From Zygnema cylindricum (lineage: Eukaryota; Streptophyta; Zygnematophyceae; Zygnematales; Zygnemataceae): 64,000 nucleotides of DNA. The notes below the pieces were generated by a model, which saw only the letters and a list, made by a program, of their open reading frames with translations, was not told the DNA's origin and made no database searches. Position 1 is the stretch's first letter; the number at the start of each line of letters is the position of its first letter. Position numbers and translations under genes: made by a program. The stretch is from contig JBBHKE010002469.1 in assembly GCA_037447655.1 (NCBI GenBank), positions 339,820 to 403,819 of the forward strand, written 5' to 3'. This document shows positions 1 to 64,000 of the stretch, piece by piece.

Positions 1-791
1 AATCTCGACGTTTCATTCAAAGCCATTTGACTGAGGCATATGGCCTCAAATTTACTTTCGAGCAGGCTGCAGAATGCGCAGTACGGTATGAAATGTAGAC
101 CAACTCGTGGGACGCTCACGAGCGACCTAAGTCTTCTCCCAATGCAAACCCGAATCCTAATCCTAATCCACGCAAACCATGGCCTAATCCGAGACCTCCA
201 AGGGCTCCGGCCATGGGAACATTACCAACAAACCCTGGTGTTCGTATATGTTTTCGATGTGGTAACACTGGTCACGACGCACGCAGCTGTCCGGATAAGA
301 CCGCCACATGTACTCATTGTAATCAAACGGGTCATTATGTACATCGATGTCACATTAAAAATCCCGATTTCAGTTATCAAAATCAAATCAAAAACGGCGG
401 TATACCTGCTCGCTCGGCAAATTTGGTCACTCCACCAAAAAGGGTAGAGAAAGACAACCCTCCAAAAATCAGCAGGAGGGACCGAGAGAAAGCCGAGATG
501 CAGGCTACCGTAGCGGCTATGATGAAGGAGCAGTTTGCCGCGCTTATGGCGCAGGTCAAACCGCAATTAACCGGAATGGCCCGAACTGTGGTCCATATGC
601 CCTCTTTTGCTGGGCGATCTCTTCGGGAGTCCACTGTTCAACAGCGAGCGGCTCAATTTAAAGGGACTCCTGATCACAATCGCGAGTCAAAATCCATTAA
701 TACACAAATTCCATTATCATTTGCCAAAGAACCTCGCTCACCTATTCCAGAAACAGCCTCAAGCATCACCGCTGAGGCATTAACTATTTAG
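1..791 (+). pseudogene. Gypsy G1 gag C-terminal half with two CCHC zinc knuckles
   Basis: Nucleocapsid portion of Gag, which packages element RNA into virus-like particles. The open frame around 213-791 continues upstream through a proline/asparagine-rich linker and holds two adjacent CX2CX4HX4C knuckles: CFRCGNTGHDARSC and CTHCNQTGHYVHRC (about 246-350). The tail is basic and glutamine-rich, ending at a TAG at 789. The 1-212 part translates to a segment matching residues near the C-terminus of the G2 gag (same FIQS..LT..YGLKFTF pattern), with a TAG in the linker before the Pro-rich stretch. The first ATG at 213 is internal, not a true start; the real gag start lies upstream of the window. 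Confidence 0.85.
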
Positions 792-983
792 AGAGGAGTA
801 TACAAGACACATATAAGGTCAAAGAATATTTGTCCATCCTGTCCACCATGCTTCCCAAGTTGGATAGCAACGAAAAAACTATAGATCTAACTCCTTCAGC
901 TGTTGCGTTACAAGCATTACAGAACTATCGTAATGCTCTCTCTCTTCAAACTATTACTTCTTAAGAGCGGTCTAGCCTCACTC

Positions 984-1471
984 GTCACATCAGTTTTCTA
1001 GAAAACAAATTGGGCATCTTTACGGTTAATGGGTTTGCTCCGGCACTTCCTCTTATGGATACAGGCGCAAAGCCAATTATCCTCGGTTCTGATTTTGCCA
1101 TCAAAAAAGGTCTTACAGCAGATAAGTTAGAACCCACTACCACACGTCTATTGACTTCCGCAGGTACCACAGAGCCAGTCCTTTGTATTACGATTGAACC
1201 AATCTGTTTTCAATTTCAGAGTCAGTCAGCAACGGATTTCGCAGAAATTTATGCTCATGCCTTGGTCACCAAGTGTAGTGACTATGAATGCTTGTCGGTC
1301 AAGACGTTATTTTTCGAGTTGGGGGGGGGGTTGATATGCATGATCACACATTTTCGTACAGGCCGAACAACTTTCCGGAACGTAAAATTTGCTTACCCCT
1401 TATCTCAGCGCGGCAACCCATGCCTACTACGCCCCATTCGGCGCTGATCTTGCCAGCCTATGCCGCAGTTG
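984..1471 (+). pseudogene. Gypsy G1 aspartic protease and linker to the methyltransferase
   Basis: Retroviral-type aspartic protease that would cleave the polyprotein. The active-site motif LMDTGAKPIILGS lies near 1043-1090, matching LMDTGAKLVILGS in the minus-strand relative at about 41.1 kb. A frame change near 1310, beside a run of ten G, moves the continuation into another frame (1288-1476), which reads GQDVIF then FSYRP then LISARQPMPT, the same linker that precedes the methyltransferase in the relative. The frame then ends at about 1471, where a reverse-oriented copia LTR begins. Everything from here to methyltransferase motif X is missing in this copy. Confidence 0.8.
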
Positions 1472-2655
1472 GATAGTGCCGACTCCAAGTTGATATAAAC
1501 CCGAATGACTGACCCCTTGATAATCAGAACCCAAATATAGATTCACCCCTGTGAAATAACACTTTCTGTGTGGTCAGTTCCACCACAGAATGCAAAGTTA
1601 GAATATGAGATTTGGACACATTCACCCACTTTGATTTCCCTTAGAAATACCGCCACCCTGGTAGACAAAAACTCTGACCGACTACACCCCTGTGTAGCCT
1701 GGACCCCCGTGAGTCCGCAGCAAAAAGATTCACTGAAAATGGTGGCAGCAAAAAGAATCACTGAAAATGGTGATGTAAATTGATAGTTATGGCAGGCCAA
1801 AGTTTGCCATTTTTACAAGATGCTCTCTAGGAGAGGCGACTGCCTAGTGAAAATATTCTAAGTCCTATTCTCACTCTAAGACCCTATCTACTGACATACG
1901 CCACCAATCACTTTACTGTACCGTACAGATAAGTACAAGTGCCGGTGTACTTTTTGTACGACAATCGTACGATATGGCTGAAATGTCGACACATGTCTTG
2001 TATCTATTTGTTCCCGTAATCTTCGGTGGCGCCGCAATCCAATGTTGACGTGCCACGTGTCATCTTATGTGGCGATAACCGTAAACCGCCAAAAGTACAT
2101 ATCCCGTGATCGCGGCGCCTATAGCGGCCGTCCGATCAAATCCGGCTACATTTCTAGCCGTTGAAAATAGACGCGCGGTATTTGTTTCGCGGTCGAACTA
2201 AGTGCGCGGTATCCGTTTCAATAAAGAAATCCGTACTTCGTACTATCTATAACTGTATTTATGCAATACGTATATATTTCCAGTTAAATGAACTAGTCTA
2301 CGTGTAACTATTTAGATATTTATCAAACCACATACGTTGTAACACTAGCTCTAGTCTAAACGGCTAAGGTCACAGGCAAAGGGCAGATTAATGGACAGTA
2401 GGTACCAAGATCAATTCCTGGGTCCGTCACGGTAGGTACCAGGATCAATTCCTGGGTCCGTCAAGTACCTTTTGGTAAGTCTTACTAATTTACCCCCTGT
2501 CTTCTCTAGAGAGCATAGACAGCCATGGCTCAAGCTCCCTATCCAGCCTTCAGTGACTACAACAAGTGTGGGGGTTTGGATAGGGGCGTTAGAGGCAGAC
2601 TGCCTTTGCCTTTTTCTATCCTATTACAGACCTAGAAAATACACAAATATCAACA
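1472..2655 (-). repeat. Copia family A LTR (solo, truncated), reverse-oriented inside G1
   Basis: The reverse complement matches the LTRs at 35129-36429 and 38308-39608 over most of their length. It ends at 2655 with the LTR start (TGTTGATATTTG read on the minus strand). At the other side the match stops near 1472, so about the last 65 bases of the LTR are lost. It retains the region before the transcribed part (AGTTATGGCAGGCCAAAG near 1784) and the TTAGGACTTAGA-like motif (about 1855-1866). The hairpin-forming segment is tandemly duplicated here (2398-2463). The element's internal part is absent, as in a solo LTR formed by LTR-LTR recombination. Confidence 0.85.
2398..2463. repeat. 34-bp tandem duplication inside the solo copia LTR
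   Basis: Two copies of a unit beginning GTAGGTACCA and ending CCTGGGTCCGTCA start at 2398 and 2432 (period 34). The unit is the reverse complement of the hairpin segment present once in each LTR of the intact element (35321-35359 and 38500-38538). Only this copy is duplicated. Confidence 0.85.
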
Positions 2656-3118
2656 CGAGAGGCAACGCTGCACCTTACTTGGTCGTGTCATGGATCCTCA
2701 ATAACTGTCATTTGTCTTAGGCATGGGGTTCGCCGCTGGTCGATATGCACAGAACCATCCGTCTCAATCAGCTGTTGGGGGGCATACACCATTCAAACAC
2801 ACAGATTCCAAGTCCTCACCTTCTCTTCGGGGTACAACTTTTCAGCTTGCTCTTTTTCCTTTTCCCGCTAAGTTTGACACAGATCACACTATTTATGATT
2901 TTTTGGAACCTAGTCACATGAGTTGGTCTCCCCCAGTATACACAGCCGCTAGATCTCAGGTACCGGTACGGGCATCACCACACTGGACAGCTGCATTTCC
3001 GTCTAGAATTGGGAATCACGTTGTACATTGTTTGCATCAACTTCCTGTCGAGTATGAGTTGGGTCACTCCTTGATAGCAGATGAACAGCTAGAACAAAAA
3101 CTGAACACGAACTGTTAG
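2656..3118 (+). pseudogene. G1 methyltransferase motif X remnant and linker to RT
   Basis: Immediately after the copia LTR the frame reads ERQRCTLLGRVMDPQ, a stop, then LSFVLGMGFAAGRYAQNH. The RQR..LLGR pattern followed by a hydrophobic helix resembles motif X at the C-terminus of C5 cytosine methyltransferases of the DNMT3/DRM type. It is what would follow the point where the relative at 39.6 kb is cut. The rest (2723-3118) is an unrecognised linker (PFKHTD, HMSWSPPVYTAARS, CLHQLPVEYELGHSL) leading into RT. Assignment of motif X rests on pattern recognition across two broken copies. Confidence 0.6.
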
Positions 3119-4056
3119 ATGAAGTCATAAACCGAAACGTAGACGCATTTGCTTTCTCCATGAAAGACTTAGGTCGACACACCACTTACAAAATGTCTAT
3201 TGACTTGGAAGATGACAGACCTATATTTAAGCCCAAGCATCGTCTATCCGAAACCGAATGGGAATCTGTAGACAAACGATGCGCAGAGTTAGAAGAGGCA
3301 GGTTTGATTTATAGGTCCGATTCCACTTTCGCGGCACCCACCGTCATGCCTCGTAAAAAAGACGCGGAGGGAAATTTTACAGAACGTCGCATGTGTGGGG
3401 ACTATCGAGAACTGAATTCACGAACAATCCAGGACCGACATCCAATGCCGTTGGCCGAGGACATTTTTGATCACGTGGGCGGAGCTAAATATTTTAGCAT
3501 CCTATATCTGTGACAGGGATTTAATCAAATCGAAATAGAGGAAAAAGATCGACACAAAATGGCATTTTGGGGTAGTGACGGACGTTGGGAATGGGCGGTT
3601 ATGCCTTTTGGACTGAAAAATGCACCCGCAGTATTCCAAAAAGTCATGGACTCAGTCTTGGGGGGATGTAAATTTGCCCGTTGCTATATTGACGATCTAA
3701 TCGTCGCTTCAACCTCTATAGAGGAACATACAGTGCATATAGCGTGGGTGTCGAAGGAATTAAAAAAGCTAGGACTTAAATGTCATCTTGCCAAATGTAC
3801 CTTTGGGGCCGAATGGATTCCATACCTTTGGCATTTTATCTCATCTGAGGGAATTACTCCGCTAGAAGTCAAAGTGGAAGCAATTAGTAAACTACCACCA
3901 CCAACTGATTTGACTAGCCTGCGTTCATTTCTAGGGTTAGCCAATTATTATTGGCGGTTTCTTCCTAGTTTCAACACACTTGCATCTCCATTGAATGAAC
4001 TTTTGAAGAAGTCAGTCCCGTTCGCGTGGGGACCCTCTCAGATCGAGGCATATTAG
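3119..4056 (+). pseudogene. Gypsy G1 reverse transcriptase
   Basis: RNA-dependent DNA polymerase domain. Visible landmarks are GLIYRSDSTFAAPTVMPRK, MCGDYRELNSRTIQDRHPMP, FNQIEIEE, the palm signature MPFGLKNAPAVFQKVMD and the catalytic box CYIDDLIVAS (YIDD) at about 3685-3715. The connection region LRSFLGLANYYWRF follows. A TGA at about 3511 interrupts the frame just before the Q-G-F-N-Q strand, and a TAG ends the segment at 4054. Both open segments (3160-3513, 3559-4056) are in the same frame, so two point stops rather than indels separate them. Confidence 0.9.
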
Positions 4057-4500
4057 GGATTAAAGGACGCACTGTCTACCGCTCCCATCCTCCGTCCCCC
4101 AAATCATAAATTGCCGTTTTGTCTGCAGACTGACTTTGGTAAGCCCGGTATTGCCGCTATCCTAACTCAACGCGAACTCACAAGTGAGGAATATGTGGTG
4201 GCTTACGCCAGTAGAAGGAACTATCAAGCGGAATCAAATTGCAGTAGTTACGAGGGAGAATGCCTTGCCACAGTTTAGAGTATTGTGCATTTCCGACATT
4301 ATCTCTATGGCAAGCCTTTTACCCTTCTTACTGACCATCAACCATTGCATTGGCTCATGACCAATGATAAGTTATCCGGCAAATTAGCCCGTTGGGCTCT
4401 TATTTTACGAAATATGACATGGAAATAATCCATCGACCGGGGCTCCTCAGTTTGAATGTCGACGGCCTCTCCAGGAACCCTTTGCCCCACTCCAATGATA
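4057..4500 (+). pseudogene. Gypsy G1 RNase H domain
   Basis: Continues in the RT frame: APILRPPNHKLPFCLQTDFG, then AYASRRNYQAESNCSSYEGE (E and Y of the RNase H core), then HYLYGKPFTLLTDHQPLHWL. In-frame stops occur at 4054 and about 4276. A frame change near 4390 moves to the segment that reads KYDMEIIHRPGLLSLNVDGL, the usual end of RNase H before integrase. RNase H removes the RNA strand during reverse transcription; this copy is not functional. Confidence 0.85.
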
Positions 4501-5344
4501 ATGGTGTGCGACAGGATTTTGATGACCGATCAGTTGCCTCCTTATCAGCTAGAGCACATCTGATTTACAGTTTTGCAGCACCTACAAGCCACAAAACTCA
4601 ACACGATCCATGGCGGGACAGTGCTTTAATTCATTTCTTATCAACACAGTCTTTCCGACGGGCACCCTACCAAGGTAAGATGAGCGTGCTCGTAAGAGAG
4701 CCCAAAGTTACCTATGGATGGGGGGCTCACTTATTCGTCTTCTCTCGGATGGAAGTCACCGGCATGTTCCACGGCCGACGGAACGACTATCACTTATCAA
4801 CCAAATTCATACTGACCTTGGACACTATGGCACCAAACGGACTTTGAGTTTGGTACACGCACGGTATTGTTGGTCCGGCATGCAAGCTGATGTGGCGGCT
4901 GTGTTGCAGGAATACAGCACATGTGACCGGCTACGAACTTCATTTTCTAACCGACAGACCTCCCTTCAGCCCTTGCCTATTCGGGGTCTCTTTTATAAGT
5001 GGTCGTGTGACTTGGCCGGTCCCTTTCCAATCTCGCAAAGGGGCAAACAGTACATTATGATTATGATCAAAAATTTCAGCAAATGGGTGGAAGTTGTGGC
5101 CCACTTGCAAAAAACAGCCAAACTCACCACTGCAGCTTTTAAAGAGCATGTGCTTCTCCTATACGGAGCCCCCGCAGAAGTACTTACCGACCAAGGAACC
5201 GAGTTCCGCGGCAAATTTCGGGAGATGCTAGACGAGGTGTTAATTGATCACCGGCGGACGAGTCGGGACCATCCTCAAGCAGACGGTTTGGTAGAGAGAG
5301 CTGTACAAACCTTTAAGCGTGCTTTGCATAAACATTGCTTATAA
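4500..5344 (+). pseudogene. Gypsy G1 integrase (HHCC and DDE core)
   Basis: Integrase inserts the cDNA into the genome. The N-terminal zinc-binding part is visible (LGHYGTKRT ... C..C as EYSTCDRL), followed by the catalytic core: first Asp in WSCDLAGPFP, second in VLTDQGTEFRGKF, Glu in DGLVERAVQTFKRAL. A frame change near 4720-4850 separates the first half (4392-4847) from the core (4718-5344). The core ends at a TAA at 5342, but the downstream ORF is in the same frame, so the C-terminal domain and PHD finger belong to the same polyprotein. Confidence 0.88.
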
Positions 5345-6079
5345 AAATAGATTACGGTGTGGGATGAATCATTGGGATATATTGTCATGGGTTATCGCAT
5401 GCCTGTACAGGCTAGTCTGGCAAATTTCAGCCCCTATTTTGTGTTGTTTGGTGGAAAACCACTACTAGGTAGGAATGTACAGAAAGCCGCGAGCTTACCT
5501 CTACCTTTTATGTCGGATTCTCTGTTTTTAGAAGAACTGACAAACCGAGCGTTGCTTTTCGCTAGAGAAATGCCCATGGCTTTTGAAAACTTGCAGATTG
5601 CCCAACATCGCGACTCCTTACGGTTTGCAACAACTCGCAATGGCAGTTACCGGCAACAACAAAAACCCTTTCGAGTGGGGGATTACGTTTATTTGCGGCG
5701 GCAAACTTTTGATACACTCGACACTGATGTTTCAGCTCACATCTTGAGGATAACAAAAATCGACCCGAATGGATTACTAAGCCTACAAGGGGCCGACACG
5801 CGAACTTTGCGGGAGCATTCAAAGAATTGTGCCCCCTGCTATCTACCCGATCTTTCCCACAGCATGGACCCTTGGCGGATGCCGATTACTGAGGCCACAG
5901 AGTGCCAGTTTTGTCGGCGATCTGACGGAGAAACAACAATGCTCCTTTGTGACTATTGCAATCTGGGATTCCATATGGAGTGTTTGGTTCCACCTCTGCA
6001 CACTATCCCGGCTGGACAGTGGTTTTGCCACGGGTGTCGCGACCTACCGGCTGTCCTTACCAGCTCCCCCGCAGGCTAA
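5345..6079 (+). CDS. Integrase C-terminal domain fused to a PHD finger (gypsy G1 pol end)
   Basis: An open 240-residue segment in frame with the integrase core. Residues about 1-60 complete the core fold (NFSPYFVLFGGKP). Residues about 110-160 contain the SH3-like C-terminal domain (FRVGDYVYLRRQ). Residues 183-227 (5903-6037) form a complete C4HC3 PHD finger: CQFC, CDYC, GFHMEC and WFCHGC with the aromatic before the last pair. PHD fingers read histone H3 tails. A chromodomain is the commoner reader at this position in gypsy elements, so a PHD here could steer integration to a particular chromatin state; that role is inference. The segment ends at TAA 6077, just before the polypurine tract. 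Confidence 0.88.
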
Positions 6080-6082
6080 GGA

Positions 6083-6096
6083 GCTGGGGGGGGGAA
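6083..6096 (+). other. Polypurine tract of gypsy G1
   Basis: A purine block with a run of nine G follows the last pol codon by a few bases and marks the plus-strand primer site and the left edge of the 3' LTR. The context GCAGGCTAAGGAGCTGG recurs, inverted, at about 25140-25170 in a deleted relative. Confidence 0.65.
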
Positions 6097-7094
6097 TTCC
6101 ATCCTTACTTACCTGATCTTGCTTTGTCTTTTTGTTTCCTTGCTATGTCCATGTGTTTGGAATAATTTGTTTTTCCGGGCAGATTTATTTATTGTTTCTT
6201 GCGTTATATATGCTTTGAACTCCTATTATGGTCACAAATACTGTACATATGTAATACTCACTCATTTTCTGGTGTCTATCAGCGACCCACACTGGATGTG
6301 ATGCATGCCAATCACGGTTGTACTGCCATGCACGACATTTCGAACAAAACGAAAGTCTTTTGAGAGAAATAGTGTGGCGAACAAAAGATACCGAAAATAG
6401 AGTGACGAAGGAATGTTACGAAATTCCATTTTTATTTTCGGTTGTAGTTTGGAAAGCGCGTGTCATGTGCAAATCTTAAGATTTTTCGTTGGTTTTCCAT
6501 CATGACACGTAGCGTAATCGTCCAACGTTTTTTTTTGTATCTCCCAACCCACCTCCTCGAGGTGGGTTGACAGTTTCAGAGAAAAATGAAGCGAACTCTT
6601 CGCACATGAACATTCGATGGCCAGTATTACCTCCAAGACCTTCGGACAGTATTGGCAAGATACTCTATAATTTTGTTTTTTGTATAAAAACAAAATAGGC
6701 GGTACGATTTAGTACGGAGAGCCGCGGATTTTTGTAAACTTCCCCACTTTTCGCCTGATGGAACGTTACCCTAATAGATTAAAACAAACAACACAACACT
6801 AACAAACAAAACCATAGGTGACAGTCTACAAAGGGAACAAACCCATAGTAACAGTCTTACCCACAACCCGAACATTCTAAGGTCCCAAACCACGAGGGAT
6901 ATTGCCTCGTATTGGTAAAGCTTTAGACAACCCCATTTCAATACAGTAGTACAGTCATCTTATAGTCAACTTTAAAGGGGGGTCAGTTGCCCTGAAATCT
7001 CGGACGAAGTTGGTCGGTCCAGGTACGGTCCTCTAGTTCTTGCATGGCGGGCGGACCAAAGTCGCCGTCGGATTTATGGAAATAACTAAACAAG
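6097..7094 (+). repeat. Probable 3' LTR of G1 and flank; no gene
   Basis: No protein homology seen. The first several hundred bases should be the G1 3' LTR, but no second LTR copy lies in the window, so its right edge cannot be placed. It includes a 10-bp-stem hairpin at 6545-6569. From about 6770 onward the sequence is AT-rich and non-coding. Confidence 0.4.
6545..6569. other. Perfect hairpin, 10-bp stem, 5-base loop
   Basis: CAACCCACCT and AGGTGGGTTG flank the loop CCTCG. It lies in the presumed 3' LTR of G1 and follows a T-run. Confidence 0.7.
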
Positions 7095-7314
7095 TACACT
7101 GTGTATTGCTATTAGTGCCAATACTTTTTTCGCCACTTGAAACATCTTTTCTCCGTACACTATTGTCCGATTCTCAATTAGAGACCGTCATCGGAAGCTG
7201 AGAATCTTGACTTTCAATCGCAACCGTCATATCTAAAAACCGGCATGCGTGTACGGATAAAAGATGTTTAAAGAGACAAAAACAATATTAACACTAATAA
7301 CGATTCACGATGTA
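7095..7314. mobile_element. MITE type I, copy 1
   Basis: A 220-bp non-coding element with imperfect terminal inverted repeats of about 29 bp. The left end reads TACACTGTGTATTGCTATTA; the right end, reverse-complemented, reads TACATCGTGAATCGTTATTA. The interior matches copy 2 at 8614-8834 throughout, for example CGGAAGCT(G/T)AGAATCTT. Both ends start with TA, as expected if the target duplication is TA (Tc1/mariner style). Confidence 0.8.
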
Positions 7315-7430
7315 TTGCATTGTACTCCGTAACAAATAGGACTGACCAAGTGACCAACCTCACTCCTCATTGGTTTTGCACACCAGCGACTTGTGATTGG
7401 GCCGGAGATCTTTTGTTAGGATCATTATAG

Positions 7431-7960
7431 TACACCTTGAATCGTTATTAGCGTTTAAAAATTATTATTGTTAAAAATTAATTAGCGTTAACAACGCTAC
7501 TTTGGATTTTTTAAGATTTCGAAAAAAACAATTTACTCTAATTGATCCATAACGCTGATTTGGGTACAACGGATATGCCATAAGGATATTAACAGTAAAA
7601 TAGGTAGAAGTACAAAATCTAACAAATCGTACACCGTCGCGTTTTTTTACTCTAATTTATTCATAACTCAAATTTGGGTCTTCTGCCGTATAATTAATAC
7701 GCAATCAATATCTTTACAGTAAAATAGGCACAATCTCATTCCGTCTTTTATTCTGAGCGCAGTTTTACGTGCGATCGCGATTATTTTGTCTGTACACCAC
7801 ACTTTTCAGGAAGATGATAAATTAGAATTAGAATTTACCAGAACCTTAACTAACGTAAAAAAAGAAATAGTGTTATTAATTATATTTCAGGTTTTGGGGT
7901 CAAAATTTGGGGGCGCCGATATAGCGTTACTTCATAATGCTAATAACGATTCAAGGTGCA
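7431..7960. mobile_element. MITE-like element type IV
   Basis: Left end TACACCTTGAATCGTTATTA at 7431 and its inverted form AATAACGATTCAAGGTGCA ending at 7960 delimit a 530-bp non-coding element. Inside is an imperfect direct repeat of about 110 bp (about 7528-7640 and 7645-7740), sharing TTTACTCTAATT and ACAGTAAAATAGG. Confidence 0.65.
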
Positions 7961-7990
7961 CTGGACAGTGGAGTGTACAGTGGAGTACAA

Positions 7991-8610
7991 TACACTGCGA
8001 ATCGTAATTAGAGTAATGAAAAAATTAGAGTAGAAAAACAAACAAAAACAATTAGAGTAATGAACTCTACTTTATGTGATAGAACTTTTTCACATAGGAA
8101 GTTTACTCTAATTTATTTAAGTACTCTATATTGAGTTATGTCGGCAATAATTATCCACGCTGAAATTATGAAAACTAAATTATGTAGATGTACAAAATCT
8201 GTCAGCCCGTATAGTTTTGACGTCATTATGACGTAAGAACTATTTGTCGCGCTGAATGTCAGTTAATGTTCACACTGACGACAATGCTGTCGACGGACGT
8301 GAATTATGCGAACGGCTTTTTTTCGATGAGATTGATTTTTTGTTTAGTGCGATTTCACGTGTGAGCGCGATTCTAGTAAATCATTATTTGTACCTTTTTA
8401 CTTATAAAAGTACAATTCTGCACGGTCGGACGTCGTCCGTACTCCACACAATTTAAAACAAACCTATCTTATAATTTTTTACGCTAATCAAACCTTACCT
8501 AAATTAGAATAATAAAAAAATTAGAATCATTTACTCTATTTGACGTGATAGAGTCGAAATTTCGAGCGACCCAATTAGCGTTATTTACTCTAATTACGAT
8601 TCGCGGTGTA
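7991..8610. mobile_element. MITE-like element type II, full copy
   Basis: A 620-bp non-coding element with near-perfect terminal inverted repeats of about 28 bp: TACACTGCGAATCGTAATTA on the left and TACACCGCGAATCGTAATTA (reverse complement) on the right, each followed by GAGTAA. Related partial copies lie at 30030-30605, 31253-31520, 31684-31880 and 31878-32210, sharing internal blocks such as the GCGCGATTCTA(G/T)TAAATCATTA segment. Confidence 0.8.
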
Positions 8611-8613
8611 CTG

Positions 8614-8834
8614 TACTCCGTGTGTCGCTATTAGTGTTAATAATTTGTACGCCACTTAAAATATTTTGTCTCCATACATTTTTGTCCGATTTTCAATTTG
8701 AGACCGCCAATCGGAAGCTTAGAATCTTACCTTTCAATCGCAGCCGTCAGATATACAATCGGACATGTGTGTACGGAGAAAATATGTTTTAAGAGACGAA
8801 AAAAACATCAACACTTATAGCGATTCACGGTGTA
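8614..8834. mobile_element. MITE type I, copy 2
   Basis: A 221-bp element. Its left end TACTCCGTGTGTCGCTATTA and inverted right end TACACCGTGAATCGCTATAA match copy 1, as does the interior. It begins only three bases after the right end of the 7991-8610 element, so the two are almost head to tail. Confidence 0.8.
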
Positions 8835-10300
8835 CAGTTCAGCTCTCCATCTTTAGTGAAATCAATCTTTAGTTTCACGTGTTTTGAGTGTCCCTTGCCC
8901 TGCATTTGGATGGAGGTTGACGTTACAGTTTAGTAGTTTTTGTTTTGGAAACGTTGCTTTGTTGTTGTTTTCTCATTATATTCCCTTTCCTATCCTTTGT
9001 TGGCTTGCTTTTATTCGTGTGTGTGTATTTGTTTTTTTCTTTGAACCTGGTTTTTCTTTTTTGTTTGTTTCTATCTGCATTCGATTTTTCAAATTCATTT
9101 TTGCTTTTTTTTTTCTTATTTTTTGATTCCACATATTCAAATGATTTACTATCTTGTTTTTTTAATGAAGTTATACCACTTGCCATAAGCCATTAGAATA
9201 ACTTACCCCACCAATAACACCAATAACACCAATTTACCAGTATTCAATATCCATGTTAACTATAAAATCTTAAAAATCTTAACAAAATCTTAACTTGGGA
9301 TAGTATTCGTTTTAAATGGAATTCATAGTGACTCTCATACATATGAAACATTCGCAATATATATTATTTCAACAGGATTTGCATATGTGATTTCGTTGCA
9401 TGTATCACACACGTGGCATTTTATAAATGTATTTTCCTAACAAGATCCACATTCTTCATTCTTAACAATATATTGTGCTTCCAATCCAATGTAGTTAGAT
9501 TAAACTGACTTTTGTATCGCAAACTTTTGAACTTTGCTATGCTCCACACTATTAATGTTTTACATAAGTAGAATCTGTGCAAATTCAAATTCTCCATGGT
9601 GACTACATTGAATAGGATTGTCCTTGCAATCAATTTGAACAAGACTAGGATCTCAATGCTTATCATGAGCTAGTGGGTTGTCCACTAACTATTTTGGAGA
9701 GGATTGTGTGCAAAATAACTTATTATGTAAAACCGGTAAGGATTCCTCAGATTGTGGACTCTTCGAATTAGACTAGCCGCACTAAATTGCCACACTAAAC
9801 ATGTTGTATTTTGAATGTGAGAAAAAATTGGGTTTTTACTTCAACGTGTACAGCCGTAATTAATGGCGGTGAAATTTTGAACAGAATAAACATTAAGTAT
9901 TTAATTAATGCCATGAAAAACTATGTCATTATTATCAGTCAATTAATCCACACCAATAATGACAACAATGATAATTATATTCATAAGAGTATATCACTTA
10001 TGATACTTGTGGAATTCCTAGGAAATAATATTAACCGAAGTGGTTATTTTTATGAGAATCTTCTCCACTTATGATATCCAAAATACAATATTCCACACTA
10101 TTTTCATATATTACGTGGATCCATTAGAGGAAATTATCGCCAAAATCTATTTTGATAGTGTGGAGTTTTAGCAAAATCCAACGATTTGGATAACCTTTCA
10201 AGGGAAATTCTAAATTTATTACCAACCCTAATTCAATAAAATCATATATTATATTACTTATGATATCTTTGGAATAATTACCAATTGATACACTGACGCA
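8835..10300. other. Non-coding stretch
   Basis: No coding homology. A strongly T-rich block at about 8930-9130 gives short leucine/phenylalanine ORFs that are composition artefacts. The rest is AT-rich with no repeat I can delimit. Confidence 0.6.
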
Positions 10301-10737
10301 CATCAAATGTTTATTCTTACCACTGGAAGTACAGAATATTGCAGTCCAATTCCAAAATAAAATCAAAACTAGAACCATTTGTTTCCTTAACGTAGGAACA
10401 ATTCTCTCTAAAAAAAAGAGGAAAAATGGACATGAAATATCATGATAAGGAGAGTTAGAGATGGAGGATAGCAAAATTCACTAATTAGTGTCCACTCCCC
10501 TTTTCACGCTAACATCTATGCGTCAAATGATTATTCTTACCACTGGAAGTACAAAATATTGCAGTCCAATTCCAAAATAAAATCAAAACTAGACCCATTT
10601 GTTTCCTTAACATAGGAACAATTCTCTCTAAATAAAAGAGAAAAAAGGGACATGAAATATCATGAGAAGGAGAGTTAGAGACGGAGGATAGCAAAATTCA
10701 CTAATTAGTGTTCACTCCCTTTTTCAAGCTAACATCA
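10301..10737. repeat. Tandem duplication, period about 220 bp, two units
   Basis: Unit 1 starts at 10301 (CATCAAATGTTTATTCTTAC) and unit 2 at 10521 (CGTCAAATGATTATTCTTAC). They stay closely similar through ACTGGAAGTACA, CAAAATAAAATCAAAACTAG and TTCACTAATTAGTG. No coding signal. It may be a satellite-like doublet or an unrecognised element. Confidence 0.85.
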
Positions 10738-11205
10738 ATTCCTTTCCTCTCTCTCTCCCCTCTTCAATTTACTGTATATAGAAAAAAGAAAGTACAAATT
10801 CGCACAAGAGGGAGGGAAAGAGGAGAGTTAGTCAAAATTAATAAAAACAATAAAATAAAATAAAATATGATGGGAACATGTGAATAAAAACGCATTTAAA
10901 ATCTAAAATGTAAAAAATAACAAAGTGGAGGATCAAAAAATTTAGAGGGAAAAGTGTGGTGAAGGCGTTGAAAAAAAAAACTTTCAAACCCCAAAGCGGT
11001 GTGCACCTTTCACTTTTATCTCAAATGTGGTTCTTATGGTTTAATGTATGAAGAGAAGAAGATGAAAATAGAATTCGCACAAGAGGGAGAATTTCGTAAT
11101 GAAAATAGAATAGGATGGGTCAACTATCACAAGTACAAAACATGATTGAAAATGAAAATTGTTGACGATCATCAAAGGCAGAAGATGAAAATCCCAACAA
11201 TAACT
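10738..11205. other. Non-coding stretch before the copia array
   Basis: Purine-rich, AT-rich sequence with a CTCTCT run near 10747. No gene or repeat identified. Confidence 0.6.
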
Positions 11206-12191
11206 TGTTGAATTTGGAAATCTTTACTCAGTAGATAGAGCTGTGAGGAGGAATTAAGGACTTAGAATATTCTGGGAAATGGAAACCTGTAATACCTACC
11301 TCAAATAGTGTTACAGTAATAGAAGATTAAGAGAGTGTACTGTACGGCCAGTTGGACACGCGTCGATAGGAAAAGGGTGTTGCAGGTTTTACGGAGTAGC
11401 GCCGATGACCAGTTACACGTGTCGGGAGAATAACGAGCGGATTGACGAAATTGGACAAACGAAACACAAACCGCATACCTGGGAAAGTATGGTACGGTTA
11501 GCCAAGAAGGGTCGTTGATTGACATCGAATTAACGAAGCGATTCACAAGGGACCACAAATGACGAAGCACACTTAGACGCTATCAGGTGCTTGGTACTAC
11601 ATGACAACAGTCAGCCGGATGCTATGGACCACTGCTGACTAAGCGCCATGAACATTTAATGTACGGTCTTCTATTTGTAAATATCTGAAAACAAGGATTT
11701 GTAGTTTAGCTAATTTAAAATAGTGTCGCACTTTTTAGATATAGAGAAATGGCAAAATTAGGGTTTGGAAGTTCTCTAGGAATAGTAAGTACAGTTTTAG
11801 TACTTTGTCGTAGCATAGGACAGTACTATAGTACAGTCACATAAATTAGTGTGACCAGTAGATACTCACTGTGAGTATATAGTTTAGGACTTAGACAAAT
11901 TGTGATTATCCAAGTCTTGGGATATTAATCTACTAAGGCAGTTTTTTTGAATCTGCAGTGTGAATATCTTATGGTTCACTAAAGCAATTGAGTTGAATCT
12001 TTGTAGAGTGATTCTACACTGTGCTTACTACTGTTATGTAGAATTTGAGTCTACATAGATTAGTGAGTTGCATTCTATCACATCTTGAAGTTGGCTGTTG
12101 AGTAGGGTGCTTGTTAGCTTCTACTTTAAATATCTACTTCCACTACTACTGCTTCTGGCTCTCCTCCTGCTACTGTGGTTGTAGAACAACA
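11206..12191 (+). repeat. Copia E LTR 1
   Basis: A 986-bp LTR with TG...CA ends. It holds GTAC-rich blocks (AGTACAGTTTTAGTACTTTG near 11788), a candidate TATATA near 11876, two copies of the TTAGGACTTAGA-type motif (about 11254 and 11883), and at its 3' end the first codons of gag. The gag ATG is mutated to ATA here. Confidence 0.9.
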
Positions 12192-13596
12192 GGTTATGGG
12201 CCTTTCATCAAGAATTCCTATATTCAATGGCCAAAAGTATGCATACTGGGCGGCGATGGTTGAATCCACATTTGAAACTGCTGATCTACTAGGGGTCTTG
12301 GATGGTACTTTAGATGAAACACATACGAGCTGGGCAAAGAAAAACTCACTAGCGCGAAACAATCTGATTTTGAGCATCTCCGAGAATTTGGTCATGTCTC
12401 GGCTCAAAATAAAGAAAGCAAAAGAAATATGGGAATCACTAAAAACTGCTTTTGAGAAGTCTAATGTCGAGGAGGAACTTCTGGTGGCTGGAAAAATCTG
12501 GGACTATAAATACTCCGGGGGGAGTATGGTGGAATATTGTGATAACTTTCATGCTCTGATTGATGCACATTCGTGTGCTAGTGGCTCATTTCCTAAGTTC
12601 CAGCAGGCAGCTTTACTTGTTATAGGACTCCCTAGTAACATGAAAGGAGTGTGTGTCCAGCTGAAAACTCATGATAAGTCTAGCTGGACATTTCAACTAA
12701 TATACAATCTGATCTTAGAAGAGGAAGCAACTACTTAAATACTTCAGGGAGAGAGAAAGGTAGAAGCTTTTAACACAGTTTTTGACAGAAAAAATTTACT
12801 TAATCAGAACAAAATTCAGGATAGGAATCAGAATCTGAATCAATATAACAATAGGCCAAATAGACAGTCTCCTACTTGCTTTTACTGTTATGAAAAGGGA
12901 CATGGATACAAGTACTGTTCGAAGCTGAAAAAGGCAAATGAAACAAGACTATATCGTCCAGGCTGGCAGCAAAGCCCATATCATAAGGGCTTTTCTAGGA
13001 ACTCTTCTCGTGGAACTGCTCTCTTTTCAGGTTTTGCAACGAAAGAGGATGATCCATTGTCTTATGTTGAAGGTGAAGAAGCAGAATTATTCGCAATTGC
13101 GGCATCTATGGAGGGTCAAAAAGATACAGGATGGATCATGGATACCGCAGCCCCGGCACACATGTGTTGGAACAAGTCCAGTTTTTCCAACCTCAAGGCG
13201 ACAACTCCGAAGAACATCTACTATGCCTGCGGCATGAGTGTGCAAACTTCAGCACAGGGTGATGTATCTTTAATGGTAGATGTGGGGGGAAAGTCGGTAG
13301 AAAGAACTCTCCACAATGTGTTATATGTACGTGAGTTCAAAAAGAATCTATTTTCTACTTCTTTGGTAGAGAGCAAAGGCTTTGATGTAGTCCTCAAAGG
13401 AGGCATACAGGTTATTAGCAAGCTTGGTAAAGTTGCTGTGACAGAAACTAGAGATGCAAGCAAGATGTATAAGATGGATATGGTTGAATACAAAGAAAAT
13501 GATGTTCTCTATTCCAGTGTATTGTCTGTTAATGAGCTATGGCATAAGAGATTAGGCCATGTCAATCATGATAGCTTAAAAAAGATGGTGAAGTAA
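12121..13596 (+). pseudogene. Copia E unit 1 gag-protease
   Basis: The frame runs from inside the LTR through the primer site. The N-terminal Gag has the copia-type block (IPIFNGQKYAYWAAMVESTF, DLLGVLDGTLDE). A CCHC knuckle CFYCYEKGHGYKYC lies at about 12877-12918, and the protease active site at WIMDTAAPAHMCW (13132 on) with D-T-A in place of the usual D-S/T-G. The GAG-pre-integrase block ELWHKRLGHVNHDSL follows. Stops TAA at 12736 and TAA at 13594 break an otherwise constant frame. The Ala after the active-site D-T is shared with unit 2, so it is a family feature. Confidence 0.88.
12192..12206 (+). promoter_or_regulatory. Copia E primer-binding site, half-tRNA type (array unit 1)
   Basis: GGTTATGGGCCTTTC directly abuts the LTR. 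GGTTATGGGCC is complementary to the anticodon arm of eukaryotic initiator tRNA-Met (CCCAUAACC), not to its 3' end. Drosophila copia uses the same region, primed by a cleaved 5' half of the tRNA. The same bases are read in frame as gag codons V-M-G. Confidence 0.75.
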
Positions 13597-14760
13597 GGAA
13601 AGGTCAAGGGTGTTTCTCTTACTTCTCAGCTTGTGAAATCATGTGATGGATGCTCTCTTGGCAAGATTTACATTTTACCTTCTCCATAGCAATCTAACCA
13701 CAGATCGGACAAGGTTCTACAACTTATCCACTCAGATGTTCTCGGGCCATCACAAGTTCCATCAACTGGTGGTGTTCACTTCATGGTTATATTCACTGAT
13801 GACTTCTCGCGGTTCACAAAAGTTTACTTCATGCAGCACAAGAGTGAAGTGTTTATACACTTCAAACACAACAAGGCATGGGCAGAAAAACTGCATGGGG
13901 TTTTGATCTTCTCACTAAGATCGGACAACAGAGGAGAATATACATCAAAGGAGTTCGAACACTTTCTCCTCCAAGAAGGTATTAATCATAACGTGACAAT
14001 TTCCTACACACCGGAACAGAATGGTGTATCTGAAAGACTAAATAGAACTGTAACAGAAAGTGCTAGATCTAAGCTTGCAGAAAAAGGTTTAGATTTGAAA
14101 TTTTGGGCTGAAGCACTCAATTGTGCGGTATATATTAAAAATAGAATTGCATCTAGATCGGTTGAGACTACACCCTATGAACTCTGGACAGGCATGAAAC
14201 CAGATGTTAGTCACTTTAAAGTATTTGGCAGCAAATATTTTGTCTTAGACACATCGCAGACTAGATGGAAAATGGAAGCTAAGGGCTTACCTGGAATCTT
14301 TATGGGATATGATGACAATGCAAAAGGTTATAGGGTATATGTCTTAGAGAAAAAGAAAGTTATTGTATGTAGAAATATACAGTTGAAAGATGAACAAGAT
14401 TCGGTTTATCTGTTCACAATCACCGATTGTGAACAACCAAGAAAGGTACAAGAATATGTGATCTTTCAGCATACTCACCCTATCTATTTTCAGTCACAAT
14501 CACTGGCTACAACTACACCTCACAAGTTCCTCTACCAGATGCAGCACCTGTTGCAGAACCACAATCTACACAACTTCCTACTCATGTGGAATCAGCAAAT
14601 CCAGATCCAGTTTCGGCACCTGCAACAGCTCAGAACACAAAAGCAAATAGCAGGCTGCCGACAATTTCAGCGTCAGAATTTCTGGGGGGAAGAAGAACGA
14701 GCAGTCGTCTGCAAGCAAGCTCACATTTTGCTTTCTCTGCAACTACAACGGAACTGCTAA
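13597..14760 (+). pseudogene. Copia E unit 1 integrase
   Basis: Same frame as gag-protease after a TAG near 13687. HHCC remnant CDGCSLGK, first catalytic Asp in IHSDVLGPSQ, second in SLRSDNRGEYTSKEF, Glu in NGVSERLNRT, then WAEALNCAVYIKNR and the C-terminal segment GYDDNAKGYRVYVLEKKK. A one-base deletion near 14517 relative to unit 2 shifts the frame, so the last 80 residues of the open segment are read in the wrong frame. Confidence 0.88.
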
Positions 14761-14765
14761 CAATT

Positions 14766-15728
14766 TAGGAGGCCTTCTCATCACTAGAGAGAAATCACTG
14801 GATCGAAGCGGTAAATGACGAAATGAAGTCTATTATGGAGGCGCAGACGTGGGAGCTAGTGGATCTTCCTCCGGGCAGGAAAGCCATCGGCAGCAAATGG
14901 GTGTTCAAAGTGAAGCTCTACCCGGATAACACCATCGAAAGATACAAGCCCAGACTTGTGGCCAAAGGTTACAATCAAAATGAAGGTATTGATTTTGAGG
15001 AAACCTTCTCTCTAGTTGCCAGATTTCCCACTGTTAGAATCTTACTAAGTTTGGCTGCTATAGAAAACATGGAAATCCATCAGATGGACATTAAGACTGC
15101 CTTCCTGCATAGAGAATTAGAGGAGACCATTAACATGAAACAACCGGAGATGAATGCAGAGAAAGGGAAAAAAGACATAGTGTGTAAACTAGTAAAATCC
15201 TTGTATGGGCTGAAACAAGCCCCTAGACAATGGAACCTAAAACTGGATGAATTTCTTACTGGACTAGGATTTCAAAGGATTAGTTTAGATCATTCAGTGT
15301 ATGTAGTGCAAGGGGAGGATGGGATTCTTTATATTGATGTATATGTGGATGACTTGCTTTTAATAAGCAAATCTATGGATGAAATAAATCGAATTAAAAT
15401 GGCTTTAAGGTCGAGATTCAAGATGAAGGACCTTGGTGAATCTAAGTATATCTTAGGAATACAGGTAGAGAGAGACAGAAACAGAAAACTAATTATGTTA
15501 TCCCAAAAGAAAGCTATAAGTAATATGCTGGAAAATTTTGAAATGAAAGATGTAAAAGGATTTGTTACTCCCATGGAATTCATACAAAAGCTTGATGGAA
15601 GTGAGTCAGACTCATGCATAATGGTTAGTGAGAGTCTAGAGTCAGGGGTGGAAGAATTTATGGCTTCAAAGCCGTATAGACAGGTAGTGGGGAAGTTTCA
15701 TATACTTCATGAATTGTACGAGACCTGA
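14766..15728 (+). pseudogene. Copia E unit 1 reverse transcriptase
   Basis: Typical copia [68 protein letters not shown] and the catalytic YVDDLLLIS (about 15340-15365), then MKDLGESKYILGI. An inserted G at about 15690 (GTGGGGAAG against GTGGGAAG in unit 2) ends the frame at 15728. Confidence 0.92.
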
Positions 15729-16329
15729 CATTGCAGCAGCTGTAGAAGTCCTAAGTAGAAGTCTGCAGATTACCAAGAGGGCAGACTGGGAAGCCGCAAA
15801 AAGAGTTTTGAGATACCTTGCAGGCACTCGAGATCTTAAGCCGATACTCGGAGGAGGAGAAGTGAAAATGCAAACTTGGAGTGACGCGAGCTATGGGGAT
15901 ATGCCAAGCCGAAAATCCACAACCGGCTTTGTCCTAAAGATCAGAGATGGAACTTGCTCTTGGAGCAGCAAACACCAAAAGGTTACAGCATAGTCTACAA
16001 TGGAGTCAGAGTACATGGCGACAGCTTCTGCACTCAAAGAACTCCTATGGGTTAAGTCAATTTTGAAGGGACTTCGATAAATGCAGACAGGTCCACAAAT
16101 TATTTGGTGTGAGAATCAGGCACCCATTGTTATTGCTACTAACCCGAGTCATCATTTTAAGAGCAAGCACATGGATGTCAGACTTCATTTTGTGAGGGAA
16201 AATGTACTTGCAACAGTGTTAAAATTGTGTTATTTAACGGATGAGAAAATAGATGCTGACATGCTAACCAAACCCCTTCGTGCTCCTAAGTTGCAGTTTT
16301 GTAGAAAGGCTATTGGGCTGAGTGAGTGA
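15709..16329 (+). pseudogene. Copia E unit 1 RNase H
   Basis: NCTRPDIAAAVEVLSRSL and WSDASYGDMPSRKSTTGFVL with the RNase H Asp, a TAG at 15991 where an intact copia element has a sense codon, then ESEYMATASALKELLWV, a second stop at 16078, and NPSHHFKSKHMDVRLHFVRE up to the end of pol at 16327. The polypurine tract (AATTTAGGGGAG) follows at about 16341-16352. Confidence 0.88.
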
Positions 16330-16352
16330 CTGAGTCTAAAAATTTAGGGGAG

Positions 16353-17332
16353 TGTTGAATTTGGAAATCTTTACTCAGTAGATAGAGCTGTGAGGAGGAA
16401 TTAAGGACTTAGAATATTTTGGGATATGAAAACCTGTAATACTTACCTCAAATAGTGTTACAGTAATAAAAGATTAAGAGAGTGTATTGTACAGCCAGTT
16501 GGACACGCGTCGGCAGGAAAAGGGTGTTGCAGGTTTTACGCAGTAGCGCCGATGACCAGTTACACGTGTCGGGAGAATAACGAGCGGATTGACGAAATCG
16601 GGCGAAGGGAACACAAACTGCATATCTGGGAAAGTATGGTACGGTCAGCCAAGAAGGGCCGTTGATTGACATCGAATTAACGGACGCGATTCAAAAGGGA
16701 CCACAAATGACGAAGCACACTTCGACGGTATAAGGTGCTTTGGACTACACGACAAGAGTGAGTCGGATGCATCTCGACCACTGCTGACTAAGCGCCAAGA
16801 ACATTTAATGTACATCTGTAAATATCTAGAAACAAGGATTTGTAGTTTAGCTAATTTAAAATAGTGTCGCACTATTCAGATTTAGAGAAATGGCAAAATT
16901 AGGTTTTGGAATTACTCTAGGAATAGTAAGTACAGTTTTAGTACTTTGTCGTAGCATAGGACAGTACTGTAGTACAGTCACATAAATTATTGTGACCAGT
17001 AGATACTCACTGTGAGTATATAGTTTAGGACTTAGACAAATTGTGATTATCCAAGTCTTGGGATATTAATCTACTAAGGCAGTTTTTGTGAATCTGCAGT
17101 GTGAATATCTTATGGTTGACTGGATCAATTAAGTTAAATCTTTGTAGAGTGATTCTACACTATGCTTACTACTGTTATGCAGAATTTTAGTCTGCATAGA
17201 TCAATGAGTTGCATTCTATCACATCTTGAAGTTGGCTGTTGAGTAGGGTGCTTGTTAGCTTCTACTTTAAATATCTACTTCCACTACTACTGCTTCTGGC
17301 TCTCCTCCTGCTACTGTGGTTGTAGAACAACA
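16353..17332 (+). repeat. Copia E LTR 2 (shared middle LTR)
   Basis: A 980-bp LTR serving as 3' LTR of unit 1 and 5' LTR of unit 2. It has the same ends and motifs as LTR 1, with a gap around 16812 relative to the outer LTRs. Confidence 0.9.
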
Positions 17333-18863
17333 GGTTATGGGCCTTTCATCAAGAATTCCTATATTCAATGGCCAAAAGTATGCATACTGGGCGGCGATGG
17401 TTGAATCCACATTTGAAACTGCTGATCTACTAGGGGTCTTGGATGGTACTTTAGATGAAACAGATACGAGCTGGGTGAAGAAAAACTCACTTGCGCGAAA
17501 CAATCTGATTTTGTGCATCTCCGAGAATTTGGTCATGTCTCGGCTCAAAATGAAGGAAGCAAAAGAAATATGGGAATCACTAAAAACTGCTTTTGAGAAG
17601 TCTAATGTTGAGGAGGAACTTCTGGTGGCTGGACAAATCTGGGACTATAAATACTCCGGGGGGAGTTTGGTGGAATATTGTGATAACTTTCATGCTCTGA
17701 TTGATGCACATTCGTGTGCTAGTGGCTCATTTCCTAAGTTCCAGCAGGCAGCTTTACTTGTTATAGGACTCCCTAGTAACATGAAAGGAGTGTCTGTCCA
17801 GCTGAAAACTCATGATAAGTCTAGTTGGACATTTCAACTAATATACAATCTGATCTTAGAAGAGGAAGCAACTACTAAAATACTTCAGGGAGAGAGAAAG
17901 GTAGAAGCTTTGAACACAGTTTTTGACAGAAAAAAATTACTTAATCAGAACAAAATTCAGGATAGGAATCAGAATATGAATCAATATAACAATAGGCCAA
18001 ATAGACAGTCTCCTACTTGCTTTTACTGTTATGAAAAAGGACATGGATACAAGTACTGTTTGAAGCTGAAAAAGGCAAATGAAACAAGACTATATCGTCC
18101 AGGCTGGCAGCAAAGCCCATATCATAAGGGTTTTTCTAAGAACTCTTCTCGTGGAACTGCTCTCTTCTCAGGTTCTGCAACGAAAGAGGATGATCCATTC
18201 TCTTATGCTGAAGGTGAAGAAGCAGAATTATTCGCAATTGCGACATCTATGGAGGGTCAAAAAGATACAGGATGGATCATGGATACCGCAGCTTCGGCAC
18301 ACATGTGTTGGAACAAGTCCTGTTTTTCCAACCTCAAGGCGACAACTCCCAAGAACATCTACTATGCCTGCGGCATGAGTGTGCAAACTTCAGCACAGGG
18401 TGATGTATCTTTAATGGTAGATGTGGGGAAAAATTCGGTAGAAAGAACTCTCCACAATGTGTTATATGTACCTGAGTTCAAAAAGAATCTATTTTCTACT
18501 TCTTTGGTAGAGAGCAATGGCTTTGATGTAGTCCTCAAAGGAGGCAGACAGGTTATTAGCAAGCTTGGTAAAGTTGCTGTGACAGGAACTAGAGATCTAA
18601 GCAAGATGTATAGGATGGATATGGTTGAATACAAAACAAATGATGTTCTCTATTCCAGTGTATTGTCTGTTAATGAGCTATGGCATAAGAGATTAGGCCA
18701 TGTCAATCATGATAGCTTACAAAAGATGGTGAAGTCAGGAAAGGTTAAGGGTGTTTCTTTTACTTCTCCGCCTGTGAAATCATGTGATGGATGCTCTCTT
18801 GGCAAGGTTCACATATTACCTTTTCCACAACAATCTGACCACAGATCGGACAAGGTTCTATAA
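17262..18863 (+). pseudogene. Copia E unit 2 gag-protease (longest open copy)
   Basis: An uninterrupted 515-codon segment (17316-18863), with likely upstream gag codons inside the LTR. Gag block IPIFNGQKYAYWAAMV, CCHC knuckle CFYCYEKGHGYKYC, protease WIMDTAASAHMCWNKS, GAG-pre-integrase ELWHKRLGHVNHDSLQ and the start of the integrase zinc finger CDGCSLGK. The frame ends at TAA 18861, where unit 1 reads CAA, so a single C-to-T change made the stop. The presumed gag start in the LTR is ATA rather than ATG. The primer-binding site (17333-17343) is translated as part of gag. Confidence 0.9.
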
Positions 18864-19436
18864 CTTATCCACTCGGATGTTCTCGGTCCATCACAAGTTC
18901 CATGAGCTGGTGGTGTTCACTACTTGGTTACATTCACTGATGACTACTCGAGGTTCACAAAAGTTTACTTCATGCAGCACAAGAGTGAAGTGTTTACACA
19001 CTTCAAACGCTACAAGGCATGGGCAGAAAAGCTGCATGGGGTTCCGATCTTGGCACTAAGATCGGACAATGGAGGAGAATATACTTCAAAGGAGTTCCAA
19101 CAGTTTCTCCTCCAGGAAGGTATCAGTCATAACCTAACAGTTCCGTTCACACCGGAACAGAATGGTGTATTTGAAAGACTAAATAGAACCGTAACAGAAA
19201 GTGCTAGATCTATGTTTTCAAACAAAGGTTTAAATTTGAAATTCTGGGCTGAAGCACTCAATTGTGCGGTTTATATTAAAAATAGAATTGCATCTAGATC
19301 TGTTGAGACTACACCCTATGAAATCCGGACAGGCATGAAACCAGATGTTAGTCACTTTAAAGTATTTGGCAGTAAATGTTTTGTCTTAGACACATCGAAG
19401 ACTAGATGGAAAATGGAAGCTAAGGGCTTACTGTAA
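18864..19436 (+). pseudogene. Copia E unit 2 integrase core
   Basis: Continues in the gag-protease frame: IHSDVLGPS, FTDDYSRFTKVYFMQ, ALRSDNGGEYTSKEF and NGVFERLNRTVTESA supply the D-D-E residues. It ends at TAA 19434, where a small deletion relative to unit 1 (TTACCTGGAATC) shifts the frame. Confidence 0.9.
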
Positions 19437-19441
19437 TCATT

Positions 19442-19942
19442 ATGGGATATGCTAACAATGAAAAAGGTTATAGGGTATATGTCTTAGAGAAAAAGAAAGT
19501 TATTGTATGTAGAAATGTACAGTTGAAAGATGAAAAGGATTCGGTTGATCTGTTCACAAACACCAAATGTGAACAAACAAGAAAGGTACAAGAATATGTG
19601 ATCTTTCAGCATACTCACCCTGTCTATTTTCAGTCACAGTCACCGGCTACAACTACATCTCCACAGGTTCCTCTACCAGATGCAGCACCTGCTGCAGAAC
19701 CAGAATCTACACAACTTCCTACACATGTGGAATCAGCAAATCCAGATCCAGTTTCGGCACCTGCAACAGCTCAGAACAGGAAAGCAAATAGCAGGTTGCC
19801 GACAATTTCAGCGTCAGAATTTCCGAGGGGAAGAAGAACCAGCAGCCGTCTGCAAGCAAGCTCACATTTTGCTTTCTCTGCAGCTACAACGGAACCGCTA
19901 ACAATTCAGGTGGCCTTCTCATCACCAGAGAGAAATCACTAG
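19442..19942 (+). pseudogene. Copia E unit 2 integrase C-terminus and linker to RT
   Basis: GYANNEKGYRVYVLEKKK, then a Pro/Ser/Ala-rich linker (PATAQNRKANSRLPTISASE) and RRTSSRLQASSHFAFS. A TAG at 19940 stands where the E3 copy has TGG, and a second TAG at about 19985 where unit 1 has CAG. Both are single transitions. Confidence 0.85.
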
Positions 19943-19988
19943 ATCGAAGCAGTAAATGACGAAATGAAGTCAATCATGGAGGCGTAGA

Positions 19989-21133
19989 CGTGGGAGCTGG
20001 TGGATCTTCCTCCGGGCAGGAAAGCCATCGGTAGCAAATGGGTGTTCAAAGTGAAGCTCAACCCGGATAACACCATCGAAAGATACAAGGCCAGACTTGT
20101 GGCCAAAGGTTACAATCAGAAAGAAGGTATTGATTTTGAGGAAACCTTCTCTCCAATTGTCACATTTCCCATTGTTAGAATCTTACTAAGTTTGGCAGCT
20201 ATAGAAACCATGGAAGTCCACCAGATGGACGTTAAGATGAACTTCCTGCATGGAGAATTAGAGGAGACCATTTACATGAAGCAACTGGAGATGTATGTAG
20301 AGAAAGGGAAAGAAATCTTAGTGTGTAAACAAATAATATCTTTGTATGGGCTGAATCAAGCCCCAAGACAATGGAACCTAAAACTGGATGAATATCTTAC
20401 TGGACTAGGATTTCAAAGGATTAGTTCAGATCATTCAGTGTACGTACTGCAATGGGAGGATGGGATTCTATATATTTCTGTATATGTGGATGACTTGCTT
20501 TTAATAAGCAAGTCTATTGATGAAATAAATCGAATTAAAGCGGCTTTAAGGTCGAGATTCGAGATGAAGGACCTTGGTGAATCTAAGTATATCTTAGGAA
20601 TACAGGTAGAGAGAGACAGAAATAGAAAACTAATAATGTTAACCCAAAAGGAAGCAATAAATAATATGCTGGAAAAATTTGAAATGAAAGATGTAAAAGG
20701 ATCTGTTACTCCCATAGAATTCAGACAGAAGCTTGATGGAAGTGAGTCAGACTCACGCATAATGGTTAGTGAGAGTTTAAAGTCAAGGGAGGAAGAATTT
20801 ATGGCTTCCAAGCCGTATAGACAGGTAGTGGGAAGTCTCATATACTTCATGAATTGTACGAGACCTTACATTGCAGCAGCTGTAGGAGTCCTAAGTAGAA
20901 GTCTGCAGAATCCCAAGAGGGCAGACTGGGAAGCCGCAAAAAGAGTTTTGAGATACCTTGCAGGCACTCGAGATCTTAAGCTGATACTCGGAGGAGGAGA
21001 AGTGAAAATGCAGACTTGGAGTGACGCCAGCTATGGGGATATGCCAAGCCGAAAATCCACAACCGGCTTTGTCCTAAAGATCGGAGATGGAACTTGCTCC
21101 TGGAGCAGCAAACACCAAAAGGTTACAGCATAG
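19989..21133 (+). pseudogene. Copia E unit 2 RT and start of RNase H
   Basis: A 377-codon open segment in the frame of the preceding linker. [48 protein letters not shown] and catalytic YVDDLLLIS (about 20481). RNase H: WSDASYGDMPSRKSTTGFVL. Substitutions in usually fixed positions (LNQAPRQ for LKQAPRQ, KMNFLHG for KTAFLHG) indicate decay without purifying selection. It ends at TAG 21131. Confidence 0.92.
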
Positions 21134-21469
21134 TCTACAATGGAGTCAGAGTACATGGCAACAACTTCTGCACTCAAAGAACTCCTATGGGTTAAGTCCA
21201 TTTTGCAAGGACTTGGATAAATGCAGACAGGTCCACAGATTCTTTGGTGTGACAATCAAGCAACCATTGTTATTGCTACTAACCCGAGTCATCATTTTAA
21301 GAGCAAGCACATGGATGTCAGACTTCATTTTGTGAGGGAAAATGCACTTGCAAGAGTGTTAAAATTGTGTTATTTAACGGATGAGAAAATAGATGCTGAC
21401 ATGCTAACCAAACACCTTCGTGCTCCTAAGTTGCAGTTTTGTAGAAAGGCTATTGGGCTGAGTGAGTGA
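21134..21469 (+). pseudogene. Copia E unit 2 RNase H C-terminus
   Basis: Same frame after the TAG: ESEYMATTSALKELLWV, then ATIVIATNPSHHFKSKHMDV and DEKIDADMLTKHLRAPKLQF. A stop at 21218 splits it. The polypurine tract GATTTAGGGGAG precedes LTR 3. Confidence 0.88.
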
Positions 21470-21492
21470 CTGAGTCTAAAGATTTAGGGGAG

Positions 21493-22479
21493 TGTTGAAT
21501 TTGGAAATCTTTACTCAGTAGATAGAGCTGTGAGGAGGAATTAAGGACTTAGAATATTTTGGGAAATGAAAACCTGTAATACTTACCTCAAATAGTGTTA
21601 CAGTAATAAAAGATTAAGAGAGTGTACTGTACGGCCAGTTGGACACGCGTCGGCAGGAAAAGGGTGTTGCAGGTTTTACGCAGTAGCGCCGATGACCAGT
21701 TACACGTGTCGGGAGAATAACGAGCGGATTGACGAAATCGGGCGAACGGAACACAAACCGCATATCTGGGAAATTATGGTACGGTCAGCCAAGAAGGGCC
21801 GTTGATTGACATCGAATTAACGGACGCGATTCAGAAGGGACCACAAATGACGAAGCACACTTCGACGGTATCAGGTGCTTCGTACTACACGACAACAGTC
21901 AGTCGGATGCTATGGACCACTGCTGACTAAGCGCCAAGAACATTTAGTGTACGGTCTTCTATCTGTAAATATCTAGAAACAAGGATTTGTAGTTTAGCTA
22001 ATTTAAAATAGTGTCGCACTATTCAGATTTAGAGAAATGGCAAAATTAGGTTTTGGAAGTACTCTAGGAATAGTAAGTACAGTTTTAGTACTTTGTCGTA
22101 GCATAGGACAGTACTATAGTACAGTCACATAAATTATTGTGACCAGTAGATACTCACTGTGAGTATATAGTTTAGGACTTAGACAAATTGTGATTATCCA
22201 AGTCTTGGGATATTAATCTACTAAGGCAGTTTTTGTGAATCTGTAGTGTGAATATCTTATAGTTCACTTAATCAAATGAGTTGAATCTTTGTAGAGTGAT
22301 TCTACACTGTGCTTACTACTGTTATGTAGAATTTGAGTCTACATAGATTAGTGAGTTGCATTCTATCACATATTAAAGTTGGCTGTTGAGTAGGGTGCTT
22401 GTTAGCTTCTACTTTAAATATCTACTTCCACTACTACTGCTTCTGGCTCTCCTCCTGCTACTGTGGTTGTAGAACAACA
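21493..22479 (+). repeat. Copia E LTR 3 (3' LTR of the array)
   Basis: A 987-bp LTR that ends exactly at GTAGAACAACA, followed by unrelated sequence (CCAACATCTAGG). This confirms that the LTR includes the gag N-terminal codons and ends just before the primer-binding site. Confidence 0.9.
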
Positions 22480-22848
22480 CCAACATCTAGGACACTTAGA
22501 CCCTGCAAAAAAATCATTTTATTATAGATAGTTTTTCGTTAGATTTGCTTTGTAATCTAATATAGATGTTTATTTAACAATTTTTCTAAGATGAGTTTTA
22601 AGATGCTCTTCATCTAAAGCATAATTGAGACTCAAGTGGTGTGTTTATATAGTCATGTTTTTATAGTCAGAGGGTCGGACCACTTCTTAAACCCCAAACT
22701 ATCTAATCAAACAGGTTGAAAACACACTGCAAAATATTGACGGCATAAAAATGTTTGTATTTGGTTTGTTGGGCGCACGTTGATAGTTGCCACGTATAAT
22801 AGCGTAAAACATGTGCATATAATAATTTTTTGATATTGTAATGTTTTA
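22480..22848. other. Non-coding stretch right of the copia array
   Basis: AT-rich. No gene or repeat recognised. Confidence 0.6.
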
Positions 22849-23283
22849 TGGCAATCATCATATGGTATGGAGTAACCAATTGTTTGGTAATTGTATCCCA
22901 TCTTCCGCACAGTGAATTACAAAATTCATATCTTTTTATTAACTTAATCGGTATTAATTCTCTTTTTTTAAATTAATGACTCTTTGAAGACGCCTCTGAA
23001 TAATAACAACACAAAAAAACAAAGGAACAAACAATGTATAACAAAAAAAGAATGCGACAACATATGGCGATCATCATATGCTATGGAGTTGGCAATCGTT
23101 CCCAACTTTTGCATGCCAGTGAAGTATACAATACACATCTTTTAAATAATTTATTCGGTATGAATTTTTTTATTAGAAATTAATGACTCTTTCAAGATGC
23201 CTTTGAATAAAAACAATACAAAACAACAAAGAACAACCAATGCATAACAAAGAAACAATGCATAAAAAAGAAATAATGCGACA
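22849..23283. repeat. Tandem imperfect duplication, about 215-bp period
   Basis: Two diverged units start near 22849 (ATGGCAATCATCATATGGTA) and 23063 (ATGGCGATCATCATATGCTA). They share ATTAATGACTCTTT, ATAACAA and GAA(A/T)AATGCGACAA. It lies downstream of the Harbinger transposase (in its orientation) and could be that transposon's 3' non-coding part. Confidence 0.7.
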
Positions 23284-23448
23284 ATATAAATTCCACACCA
23301 AAAAGAATAAAATGTCGTTGAATAAATCAAACAAGCACTAAAAAACCCTAAAATATTCTTTGCATTTTTGTGTGTTTAGTAAAATTCAAATGTTTCCTAA
23401 TATGACATAAAAAATAAAACCCTCATAATCTTAGCGGTTGGAGACATA

Positions 23449-24600
23449 TCATTTTTCCTCTTCGTCATCTTCGGTCAAAGCATCATCGTCATTACAAAAT
23501 TTACAAAATAACGCGTCTCTCGCCGTGCTCCTCCCACCTCGAGAAGATGATGTTACATCGTTTTTAGCATCTGGCATCCGAAATTGCCTCCACCCCACAG
23601 GTAGTGGCTCTCTACTGAGAATGATAAAGTTGTGTAAAACACAACATGCCATGGCATCAGTTGGAACCATTTCCTCCTTAACTGGTATGCCCCTCATTAT
23701 TTCAAACCGCCCTTTCAAAATGCCAAACGCCATTTCTATACGAACCCGCCCAATTGATAAAGCTTTATCAAAAGCATTTTTCCTTGCATCTCCACTATTT
23801 CTTGCTATATACCCTTTGATCAAAACATTGGATAGTGGATACGCAACATCCCAAATGATCACGGGTCGAAATGTAGTGCCACAAATTTCCTTAACCGGCT
23901 CTCTTAGAATTTGCCAATTTGTAGACGAGTGTAGATTGGCGAGGCTTGGTAAATGGTGGCGTCGTGGGTCGAGCCCGATCGATCACAAAAAACATCCCAA
24001 AATAGAAGACGGTGATCGCAAATTGCTTGAAAGGTTACACTCACTCAAATGCGTTTTCTACGGGTCGCCTTGAAAAAAAAATGTGCGTCCTATCGATTAC
24101 ACCTCCAATTTGTGATATTCTGGTTAACTTCTTGAAACCATTGATGATTTCTTATAACTCTCGTCCATGCGGTCTTTGAATAAACGTGGTATTAAGAAGC
24201 ATCGAACAAATGTCTTCAGTGTAATAGGTAATTGTTGAAGTCCCTATGCAAAAAAAATCTGATACGCCATTAAAGGCGTGATGTGAGCCAAACGGAGAAG
24301 CACCACTGCACATGCTTTGTTGATATGTATGGCATCTTGATAACTAGTGTGTCGTGTTCGAATGAATAGTGTTAACATCAACATATACTTTTCAAAAGTG
24401 CGTAACCTCATACGAAAATGCCTTTTCCATTGTCTGTCACAATTTTCATTTCCGACATTTAACCATATAGTGATACAAATGTCCTCCCAAAAGCTTGTAG
24501 ATCTAGGAAAAATCCACCATCTTCTTCCCTTTGAGCGTGATTGTATGCGAATGTTAATAAAATTTCCCCACCGTTTTTGCAAAAGTACAAATTATAATAT
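23449..24600 (-). pseudogene. PIF/Harbinger DDE transposase, decayed
   Basis: Read on the minus strand. The N-terminal segment (24582-24244: WKRHFRMRLRTFEKYMLML, INKACAVVLLRLAH) resembles the region upstream of the catalytic domain in HARBI1-like transposases. It is followed by GVIDRTHI (first Asp region, about 24080), a shifted segment with a THDATIY-like motif (about 23960), and the C-terminal ORF 23862-23449 with IIWDVAYPLSNVLIKGYIAR and the conserved Glu block IEMAFGILKGRFEIMRG, ending in an acidic tail. Several frame changes between 24244 and 23862 disable it. Harbinger elements need a second Myb-like protein, not found nearby. Terminal repeats were not located. Confidence 0.82.
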
Positions 24601-24657
24601 GACGAGAAGGTAAGTAAGAATTTTCCTCTTTGCAAAAGAACGACTGTGGTCTCGGGA

Positions 24658-24820
24658 GAAAATGGGGTCCATTTAAAAAATGGCTACTGCAAATAACCCA
24701 AAAAAAACGACAAAGAAATGACAGAGTGAGGGAGAGACCGAAAATGGGGTCCATTTAAAAAATGGCTACTGCAAATAACCCAAAAAAAACAACAAAGAAA
24801 TGACATAGTGAGCGACAGAT
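24658..24820. repeat. 82-bp direct duplication
   Basis: Two units starting at 24658 and 24740, both GAAAATGGGGTCCATTTAAA then AATGGCTACTGCAAATAACC, differ at only a few bases. It lies just upstream of the Harbinger gene and may be sub-terminal transposon repeats. Confidence 0.88.
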
Positions 24821-25193
24821 CCGGTGAGATCTTCGGCCTAACCAGATCGAATCCTCAGGTCATTAAACGCGCATCAATCACGCAGATCCGGATCAGCAAA
24901 TCGATGGGAGGGCAATCGGATTAGATTGGAGCTGGGATGGGCATCAGGATCAATCAAACAACGCCGCGCAACACCGTAGCTTTTCATAAAAGGTGGAACA
25001 AACGAGCAATGAAAATCCCAAAGCAAAAGAATTATAATACAAAGCAAAAATGAATATGACAATGTGAAAAGGAAATAATAAGTGGAAGGGATAAAAGGTG
25101 GAAGGTGAGTGGGAAGCCGCAAGAGAGATCCATTTATTCCCCCCCTCCAACTCCTTAGCCCGCGGAGGAGCTGGCCAACACAATTAGAAACTT

Positions 25194-25603
25194 GCGAAGA
25201 CGCGAATCGAAAGTCTTATCTTTAATGAGTATCCGCTTGGAATCCAGATCTTGCGAAAAATCCTGCGAATAACGTGAAGCACCAATCTTTGCATGCTCCT
25301 TAATAGCATCCCATTAGAAGTCGTATAGAGTGTCGCGAGAATACATAAAGAGATGTCAATATCGAATGTGTTGAAATTAGCATAAGTCGGAAATTGGAAG
25401 CACGCGAAGACGCGAATTGAAAGTCTCATCTTTAATGAGTATCCGCTTGGAATCCAGATCTTGCGAAAATCCTGCAAATAACTTGAAGCACCAATCTTTG
25501 CATGCTCCTTAATAGCATCCCATTAGAAGTCGTCTAGACTATCGCTAGAATACATGGAGAGATGTCAATATCGAATGTGTTGAAATTAGCATAAGTCGCA
25601 AGT
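25194..25603. repeat. 210-bp tandem duplication inside G3
   Basis: Units start at 25194 and 25404 (GCGAAGACGCGAAT...). They share TTTAATGAGTATCCGCTTGG and GATGTCAATATCGAATGTG with few differences. No homology to gag or pol recognised. Confidence 0.9.
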
Positions 25604-25759
25604 GCCGTTGCTGAATGAGCCATGATTGGAAATGGTTTCCGTGCCAAAATAAGTGGAAGGCAAATCTTTTGTTCAGGAAAGTTATTCGGTCAGTAAGAGA
25701 ATGTTTGGTCTTGATTCTACGGGCCTAAAAGAGGCTAACGATCAAGTAGTCTCGGAAGG

Positions 25760-26600
25760 ATAATAGAGATTATCCCAATCGGTGAGCATAAGAAAGATAA
25801 AACCAAAGGATGAACAGATAGCGGAATCGTTCTATACGAGATGCTTGAAATGCTTAGCCACACCACTCACTTGTGAATCAGCCACTCAGTCTTTAACGAG
25901 GCCTCGACGGCCAAATCTTTCCGTATTACCGAAACCTTCTTCCATACAAACAAGTGGGCAAGGCCGAAAGGCCATATCTATAAAGGCAAAAAAATTGTTA
26001 TCCAAGCACACACAGGTGCAAATTTACAGCAACACAATTAGAAGACAACTATTCAAGGCCACCAACGGCCAGATTTAAGCAATAACGTCCACTTCAAGCA
26101 ATCATAGAAAATCCGAGAAAGCGGAAGGCCACTCACGGCCAGATTACAAGCAAAGAAAGTTAGGAAATGTAAGTGCTCAATACAATTAGGTTTAATGAGA
26201 CCGAATCCACGCACAAACCCTCTAAACGGTCAACCAGCTATCTTTACGCGTTCCTGCGCCCACAAGGCATTGTAATACTTACAAAACACCTTTAATAATC
26301 AAGTGATTATCAAAGGTGAGCCGCAGCTGGTCGTTGCAGTTGGGGCTTTGCTGAGCGCCAATATGTGAATCCGCTCCACAATCCGCTCCTGAAATTTCCT
26401 CTAAAGGGGTCTCCTCCAAGTGGGTCTCCTCCAAGTGTCCTCCAGACCGCGCGTGCCCTCACCTTGTGCATGTCCACACCCAAAGGAAGAGGAAAAGAAA
26501 TACCGGAACAACGATAAGAAAGGCAAATAAACTCGGAAGTGAGTTAGGATTAAGGAAAAGGGCTGCCCAAACCCTAGGTTTTCGGCAAACCTTAGGCCTG
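25760..26600 (-). repeat. Gypsy G3 leader/LTR segment
   Basis: Colinear with 43131-43800. Shared blocks include GTGGGCAAGGCC, CAAGGCCACCAACGGCCAGAT, AAGGCCACTCACGGCCAGAT and TGCTCAATACAATTAGGT. The exact LTR edges cannot be set because neither copy has both ends. Confidence 0.7.
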
Positions 26601-26602
26601 AA

Positions 26603-26660
26603 GCAACCTTAATTCTGCAGAAACCCTAATTCTGCAGAAAACCCTAATTTCTGCAGAATA
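26603..26660. repeat. Short AACCCTAATT-CTGCAG repeats
   Basis: Three near copies of an 18-20-bp unit (AACCCTAATTCTGCAGAA). The AAACCCTAA core equals the plant telomere-like telo-box. It abuts the truncated copia E3 copy. Confidence 0.75.
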
Positions 26661-26793
26661 ACGGTTGAGACTACACCCTATGAACTCTGGACAAGCATGA
26701 AACCAGATGTTGGTCACTTTAAAGTATTTGGCAGCAAATGTTTTGTCTTAGACACATCGCAAACTAGATGGAAAATGGAAGCTAAGCACTTAC

Positions 26794-27543
26794 TTGGAAT
26801 CTTTATGGGATACTGATGACAATGCAAAAGGTTATAGGGTATATGTCTTAGAGAAAAAAAAAGGTATTGTATGTAGAAATACACAGTTGAAAGATGAACA
26901 AGATTCGGTTGATCTGTTCACAAACACCGAATGTGAACAAATAAGAAAGGTACAAGAATATATGATCTTTCACCATACTCACCTTGTCTATTTTCAGTCA
27001 GAGTCACCGGCTACGACTACATCTCCACAGGTTCCTCTACCAGATGTAGCACTTGCTACACAACCAGAATCTACACAACTTCCTACACATGTGGAATCAG
27101 CAAATCCATATCCAATTTCGACACCTGCAATAGCTCAGAACAAGAAAGCAAATAGCAGGTTGTTGACAATTTCAGCGTCAGAATTTCCGGGGGGAAGAAG
27201 AACCAGTAGCCGTCTGCAAGCAAGCTCAAATTTTGCTTTCTCTGCGGCTACAACGGAACCGCTAACAATTCAGGTGGCCTTCTCATCACCAGAGAGAAAT
27301 CAATGGATCGAGGCGGTAAATGACGAAATGTAGTCTATCATGGAGGCGCAGACGTGGGAGCTGGTGGATCTTCCTCCGGGCAGGAAAGCCATCGGCAGCA
27401 AATGGGTCTTCAAAGTGAAGCTCAACCCGGATAACACCATCGAAAGATACAAGGCCAGACTTGTGGCCAAATGTTACAATCAGAAAGAAGGTATTGATTT
27501 TGAGGAAACCTTCTCTCTAGTTGTTAGATTTTCCCACTGTTAG
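26794..27543 (+). pseudogene. Copia E3 integrase C-terminus and start of RT
   Basis: DDNAKGYRVYVLEKKK and the Ser/Pro-rich linker (26794-27333). A TAG at 27331 replaces the AAG codon seen in other copies. The RT N-terminus [20 protein letters not shown] follows, then a one-base insertion near 27532 shifts the frame. Confidence 0.85.
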
Positions 27544-28228
27544 AATCTTACTAAGTTTGGTTGTTATAGAAAACATGGAAGTCCACCAGATGGACGTTAA
27601 GACTGCCTTCCAGCATGGAGAATTAGAGGAGACCATTTACATGAAACAACCCGAGATGTATGCAGAGAAAGGGAAAGGAGACTTAGTGTGTAAACTAATA
27701 AAACCTTTGTATGGGCTGAAACAAGCCCCCAGACAATGGAACCTAAAACTGGATGAATTTCTTAGATGACTAGGATTTCAAAGGATTAGTTCAGACCACT
27801 CAGTGTATGTATTGGAAGAGAAGGATAGGATTCTTTATATTGTTCTATATGTGGATGACTTGCTTTTAATAAGCAAGTCTATGGATGAAAGAAATCGAAT
27901 GAAAGCGGCTTTAAGGTCGAGATTCGAGATGAAGGACCTTGGTGAATCTAAGTATATCTTAGGATTACAGGTAAAGAGAGACAAAAATAGAAAACTAATT
28001 ATGTTAACCCAAAAGGAAGCAATAAAAAATATGTTGGAAAATTTTGAAATGAAAGATGTAAAAGGATCTTTATCTCCCATGGAATTCAGACAGAAGCTTG
28101 ATGGAAGTGAGTCAGACTCAGCCATAATGGTTAGTAAGAGTCTAGAGTCAGGGGAGGAAGAATTTATGTCTTCAAAGCCGTATAGACAGGTAGTGGGAAG
28201 TCTCATACACTTCATGAATTGTACGTGA
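27521..28228 (+). pseudogene. Copia E3 reverse transcriptase
   Basis: MDVKTAFQHGELEETIYMKQ, LYGLKQAPRQWN, a TGA at 27767, then the palm with LYVDDLLLISKSMDE, MKDLGESKYILGLQ and YRQVVGSLIHFMNCT ending at TGA 28226 (CGA in copy E1). More similar to unit 1 than to unit 2 at KTAF and LKQAPRQ. Confidence 0.88.
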
Positions 28229-28815
28229 CCTGACATTGCACTAGTTGTAGGAGTCCTAAGTATAAGTCTGCAAAATCCCAAGAGGGCAGACTGGGAAGCT
28301 GCAAAAAGAGTTTTGAGATACCTTGCAGGCACTCGAGATCTTAAGCTGATACTCGGAGGAGGAGAAGTGAAAATGCAGACTTGGAGTGACGCCAACTATG
28401 GGGATATGTCAAGCCGAAAATCCACAACCGGCTTCGTCCTAAAGATCGGAGATGGAACTTGCTGCTAGAGCAGCAAGCAACAAAAGGTTACAGCACAATC
28501 TATAATGGAGAAGAGTACATGGCATCAGCTTCAGCACTTAAAGAACTCCTATGGGTTATGTCCATTTTGCAAAAACTAGGATACATGCAGACAGGTCCAT
28601 AGATTATTTGGTGTGACAATCAGGCAGCCATTGCTATTGCTACTAACCCGAGTCATCATTTTAAGAGCAAGCACATGAATGTCAGACTTCATTTTGTGAA
28701 GGAAATTGTGCTTGCAAGAGTGTTAAAATTGTGTTATTTGTCGGATGAGAAAATGGTTGCTGACATGCTAACCAAACCCCTTCCTGCTCCTAAGTTGTAG
28801 TTTTGCAGATAGGCT
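28229..28815 (+). pseudogene. Copia E3 RNase H, degraded
   Basis: Blocks corresponding to LRYLAGTRDLK, WSDANYGDMSSRKSTTGFVL, KELLWVMSILQKLGYMQT and NPSHHFKSKHMNV can be followed through several stops and a small deletion near 28505. No open segment longer than about 60 codons remains. Confidence 0.75.
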
Positions 28816-28856
28816 ATTGGGCTGAGTGAGTGACTGAGTCTAAAGATTTAGAGGAG

Positions 28857-29907
28857 AGTAAATTGGAAATCTTTACTCACTAGATAGAGTTGTGAGGAGG
28901 AATTAAGGACTTAGAATATTTTGGGAAATGAAAACCTATAATACTTACCTGAAATAGTGTAACAGAAATAAAAGATTAAGAGAGTGTACTGTACGGCCAG
29001 CTTGACACGCGTCCGCAAGAAAAGGGTGTTGCAGGTTTTACGGAGTAGCGCCGATGACCAGTTACACGTGTGGGGAGAATAACGAGCGGATTGACGAAAT
29101 TGGACGAACGAAACACAAACCGCATATTTGGGAAAGTATGGTACGGTCAACCAAGAAGGGTCGTTGATTGACATCGAATTAACGGACGCAATTCAGAAGG
29201 GACCACAATTGACGAAACACACTTGGACGGTATCAGGTGCTTCGTACTACATGACAACAGTCAGCTGGAAACTATGGACCACTGTGGACAAAGCGCCAGG
29301 AACATTTAATGTACGGTCTTCTATTTGTAAATATCTAGAAACAAGGATTTGTAGTTTAGCTAATTTAAAATAGTGTCGCAGTATTCAGATTTAGAGAAAT
29401 GGCAAAATTAGGTTTTAGAAGTACTCTTGGAATAGAAACTACAGTTTTAGTACTTTGTCGTAGGATAGGACAGTACTGTAGTACAGTCACTTAAATTAGT
29501 GTGACGAGTAGATACTCACTATGAGTATATAGTTTAGGACTTAGACAAATTGTGATCATCTAAGTCTTGGGATATTAATCTACTAAGGCAGTTACAAATT
29601 GTGATCATCCAAGTCTTGGGATATTAATCTACTAAGGCAGTTTTTGTGAATCTGCAATGTGAATATCTTATGGTTGACTCGATCAATTGAGTTAAAATCT
29701 TTGTAGAGTGATTCTACACTGTTTTTACTACTGTTATGCAGAATTTGAGTCTGCATTGATCTCGGAGTTGCATTCTGTCACTTTTTGAAGTTGTCACATC
29801 TTGAAGTTGGCTATTGAGTAGGGTGTTTGTTAGCTTCTGCTTTAAATGTCTACTTCCACTACTACTGCTTTTGGTTCTCCTCCTACTACTGTTGTTGTAG
29901 AACAACA
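28857..29907 (+). repeat. Copia E3 3' LTR, with internal 49-bp duplication
   Basis: Matches the E LTRs, although the left end is mutated (AGTAAATTGG for TGTTGAATTTGG). A 49-bp unit beginning ACAAATTGTGATCATC and ending AAGGCAGTT is tandemly duplicated at about 29546-29642, unlike any other copy here. The gag ATG and first 20 codons lie at 29846-29907. Confidence 0.88.
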
Positions 29908-30029
29908 ACATGAACGAAACATGAATTAAATCATCCACCTTGCATCGTTATGGTCTTTACCATGTACAATTTGATTGTACAGTTCGTATTATATACGAAC
30001 ATCGTACAAGATGCCAACATTGAAATTAC
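29908..30029. other. Short spacer between copia E3 and MITE cluster
   Basis: No recognisable content. Confidence 0.5.
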
Positions 30030-30605
30030 GCTACACCGCGAATCGTAATTAAAGTGAAGAAAAAATGAGAATAAAAAAAAAAAATAGAGTTATGAATGCT
30101 AATTTATGTGATAGAACCTTTTCACAAGAAAATTTACCCTAATTTATTGAAGTACTTTATATTCGGTTATGTCAACAATAATTATCCGCGATGTAATTAT
30201 GAACATTTTATTATGTAGGCATACAAAAACTGTCAGTCTGTATATTTTGACGTTATTTTGAAGTTAGTACTATTTGTCCCATATATATACTATTTATCTC
30301 AACTCATATTGTTGTCGTTTAACTATAAACCTTTCACATGGAAATTCATGTAAATGTTCACAAGGACAACAATGTTGTCGAAGGACAGAACTATGAGAAC
30401 GAGTTTTTTTTATGCGATTTTTTTTTTGTTTTGTGCAATTTCACATGCGAGCGCAATTTTATTAAATTATTATTTGTACATTTTTACTTATAAAAGTACA
30501 ATTTTGCCCAATTAGACGTTGTCCGCACTCCACACTATTTAAAATGAACCTATATTAAAACTTTTTACGCTAATTAAACCTTACAATCATTTACTACTCT
30601 AACTT
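30030..30605. mobile_element. MITE type II, partial copy
   Basis: Left terminal repeat TACACCGCGAATCGTAATTA at about 30033, then blocks parallel to 7991-8500 (ATGTGATAGAAC, TTATGTC(A/G)(A/G)CAATAATTATCC, GAGCGCAATTTTATTAAATT). The right terminal repeat is missing. Confidence 0.7.
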
Positions 30606-31084
30606 CGACTGCATTGAAAAACTAAAACTATTCATTTTTTTGTAGTGACGTACAAAATAAGTGTCAAGTAACTGCATCGATAAGGGAAATTAAGTGCGTT
30701 GCCACGGAAATGCATACTCAAATTTCATTCCAAGTCATAAAGACGAAGGAAAATCAAAAAAACCTGTTTGCACATGTTCATTAAATTCGTGAATACAAAC
30801 TATAGGTTTTGTTTAATTAGCGTCAATTGCTTCGTTTTCGACTTTCTCAAATATTTAATTAGTGTAGCGTAAAAAATGGATCAATTCGTACGAAAACTGC
30901 TCATTATTTTGAACAAAAGTACAAAATAAGCGTCAAATAAAGGCGTCTGTACAGGAAATCGAGTGCGTCGCCACGAAAAAGCGCACTTGGATTTCAATCC
31001 CAGTCATAAAGACGAGGGAGAATCGCGATAACATGTTCTCACATGCTCAAGAGACTATCGCTGCTATTTCCAACTTAGTGCTAG

Positions 31085-31880
31085 GTGTGTATAAAATACA
31101 CCTCGAATCATAATTAGATTTATGAATGCTACACCGTAAATCGTTATTAGCGTATAGGAATTATTAGTGTAAAGAAAATACTAGCGTCATTCATTCTGAT
31201 TTAGTGCTAAGAGACGTGGCAGATTATGGTCCAGATCCTTAGGTGTGTATAAAGTACATCGTGAATGATAATTAGAGTTATAAACTCTAATTCGGTCGCC
31301 CTAAATTTCAACTCTATCACATTAAATAGAGTACGTAACTATAAATTGTCATTTATACTAATTAAGGTAAGGTTTAATTAACGTCTAACAATTATAATAT
31401 ACTGTTGTTTGAAATAGTACGGGATACGGTCGGTGTCTGACTCTACAGATTGTAGTGATGTGTTAGTAACAAATTCACAATATAGTGTACTGTTGACGTG
31501 GGGCGATGTGACGCGATCGCATGCGCCAAAATTAAAAGTACGATACTATACATAAGATATATAAATGAGTATCAAATTATAAAATTCTTAATATAAAATT
31601 AATACTTATATAACTTTAATACTTAAATAAATAATATTAACTATAACAATAATATTAATTTAATTTAGTTATTAATAATTATTTCACGAGCGAGCGCGAT
31701 TCTATTAAATCATTATTTGTATCTTTTTACAATTATTTATAGCGAATCTATATTATATTTTTTTACGCTAATTAATCCTTACCTTAAATAGTATAATGAA
31801 AAAATTTAAATCATTTACTCTATTTAACGTGAGAGACTCAAAAATTAAGGCGACCGAATTAGCGTTATTTACTGTAATTA
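31085..31880. mobile_element. Nested MITE fragments (types II and III)
   Basis: Several terminal-repeat cores occur here: ACACCTCGAATCATAATTAG (31103), TACACCGTAAATCGTTATTA (31130) and TACATCGTGAATGATAATTA (31253). The 31130-31230 block is the inverse of the right part of 62797-62999 (GACGTGGCAGATTATGGTCC). 31253-31520 is the inverse of the right end of the type II element. 31555-31680 is almost pure AT. Confidence 0.6.
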
Positions 31881-32210
31881 CGCGAATCGTAATTAGAGTA
31901 ATGAAAAAATTAGAGTAAAAAAACAAAAAAAATCAGAGTAATTGACGCTAATTGATGTGATAGACCTTTTTCAACTATGAACTTTACTCTACTTTTTTAA
32001 TTATTCTATATTGGGTTATGTCGGCGATAATTATATGCGCTCTAATTGTAAACACTAACTTAGGTAGACGTGCAAAATCTGTCAGTCCGTATATTTTGAC
32101 GTCAATGTGACGTTAGTATTATTTGTCGCGGTGGATGTCAGTTCCGTCTGACAACCGTCGACGGTTACATGTAGATTATGCGGTTGTATGTAATTAATTA
32201 CCAACAATTA
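31878..32210. mobile_element. MITE type II, left part
   Basis: Starts ACGCGAATCGTAATTAGAGT directly after the right end of another type II fragment (31684-31880) and follows the type II left half through TTATGTCGGCGATAATTATA and ATTATTTGTCGCGGTGGATG. It is lost near 32210. Confidence 0.65.
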
Positions 32211-32905
32211 TTAGCGACGGATTACCAATGTAATTCGTATGTAAATAGTATTTCCGTTTTGTTTTTTTCATTTTTATATGACAAGGGTACTTTTAAATTC
32301 TAAAAGTGTCGTGCTTTGGAACTTATATTAGAGTAAATTTACTTTAATAAAGACTTCTAACTCTAATTACTTTTCTTTTAGATGATTAAGTCGGAAAACG
32401 AACACTTATTACAATTAAGTTTCAATCTAAATGAGTCGCGATTAGGAGATATCTTATCGAATGAACGTATAGCGGCATGTTATTGGACAACCACAATTAC
32501 ACGTGGCCATTTTATTAACCGTGGAATCGTGATGCATGTAAAACAACGATAATACACAAACCAATTGTACTTTTGGACTCTTTTCCTAGAGAACTCCGTA
32601 CATTGAATAACCTGCAACGTTTTTCACAGTTGCTACGTAAAATATTTTGGCGGTAAATTTTACAAATTTTCGCTTCAATTTTTGATTTTTTTTAAAAAAA
32701 CGATGTTTGGAATTTAAAACCAAATATTAAAATTCAAATTTTGATATCACCCTATCTTCACAATGGACCGCCACGTTTTTATGATTTCGCGCTTTTACAA
32801 AATTCTACGCATATAATGCATATTCGGACAAGCAATGGCATTATTGATTTAGATTTTTGATTTGTGTATACAGCTACATCGGACTCTCGTTGTTGACTAC
32901 ACTTT
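32211..32905. other. Non-coding stretch
   Basis: AT-rich, no gene seen. It ends with a candidate promoter for the ORF at 32939. Confidence 0.5.
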
Positions 32906-32911
32906 CCTCCT

Positions 32912-32921
32912 ATAAATAGTC
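32912..32921 (+). promoter_or_regulatory. Candidate TATA box
   Basis: CCTATAAATAG lies about 25 bases upstream of the ATG at 32939. This spacing would give a very short leader, so the true start codon could be further downstream. Confidence 0.35.
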
Positions 32922-32938
32922 GCTTATTCTTTGGAATT

Positions 32939-33247
32939 ATGTGGAGATTTACAAGCCTTTGGGGTAACTACGCGTCGAGATATAACGGAATATCTCAAAT
33001 CCCAGCACCTGTTGTGGAAGAGGTGATCGTAGAGATGAACATTGTCGGATCCGAAATGGCAAGCGGTGCAACCGAATTACCACGTGTGGAGCCACTCGTG
33101 GAAGAAGCTTCGAGCAGAGAAAACAACATGGGTGGAGATTTGGGGAGTCAACCTACAACTTTTGACCCGCCACAGTCTAGTCGAAAAAAAGCAACAAATT
33201 ACAACCAAAAGGGATCGTTTGCGAATAATCATGTGGATGATCGCTGA
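32939..33247 (+). CDS. Hypothetical 102-residue ORF, possibly a first exon
   Basis: Not recognised. The peptide starts MWRFTSLWGNYASRYNG, continues with a Glu/Val-rich middle (PAPVVEEVIVEMN) and ends in a basic segment (SRKKATNYNQKGSF). A TATA-like box precedes it. No domain is evident, the stop falls in ordinary sequence, and the following 300 bases show no clear exon. It could be a decayed host gene, part of a DNA transposon or chance. Nothing else nearby supports a function. Confidence 0.25.
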   Translation: MWRFTSLWGNYASRYNGISQIPAPVVEEVIVEMNIVGSEMASGATELPRVEPLVEEASSRENNMGGDLGSQPTTFDPPQSSRKKATNYNQKGSFANNHVDDR

Positions 33248-33845
33248 GGAGCGGGAGAACGGATACTGAAACCTCATCCCCAAAATTATCAACAAGTTCT
33301 CGAACAATTTTCGGGAAGCAAAGGATGTAGTGAGTTTTTCTACAACTTTTATCCCTTTACCTTATCAATCCACCTCTCGATTGCTACTATTTTTGTGCGA
33401 TTTTCAATCATTTACAATGTATTATTCTCTCATTTTTCCGTTTACATTAATGTATATTTCCTTTCTAAAATTTGTTGTTGCTTACATATTATTGCGATTT
33501 ATTTGAGTGTAATCCGTTGCACATGACATGAGATTAAATGTAGTCCTTTACTCTTGTAATCCTTTTCCTCATGGGTGTTATTTATTGGTTGTTATACGTA
33601 CTATTTTACATGTTTTTATATATTTTTATGATCAATATTTAGTTAGGACAAAACGGTCTGCGAGATTGTGATGGAAACAGGGGGTGGAAAAGGCAGTGTC
33701 CTTCATTTTTGCGGAATCAGCTAACCGGCGACGACATTATGTTGTCACCGTATAAATGAAATTATTGTACCATCAGCGATGACTTATTCTCGTTGCTTGG
33801 ATGTTGGACTCTTGGACGATGTAAAACGGGTGAAGTTTGGCGTTT

Positions 33846-34105
33846 CGTCGCCGCAATGTTGGAACGTGATATGGCACACTTCAGTGGACGCTCAACGCGG
33901 ATTTAGTGATGTCGGATAAATATTGTACTACTCAAATATACATGAGGACAAAATTTGTTTTTTCGTCGTCGCAATGTTGGAACGTGTGATAGCAAGACTT
34001 CAATGGACATTCGACGCGGATTTATTGTCAAAAGATAATTGTTGGGCTTCTCGATTATACTTGACGGCGAAATGTGCTTATTCGTCGCCGCAATATCGAA
34101 ACGTC
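33846..34105. repeat. Imperfect tandem repeat, period 117-118 bp, about 2.3 units
   Basis: The block TCGTCGCCGCAATGTTGGAACGTG and its variants start near 33846, 33963 and 34082, each followed in the first two units by ACTTCA(A/G)TGGAC and CAACGCGGATTTA / CGACGCGGATTTA. No coding function recognised. Confidence 0.75.
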
Positions 34106-34275
34106 CGTGAACGTTGGTCGAACAAGGGTTTGTCGTCAAAAACATTTTTACAACTTGTAAATATTTAAAAAACAAATCTATCGCTCAAATGGAGTAATTT
34201 TTTGAGACTGTCTTTGTTGTATTTACCATTAATGTGCAATATTTTGCAATCGCGTTCCGATTTCTTTGCACTTGA

Positions 34276-35128
34276 GTGAAAAGCAACTCCATGTATCCCA
34301 GCAATCGTCCGACTAAACGACCACGTAGCTATGTACTGCAAAACAATCGATTTCCTCCCATAAACATCAGTCAACTCGAAAATCGTCGGCCAACTGAAGA
34401 GAGGGACAACATATTAACCAACATAGAGAGAATGGAGGAGTCACAAATAGAGGTAGAAATACATGAAAGAGGGGTGGCGGAAGAGTTAGTGAGGGTAGGG
34501 AATGAAAGTGAAAGTGAAACAAATGATAAGCTGGTAAAGGACCAAAAAGGGGCATCGAATGAGGAAGGAAGTGGAAAAAAGGAGGCTGACAGAGAAAGGT
34601 TGATAGAGGAAGTGGGTGGAGAAGATGGGGATTTAACGAACGTGTTAGGAAAGGAAAAAGGGGAATCAAATGAGGAGGAACTTGAAAAAGGATAAGAAAA
34701 AGAGGTCGTAGGAGAAAGGATGATAGAGGGAGAGGGTGTAAATGAAGTTGTTTTCCCGGGTGAGGTAGGAGAGAAAAAAGGGGAATCGGGTGAGGAGGGA
34801 AGTGATAATGGGTTAGAAAAAGATGTCGTAGGAGAAAAGCAGATAGAGGGAGAGGGTGTAAAGGAAGGTGTTTTCCCGAGTGTGGTAGGAGAGGAAAAAG
34901 ACGAACCGGATGAGGATGAAGATGATAAAAGATTGGAAAAAGAGGTAGGAGAACAAAGGGTCATAGAGGAACAGAGTGAAAAAAATTGTGTTTTAGCGGG
35001 TGAGGTAGGAGAGGAAAAAAGGGAATCCAGTGAGGATGGAAGTGATAATGGGTTAGAAAAGGAGGTTGGAGGAGAAATGGTGATAAAGGAAAAGGGTATA
35101 AAGAAGGGTGTGGTAGCGCAAGAGGAGG
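34276..35128 (+). pseudogene. Acidic tandem-repeat protein fragment, cut by copia A
   Basis: Opens with a basic segment (SNRPTKRPRSYVLQNNRFPP), then turns into Glu/Gly-rich repeats of about 41 residues. Four diverged units are visible: each begins around LEKEVVGE or LEKDVVGE, continues IEGEGV..V..GEVGEEK, and ends E(D/E)GSDNG. A TAA at about 34693 breaks the frame after the first part. The last unit runs straight into the copia LTR at 35129. I do not recognise the family; the repeats recall low-complexity acidic proteins. It may be host-derived or part of an unrecognised element, and it is the only non-transposon-like coding sequence with clear internal structure here. Confidence 0.5.
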
Positions 35129-35320
35129 TGTTGATATTTGAGTATTTTCTAGGTCTATTTTAGGATAGGAAAATAGAAGAGGCATTCTGCCTCTAACTTC
35201 TTCTCCAAGCCCCCACACTTGTGGTAGTCACTGGAGGCTGAAAAGGGAGCTAGAGCCATGGCTCCCTAAGCTGTCTAGAGAGATAGGTAGTAGAATCTGA
35301 GTAGATTTACCAAAAGGAAT

Positions 35321-35359
35321 GACGGACCCAGGATTTGATCTTGGTACCTGCCGTCCGTC
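35321..35359. other. Two-stem hairpin in copia A 5' LTR
   Basis: GACGGAC pairs with GTCCGTC, enclosing an inner stem CCAGGAT/ATCTTGG with a 3-base loop. The same structure in the 3' LTR (38500-38538) has a perfect inner stem (CCAGGAT/ATCCTGG), and it is duplicated in the solo LTR at 2398-2463. Confidence 0.75.
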
Positions 35360-36054
35360 ATAGTAGTCGTTAGCTTTGTTCGTTTAGTCTAGGACTTGTG
35401 CTAAGGTATATAGGGTTTGAAATCTATGTAAACACATACACGTAGGTTTTGCCATTTAACTAGATTACGGTCTATAGGACATAGAAACACTTGTACTATT
35501 AGTACCGGACGAAACAAAAAGTACGGACACTTGTTTCGACGGTTCTTATTTAATACCTATATCAATCGGACGGCCGTGGTTAGCGCCGGTCTCGCGGAAA
35601 GGACAATTTGGCGGTTTGCGGACTCCCCCACTCCGGATGACACGTGGCAATAACGAACGGGATTACAGAATTTCCGGGACAGCAGAAAACAAATCCGGAA
35701 GTGAGAAATATCGCAAAATGGCGACATCGTACAATGTACGTACAGAAAGTAGTCCGGCACTTGTACTTTCTTGTACGGTACCATTTTTCTGACGCGGCAT
35801 GACTTGGCACCACGTGGAGAGATAAGATTTGGAGGCAGGAATTCCGGAGATTATAAGAGCGAATCCGCATAGGACATTTGTTGACTTTTTAGCCATGTCG
35901 TACGATGACCATACAAAAGGTACACCGGCGTCTGCACTTTTATGTACTATACAGTTATGCATTTGGTCCGTACCTTAGTACTAGAGGGTTTAAAGAGGGG
36001 TTTAGGACTTAGAATATTTCTGGTAGGTAGCTTCCTCTCCTAGAGAGCACCTTG

Positions 36055-36060
36055 TATAAA
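36055..36060 (+). promoter_or_regulatory. TATA box of copia A 5' LTR
   Basis: TATAAA in the context CTTGTATAAATGGC, the likely retrotransposon promoter. The 3' LTR has TATATAT at the same place (39234-39240). It lies 350 bp before the gag start, about 50 bp after the TTTAGGACTTAGA motif. Confidence 0.6.
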
Positions 36061-36409
36061 TGGCAAACTTTGGCCAGCCATAACTATCAATTCATCTGAC
36101 CAATTTCAGGGATTCTTCTTGCTGCGGACTCAAGGGAGTCCAAGCTACACATAGGTGTAGTCATTCAAAGTTGTTGCCTACCTGGGTGGTTGCATTTCTA
36201 AGGGAAAGTCAAAGTGGGTGAATGTGTCCAAATCTCATATACTAACTTTGCATTCTGTGATGGACCTGAGCACACAGAAAGTCTTATTTCCCAAGGGTGA
36301 AGCTAAAATGGTGTTCTGATTGTCAAGGGGTTAATCATTTGGGTTTATATCAAGTTGGAGTCAGCACTTCCTAGATTAGCTTCTTTTGATCTGCAAATTC
36401 TGTGTGGAA

Positions 36410-36970
36410 ATGGAGCCCATAGAATTTTAGGTTATGGGCCCACCATCTAGGGTGCCTATGTTTGATGGAACTGACTTCACTTATTGGGGGTTTACGATGG
36501 AGGGGTTGCTTTTCGAGAAGCACTTATGGGGAATTGTTTCAGGACAAGTGAGGTGTCCGCCACCGGGGTTTGGAGAAGCTCACTATGGAGAATCATCTGG
36601 AGCTGCCCAGAAAAACCAACCGGAGTTCAGATGCAACGGAAGGTGAAGAGAAAATCATTACGGTGGAAGGGGAAATAGGGGAGAAGGATAAAAGGACACC
36701 TATGGTGAGGGGAGCTAGGCTCTCGACTATGGTTCCACTTGTGGGGGTTAAAACTGAACCAAAAACTAAAGAAAATGATAGGAAAATTTGGGAATATAAA
36801 AACATTATAGCAAAACATCTCATACTTAGATATGTGTCGAAGTCCATAGCTATCACTCTTTTAAGTCTAACCAAGTTTTCGGAAATTTGGAAAACACAAA
36901 TTCAGATTTATAAGAGTGAGATTATACAGAGGCAGCAGTAAGTAAAATAAGAAATAGAGGCCTATGCTTA
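36410..36970 (+). pseudogene. Copia A gag N-terminal half, frameshifted
   Basis: Initiates in the LTR, passes a TAG at 36428, then reads VMGPPSRVPMFDGTDFTYWG, the copia Gag N-terminal block (compare MGLSSRIPIFNGQKYAYW in family E). A frame change near 36570 moves to 36570-36941, which holds DRKIWEYKNIIAKHLILRYV and KFSEIWKTQIQIYKSEIIQR, the middle helical part of copia Gag. Confidence 0.8.
36430..36445 (+). promoter_or_regulatory. Copia A primer-binding site, half-tRNA type
   Basis: GGTTATGGGCCCACCA starts immediately after the LTR. GGTTATGGGCCCAC is complementary to the initiator tRNA-Met anticodon arm (GUGGGCCCAUAACC). It is translated in the gag frame as V-M-G-P-P. Confidence 0.8.
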
Positions 36971-36983
36971 TAAAGGCGGTAGC

Positions 36984-38294
36984 ATGATAGAGTTTTGCAA
37001 TGATATTGCTGCATTATATGTTGAGCTTTCTAGTGCGGGATATGTAGAATATGAGGAGAGAAAGATTAATACACTAATCATGAAACTCCCAGATGAGTAC
37101 AAAGACATCATTTACCGTATGCAGGGAATGGATGTCTCCTCTTGGACTTGGAGCATCACCATGGGGATAATACTTGTGAGGGAAAGCACCTTGAAGCTTC
37201 GTAGGGGAAGTGACAGGGTGACTGCATTTACAGCTGGTGGTTATTGGCGGAACCGTGATGTGAGGAACGGCGGCGACAAGCGGAAGCGTGATGAGAGGAA
37301 GAAAGACAAAAGTAAACCTTATCGAAACTTTGGTGGAAAGAGAGGGAGAAGAAAAAAAAGGGGAGCTTTGGAAAAAGGGGTTTGTTTCTTTTGTAGAGAT
37401 CAGGGTCACCATATGGAGGAGTGTCCTCGTTTGGAAGAACTTAGAAGTTGGGGTGTGAATGAGGAGGAAGAAGGGGAAGAGGAGAAAGAGGATGAAGAAA
37501 TCTTGGAGCTTGTTCACATCTATAGAATAGAAAAGAGAGAAAAGTACACAGAAATTCCACGAAGGCAACAGTGTGCTTTTGGAGGTATAAGGGAAGTAAA
37601 GAGAGAGGAGGTTCTTGAGGTTGTCGAGGAGTGTAAAGTGTGTGACTTAGAAATGAGAAAGTCAGATCTAGGATCCATAAGTGAAAACGGGAAAAATAAA
37701 ATTAATGAGGATATTTTTATAGGTATTTTGGAATTAGAAAACTGGTCGGAAAGGGAGACTTCAACGGATTCCGAGGAAAGGGGAGAAGTGAAACTAGAAT
37801 GGGTTTTAAAGGATATGGGAGATGAGGAATATCTAATGAAAGGTTTAGGGGAGGAGAAATATTTATTGGGAATAAATTTAGAAAGTGAGAGTAAGGAAAG
37901 TTTAATTTTTGGGGGTAATGGGTTTGACATCACTAAAGGGAGTGATAGCATTTATAAAGGTGCGCTTGTAAAAGGGTTAGCATCTGGGTGCGTATTGCAG
38001 ATTGGAGATGGGGCTGGCTGTTTGAATTGCAAGAGGGAAATTGGATTTAGTGTGGATGGAAAAGAGATGAGGTGGATAAAATCTTGGCTTGGATTTATGA
38101 AAAGTGGGATGCTAAATAAAATGTGTGGTGTAATTATTATTCCGGTTTATCAAATGCTCTATTTAAAATACGAGAATATTTTCTTAAAGTTATATGAAAA
38201 GAAAAGGAAAAGGAAAAAGAAAAAGGGTGGAGAGGGTGTGTTTGTTTGTTTGTTTTTTTTTGGCTGTGTGGGAGTCGAAAAGAAAATAGACTAG
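36984..38294 (+). CDS. Copia A Gag C-terminal half with zinc knuckle and long acidic tail
   Basis: A 436-codon open segment. Residues 1-80 complete the copia Gag fold (MIEFCNDIAALYVELSSAGY, TLIMKLPDEYKDIIYRM). A basic stretch (about 95-130) precedes the CCHC knuckle CFFCRDQGHHMEEC at about residues 134-147, then come some 290 residues rich in Glu/Lys with no recognised domain, ending in a K/R-rich tail and a hydrophobic C-terminus. Protease and RT are absent although the tail is long enough to hint at diverged extra sequence. The same arrangement (knuckle, then charged tail) occurs in the gag-only family D. The frame ends 13 bases before the 3' LTR, so the polypurine tract abuts the stop. Confidence 0.8.
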   Translation: MIEFCNDIAALYVELSSAGYVEYEERKINTLIMKLPDEYKDIIYRMQGMDVSSWTWSITMGIILVRESTLKLRRGSDRVTAFTAGGYWRNRDVRNGGDKRKRDERKKDKSKPYRNFGGKRGRRKKRGALEKGVCFFCRDQGHHMEECPRLEELRSWGVNEEEEGEEEKEDEEILELVHIYRIEKREKYTEIPRRQQCAFGGIREVKREEVLEVVEECKVCDLEMRKSDLGSISENGKNKINEDIFIGILELENWSERETSTDSEERGEVKLEWVLKDMGDEEYLMKGLGEEKYLLGINLESESKESLIFGGNGFDITKGSDSIYKGALVKGLASGCVLQIGDGAGCLNCKREIGFSVDGKEMRWIKSWLGFMKSGMLNKMCGVIIIPVYQMLYLKYENIFLKLYEKKRKRKKKKGGEGVFVCLFFFGCVGVEKKID

Positions 38295-38307
38295 AAAATA
38301 AGGGGAG

Positions 38308-39608
38308 TGTTGATATTTGAGTATTTTCTAGGTCTATTTTAGGATAGGAAAATAGCAGAGGCAGTCTGCCTCTAACTTCTTCTCCAAGCCCCCACAGTTG
38401 TTGTAGTCAATGGAGGCTGAAGAGGGAGCTAGAGCCATGGCTGCCTAAGCTGTCTAGAGAGACAGGCAGTAGAATCTGAGTAGATTTACCAAAAGGAATG
38501 ACGGACCCAGGATTTGATCCTGGTACTTGCCGTCCGTCATAGTAGCCGTTAGCTTTGTCCGTTTAGTCTAGGACTTGTGCTAAGGTGAATACGGTTTGAT
38601 ATGTATTTAAACAAATACACGTAGGTTTTCCCATTTAACTAGATTATGGTCTATAGGCTATAGAAACAGTTGTACTATTAGTACCGGACGAAACAAATAG
38701 TACGGACATTTGTTTCTACGGTTCGTATTTAATACCTATATCAATCGGACAGCCGTGGTTAGCGCCGGTCTCGCGGAAAGGACAATTTGGCGGTTTTCGG
38801 ACTCCGCCACTCCGGATGACACGTGGCAACACCGTACGGGATTACGGAATTTCAGGAACGGCAAAAAACAAATCCGGAAGTGACAAATGTCGCACTATGG
38901 CGACATCGTACAATGTACGTACAGAAAGTACTCCGGCACTTGTACTTTCTTGTATGGTACCATTTTTCTGACGCGGCATGACCTCGCGCCAAGTGGAGAG
39001 ATAAGATTTGGAGGCAGGAATTCCGGAGATTATAAGAGCGAATCCGGATAAAACATGTGTTGACTTTTTAGCCGTGTCGTACGATGACCGTACAAAAGGT
39101 ACACCGACATCTGTACCTTTATGTACTATACAGTAATGCGATTGGTCCGTACCTCAGTAATAGAGGGTTTAGAGAGGGGTTTAGGACTTAGAATATTTTT
39201 GGTAGGTAGCTGCCTCTCCCAGAGAGCACCTTGTATATATGGCAACTTTGGCCAGCCATAACTATCAATTCAGTTGACCATTTTCAGTGATTCTTGTTGC
39301 TGCAGACTCAAGGGAGTCCACGCTACACAAAAGTGTAGTCGGTCAGAGTTTTTTCCTGCCTGGGTGGCTGTATTTCTAAGTGAAAGTCAAAGTGGGTGAA
39401 TGTGTCCAAATCTCATATTCTAACTTTGCATTCTGTGGTGGAACTGAGCACACAGAAAGCCTTATTTCACAGAGGTGAAGCTATAATGGGGTTCTGATTG
39501 TCAAGGGGTCAATCATTTGGGTTTATGTAAACTTGGAGTCTGCACTATCTAGATTAGCTTCCTTTGGACCTGCGAATTCAGTGTGGCAATGGAGCCCATA
39601 GAATTTCA
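38308..39608 (+). repeat. Copia A 3' LTR
   Basis: Pairs with 35129-36429 over the full 1301 bp. It has 13 GTAC tetramers between 38831 and 39154, TATATAT at 39234, and ends TAGAATTTCA at 39608, directly against the G2 methyltransferase frame. Confidence 0.92.
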
Positions 39609-40937
39609 TGTGAGACCATGGGCAGCCGTAGTGTTGGGAAGGAAATGCATAAGGTGTTCCCGTTCTGTGGCTGTAGGTTCATCTAGGCCGCCTGTGTGAA
39701 TATTTTTGAGCAGGCCGGGCCCATCACCTGAGAAAGTGTGAGAATGTGGATAAGACACTAGAGTTGGGAGAACTTTGAGTGGTTGGCTTGAGACGTTAAT
39801 GTTGTAATTCGGTGGAAGATCAGACTGCAGACAGGTTTGGACTTTGTAAAATGGAAGAAGTGTAGTCTGAATATCTGTAAAAGGAGGTTTGACAAACAGA
39901 TTTCCATCTTTAAGGCGTCCTATATCAATCAAGTTGTTCCATTTAGATCGAACCCGATGAGCTAACGACCCGTGACGAGCGGCATCAATGATAAGAGTAG
40001 GACCAATTAATGCTTCTATCCGCTTGTAATCAGCTAACACTGTAGGTCGAGGATCGTTATAGGCTCCCACGTTTTCCAGAATATATCCCAATGGGCGATC
40101 GAAATATTGCAAAAAATGCATGATACGAAGTATTTCAAATAATAATTTGGTGCGGGGATCAGCTAAGCCGAGAACTTTGCCTGCTCGTGACATTCCCTGA
40201 CACTCCCAATCAGCAAAGAGAAAATCGATTGGTTCAACATCGAGAAGGTGTTGGTTTCCTATCAAACGAATATCTTGAGGTAGTGCTGTATGCATGTGAG
40301 CAAAGGCCGATTTAGGGAAAAGATGTGGATATTGTCTGTGTAATAGATTACAGTGATGTGTTTGGGCTTTCCGAGATATAGGGTCAGTGTCAACTGAGTA
40401 GTAGTGCTTGATAGGACATTCGTTGTGAAGGCATGAGAGTAGAGAGGTACCTATGCCTGCGAATATGTCTAAAATGACTAGACCATCTTGATGAGGTTTT
40501 ACCTGAATTGGTTTCCAATTAATTGGAAAAAATCCGGAAGGATCTACAGAAATAAGAGGCAGAGGTGGAACCCTCGATAAAGGAATCTGAAGTGTGTGTT
40601 TGTAGATGTGATCGAACTCGTGAGAATCGATAATAAAACCTGGATTAACGAATAGTTCAGGAAAAGAAGGACTGTCGGGCAGAATTTCCTTTGCGGAAAG
40701 AGAATGGAAAATTTCAAATCCCACCGAATTACCGGAATAAGCAGGGACAGATTGGGCTGCGTGAGCCATAATAGGCATGGATTGGCGTGCTGAAATTAGA
40801 GGGGGACAAATTTTCTTTTCCGGATAATTGGTAGGACGGTAGGAAAAAGTCTGATCGTATATATCAACGCCGCCTCCTATTATGAAAATCACATCTTGCC
40901 CTACTAAACACTCGTAATCACTACATTTGGTGACCAA
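39606..40937 (-). CDS. C5 cytosine DNA methyltransferase domain in gypsy pol
   Basis: A 443-codon open segment. Residues 1-75 are the protease-to-methyltransferase linker also seen in G1 (KCSDYECL, FSYRP, LISARQ). From about 153 the C5-methyltransferase motifs follow in order: motif I DIFAGIG (157-163), which binds S-adenosylmethionine; motif II YYSVDTDP (179-186); motif IV FADWECQGMSRAG (241-253) with the catalytic Cys at 246; motif VI ENV (288-290); motif VIII HRVRSKW (327-333); and a motif IX-like EREHLMHF (425-432). The usual Pro before the catalytic Cys is Glu (ECQ instead of PCQ). Motif X is missing because the copia LTR starts at 39608; its likely remnant is in G1. The pattern is closest to DNMT3/DRM-type enzymes by eye. 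Likely role: DNA cytosine methylation by the element. Confidence 0.88.
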   Translation of the reverse strand: MVTKCSDYECLVGQDVIFIIGGGVDIYDQTFSYRPTNYPEKKICPPLISARQSMPIMAHAAQSVPAYSGNSVGFEIFHSLSAKEILPDSPSFPELFVNPGFIIDSHEFDHIYKHTLQIPLSRVPPLPLISVDPSGFFPINWKPIQVKPHQDGLVILDIFAGIGTSLLSCLHNECPIKHYYSVDTDPISRKAQTHHCNLLHRQYPHLFPKSAFAHMHTALPQDIRLIGNQHLLDVEPIDFLFADWECQGMSRAGKVLGLADPRTKLLFEILRIMHFLQYFDRPLGYILENVGAYNDPRPTVLADYKRIEALIGPTLIIDAARHGSLAHRVRSKWNNLIDIGRLKDGNLFVKPPFTDIQTTLLPFYKVQTCLQSDLPPNYNINVSSQPLKVLPTLVSYPHSHTFSGDGPGLLKNIHTGGLDEPTATEREHLMHFLPNTTAAHGLT

Positions 40938-41349
40938 TGCGTGTACACAAACATAAGCAAAATCTCATTCTTTACCATTTTGAAACCTAAAACAGAGTGG
41001 ATCATTTGTAATGCCCAAAACTGGTTCGGTTGTTCCCGCTAAGGTGAGTAAACGTGTGGAAGTGGACTGAAGTTTATCAGCTGTCAGACCTAGTTTCAGT
41101 GCAAAAGATGACCCCAAAATAACTAGTTTTGCACCGGTGTCCATAAGTGGTAACGACGGTATGACACCATTGACTGAAAATGCACCCTTCCCATTATCTA
41201 AAAAATTGATGTGTGGGTCAAGTGAACTGCGCTCGTCGGTAGAGATAGGCCTAACAGCATCAAGATTACGGTTCATTTGTAAAGCCTATAATGCTGCAAA
41301 TGGGATGGATGTCACCCTAGATTTTAGGTTGGGTAATCAGAAATCATAG
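40938..41349 (-). pseudogene. Gypsy G2 aspartic protease
   Basis: The frame 41276-40965 contains SLPLMDTGAKLVILGSSFAL with the D-T-G active site at about residue 46, then STRLLTLAGTTEPVLGI. It ends at TGA near 40962 and continues in the same frame into the methyltransferase segment. Confidence 0.85.
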
Positions 41350-42142
41350 TTGACAAAATGCATAATCTTTCCTTAACCCTATGGCTGTCCTGAATGGAGC
41401 GCTCAAGAATAGTGAGTGATTCCGTGGTGATGGTGGAAGTTGTTTCGGGCATATTGGTTGCGGTTTCTTTGGAAAATGATAATGGTAGACGTGTGCTAGA
41501 CTGTTTACCCTCGCGATTGTGATCAACTGTCCCTTTGTCAAACGTGGTTGTCCGCTTTTGAATGGTTGAATCTCGTAAAACTCGACTTGCTAGCGTGGGA
41601 AGGTGGACAACTGTACGAGCCATACCAGTTAGGTGAGTAGGCGGTTTCATTTGAGTCATAAGGGCTGCAAACTAGTCTTTGATCATAGCGGCCATCTGAG
41701 TTTGCATTTCCTCTCTCTCTTTTTCTCTCTGTGACACTTTAGGTGGAGAGTTTATTTCTGACTCTTTATCTGGTTGGATTACTTTGGCAGATCTAGCCGG
41801 TATGCCACCATTTCGAATCTGATTTTGATATGAAAACTCAGGGTTTTTGATGTGACAACGATACACAAAGTGGCCAGTCTATTTGCAGTGTGTACAGGTC
41901 GCAGATTTACCCGGACACATCCGAGCATCATGCCCGGTCTTGCCACATCGGAAACAAATCCGATTAGATGGTTGATTTGGTGGGGTTCCCATAGCTGGGA
42001 CCCTTGGTGGCGGATTATTTGGCCCCAAGTTACGAGGATTTGGTGAATTGAAAGGGTTAGGTTCTCTCTGAGGGGCTTTTGGTCGATCGTGAGCCTCCCA
42101 CCAACAATTCGTCATCTCGTATTCTACAGCGTATTGAGCTGC
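41324..42142 (-). pseudogene. Gypsy G2 gag C-terminal part with zinc knuckles
   Basis: 42115-41879 carries a Pro/Asn-rich linker and the first knuckle CFRCGKTGHDARMC, then CTHCK interrupted by a stop at the second knuckle (His/Cys half resumes as MYRC at 41866). The basic tails 41866-41672 and 41659-41324 match G1 (NPEFSYQNQIRNGG, RTVVHLPTLASRVLRDST). Confidence 0.85.
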
Positions 42143-43157
42143 CTAGTCAAATGTAAATTTGAGACCGTATGTTTGGGTAAGATAGCTTTGAATAAATTTC
42201 TTTGATTGGAAAGGAAACTGTCCAACAAACTTCTGGACAGCTTCAGCATCTGATATCAGATTGGGTAACGCTTCCCGCAAGGTCTCCATGCGGGCTCGTA
42301 AAGCGGGGGGCAGTTTCGCTCGGTTTACGCTCAAAATTCATTAATTCCTTAACTTGGTCAGGATTTTGCATGCGATACTCCTCTTGTATCAAATTAAACA
42401 TTATGGTGAGAGGGTCTCGTAACGGAATAGTCATCTCGGGTCGTGCTGGGACGGCGGCTCGGGCTGCAATGGCATATTGGTGGGGAACCTCCGCTACAGC
42501 TGGGTAAAGAACATTGCCAAGCGCATCCAAGACCTCGGGAATTGTAGCTTGATAAGGAATTTTTGCTTGACCTATTACCTCAGGCATACCAGCAAACTGT
42601 GGAGAATATTCGGTCATCGCAAGTATGCCATCATACTTGCGAGAATATAAGGTAAGGGCCGACCCGCGAAGATAGTGTCCGAGAAGGGAGAAAGCGACAC
42701 GCATGTCAAATCTATCTTGATAACGGAAAGCTAGATCTCGCATTTCAGTGTCGAATAGCATTCGAAAATGAGATAAACTCATGGTATCCTTCATTCCGGA
42801 AAAGCAGAATTGAAGTTTACCAAGAGTACCCTCCGATGTGGAGGCCATCAAAAGAGACGAGTTAGTCAAATTCAAAGCCTGAATCGGTGCTAACGGAGAC
42901 CAAAAAGAAATAAAATCTGAATCGGGTTCCCTTTCGTTATCAACCTCTTCCACAGATAGCGTGGAAAGAATGGATGACAAAGATGAGAGAGTGGTTAAAT
43001 CTGAACGAGTAGAAGACGCTCTAGATTCGATTAAAGGACTTAACGTCAAAGGAACCGAATTTGATAAATTCGATTGATCAAAATTTAATGAACGGAAAGT
43101 TCCACCACTACGTGTAGATCCGTATGAGTGGTCAAGATTCTCCCAATCGGTGGGCAT
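42143..43157 (-). CDS. Gypsy G2 gag N-terminal and capsid part
   Basis: A 304-codon open segment starting MPTDWENLDHSYG. Residues 1-100 are Ser/Thr/Leu-rich. Residues 120-280 form the likely capsid core (MSLSHFRMLFDTEMRDLAFR, SLLGHYLRGSALTLYSRKYD, PLTIMFNLIQEEYRMQNPDQ). A frame change near 42330 leads to 42334-42143 (MSVNRAKLPPALRARMETLR, AVQKFVGQFPFQSKKFIQSY). Start chosen because the homologous G3 copy is colinear up to the same ATG region. It precedes knuckles and protease, the normal gypsy gag position. Confidence 0.78.
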
Positions 43158-43870
43158 AAAAATGATTGAGATAACAAACTAATCCGCTAATGGATATGCC
43201 TTATACGAGGTGCAACAAATGCTAAACCATACCACATACGTAGGCAACAATCTCAAACAGTCTCTAACAAGGCAACGATGGCCAGATCTAGTCAAGAGGC
43301 TGCTTTTACCGAAACCTCTAGCCTGCAAACGAGTGGGCAAGGCCAAAGGGCCCGATCTATAAAGGCAAAAACTTGCTAAACAAGCACCCGGAGGTGCAGA
43401 TCTAAAGCTCCACAGGCAGAAAATAGTTCTATCCAAGGCCACCAACGGCCAGATCTAGCAATAAAATTCCACGCCAAACAGACAACAAGAAAAACACAAG
43501 GCCACTCACGGCCAGATAGCAAGCATGGAAAGCGTGGATAGTGCAAATGCTCAATACAATTAGGTCCAGGTGAACCCAATCCACTCACGTACCCTCTAAA
43601 CGATCAACAACTATATTGACACGCGCCTGCAAGGCATCGTGAACTTACAAACCACTTTTAGCGATCTGGTGATTGCCAAGGGTGAACTGCGGTTGTTCGC
43701 TCCAACCGGAGTTTTGCAGAGCTCCCAAAAACGAACCAGCTCCACTATCTCCACTCCAAATTGTCGAGCAAACACCACATCTCAATTACCACCCTAGTTA
43801 ATAGCTTGTTAGGGCACGCGTATCAGCACTATGCCACGCTCTGCCCGTCTATAAAGCAATGATAATTTTC
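43158..43870 (-). repeat. Gypsy G2 leader / LTR segment
   Basis: Colinear with 25760-26450. Repeated short motifs AAGGCCACCAACGGCCAGAT and AAGGCCACTCACGGCCAGAT occur in both copies. The position of the primer-binding site could not be decided. Short ORFs here follow the GC-rich composition and are not supported. Confidence 0.6.
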
Positions 43871-44209
43871 GTTATATATTTTTCAGGTTTTTTTTTTTTA
43901 AGTTTTATTTTGTTACAAGTTTGCTAGGTGTTATGAGTGAGTTAATCCGGAAGGAAGAAAGAAGATAAAACAATACCAGACAGTTCAGCAATCTCAGATT
44001 CAACAACTCAAAAACAAACAAGACAACAAATGAAATGAAAATAAAGCATAGCAAAAATATAAACATAGAGATAAATTGACACAAACCACACAGAAAAACC
44101 ATTTGCCACAAGGAATAAAGAACTTTGAAAAACTGACAATTTTAAATTGCAGGAAATGGAATAAAAGTGAAAATGTCAAATTGCAATAAATAGAAGAAAA
44201 CCTGACAAT
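43871..44209. other. Non-coding stretch
   Basis: Contains a T-run (about 43888-43900) and A/C-rich sequence. Probably the end of an LTR-like repeat read on the minus strand. No gene. Confidence 0.45.
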
Positions 44210-45570
44210 TTCAAGAGCACGGGAATATTATGCCAACGGATAGCCACTAGGCTCTTTTGTCAATCTATATTCCTTACAGGAGTTCAATAAATAGAGATTT
44301 AACTCAATATCACAACACACAAACTGAAATGTAGCAAACTGCGAGCAAATCTGAGATAACCAGATTTAGTCACACACAAAACATACGAGGAAAGCCAGCC
44401 CTAATCCACTATCACGCAGAAAACCACACAAGCAAACCCAAAACTCTCCAATCACAATCCAAGGTTCAGCAAAAGCCAAGAAAGAAGGCCGAGCAGAAAC
44501 CCACTTGATAGGACACGAGAAGAAGTGAAGGGAAATCGGTTAGGCCTCGGCGTGAGCCGCGTAGATTAATTTGTAAGGCATGTTTATAGAGAAAGAAAGT
44601 AAGAGCTAAGCAAGAGAACGCTTTATGACTAGAGAAATAGTCACTAAAACTATCCTGACAATTTCACAAGAAAAATCCTCAAAGTTTAGGTCAAATCTTC
44701 CAAAATGAGAATTCCTGTGCTCTTGAAATTGTGAGCACAAAATTCTCCTAAAACTCGCTAAGTATGGAGTCTACAACTGAGCGCCTAACTTACTGCAAAT
44801 ACATGCGTTCTATGTAGTTGTCTGCGCCTAGTTTGGATTCTGGCCAATAGGTGACCAAAATTGTCTGCCTTACGTTACAAAATCTACAGCCTACGGATAA
44901 AAACCCTCCCTACGCTACATGTGAATGCGTGCGACCTCCAAGGGTCCACGACTTAAAATGGTCCTGCGTGCAGTCCGCATCTGGACCGTCCATTCGTCTG
45001 CATCCTTCGTGGCCGTAGATTCGCGTTCGAATCCACGCTGGCGTCGACATCACTTGGAGTTGATGTTTCGGTTCGCGATCGTCCGTACATCGATCTAAAC
45101 TGGTCGCGGAAATTCCGGCTGACGAAGTATGTCTGTTCACCAAAATTCCCGGACAACAAACTTAATAGGTTTGCGTGAATTCCGGCGACAGGCGACTTCG
45201 CGCACTGAATCTGAAACTCTTCGCGGGTTTCACGGCGTCAACGCCAATTTGTACGGTCCTGTCGCCACCGAAACATACCAAAATACAAATTAGTGTGGCA
45301 TTATTTTTACAAACCGTTTATATACGATTAAACTGCGGTTAAACTGAGACGATATGATACCCCCGGACAGTTTCAGATTGAGTTCGCGAAGTCGTCTGTC
45401 GCCGGAATTATAGCCACTACGCTCCTTGGTCAGTTTATATTCCTTACAGGAGTTCAATAAATAAAGATTTAACTCAATATCACAACACACAAACTGAAAA
45501 TGTAGCAAATTGCGAGCAAATCTGAGATAACCAGATTTTGTCACACACAAAACACACGAGGAAAGCCAAC
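44210..45570 (-). repeat. Dispersed LTR-like repeat (copy 1), partly tandem
   Basis: 44600-45290 is the inverted match of 60600-61470 (for example the CCAAGTGATGTCGACGCCAG segment). The block 44238-44390 (TCTATATTCCTTACAGGAGT and GCGAGCAAATCTGAGATAAC) recurs in direct orientation at 45414-45570, giving a unit of about 1.18 kb repeated one and a bit times. It is cut at 45570 by the gypsy C LTR. Size, A/T-rich ends and position upstream of G2 suggest an LTR of the G-family gypsy, but this is not proven. Confidence 0.65.
45177..45410. repeat. Inverted repeat, arms about 48 bp
   Basis: AATTCCGGCGACAGGCGACT (from 45179) is the near-perfect inverse of the segment ending CGTCTGTCGCCGGAATT at about 45407. 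The similarity continues through TGAATCTGAAACT / AGTTTCAGATTGA. The spacer is about 135 bp. The inverted copy at 60.7 kb has only one arm. Confidence 0.75.
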
Positions 45571-45815
45571 TGTAACCGGGTTACAGGATTCGGGTACTTA
45601 GTGGCTAGGGCTAGGCTGCTATAGTTGGGGTTCTAGAGCAGGGCAGCTGCGATTCCAGACCAGCGCAGCGTAGCAGCATAGCAACTTAGCGGCGTAGCAA
45701 CTTAGTAGCGCCACAACATAGTAGCGTAGCATAGCAACGCCGCAGAATGTAGAATGAGCGGTATAGTTCTGGAAGAATGCTTGGATAGATCTAGGTTGAC
45801 CGGGAAGGTCCACGT
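45571..45815 (+). repeat. Gypsy C 5' LTR, left part
   Basis: The first 91 bp match the 3' LTR start (TTCGGGTACTTAGTGGCTAG, GGCTAGGCTGCT). 45662-45815 is a low-complexity stretch of GTAGCAACTTAG-type repeats absent from the 3' LTR. Confidence 0.82.
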
Positions 45816-46798
45816 TGTTGTCCATAGCCTATTTCAGCCATGGATTACTCACAGAAACACCCACAGACTACCTCAAAAACAGCTGTGTTTCAGACAGCAC
45901 AGATTACTCCACACTAAACAAAATGGTCTCAAACTGCACCAATATGCAGTATACCATACACACTATAAACTCCCAAAGTTACAGCCAATCCACCAAGGCA
46001 TCTAGAAGATATAGGCTACAAAGTTTCCCAAAAGTAGCTGACAGCTTCACAAACTAGCCACTTAGACTGTTCACAGAATCTTACAGAGATACTGGAATAC
46101 CATGAAACTTCACACACATATAGATTCTATATCATATAATAACTCCACAAAGTTTCACATGAAAGCACCAATCAGAGTGATCACACCAACAGGTCAAAGA
46201 TGCAGAAAACAGTCTGCCATTACTTTGATTAACTTGACTGCGATCCATAAAATAATCTAAGTCCTGCAAGTTATACTCAGAGTACGGAGGCATAGCAGCC
46301 GTACTATATCTACTCTAATAACCTAACTAGTCAAAAGGACAAACCTCTGTTGTACAGAATATTTACACCGTACTCTTCGTATGTCAGAAACCAAGCAACC
46401 ACTAAGCAACTACTAAGCTACCACCACCGTACAATCACTGTTACTCGAGATCTATCCTAGTCATATTATCCGCAGCTGCGCTAGCTGCGCTGGCTGAGCT
46501 GGTTGCGCTTGTCCGTACGGATCATACAAATAGCCGCAGCTACGTTGACTTAACTGCGTCGCAGCTCCGCCGTACCGGCGGCGCCTATTCCGTTTATTTT
46601 ACATCGGATCGCTTCGCGATCCGCCGTCCATTTGTCACAGCTTGTTCACACCACTCAATGAGTCTTCTACGTCACTTTAATTATATCAATCCGTTCGCTC
46701 CCCCAATCCGTGAATCTATTCAAACCTCCATATTAAATCCAATTAGTAGTTACGGGCAAACAATCTACTACGCACGAAACTGACTTTTCAAAACAACA
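45816..46798 (-). repeat. Copia D 3' LTR
   Basis: 983 bp, ending at 46798 in AACAACA (TGTTGTTTTGAAAAG on the minus strand). It contains short GCTGCGCT-type repeats (about 46480-46520) and a hairpin CGGATCGC-TTC-GCGATCCG (about 46611-46629). Confidence 0.9.
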
Positions 46799-46837
46799 CT
46801 CCCCCGAAAATTTAGTTTCGTGCACCCAGAAAAATAT

Positions 46838-47025
46838 GCAGCGTGTAATGCTATGTTGCTATGCTGCGCTAGTTTGACATCGCAGCGCAGCATGAATACA
46901 AAGTGCAGCGTGTACTGCTATGCTGCTACGCTGCGCTAGTTTGACATCGCAGCGCAGTATGAATACAAAGTGCAGCGTGTACTGCTATGCTGCTACGCTG
47001 CGCTAGTTTTGACATCGTAGTCCTA
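46838..47025. repeat. 67-bp tandem repeat inside copia D
   Basis: Units starting GCAGCGTGTA at 46838, 46905 and 46972 contain GCTGCGCTAGTTTGACATCG. About 2.7 units, just inside the polypurine tract. The GCTGCGC core also occurs in the LTR and in the gypsy C LTR expansion. Confidence 0.9.
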
Positions 47026-47087
47026 ACTGCTGCTCTTTTTCACCTTTAACTTCCTCCTCATAGCCTCATCTACTGAGACTAAAGCTT

Positions 47088-47640
47088 TCAAATTCTACAC
47101 TCCCCTAAAGCTTTAGACTCATTAGTCCATGCTGTACGCAAATGTTTCCACTCTAATGTAAAAAGAAAAAAAAATATATTTAAATATTCAAAATTCTGTA
47201 TCAGCCTCCACTGTTCATCATACAATAAATTTAGCAAAAACACCACACCACCAGTGCTTTGTTGACATCGCCATTGCTCTGGCTGCCCTCTGCCAATTCC
47301 CAGTCGCTTGCTGTCTTCTTGCAAAAGGTGTCCTGTAATAGCTCCCCTTACGCCATAAATGCATAACCCCTGAATGTTAAGTCGCCTGTACCTGGAATAA
47401 AATAATCAGCGTGTAAGTGTCTTACAACACCACTCATTTTGTTGCGCCGTTATGCTGCGTCGCTGTTCGCGACGCGAACTTCTTCTGATGATTCTCCACC
47501 GCTTTCGCTGCGCTCTGCCATGTCCCCCGAAATTTTCGTTCCTGAACAAGTCATTGCTTCCACCACCTCCTTCGTCTTCAAAAATACATAAATAAATCTT
47601 TTTGTTTCTTTTCAACTAACGCAACAAGGGAGAATACAAA
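47088..47640 (-). other. Copia D internal region after gag
   Basis: Short open segments (47615-47406, 47324-47088) have no recognisable domain. No trace of RT or integrase motifs was found on either strand between 46799 and 47769. Confidence 0.5.
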
Positions 47641-47768
47641 TCTAAAGTCCAACAAAAAAAAAATAGAATGTCAAACAAAGATGTCTTTATAAGACATGCC
47701 GGTAAAAAGGTTTTTCCAAAACTAAGATTTCTCTAAATTCACATTCTTCAAAAATATCCTCTAGAAAA

Positions 47769-48920
47769 TCATTTCTCCCGCTCTCTTATCTTGATCACTT
47801 TCTGAGCATGTTTTCTTCTACCCTTGATCCTTTGAATATTACATCTTCTTTTTGTTTTCTTCATGATCTTTTGTCTTGTTTGAAAGTTTACATTTCTATC
47901 ACACTTTTCTACTTGTTTAAAGTCACAAATACTAGTTTTCTGTTTCACCTTTATGTTTTTCTCCATAGATTTGCTACTTCCATCAACTTCATTCATTTGA
48001 GAGATTTTAATTTTGATTCTTCTTCTTTTCAGCTGCACTCCTTTAACTTTTGCATATCTATTACAATTTTCAATCCCACAAACTTCTTTTCTCACTCCAA
48101 TTTTTTGAACAGTTTTTCTTTGTTTTTCTCCTAGTTCACCAATTTTCACGGCCACCTTACTTCTAGTTTCTGCTTCTAAGTGTCCATCTCCTCCTTCAAA
48201 ACCTCTTGTTTTAGTTAACAAACTTTCTTGTAAGCAATTTTCACTCACAGATTTTTCACTTGATTAGGTCACAGAAATCGTGTCCTTCTCTCTTTCGTCC
48301 TTCACCATACTATCTTCGGTGACATAACTCCTTCCACCAGTTTCTACATTATACATCTCATTCCTAATTCCAGTTTTCTTCATATCTTCGCCCGGTCCTT
48401 CTAGAAAAATTGGGTTTAGTTTATTAGTCTTTATGTTTAAGTATTTTTCGGCTTCCACTTCCAAGTGACCTTCACTTTCTCTAATTTCTCTAACTTCAAA
48501 CAACTCTTCCTCCTGTAACTCTTTGTTACTCACCAATCTGTCGTCGGGAAAAGGGACAGACATTAAATCCTTTTCTGTCACCTCCTCCTTTACTCTATTC
48601 CAAACACCACAGAAGGTTGGTAAATACATAAATTCCACAACACATGGTGTATGCCTTTTGTCATTTGTCGAGTCTTGTCTCTCACTCACGAAAGCACTTG
48701 ATTCCTTTCTCGTTGGGGTTCGAACTTTGGTGTTGTCCCATCCATCTCTGAAATTCCCTGTAACACATGTACTTTTATACGATGGACATACCCTGAAGGA
48801 ATGTCCTAAATCATTACAGTAAAAACAATTCTTTGGCCGATCTCCGAACTCACTATTACCTTTAAATTTCTGAAACTGAGACTTAGATTCCTTCATATTC
48901 CTTTCACTTGATAAAACCAT
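47769..48920 (-). pseudogene. Copia D Gag C-terminal part: zinc knuckle and charged tail
   Basis: One frame from 48920 to 47769 interrupted by a stop near 48264. It begins with a Lys/Ser-rich segment and the CCHC knuckle CFYCNDLGHSFRVC (about residues 33-46), then an acidic/basic region with two similar blocks (GIRNEMYNVETGGRSY and GVRKEVCGIENCNRYA), ending in a very Lys/Arg-rich tail. No protease motif follows the knuckle, unlike autonomous copia elements. Confidence 0.75.
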
Positions 48921-48961
48921 TCTATTAGCCTCTTCATCTAGAATAACTCGTCTAGCTACAG

Positions 48962-49489
48962 TTATACTCCAATCATTTTATCAATTAAAGTCAATCGATC
49001 TAGTGCACTCTTATATTCTTTAGGTAGACTTCTCATTAACAAGATAGCTTGTTGAGCATCTGTAAAGTTTCCCCCTGCCAAATCATTTTCTGCAAATAAT
49101 ACTTGCAAGTCAATACAGTGTTTCTCCATACTACCTCCTACATACTTGTGTTCAACTATTTTGGTAACACTACTGAGCCAATGATATAAAGACGTCTTTG
49201 CATACATACATTCTAAGCTCTTCCATAATTCAGTTGCCCTTTTAAAACTTAGGTATGACATTACCAAATCCCCAGTCAAGGAGTTCTTGATAACCCTTAG
49301 ACACTCATGATTTTTCCTTTTCCAGTCATTTGATGTTTCGGCCAAGGTACCGTCAACCACATCCATTAGCTCCATCATCTCGAAGTAGCTCTCAAGCGCA
49401 CACTTCCAGTAGTGATATTTTGATCCATCAAATATAGGTAGCCATGGGTGTGGGCCCATAACCTGTTGTCCATAGCCTATTTCAGCCAT
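48962..49489 (-). CDS. Copia D Gag N-terminal domain, starting inside the LTR
   Basis: A 175-codon open segment starting at an ATG in the 5' LTR (context AGCCATGG). It reads MAEIGYGQQVMGPHPWLPIF, where QVMGP is encoded by the LTR edge and the primer-binding site. The copia Gag core follows: YHYWKCALESYFEMMELMDV, DGTLAETSNDW, FKRATELWKSLECMYAK and AQQAILLMRSLPKEYKSAL. A stop at 48964 and frame change separate it from the zinc-knuckle part. Both ATGs (LTR and the later VMG) are possible starts. Confidence 0.82.
   Translation of the reverse strand: MAEIGYGQQVMGPHPWLPIFDGSKYHYWKCALESYFEMMELMDVVDGTLAETSNDWKRKNHECLRVIKNSLTGDLVMSYLSFKRATELWKSLECMYAKTSLYHWLSSVTKIVEHKYVGGSMEKHCIDLQVLFAENDLAGGNFTDAQQAILLMRSLPKEYKSALDRLTLIDKMIGV
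49446..49463 (-). promoter_or_regulatory. Copia D primer-binding site, half-tRNA type
   Basis: Minus strand GGTTATGGGCCCACACCC adjoining the LTR end (...GGACAACA). Complementary to the initiator tRNA-Met anticodon arm over the first 14 bases. Confidence 0.82.
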
Positions 49490-50456
49490 GGATTACTCAC
49501 GGAAACACCCACAGACTACCTCAAAAACAGCTGTGTTTCAGACAGCACAGATTACTCCACACTAAACAAAATGGTCTCAAAATGCACCAATATGCAGTAT
49601 ACCATATACACTATAAACTCTTAAAGTTACAGCCAAATCCACCAAGGCATCTAGAAGATATAGGCTACAAAGTTTCCCAAAAGTAGCTGACAGCTTCACA
49701 AACTAGCCACTTAGACTGTTCACAGAATCTTACAGAGATACTGGAATACCATGAAACTTCACACACATATAGATTCTATATCATATAATAACTCCACAAA
49801 GTTTCACATGAAAGCACCAATCAGAGTGATCACACCAACAGGTCAAAGATGCAGAAAACAGTCTGCCATTACTTTGATTAACTTGACTGCGATCCATAAA
49901 ATAATCTAAGTCATGCAAGTTATACTCAGAGTACGGAGGCATACCAGCCGTACTATATCTACTCTAATAACCTAACTAGTCAAAAGGACAAACCTCTGTT
50001 GTACAGAATATTTACACCGTACTCTTCGTATGTCAGAAACCAAGCTACCACTAAGCAACTACTAAGCTACCACTACCGTACAATCACTGTTACTCGAGAT
50101 CTATCCTAGTCATATTATCCGCAGCTGCGCTAGCTGCGCTGGCTGCGCAGGCTGCGCTGGTTGCGCTTGTCCGTACGGATCATACAAATAGCCGCAGCTA
50201 CGTTGACTTAACTGCGTCGCAACTCCGCCGTACCGGCGGCGCCTATTCCGTTTATTTTACATCGGATCGCTTCGCGATCCGCCGTCTATTTGTCACAGCT
50301 TGTTCACACCACTCAATGAGTCTTCTACGTCACTTTAATTATATCAATCCGTTCGCTCCCCCAATCCGTGAATCTATTCAAACCTCCATATTAAATCCAA
50401 TTAGTAGTTACGGGCAAACTGTCTAGTACGCACGAAACTGACTTTTCAAAACAACA
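49464..50456 (-). repeat. Copia D 5' LTR
   Basis: 993 bp, almost identical to the 3' LTR. The main visible difference is an extra GCTGCGCAG unit in the short-repeat block (about 50133-50165). Confidence 0.9.
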
Positions 50457-50699
50457 CACGTGTACAGTTGTACCATACTAGGTTCACTAGCAACTAGCTA
50501 GTTTAAATAGTCAAGTAGGTTTGTGAATAGACGACTTCAAGTAGACCTACGCAGCGAGCGCAACCTTGTACTCTCTTCCAAGTAATAAAGCGCAACCTTG
50601 TCTATCAGTGTTGTGTGCTCCTACTGTTGCTATGGGAAGATCCTTGGTGATTTCCGCTGTGCATTGTGGCGTGCTGTGTGCTATATTGTCCTTGTTACA
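50457..50699 (+). repeat. Gypsy C 5' LTR, right part
   Basis: Starts with the second CACGT target-duplication copy. It shares GCGAGCGCAACCTTGTACTC and AGATCCTTGGTGATTTCCGC with the 3' LTR and ends TTACA. Confidence 0.88.
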
Positions 50700-50700
50700 C

Positions 50701-50712
50701 TGGTATCGGAGC
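50701..50712 (+). promoter_or_regulatory. Gypsy C primer-binding site, canonical tRNA-Met 3' end
   Basis: TGGTATCGGAGC, one base from TGGTATCAGAGC, complementary to the 3' end of initiator tRNA-Met, one base after the LTR. This contrasts with the half-tRNA sites of the copia families in the same window. Confidence 0.85.
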
Positions 50713-50733
50713 TATTTCCCGTGACTCGACAGC

Positions 50734-51660
50734 ATGGATGAACACGGCGTATCCACTACAGAAATGTAGGTTCAAGTTCTCAAGGAGTTAGAAAGTGTGA
50801 GATTACAGAACGCGCAGCTGAGCAACACCGTCGCAGCCTTGGAGTCTCGTCTAGGGGAGCGTTCTCATGGAGGCATAGAGAGAGACTCCAGGAGACCGAA
50901 ATTGAGACTTCTCGACGAGTTTGACCCTGCAAGACACAAGAATCTTGACACATGGCTATTCTCCGTTGCGAACTATCTCGAGAATTTTCCTAGCCTATCT
51001 GATCGTGAGAAGATTCACTATGCCGGTGGTTTCTTAAAGGGGCAGCGGGGGTATGGTGGAGGATATTAGTGGAGGACGATAAGATACCGACAGTTTGGAA
51101 GCTCTTCGTTCAACTTCTCCGCGACGCTTGGCAGCCCGTCAACACGGTGAAGGGGGCAAGAGATAAGATCGCTGTATTGAAGCAACAAACTTCAGTGATG
51201 GAGTTTACGCAACGGTTCTTGGAGTGCAAAGTTCAAATACCTACGATGACGGAGGATGAAGCCGTGGATCGCTACGTGAAGGGGCTTAAATCACCTATTC
51301 GTAGGGATGTGGAACAATGGCTTGCTCGGGAAAGCACAACTCCTACTCTCTCGGCAATCATCCAGTTTGCGGAGCGGACCGGTTCGGTCGACTTTAACCT
51401 CCGGAGACCTTATCACTTCGGGTCGAGCAGTAGCGGAGGAAACCGACGAGACGAAGGTCCAACCCCCATGGAGCTCGGCGCAATTAATGAGGATAAGGAG
51501 GTGGTCAACGTCTTGCGGAGAAAGAAGAAACCTACCAAGACCAAGACCAATGACTTATCCCCCGAGGAAATCCAACGGAGGAGGCAAAATGGCCTATGCT
51601 TCCAGTGCGGTTCCCCGGATCATATGGCTCGAGAATGTTCAAAACGGAAGGGTCCCATAA
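50734..51660 (+). pseudogene. Gypsy C gag
   Basis: The start ATG is probably 50734 (M-D-E-H-G), with TAG at 50767 and TAG at 51067 breaking the frame. It contains a coiled-coil-like N-terminus (LQNAQLSNTVAALESRLGER), the capsid block (DPARHKNLDTWLFSVANYLE, VWKLFVQLLRDAWQPVNTVK, MEFTQRFLECKVQIPTMTED) and a zinc knuckle CFQCGSPDHMAREC at about 51599-51640. Confidence 0.88.
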
Positions 51661-52160
51661 AGGGAAAACTTACCGTTATGAGGTTAGCTGGTGAAGGAGG
51701 GGACCCTTTGATATTTCGGGGTCAAATTGGAATGAGCGCAGCTAACTTCATGGTGGACTCCGGAGCATCGGGGAACTTCATTAATGAGGCGACGGTGAAA
51801 AGGTTGAAACTTCCTCTTGTGGTACTAAAGCATCATCAGTCGGTACAGTTGGCCGAGGGCAGTTCATTATCGATTACCCATCGTACCCTGAGGTTACGCG
51901 TCGGCATTGAGAAATTCCGATGGTAGGACACGCTTCATGTATTACCTCTTGGGGACCATGAGGTAATCTTGGGGAAGCCGTGGCTGCAAAAATGGAATCC
52001 GACGATCGATTGGAAAATTGGCTCCATGAGAGTGAAGAAAGGTGAAGAAGAGTTTGAGGTAAAAGCGGGAGCGGCTGGTAAGGAAGCGGAAGAGGGACGC
52101 CTGCTTTCGGCCTTACAGCTGAAGAGTGCACTCAAGAGAGGGGAAACGATTAGTATGGCA
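51661..52160 (+). pseudogene. Gypsy C aspartic protease
   Basis: ANFMVDSGASGNFINEATVK (D-S-G active site at about 51751) and the C-terminal [20 protein letters not shown] block. A TAG at 51924 interrupts the domain (FRW[13 protein letters not shown]); no frame loss, since the following open segment at 51969 is in the same frame. Confidence 0.88.
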
Positions 52161-53006
52161 ATTGTCCAGCTAATGGAGGAGGCAAAGGAGGAGATTCCGG
52201 AAGAATGGAAGAAGAAGGACCCCGACTTCGACTCAAAAGAGAGGGACGACGTAGGAAAGACTTCCGAAGAGGCCCCGGAAGTCGTGACAAAACTTCTCGA
52301 GGAGTACGTAGACGTATTCCCCCCTAAGCTCCCCGAAGGATTACCTCCAATGCGCGAGGTAGACCATAAGATAGAGCTTGTTCCCGGAGCGGTACCCCCG
52401 GCTAATCGGATGTATAAGATGAGTTACACCGAGTTAGACGAGCTCAAAAAGCAACTCGCGGAGTTGGTGGAAGCCGGAGCAATCGAACCGAGCAAGTCAC
52501 CGTATGGAGCCCCCGTTCTTTTCGAAAACAAGAAAGATGGAGGTTTCCGTATGTGTATAGACTACCGAGCGCTAAACAAATTAACGGTGAAGAATGCGTA
52601 CCCTTTACCGAGGATTGACGAGTTATTGGATCGACTGCGCGGTGCTAAATATTTTTCCAAGATAGACTTACGGAGCGGCTACCACCAGATCAGAATTGCC
52701 GAGGAGGATGTGGAAAAGACGGCATTTAGAACTCGGTACGGTCATTTCCAGTTTCGGGTAATGCCGTTCGGGTTGACTAATGCACCGACAACTTTTATGC
52801 ATTTAATGAATTCCATCTTTCGGCAATATCTGGACGCGTTTGTAATCGTCTTCCTAGACGACATCCTGGTGTATAGCCGAACGCAGGAGGAACATATAAA
52901 GCATCTGCGGACGGTCCTACAAGTCCTTCGGGAAAATAAGTTGTACGCAAAGAAAAGCAAATGTGATTTCTTCAAGGAGAAATTGATTTTCTGGGCCATG
53001 TGGTGA
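52161..53006 (+). CDS. Gypsy C reverse transcriptase
   Basis: Well preserved RT within a 345-codon open segment starting at 51969. Visible are [91 protein letters not shown] and catalytic [11 protein letters not shown] (about 52852-52885). It ends at a one-base shift near 53000 (IFWAMW for the expected hydrophobic/G-H pattern); the frame resumes at 53000. Confidence 0.93.
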
Positions 53007-53640
53007 GCCAAGATGGAATCGCAGTGGATCCGAACAAAACGAGGGCAGTGAAGGAGTGGCCGCAGCCAGCGAATATTATAGAGTTACGGAGCTTTCTCGG
53101 ATTATGCCCCTACTATCGCCGTTTTGTAGAAGGTTTCGCAAAAATCGCTGCACCCCTCACAGAGTTACTCAAGAATGACGTGCCCTATGAGTGGAAAGCA
53201 GCGCAAGGGGCAGCCTTTAACACGCTAAAGGAGCGGTTGGTCACCGCCCTTGTGTTAGCTGTTCCCGACCCGGACTTACCTTGGACGATAATCACCGACG
53301 CCAGCGATACGGCTATTGGAGCAATCCTTATGCATGATCAAGGAAAAGGCCTTCAACCCATTGCCTACGACAGTCAAAAACTAAAGGCAGCCGAGCTTAA
53401 CTGGGCCACCCATGAAAAAGAGACTATTGCAATCATCAATGCGTTGGAGGTTTGGAAATGTTACGTCCAGGGAAAATGGATCACAATTATCACGGATCAC
53501 CACGCCCTACAATATCCGCAAACCCATCCGAAGTTGTCCAAGAAACAAGTGCGATGGATGACGTTTCTTCAGACCTTCGGACCGTAACTTGTCATCGAGT
53601 ATAAGCCGGGCAAGACGAACCCGGCGGATGCGCTGTCAAG
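53000..53640 (+). pseudogene. Gypsy C RT connection and RNase H
   Basis: [20 protein letters not shown], then RNase H with [40 protein letters not shown] and [10 protein letters not shown] carrying the acidic residues. A TAA at 53585 sits before VIEYKPGKTNPADALSRRP, the usual RNase H/integrase junction. Confidence 0.9.
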
Positions 53641-54532
53641 AAGACCCGGAGTCGCTGCGCCAGTAGCGGAGCAACGACCGCAAGCATCGCAGCATGTACT
53701 CGTGAACTCTGTGAAAGAGAACACCGCAGCGTCGACCGCAACGCAGGATCCGAAACTTAGCGCAGTCACCAGTATTGTGCAAGTGGACGAACACTGGTTA
53801 AGCAGAATAAAGGTCGCCTACGGCGACGACTTCACACTGAAGGAACTCATTAAAGGGATAGTAGTAATTCGAACCGCCAACGGTATGTGGCGGTACAGAC
53901 CGAGTAAAATAATACGACTGTATGTTCCGACAAATATGGAGTTACGTCATACGATTCTTAAAATGAGTCACGATGAGCCGCTCAGTGGACATTTTGGGCG
54001 GGATAAAACAATAGCGCGTGTCGCTGAGACGTATTACTGGCCGAACATGACTCGCGACATTGCGGAATATGTTCGAACGTGCGACTCCTGTAACAGGAAC
54101 AAATCGGAACTAGGACAACAAGGATTGTTACAACCCCTTCCCATACCATCTGTTCCTTGGGAAGCAATCTCGATGGATTTCATCGTAGCTCCTCCGTTGA
54201 CGAAGGAGGGCTACGACTCAATCTTCGTCGTCGTGGATTACTTAACAAAAATGGCCCATTTCTTACCCACGTCCACCACAACCACTGCACGAGATATCAC
54301 GGACTTATTCTTTCGGGAGATATTTCGCCACCACGGACTTCCGAAGAGGATCGTCAGCGACCGCGCTCGCAAATTCGTGAGCCACTTTTGGCGAAATCTA
54401 TTTGCGTTGTGTGGCACGCATTTGGCCATGTCCAGAGCCTACCATCCTCAAACTGATGGTCAGACTGAAAGGGTGAATCGAACTGTGGAGGAAGCGTTGC
54501 GGGCTTATGTCTCGGTGCACCAAACGGATTAG
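53641..54532 (+). CDS. Gypsy C integrase
   Basis: Open segment 53702-54532. The HHCC zinc finger is visible (H in LRHTILKMSHDEPLSGHFGR; C..C in YVRTCDSCNRNKS), followed by the catalytic core with D in AISMDFIVAPPL, D in RIVSDRARKFVSHF and E in PQTDGQTERVNRTVEEALRA. The second Asp region reads SDRARKF instead of the common SDRDPKF. It ends at a TAG (54530) that replaces a Trp codon in D-W-V-D-H-L. Confidence 0.92.
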
Positions 54533-55242
54533 GTGGACCATTTAACGGCAATCGAGGTGGCGTACAACAGTGCCATGCACTCGTCTACGAAAGCTACGCC
54601 ATTCTCATTAAATGGACGACAGCCCACTCTTCCCCAAAACTTATTGGTAGCGGATTGCCATACGCCGACAGCTCTGGATTTTGCCAAAACGCTACAAGGG
54701 AACCTGGAAAAGGTGACCAAGGCACTACAGTTAGCAAAAGATCTCCAAAAGTCGCAGGCCGACGCTCACCGGAAGGAAGCCGTCTTTGTCGTGGGGGGGA
54801 AAGTTTGCCTTAATATGGCAAACCTCTCCTTGCCGGGTGCCCTCTCTAAGAAGTTGGCACCGAAATTCACGCGGCCATTCACAGTTCTCTCCCCTGTGGG
54901 AGAAGTGGCTTATAAGTTGGATATTCCGAGGGATTGGCATATCCATAATGTCTTCCATGTTTCCCTCCTTAAACCATTCCGCCGCAACCCCAAACACAAG
55001 ATTCTGCACCCGAGGAGGGGGAAGACCAGGTTCGGGAGCGAATCACTCGGAGGCGATTGGCGGCGGCAGATCATCACATTGCGTTGCTGAAGACCCGATG
55101 TGAGCGGCTCCAAAATCAGCTCGACGCCCTTCGCTAGGAGTTCGAGGAGTATCGTGAGGAAACATACGACATACTCCGGCAGTTGCAATTTCCCTGAGTC
55201 AGTCAAGGTTCAGCGGGACGCTGAATCCTTAGTGGGAGGCAC
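54533..55242 (+). pseudogene. Gypsy C integrase C-terminal domain and 3' untranslated part
   Basis: AIEVAYNSAMHSSTKATPF, VGGKVCLNMANLSLPG and HNVFHVSLLKPF are the conserved gypsy integrase C-terminal motifs. Frame loss follows near 55020, and a charged segment remains in shifted frames to about 55190. No chromodomain could be recognised. The purine stretch before 55243 (TTAGTGGGAGGCAC) serves as polypurine tract. Confidence 0.82.
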
Positions 55243-55480
55243 TGTAATAGGGTTACATGATTCGGGTACTTAGTGGCTAGGGCTAGGCTGCTTTAGTTGC
55301 GGTTCCAGAGCAGCGCAGCTGGGATTCATGACCAACGAGCGCAACCTTGTACTCTCTTCCAAGTAATAAAGCGCAACCTTGTCTGCTAGTGCTGTGTGCT
55401 CCTACTGTTGCTACGGGAAGATCCTTGGTGATTTCCGCTGTGCATTGTGGTGTGCTGTGTGCACCATTGACCCTTTTACA
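55243..55480 (+). repeat. Gypsy C 3' LTR
   Basis: A 238-bp LTR, TGTAATAGGG...CCTTTTACA. Against the 5' LTR it lacks roughly 250 bp between GATTC(A/C)(T/A)GACCA and the ACGAGCGCAACC block. The outer flanks (CCAAC left, CCTCT right) do not match. Confidence 0.88.
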
Positions 55481-56352
55481 CCTCTAAGATTTGCCTGTTT
55501 GACTTTCCCACTGAATAAGTGCCACCTTGGAACGCAAATATGTTGACCACCCTCACCTCTGTGAAGGCCCGACTCTCCTTAGCCGAACGCAAAACGAATC
55601 ACTGAATTTGCTCCCCTGAGCATTAAGTTATGGCTGGCCAAAGATGGCCTATAAATACAAAAGCTCTCTCAAAGAGAGGCGCCTCAAAAATGTCTAAGTC
55701 CTAAATACCTCTCTCAACCTCTTACTACTACTGTACCTAACCAATCATAAGACTGTAAGGTACTAGAAGTTACAGGTGCCGGTGTACTTCTTGTACGGCC
55801 ATGGTACGGCATAGCCGTCCCGCTGATGCCTGTTAGATCCTAAGCCATTGTGTCTCTCCTCGGTAATGTCCGCTGTCCACTCATGCCTTGCCACGTGTCA
55901 TCCGACGACATTTAGCTCACAAACTGCCAAATGTCCACACCGGTGCGTCAGCTCCACTGTGAGCCGTTCAATCGGAAACCGACAATTAATCGTGTCCGTT
56001 CAAATTCAATGTCGTTTTGTTTCTTAATCCGTTTAATAAAGTATGGTAGTTGTTTCAATGATTAAATAACAGTCAGGCCCCGCGTACATAACGCTTCATC
56101 AAGACTTAATGGATCAGGCGTAAGGTTACATCGTACGGCAAACATCCCGTAGGTCTCAGGATGAAATCTTGGTCTCAACGCCCAAGTTTTGAAAATAGCT
56201 ATGCCTCCTGCTCCCTTCGTCTGTCTTCCTGACTGCTTAAGGCTGCCATGGCTGTCTTTCAGTCCTCAATGACTACGACAAGTATTAGGACTTTAAGAAC
56301 CTTCATAGACACACTTACAAAAGACAGAAAATAGAAAATACCTTTTTCAACA
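55481..56352 (-). repeat. Copia B 3' LTR, truncated
   Basis: Minus-strand LTR start TGTTGAAAAAGG at 56352. It contains GTTATGGCTGGCCAAAG (about 55630), a TATA-like TATAAATA (about 55651), TGTCTAAGTCCTAAA (55691-55705, the inverse of TTTAGGACTTAGACA) and GTAC-rich sequence, all colinear with family A LTRs. Confidence 0.85.
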
Positions 56353-56365
56353 CTCCCCTTATTTT
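56353..56365 (-). other. Copia B polypurine tract
   Basis: Minus strand AAAATAAGGGGAG directly before TGTTGA. The 21-base junction AGAAAATAAGGGGAGTGTTG(A) is identical in family A at 38293-38313. Confidence 0.8.
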
Positions 56366-56985
56366 CTCATCTATCTTTTGCTTGAATCCACACTTCTCCC
56401 TACAAAATACCAACTTAGGAGAAGGCACAGGTTTGGTCATCATATCTGTTACCATCTCGCCATCTGGTCTATATTCCAAACAAATTATTTTATTCTCAAC
56501 CATTTCTCTAACCAAGCTCAATCAGATATCCATATGCTTTGCTTTAACGTGATGCGTTGGGTTTTTTGCAATTGCAATTGCAGTTTGATTATCACAAAAT
56601 ATTTTTTGCACTCCATTATTCATATACCCAAGTTCTTGAAGCAATGATTTCACCCACAACAATTCTTTCACAGGCGAACAAGAGGCCATATATTCAGCCT
56701 CTTTGGTGGATTGAGCAATCACCTTTTGTTGTTTGCTGCTCCAACAGGAATCCCCATTTCCAACATACAACACATACCTAGAAGTACACCTCCTTATCGG
56801 AGCATCCCCATAACTGGCATCACTCCAAGTGGTGATGTCAGTGTTATCCCCTCTCTAATGCAACCACAAATCTCTCGTTCCTATCAAGTATCGCATGACT
56901 CTCTTGGCCCCTTCCCAATCTTTCTACTTAATGGATTCACACTCCAACTTAATATTCCTACAACTACTACAATATCAAAACGTGT
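56353..56985 (-). pseudogene. Copia B RNase H
   Basis: CWSSKQQKVIAQSTKEAEYM, ELLWVKSLLQELGYMNNGVQ, IFCDNQTAIAIAKNPTHHVK and the C-terminal GEMVTDMMTKPVPSPKL. A stop separates 56773-56522 from 56521-56315, which are in the same frame. The first Asp region upstream of 56773 is damaged. Confidence 0.85.
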
Positions 56986-57843
56986 TTAGTTCATAAAATA
57001 GATCAAACTATTAACAACTTGTCTGTACGGAATATGTTGCATGAACTTTCTTTCCTCTGGTCCTAACTCATCATCCAAGACCACAACTCCCTTTGCTATG
57101 CTCTCCTCATTTCCCTTCTTTAAATCCATTGGAGTGGTACAACTATTTGCTTTATCCATTTGAAATTTTTCAAGCATGTTTCCAATTGCTTCCTTTTGAG
57201 TTAGTCTAATTATTTACTCCTCTCTATCCCTCTCCATATGAATTCCCAAAATATATTTTGCTTCCCCCAAATATTTCATTTCAAATCTACTCTTTAGATC
57301 CCTTTTCAGTCCATTAATTCTCTTTATAGATTTACTTAAAACAAGCAAGTCATCAAGATAGATTGCAATGAAAATTATACCTTCCTCATCCTCAAAGAGA
57401 TAGATGGAATGATCCGAGCTGATTCAGATATATCCCAAACTTGTCAAAAACTCACCCAGCTTCTTGTTCCATTGGCGTGGAGCCTGCTTTATTACATTAA
57501 GGGACTTTATCAATCTGCACACTTTACTTTCTTCTCCTTTTTCCACAAACCCTTCCGGTTTTCGTATGAAGATCTCTTCTTCTAATTCTCTATGTAAAAA
57601 AACGGTTTTGATGTCTATTTGGTGCACTTCCATGTCTTCTGCTGCCGCCAGACTAAGTAAGATCAGGACGGAGGGAAATCGAACAATCGGAGCAAAGGTC
57701 TCTTCATAATCGATCCCTTCCTTCTGCGTGAAACTTGTGGCCACTAATATGGCCTTATACTGCTCGATAGTGTTATCTGGGTTGAGTTTCAACTTGAACA
57801 CCCACTTGCATCCAATATGTTTTCTGTCGAGGGGACACTCCAC
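56986..57843 (-). pseudogene. Copia B reverse transcriptase
   Basis: 57843-57424: [55 protein letters not shown] and IKQAPRQWNKKLGEFL. Further on the catalytic region reads (I/L)YLDDLLVLSKS (about 57355-57330) and FEMKYLGEAKYILGI. 57177-56986 has YRQVVNSLIYFMN. Stops at 57421 and about 57214 break it. Confidence 0.88.
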
Positions 57844-57959
57844 CTGCTCCTATGTGTTTGCCTCCATAATGGAAGCCATCTCATCGTTAATGGATGTCAT
57901 CCATCTACTCTATTCCGGACTAATAATTGCTTCCGAATAAGTTTGGGGTTCACTCAAAT

Positions 57960-59043
57960 GTGACAGCTTAGTTACCTTGTTATTCACTTGTCTTTCTTGA
58001 AGTCTTTGCTGCTTCTCGTCTCTCTTTCAAAATCCGAAGCCGGAATGGAGGGTAATCTCAGATTTCTCCGAATGAGTTCATCTTCTCCCCTATCTGTGGA
58101 GTCTTTCTCCTGTTGCTCACCATCCATTTCTGGTCTTTCCTTGTTCTCTTCCTTGATTTAAACTGAAAACTGTGGCTCCAAGAGAGGGTCATTTTCGATC
58201 AGTTTTTCCTCTTCAATTGCAAAGTCCAGTTGAACCAAAGTTCTGTTAAAAGAATCTGAATCTAACTCACTTTCGGACTCAATTCTAATTTTGATTGGTT
58301 TAGTATATTTAAAGGGATCTACTGACTTTCCTTCATCCATCACTACCAATTGTTTTACTAGGATGATATCTTCTTATCCGAGATCATAAAATCTATATCC
58401 CTTTCTATTTTCATCATATCCAAGTAAGTACCCTGACTTTCCACTTGAATCTAACTTCCAATCAGATTTTTCTGCATTTAGACTTAAAACTTGACTTCCG
58501 AACACCTTTAAGTATGAGATATCCAGTTTTCTCCCGGTCCATCTTTCATAAGGTGTTTGACCTTTCACTGCCGAGATAAGGAATCTATTTTTAAGATAAT
58601 TAGCACAATTCATAGCTTCTGCCCATAAGTGTCTTTTTATCAGATAACATACCACGGGCACTATCACTTAATGTCCAGTTAGTCTCTCCACTACACCGTT
58701 TTGTTCCGGATTCTTTGGGACAATCTTTTGGTGTTAAACCTCTTCCTCTTTCAAATAATCCTCAAAGTGATTAGAGGTATATTCCCCCCCATTATTCACT
58801 CCTCACTCTCTTTAAAGGTGTCTCATAGAGCTTCTCACTCCATGCTTTATACTCTTTAAAAAAAGCTGGTGCCTCAAATTTATTTTACAAGAAATAGACT
58901 CTAGAATAACTAGGCCAGTCATCAGCAATAATAAGCATAAATCTTTTCCCTCCAACTGGCGGTACTTTGGCCGATCCCCAAATGTCAGTATGAAGTAGAT
59001 CTAGGACCTTTTCACCTTTATAGGTTGCGGTTTTTGGGAAAGG
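57960..59043 (-). pseudogene. Copia B integrase and linker
   Basis: 58667-58374 holds the C-terminal core (WAEAMNCANYLKNRFL, GQTPYERWTGRKLDISYLKV, KSGYLLGYDENRKGYRFYDL). Upstream, in broken frames, are the catalytic surroundings: NNGGEYTS (about 58790) and NGVVERL-type sequence (about 58690). 58349-58158 is an acidic linker (DSDSFNRTLVQLDFAIEEEK). Confidence 0.78.
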
Positions 59044-59600
59044 TTATCTATGGGCCTTTCCTTGAGCACATCCACTACAGTCATCCAAAGTCTCATTATC
59101 TCCAAAATGAATTCCCTCATCTACTCCCAATTTCTTCATTTCTTTTAATATATCTAGGTTCACATGCCCCAATCTTTTATGCCAAATCTTCAAGTCACTT
59201 ACACCGGCATAGTAAACTCCCATCTTTCCATTACCCAAATTCAACATAAACATTCTTTGGCTACCCTTTTCAGCTGTAAAACATTCTTCATCCTCATAGC
59301 GAGCAATGCAGACTCCTTTCTTAGTACTAGTCTCAAAACCCTTATCATCTAAAGTTGAAGTAAAGATAAGATTTTTGTTCAACTATGGAATAAAAAGAAC
59401 ATTGGAGAAAGTGACACGGATTTCTTACCTTTAACTAAGACTTTCAAATCCACAGATCCCACTAAACTAGTTGTTATTATTCTCCCATCCCCATAGTCTA
59501 TCTCCATAGTAGGGATCTTTCTCATTTTGGTAAACATATGTTTCTCCTTACACATATGCATACAGGCACCTGAGTCAATGATTCAACCTTCATCAGGAGC
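59044..59600 (-). pseudogene. Copia B protease and GAG-pre-integrase
   Basis: The protease site IIDSGACMHMCKEKHMF (about 59580-59530) is preceded by a TGA where copia elements have Trp. The pre-integrase domain IWHKRLGHVNLDILKEMKKL and the zinc half CSGCAQGKAHR are in 59382-59044. Confidence 0.85.
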
Positions 59601-60330
59601 TTCTTTCACTCCGCCGAAGGCACACTTATGCTTCCTCGGAATCTCTGCCCAGTTTTCACCTCCAACTCCTTGTTGAGGAGGAGTTCTCTATCATCCTCAT
59701 CGGAATCCTCTCTTGTTACTTGTGTTGCCATAAGTGCCTTCTTCTTTTTGCCGGCTGATCTACCGGTCTGCCCCTCCTTAAGTCTCAACTCCGTCAACTT
59801 AGTACACTCCACCATGTAATGTCCAAGCTTCTTACAAAAATAACAAAGCCCTTTAGGGGGCCTAGATTCAGATCCATCCGATTGATTTCCTCTCCTTCCT
59901 CCTCCAAAGTTTCCATAAGGTTTCTTGGAATCCTGATTCCTCTAGTCATTTATAGCAGCCTAGGCTTGACCACTCTTTACTCCTCTCCGAATCTCACTGG
60001 TGTTTTCCCGAACCAAAATCATCCCAACAACGGAATTCAAATTTTTTCGATTATATGGCAAGTCCTGAACCTTGTTAACGATGTTATCATAATCATCCGG
60101 CGATTTCAATAGTAAAGTATTCACCTTTTTTTCTCGGTTTCTCATTTTCTAGCACTCTCCAACTCCATAAACAATCAAGACAAGTCATTACAAAATTCAA
60201 GCATCTTTCCCCATTTGTAAACATATGCTTGTACCTTTTGATCTGCCAGCTTCTGCTGTTGAATCGTCCCAATCTTGTAAATATTTACAAGAGCCTCCCA
60301 CAGCTTGACCGCCTTGTCTTGATAAAGGGC
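59601..60330 (-). pseudogene. Copia B gag C-terminal part
   Basis: 60145-59960 (KKVNTLLLKSPDDYDNIVNK, VVGMILVRENTSEIRRG) matches the middle of copia A Gag (INTLIMKLPDEYKDIIYRM, MGIILVRESTLKLRRG). The CCHC knuckle CYFCKKLGHYMVEC lies at about 59850-59810, followed by a basic/acidic segment to 59606. The element is cut at about 60330. Confidence 0.85.
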
Positions 60331-61905
60331 TGGGGGGGGGGGAATAAACTGAGCCTCTTAGCTTCCTCTCTCACTCTACCTTTATTTCTCTTTTGATGTG
60401 TTAAATTGCTGCTTGCTACTTGTACATAATTATTCTCCCTTGTTTTCTGGGATGTTCATGACTTTATCGTTTATTTGTTTATTTTTTTTTTGCAGCTAAT
60501 TGTGTTGCATGTTTACCATCCCTTTTGTCACATGCACGACAGCTGTCATGCCGTATCACGTCGTCGCAGTTTAACCTCTTTTAAACCGCATTTTAATCGC
60601 AAATAAACGGTTTGTAAAATTTACGCCACAATAATTTGTATTTTCTTGTATGTTGCGGTGGCGACAGGACCGTACAAATTGTCGTTGACGCCGTGAGACC
60701 CGCGGACAGTTTCAGATTTTGTACGCGAAGTCGTTTGTCGCCGGAATTCACGCAAACTTATTAAGTTTGCTGACCGAGAATTTTGGCAACCGACATACTT
60801 CGTCGGCCGGAATTTCCGCGACCAGTTTGGATCGATGTACGGGCGATCTCGAACCGAAACATCAACTCCAAGTGATGTCGACGCCAGCGTATATTCGAAC
60901 GCGAATCTACGGCCACGAAGGATTTAAGCGAATAGACGGTCCAGATACGGACTGCACCCAGGACCATTTTAAGTCGTGGACCCTTGGAGGTCGCACGCAT
61001 TCACATGTAGCGTAGGAAGGGTTTTTATCCTTAGGCTGTAGATTTTGTAACGTAAGGCAGACGATTTTGGTCGGCTATTGGCCAAAATCCAAAATGAGAG
61101 CAGTTAACTACATAGAACGCATGTAGTCGTAGTAAGGTAGACTAGTCGTAGTAAGGTAGACTCTCAGCTGTAGACTTTGTACTTAGCAAATTTTAGGTGA
61201 ATTCTGTGGTCACAATTTAAAGAGCACATGAATTCTCATTTTGGAAGATTTGACCTAAACTTTGAGGATTTTTCTTGTGAAATTGTCAGGATAGTTTTAG
61301 TGACTATTTTTCTAGTCATAAAACGTTATGTTGCTTAGCTCTTATTTTCTTTATCAGTAAACCTGCCTTTACAAATTAATCTACGCGGCTCACGTCGAGG
61401 CCTAACCGGTTTCCCTTCACTTCTTCTCGCGTCCTATCAAGTGTATTTTTGCTCGGCCTTCTTTCTTAGGCTGTTGCTGAACCTTGGATTGTGATTGGAC
61501 CGTTTTGGGTTTGCTTGTGTGGTTTACTGAGTGAAAGTGGATTAGGGTTGGCTTTCCTCGTATGTTTTGGGTGTGACTAAATCTGGTTATCTCAGATTTG
61601 CTCGAAGTTTGCTACATTTTCAGTTTGTGTGTTGTGATATTGAGACCTTGTTTATTGAACTCGGGAATATAAATCCAAGGGCGATTTTAATACCGCCCCT
61701 AGCTTTCTTCAATACGCTCAAATTTTAGTTGTTGTTGTTTAATTTTATATGATGTGTTAAATTGTGCTTGCTGCTTATTATAATTATTTTCCTTGTTTTC
61801 TGGGATATTTCATGACTTTATCGCTTTTGTTTATTATTTATTTTGCAGCTGATTGTGTTGCATGTTTACCATCTTTTTTGTCACATGCACGACAAGTCTG
61901 ACAAC
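60331..61905 (+). repeat. Gypsy-type 3' end and LTR-like repeat (copy 2)
   Basis: A G-run followed by AATAAAC at 60331-60349 looks like a polypurine tract/LTR junction of the G family. 60600-61470 is the inverse of 44600-45290. A segment of about 155 bp (GATGTGTTAAATTG ... TCACATGCACGAC) flanks it as a direct repeat at 60395-60545 and 61750-61905, each copy containing an intron-like T-rich tract and TTTTGCAG. TAGTCGTAGTAAGGTAGAC is duplicated at 61124-61165. It may be the LTR of a G-family gypsy with an internal repetition. Confidence 0.6.
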
Positions 61906-62082
61906 GACCGTACACCACACTATTTAGATCGTATAGTATTTTCGTTCTTTACCTTATTTTGTATGGAACTTTAATTAACGTCAAAGAAAAATTAAAATCA
62001 TGTAATCCTATTTGAGAAAAAAAAAAAAATTAAGAACCCAAATTAGTGACTTTGACACTAATAACGATTCGCGGTGTAGCGT
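61906..62082. mobile_element. MITE-like fragment with right terminal repeat
   Basis: Ends ACTAATAACGATTCGCGGTGTA at 62081, the common terminal motif. The upstream part resembles the right half of the type II element (TTAATTAACGTC, AAATCATGTAATCCTATTTG). Confidence 0.55.
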
Positions 62083-62374
62083 TGCCGTGGGTCGCGGTAC
62101 GGACCGCCGTACCGCTGGCATAAGCGTCGCAATATAGACCGCCGTACGGCTGACACAATCTAAAGCTGCCAATAGTCCTCAGTAAAGACTACCAGAAGTA
62201 CCGACCCCTAAAAAAACATCGTTAAAAGTAAGTTCGGTCCGCCAAAAGTGGCGCATAGCGTGCAGATTGACCATAGATGTCCCGTACGCTTAATACGCAC
62301 AAAACAAACGAGCAAATACTACGCACGATACGTATTTAACGATGAAATAAATGTTATGAAATGCGTACCTACCT

Positions 62375-62760
62375 ATGTAGCAGTACATTTCTGTACATTT
62401 CCTAGCAATGTCCTCACATTTTACAGCTTTAAGGATTGTTTAAGGGATTTTTAAGGTTTTAAAGTACATTTTCTTACATTCCGTGTGTTTCAGTATAGCT
62501 GCCCCACACTTTTCATACATGTAAGTACATCGTTGGTAGTTTCCATGTATGTTAGGGTTAAATATTTTAGGGTTTGTATGGTACATTTCCGTACATTCCC
62601 GTATATTTCAATTCGGCTGCGCTACACTTTGCGTGCAATGACGTACAGTGGTCGTAAATTTTCGTACATATTTGGGTAATTAAAGGGGGAATTTTAAGGT
62701 GTCTAGGTTACATTGTCGTACATTCCTTTATTTATGAGTACGACTGCCAAAAATTTGTTG
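62375..62760. repeat. Degenerate GTACATT-rich tandem repeat
   Basis: GTACATTTCTGTACATTTCC (62383), GTACATTTTCTTACATTCCG (62463), GTACATTTCCGTACATTCCC (62581) and TTACATTGTCGTACATTCC (about 62708) recur. The last three are spaced about 118 and 127 bp, with GCTGC(C/G)C(C/T)ACACTTT also shared. No coding content. Confidence 0.65.
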
Positions 62761-62796
62761 TACCATTAGGTTTTGTGTTGTACATTTTCCGTATAT

Positions 62797-62999
62797 TACA
62801 ACGTGAATTGTTATTAGCCTTATGTACGCTATATCGGCACCCCAAAATTTTGACATGGATACCTTAAATGTAATAAATTACACTATTTAAGGACGTGGAC
62901 CATAATCTGCCACGTCTCCTGAAACTAAATTAGAATGAATGATGCTATTTTTTTGTTTTCACTAATTGTTTCTATAAGCTAATAACGATTCAAGGTGTA
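62797..62999. mobile_element. MITE type III
   Basis: A 203-bp element with ends TACAACGTGAATTGTTATTA and, inverted, TACACCTTGAATCGTTATTA. Its right half recurs inverted at 31130-31230. Confidence 0.72.
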
Positions 63000-63400
63000 C
63001 TGTAGATTTCTCTTAATTTTCCGTCCATTTTAAGATTTTTTAAATATTTTCTATGATATGCTCGCCGTACGTTTACGTATATGTTCGTACAGTGAAAACT
63101 AAATGGATTTTAATAAAAGTATAAAAGTTGCGAATACTACGTTAAAATCGGAAATAAAATCCAAATCCGTACAAAATTGGACAACTAAGGCTCAAACCAT
63201 TACACTGGCTAAAACTGTATACAACCATAAACACACAAACCACGAACATTGCCCGTGTAACGGGCTAATTTTGTCTTGTCTTTTGAAATAGGACTCTAAA
63301 TCGTGAGATTCTTTCGCGGACGTCCACCAAATTTAGTACTCTATATTCATAACACCTAAATACCCCTTTACAAACAAGTTCGATCTGCTGTTACTGTTAC
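63000..63400. other. Non-coding stretch
   Basis: A 62-codon ORF at 63103 has no recognisable feature. Nothing else seen. Confidence 0.5.
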
Positions 63401-63404
63401 AGTA

Positions 63405-63930
63405 CCGTACACCACGAATCGCTAAATAACGTTAATTTTGTGCCCCATTTTTTTTCCCCGAATTCTCAAATAAAATTAATAATTATATTTTTTCATTAAC
63501 TCTTTTTACGATTGTTTTTCAATTGGCGATAGTAACGAAAGTACAATGCGGTTTAAATAGTATGGTGTACGGTCAGCGTCAACCGTACAAAAATGTACCT
63601 TTGTAAGTGAAAAAGTACAAAAAATGATTTAACATTATTGCACACGCATGTGAATGTGCGCTATAAAAAAGGGATAAAATTGGGTTGTCAAAAACCACGT
63701 TCGCACATATTCTTTTGACAACCGCGTGGTTGACCGTGTGAATGTACAATTTGAGTACGGTTTGTCGGGTTTTGTAGTTGTACTTATATTAGTGTAAACA
63801 TATTTACAACAATATTTCTTTTTTTTGAAAACCCAAATTTGAGTTAGAAAAAAATTAGAGTAAATGTGTATTTTTTTAATTTTGAAATTCCCTATTGGCG
63901 TTAATAACACTATTTTTTTTACGCTGGTGT
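63405..63930. mobile_element. Possible MITE with weak right end
   Basis: Left end TACACCACGAATCGCTAAAT at 63406. GTTAATAACACTA...GGTGTA near 63900-63931 may be its degenerate inverted end. Confidence 0.4.
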
Positions 63931-63937
63931 ACTTACC

Positions 63938-64000
63938 ACCGTGTATCGAAATAACTGTAAATATTTTTCACACAACTCAAAACATTTTTTCTTCGTACAC
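63938..64000. mobile_element. MITE type I, copy 3 (runs off the window)
   Basis: TACCACCGTGTATCGAAATAACTG and the following AACATTTTTTCTTCGTACAC match the left 60 bp of copies at 7095 and 8614 (AACATCTTTTCTCCGTACAC). Confidence 0.6.

What the first reader, a model, noticed from the sequence alone, without database searches (positions are those of the whole stretch)
39606..40937. A Ty3/gypsy retrotransposon that encodes its own C5 cytosine DNA methyltransferase
Seen: between the protease (DTGA, 41.1 kb) and the cut end of G2 lies a methyltransferase with motifs I (DIFAGIG), IV (WECQG), VI (ENV), VIII (HRVRSKW) and part of IX in the right order, in one frame with the protease apart from one TGA. 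Known: C5 methyltransferases captured by retrotransposons have been described in charophyte algae and dinoflagellates. Inference: the element could methylate its own or host DNA, perhaps to hide from or manipulate silencing. The Glu in place of Pro before the catalytic Cys (ECQ) is unusual.
Basis: partly seen in the sequence, partly recalled or inferred. Interest (0 to 1): 0.88.

Follow-up and report, generated by a model that had tools for sequence, protein, structure and literature searches.

The report
Gypsy retrotransposon carrying a DNA methyltransferase
A jumping gene in this genome carries its own DNA-methylating enzyme, related to Dnmt3, and a chromatin-reading finger on its integrase; the copy seen here is broken, but open relatives are present in the same genome.

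Summary
Window 39606-40964 (minus) is a 452-aa open frame with C5-methyltransferase (MTase) motifs I, IV, VI, VIII and IX, in frame with the protease apart from one TGA. Fold and profiles place it nearest DNMT3. This copy (G2) is dead: one stop, and a copia-type LTR cuts off motif X. The same genome holds an uninterrupted 2395-codon Gag-PR-MTase-RT-RNaseH-INT-PHD frame with 100% identical 931-nt repeats. Repeats run A-coding-B-A-B, as reported for KnitGypsy-Dnmt3 of Klebsormidium nitens, so the kind is known. Not seen in the papers searched: a PHD finger on the integrase of the same polyprotein; Glu before the catalytic Cys as a fixed subfamily trait (type A 19 of 19 places, type B Pro 25 of 25); relatives in Closterium and degenerate ones in Marchantia. 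MTase dN/dS medians are 0.24-0.29. Most likely the enzyme travels in Gag-Pol and methylates the element's own DNA around integration; that is inference, and activity is unproven. New variant of a known kind.

The parts
39606..40964 (-). open frame of G2: PR tail/linker plus C5-MTase (452 aa)
39609..40517 (-). MTase domain of G2, Dnmt3-like, motif IV WECQG, motif X missing
40965..40967 (-). in-frame TGA between protease and MTase frames of G2
   Evidence: no stop at this place in G1 or in the L011 frame
40968..41250 (-). aspartic protease of G2 (LPLMDTGAKLVILG), borders approximate
   Evidence: 76 of 109 compared residues identical to G1; the G1 protease itself is under the Pfam cut-off (20.4 against 24.3 bits)
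41870..41990 (-). zinc knuckle of G2 (RICFRCGKTGHDARMCPGK..), read from the sequence by eye, coordinates approximate
   Evidence: sequence; placed by the L011 alignment
42243..43178 (-). Gag open frame of G2 (311 aa)
   Evidence: no Pfam match; matches the Gag part of the L011 frame at 53%
38308..39608 (+). copia-type LTR whose 3' end cuts G2 just before motif X
1..1476 (+). G1 5' part (gag end, CCHC, PR, linker), 95% identical to L011
1472..2656 (-). fragment of a copia-type LTR in G1; MTase core deleted beside it
2657..2743 (+). remnant of MTase motif X in G1 (ERQRCTLLGRVMDPQ*)
   Evidence: same sequence follows the MTase in L011
3098..4056 (+). reverse transcriptase region of G1
   Evidence: PF00078 in 3514-4056; 3098-6337 is 91% identical to L011
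4679..5344 (+). integrase of G1 (H2C2 zinc finger and rve core)
   Evidence: PF17921, PF00665
5903..6037 (+). PHD finger at the C-terminus of the G1 integrase frame
   Evidence: PF00628 E 3.5e-11; 98% to L011 PHD
6095..6337 (+). B repeat of G1 (start approximate), followed by flank; no second A found there

Best explanation
The window holds two broken copies (G1, G2) of a Ty3/gypsy-type retrotransposon family that encodes a Dnmt3-class C5 cytosine methyltransferase between protease and reverse transcriptase, and a PHD finger at the end of its integrase. Shown by sequence: domain order, a one-frame polyprotein in an uninterrupted copy, A-coding-B-A-B repeats with 4-bp target duplications in two copies, and constraint on the MTase. 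Inferred: the MTase is made as part of Gag-Pol, released by the element's own protease in the particle, and methylates the element's double-stranded cDNA before or just after integration, while the PHD finger reads the histone H3 tail and biases where the integrase inserts. G2's own MTase can no longer work (a stop, and no motif X).
Against: No enzyme activity is shown here, and the one tested Ty3-borne MTase (K. nitens) gave no methylation in yeast (inconclusive, as human DNMT3B also failed). Glu instead of Pro beside the catalytic Cys could weaken or redirect catalysis. The motif X of L011 (GRVMD) differs from that of DNMT3 (recalled: GRSWSVP). Substrate, packaging and timing are inferred only. 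PHD constraint rests on 4 pairs. The PHD of type B copies is under the Pfam cut-off (17.5 and 21.5 bits against 24). Copies compared were partly chosen for long open frames, and pairs are not independent.
Confidence: 0.7

Rival explanations
1. The domain is a catalytically dead Dnmt3 fold kept for another role (DNA or nucleosome binding, scaffold), because Glu replaced Pro before the Cys in the type A subfamily.
For: ECQ is fixed in type A (19 of 19 places) and the DNMT3-style motif X is altered. The KnitGypsy MTase showed no activity in yeast.
Against: Cys, ENV Glu and HRxR stay near-invariant across E and P members. Pro is not essential: S. pombe Dnmt2 has PSCQ and is active on tRNA (PMC5372726, passages seen). 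E and P members show similar constraint.
Confidence: 0.17
2. The MTase modifies RNA (its genomic RNA or the tRNA primer) or single-stranded/hybrid cDNA and not duplex DNA.
For: A changed motif IV and Pol packaging with RNA are compatible. S. pombe Dnmt2, a tRNA enzyme, also departs from PCQ.
Against: Sequence profile and fold are nearer DNMT3 than DNMT2 (no DNMT2 entry among the 50 rows shown). Some other retrotransposon Dnmt3 domains methylate CG DNA.
Confidence: 0.1
3. The enzyme acts mainly on host or rival DNA (altering silencing, or defence against DNA viruses).
For: Proposed for accessory methylases in PMC6338049 (passages seen). Symbiodinium, a host of DNMT elements, has most of its genome methylated at CG (PMC5890265 abstract).
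Against: K. nitens carries such elements with a methylome similar to land plants. Gag-Pol fusion in one frame favours action in the particle.
Confidence: 0.1
4. A host methyltransferase gene or pseudogene lies by chance next to a retrotransposon.
For: In the window alone the frame is separated from the protease by a stop.
Against: One continuous frame in L011, and PR-MTase or MTase-RT joins in other copies and other records. Motif X precedes RT in G1.
Confidence: 0.01

Closest known systems
KnitGypsy-Dnmt3 (Klebsormidium nitens), de Mendoza et al. 2018, PMC5890265
   Same: Ty3/gypsy domains, Dnmt3-type MTase inside the Pol frame, DIRS-like (A-coding-B-A-B) repeats, purifying selection on the MTase.
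   Different: Here a PHD finger ends the integrase, Gag-Pol is one frame in L011, and type A has ECQ. The word PHD does not occur in that paper's main text; its supplementary motif alignment and figures were not available, so ECQ, PCQ or an unnamed PHD there cannot be excluded.
SymbioDIRS-Dnmt3 (Symbiodinium)
   Same: Dnmt3 domain in Pol beside RT; A-coding-B-A-B repeats.
   Different: Tyrosine recombinase and no DDE integrase; here rve integrase and 4-bp target duplications.
DNMT3A/DNMT3B catalytic domain
   Same: Closest solved fold and profile match.
   Different: About 22% identity; WECQG in place of SPCN; the reader domain is not fused to the MTase but lies on the integrase.
Chromoviruses (chromodomain-tailed integrases)
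   Same: Chromatin reader fused to the integrase C-terminus.
   Different: Reader is a PHD finger; no chromodomain model at E 0.01 in the L011 frame. A survey of plant LTR elements (PMC6317226, passages) reports chromodomains and holds the word PHD nowhere in its main text.
Ginger1 DNA transposons
   Same: Gypsy-like integrase with a C-terminal PHD in Ginger1-9_HM (PMC2836005, passages).
   Different: Described there as cut-and-paste DNA transposons; no RT or MTase is mentioned in the passages seen.

Membership tests
C5 cytosine methyltransferase (PF00145) | significant profile match with Cys of motif IV, ENV and RxR | tested here: met
C5 cytosine methyltransferase (PF00145) | Pro before the catalytic Cys | tested here: not met
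   Glu in G2 and 19 of 19 type A places; Pro in 25 of 25 type B places. Not treated as disqualifying because Dnmt2 enzymes with PSCQ or PACQ exist
Dnmt3 class | closest to DNMT3 among solved C5-MTases in sequence and fold | tested here: met
Dnmt3 class | clusters with Dnmt3 in a tree with DNMT1, CMT, DRM, DNMT5 | not tested
   no reference set of these classes was fetched
Ty3/gypsy retrotransposon | order PR-RT-RH-INT with H2C2 and rve | tested here: met
   L011 frame: RT, RH, H2C2, rve by Pfam, PR by BLAST to G1; G1
KnitGypsy-Dnmt3-like elements | MTase inside Pol and A-coding-B-A-B repeats | tested here: met
   2 of 2 copies whose flanks were fetched (L011, L016)
KnitGypsy-Dnmt3-like elements | sequence kinship with the K. 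nitens copies | not testable with these tools
   no hit is named Klebsormidium among 84, but most hits bear no species name and proteins above about 530 aa were outside the length range of that search
Chromovirus | chromodomain at integrase C-terminus | tested here: not met
   L011 frame: no chromodomain model at E 0.01, PHD instead
DIRS element | tyrosine recombinase | tested here: not met
   rve integrase found and no tyrosine-recombinase model in the L011 frame; only the repeats are DIRS-like

The most novel reading that the evidence does not exclude
A retrotransposon that carries both a writer and a reader of chromatin in one polyprotein: a Dnmt3-type methyltransferase with a changed catalytic dipeptide (Glu-Cys) that marks the element's own cDNA, and an integrase-fused PHD finger, most like readers of unmodified H3K4 (KDM5, BAZ2, PHF21A type; the ligand is recalled, the similarity is), that places the already methylated copy in inactive chromatin. 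The element would silence itself on arrival, a self-restraint that lets perhaps hundreds of copies live in a 353-Mb genome.
Probability: 0.25. Interest if true: 0.85.

Novelty: new variant of a known kind. Interest (0 to 1): 0.62.

Why it matters
It points to a broader family, with open copies, in which the self-methylation idea can be tested. Two sister families in one genome differ in the residue beside the catalytic Cys, a natural comparison for what that residue does. A methyltransferase and a PHD finger in the same Pol would link pre-marking of the cDNA to choice of insertion site. Remnants in Marchantia speak against the statement that transposon-encoded methylases are absent from land plants such as tracheophytes (PMC6338049, passage), at least for a liverwort.

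Tried and rejected
Considered and dropped: chance open frame; neighbouring host gene; ECQ as decay of one copy. A close prokaryotic or viral source: scans of viral contigs and genome contigs found no relative, which covers only those collections and the few peptide patterns used. Rfam and tRNA scans of the window gave no match. A structure of the G1 integrase tail came out at mean pLDDT 65; the barrel and PHD blocks are confident and the rest is not, so no fold search was run on it. NG86 on the G1-G2 protease pair gave dN 0.26 with dS undefined (probably saturated), so no ratio is claimed. Protease ratios (11 pairs, median 0.367, range 0.06-1.22) are not used, because some of the cut-out frames look shifted; they are told here as a result that does not help. 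DRM, DNMT1 and DNMT5 structures are not among the 50 rows shown; nothing is concluded from that. The viral library gave phage and giant-virus C5-MTases with weaker E-values than the DNMT3 chains. First trees were superseded. The root rests on one distant outgroup (P0083), so whether E or P is ancestral is open; the fewest changes are 4.

Rows dropped: 29 of 85 records with fewer than 160 filled positions, from then on; P0080, P0082, P0084 and P0085 from the trees (long or distant); L017 from the type B ratio set, since it is a type A copy that the length rule misfiled (corrected); L001, L003, L005, L006, L009 as repeats of the places of L024, L025, L023, L015, L026. L007 gave no match that covers motif IV. 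Of the pairs of open MTase domains, 81 of 102 (type A) and 65 of 120 (type B) fell outside dS 0.03-1 and were left out.

Literature: searches, open-access PMC papers only. In the titles, abstract openings and passages that I saw, none describes a PHD finger on a Ty3 integrase or ECQ in a retrotransposon MTase. PMC12344493 (passages) says that some DNMT3 members lie in retrotransposons, citing de Mendoza et al.; its supplement, which may hold more hosts, was not seen. Papers seen: PMC5890265 (abstract, sections 6, 9, 10, passages); PMC2836005, PMC5372726, PMC6317226, PMC6338049, PMC12344493 (passages); others as search listings only.

Full report
What is there. In 500 shuffles of the same stretch the longest open frame averaged 95 and never passed 200. 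It matches PF00145 at E 2.8e-8. The protease frame lies directly upstream, interrupted by one TGA. Only the last ~30 residues are missing, because a copia-type LTR (3' end at about 39608) sits exactly there.

A second relative, G1, lies at 1-6337 on the plus strand. Its gag-PR part is 66% identical to G2. It has lost the MTase core beside a fragment of an LTR of the same LTR family, but it keeps motif X (2657-2743), followed by RT, integrase and a PHD finger (PF00628, E 3.5e-11). G1 therefore once carried the MTase as well.

Relatives elsewhere. A profile of three sequences found 84 proteins. Four of them (P0082-P0085) look like ordinary C5-MTases to me; the other 80 align with the window's domain, many as fragments. 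Named ones are from Closterium sp. (P0018, P0038, P0066) and, degenerate, from Marchantia polymorpha (P0079, P0080). Several are joined to pol parts: PR-MTase (P0018, P0033; their protease matches are under the Pfam cut-off), MTase then RT (P0051 by Pfam; P0053 with RT under the cut-off; P0009 and P0038 by tblastn to the RT region of G1) and, in another order, RNase H then MTase (P0019). Of 47 rows readable before the catalytic Cys, 18 have Glu, 27 Pro and 2 something else; Cys itself stands in 47 of 48.

The window's own genome (353 Mb, 2689 contigs, unnamed) gave 123 scored PF00145 matches out of 782 candidates; some may be host genes. I fetched 45 distinct places: 10 came with the search, 15 more were chosen largely for long open frames (the other 5 stretches overlap the first ten), and 20 were further places of the list. 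The choice is therefore biased to good copies, and some places may be duplicates of one another (for example L037 and L038 score alike). In 44 of the 45 motif IV is readable, and the places fall into two types without mixture: type A (the window's), Glu in 19 of 19; type B, Pro in 25 of 25 (20 and 29 loci before repeats were removed). In a tree of 65 rows with motif IV masked, the A and B rows are separate, well-supported clades far apart in the family; G2 lies with L023 and L030. The change between Glu and Pro needs at least 5 steps there. The root is weak, so the ancestral state is open.

Anatomy of an unbroken copy. L011 has one natural frame of 2395 codons (first Met at codon 41): Gag, CCHC, PR, MTase (WECQGMS), RT, RNase H, integrase, PHD. 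Gag and PR were placed by BLAST to the window copies; MTase, RT, RNase H, H2C2, rve and PHD pass their Pfam cut-offs, CCHC and the overlapping zf-H2C2 model do not. The repeat A (931 nt) is 100% identical on both sides in the three overlapping pieces compared. A second repeat B (about 243 nt, 99.6%) lies both before and after the downstream A, so the order is A-coding-B-A-B. L016 fits the same order, with a 190-nt B match at 99.5%. Taking the outer ends as A start and B end, both copies have 4-bp target duplications (TTGG, CCTT), and the inner B-A junction carries two extra bases, GC. This is the DIRS-like repeat order described for KnitGypsy-Dnmt3, here with a DDE integrase.

Selection. NG86 on open MTase domains, pairs with dS 0.03-1: type A median 0.289 (21 of 102 pairs, range 0.148-0.552, 1 over 0.5), type B 0.242 (55 of 120, range 0.079-0.772, 4 over 0.5). 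For comparison: RT 0.127 (10 pairs), integrase 0.251 (4), PHD 0.120 (4). Pairs are not independent and copies were chosen partly for openness, so this shows constraint but not its exact strength.

PHD finger. In one search the G1 integrase tail found 34 proteins, including Calypogeia fissa (a liverwort) and Sphagnum magellanicum (a moss). P0060 (MTase) and P0088 (integrase-PHD) both come from ENA contigs of 20,893 bases, probably the same record. The closest solved PHDs are PHF12, KDM5/Lid, BAZ2B and WSTF. That several of these bind unmodified H3K4 is recalled, not tested. In type B copies the PHD is weaker (17.5 and 21.5 bits, cut-off 24).

How it may work. Shown: the MTase is part of a Gag-Pol frame that has been mobile recently and is under constraint. 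Inferred: packaging with Gag-Pol, release by PR, methylation of cDNA, and chromatin reading by the PHD at integration. Not shown: activity, substrate and timing. The S. pombe Dnmt2 enzyme with PSCQ is active (PMC5372726), so loss of Pro does not imply a dead enzyme. The K. nitens enzyme was silent in yeast, which its authors call inconclusive.

Verdict. Observation confirmed, interpretation supported, kind already known from K. nitens. The points I did not find in print are the integrase PHD, the fixed Glu-Cys subfamily beside a Pro-Cys one in the same genome, and the wider host range.

Noticed in passing
window 2656/2657 and 39608/39609: Two copia-type LTRs of one family sit within about 5 nt of each other in the MTase genes of two copies that are only 66% identical in gag-PR. 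LTR identity (78-83%) exceeds that, so two insertions at nearly one site look likelier than one shared one. Unexplained.
   Followed up: partly
L011 8938-9200 with L052; L016 with L053 and L054: DIRS-like A-coding-B-A-B repeats in an element with a DDE integrase, 4-bp target duplications, and a GC spacer at the inner B-A junction that resembles joined element ends.
   Followed up: partly
window 6337: G1 ends with B directly followed by flank, with no second A found; perhaps a product of recombination between the B copies.
   Followed up: no
window about 33800-39608: What seem to be tandem copia-type gag-only elements sharing LTRs; after the first LTR stands GGTTATGGGCCCA, like the half-tRNA primer site of Drosophila copia (recalled).
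   Followed up: no
window 25706-26390: A fragment 70-73% identical to the leader of the MTase elements.
   Followed up: no
P0079, P0080 (Marchantia polymorpha): Degenerate MTase remnants in a land plant, one with a protease-like linker before it.
   Followed up: partly
P0019: RNase H followed by MTase in one protein: the domain sits elsewhere in Pol in that lineage, so it moved or was captured again.
   Followed up: no
window 23449-23982 (minus): Open frame that looks like a PIF/Harbinger-type transposase by eye (recalled, not tested).
   Followed up: no
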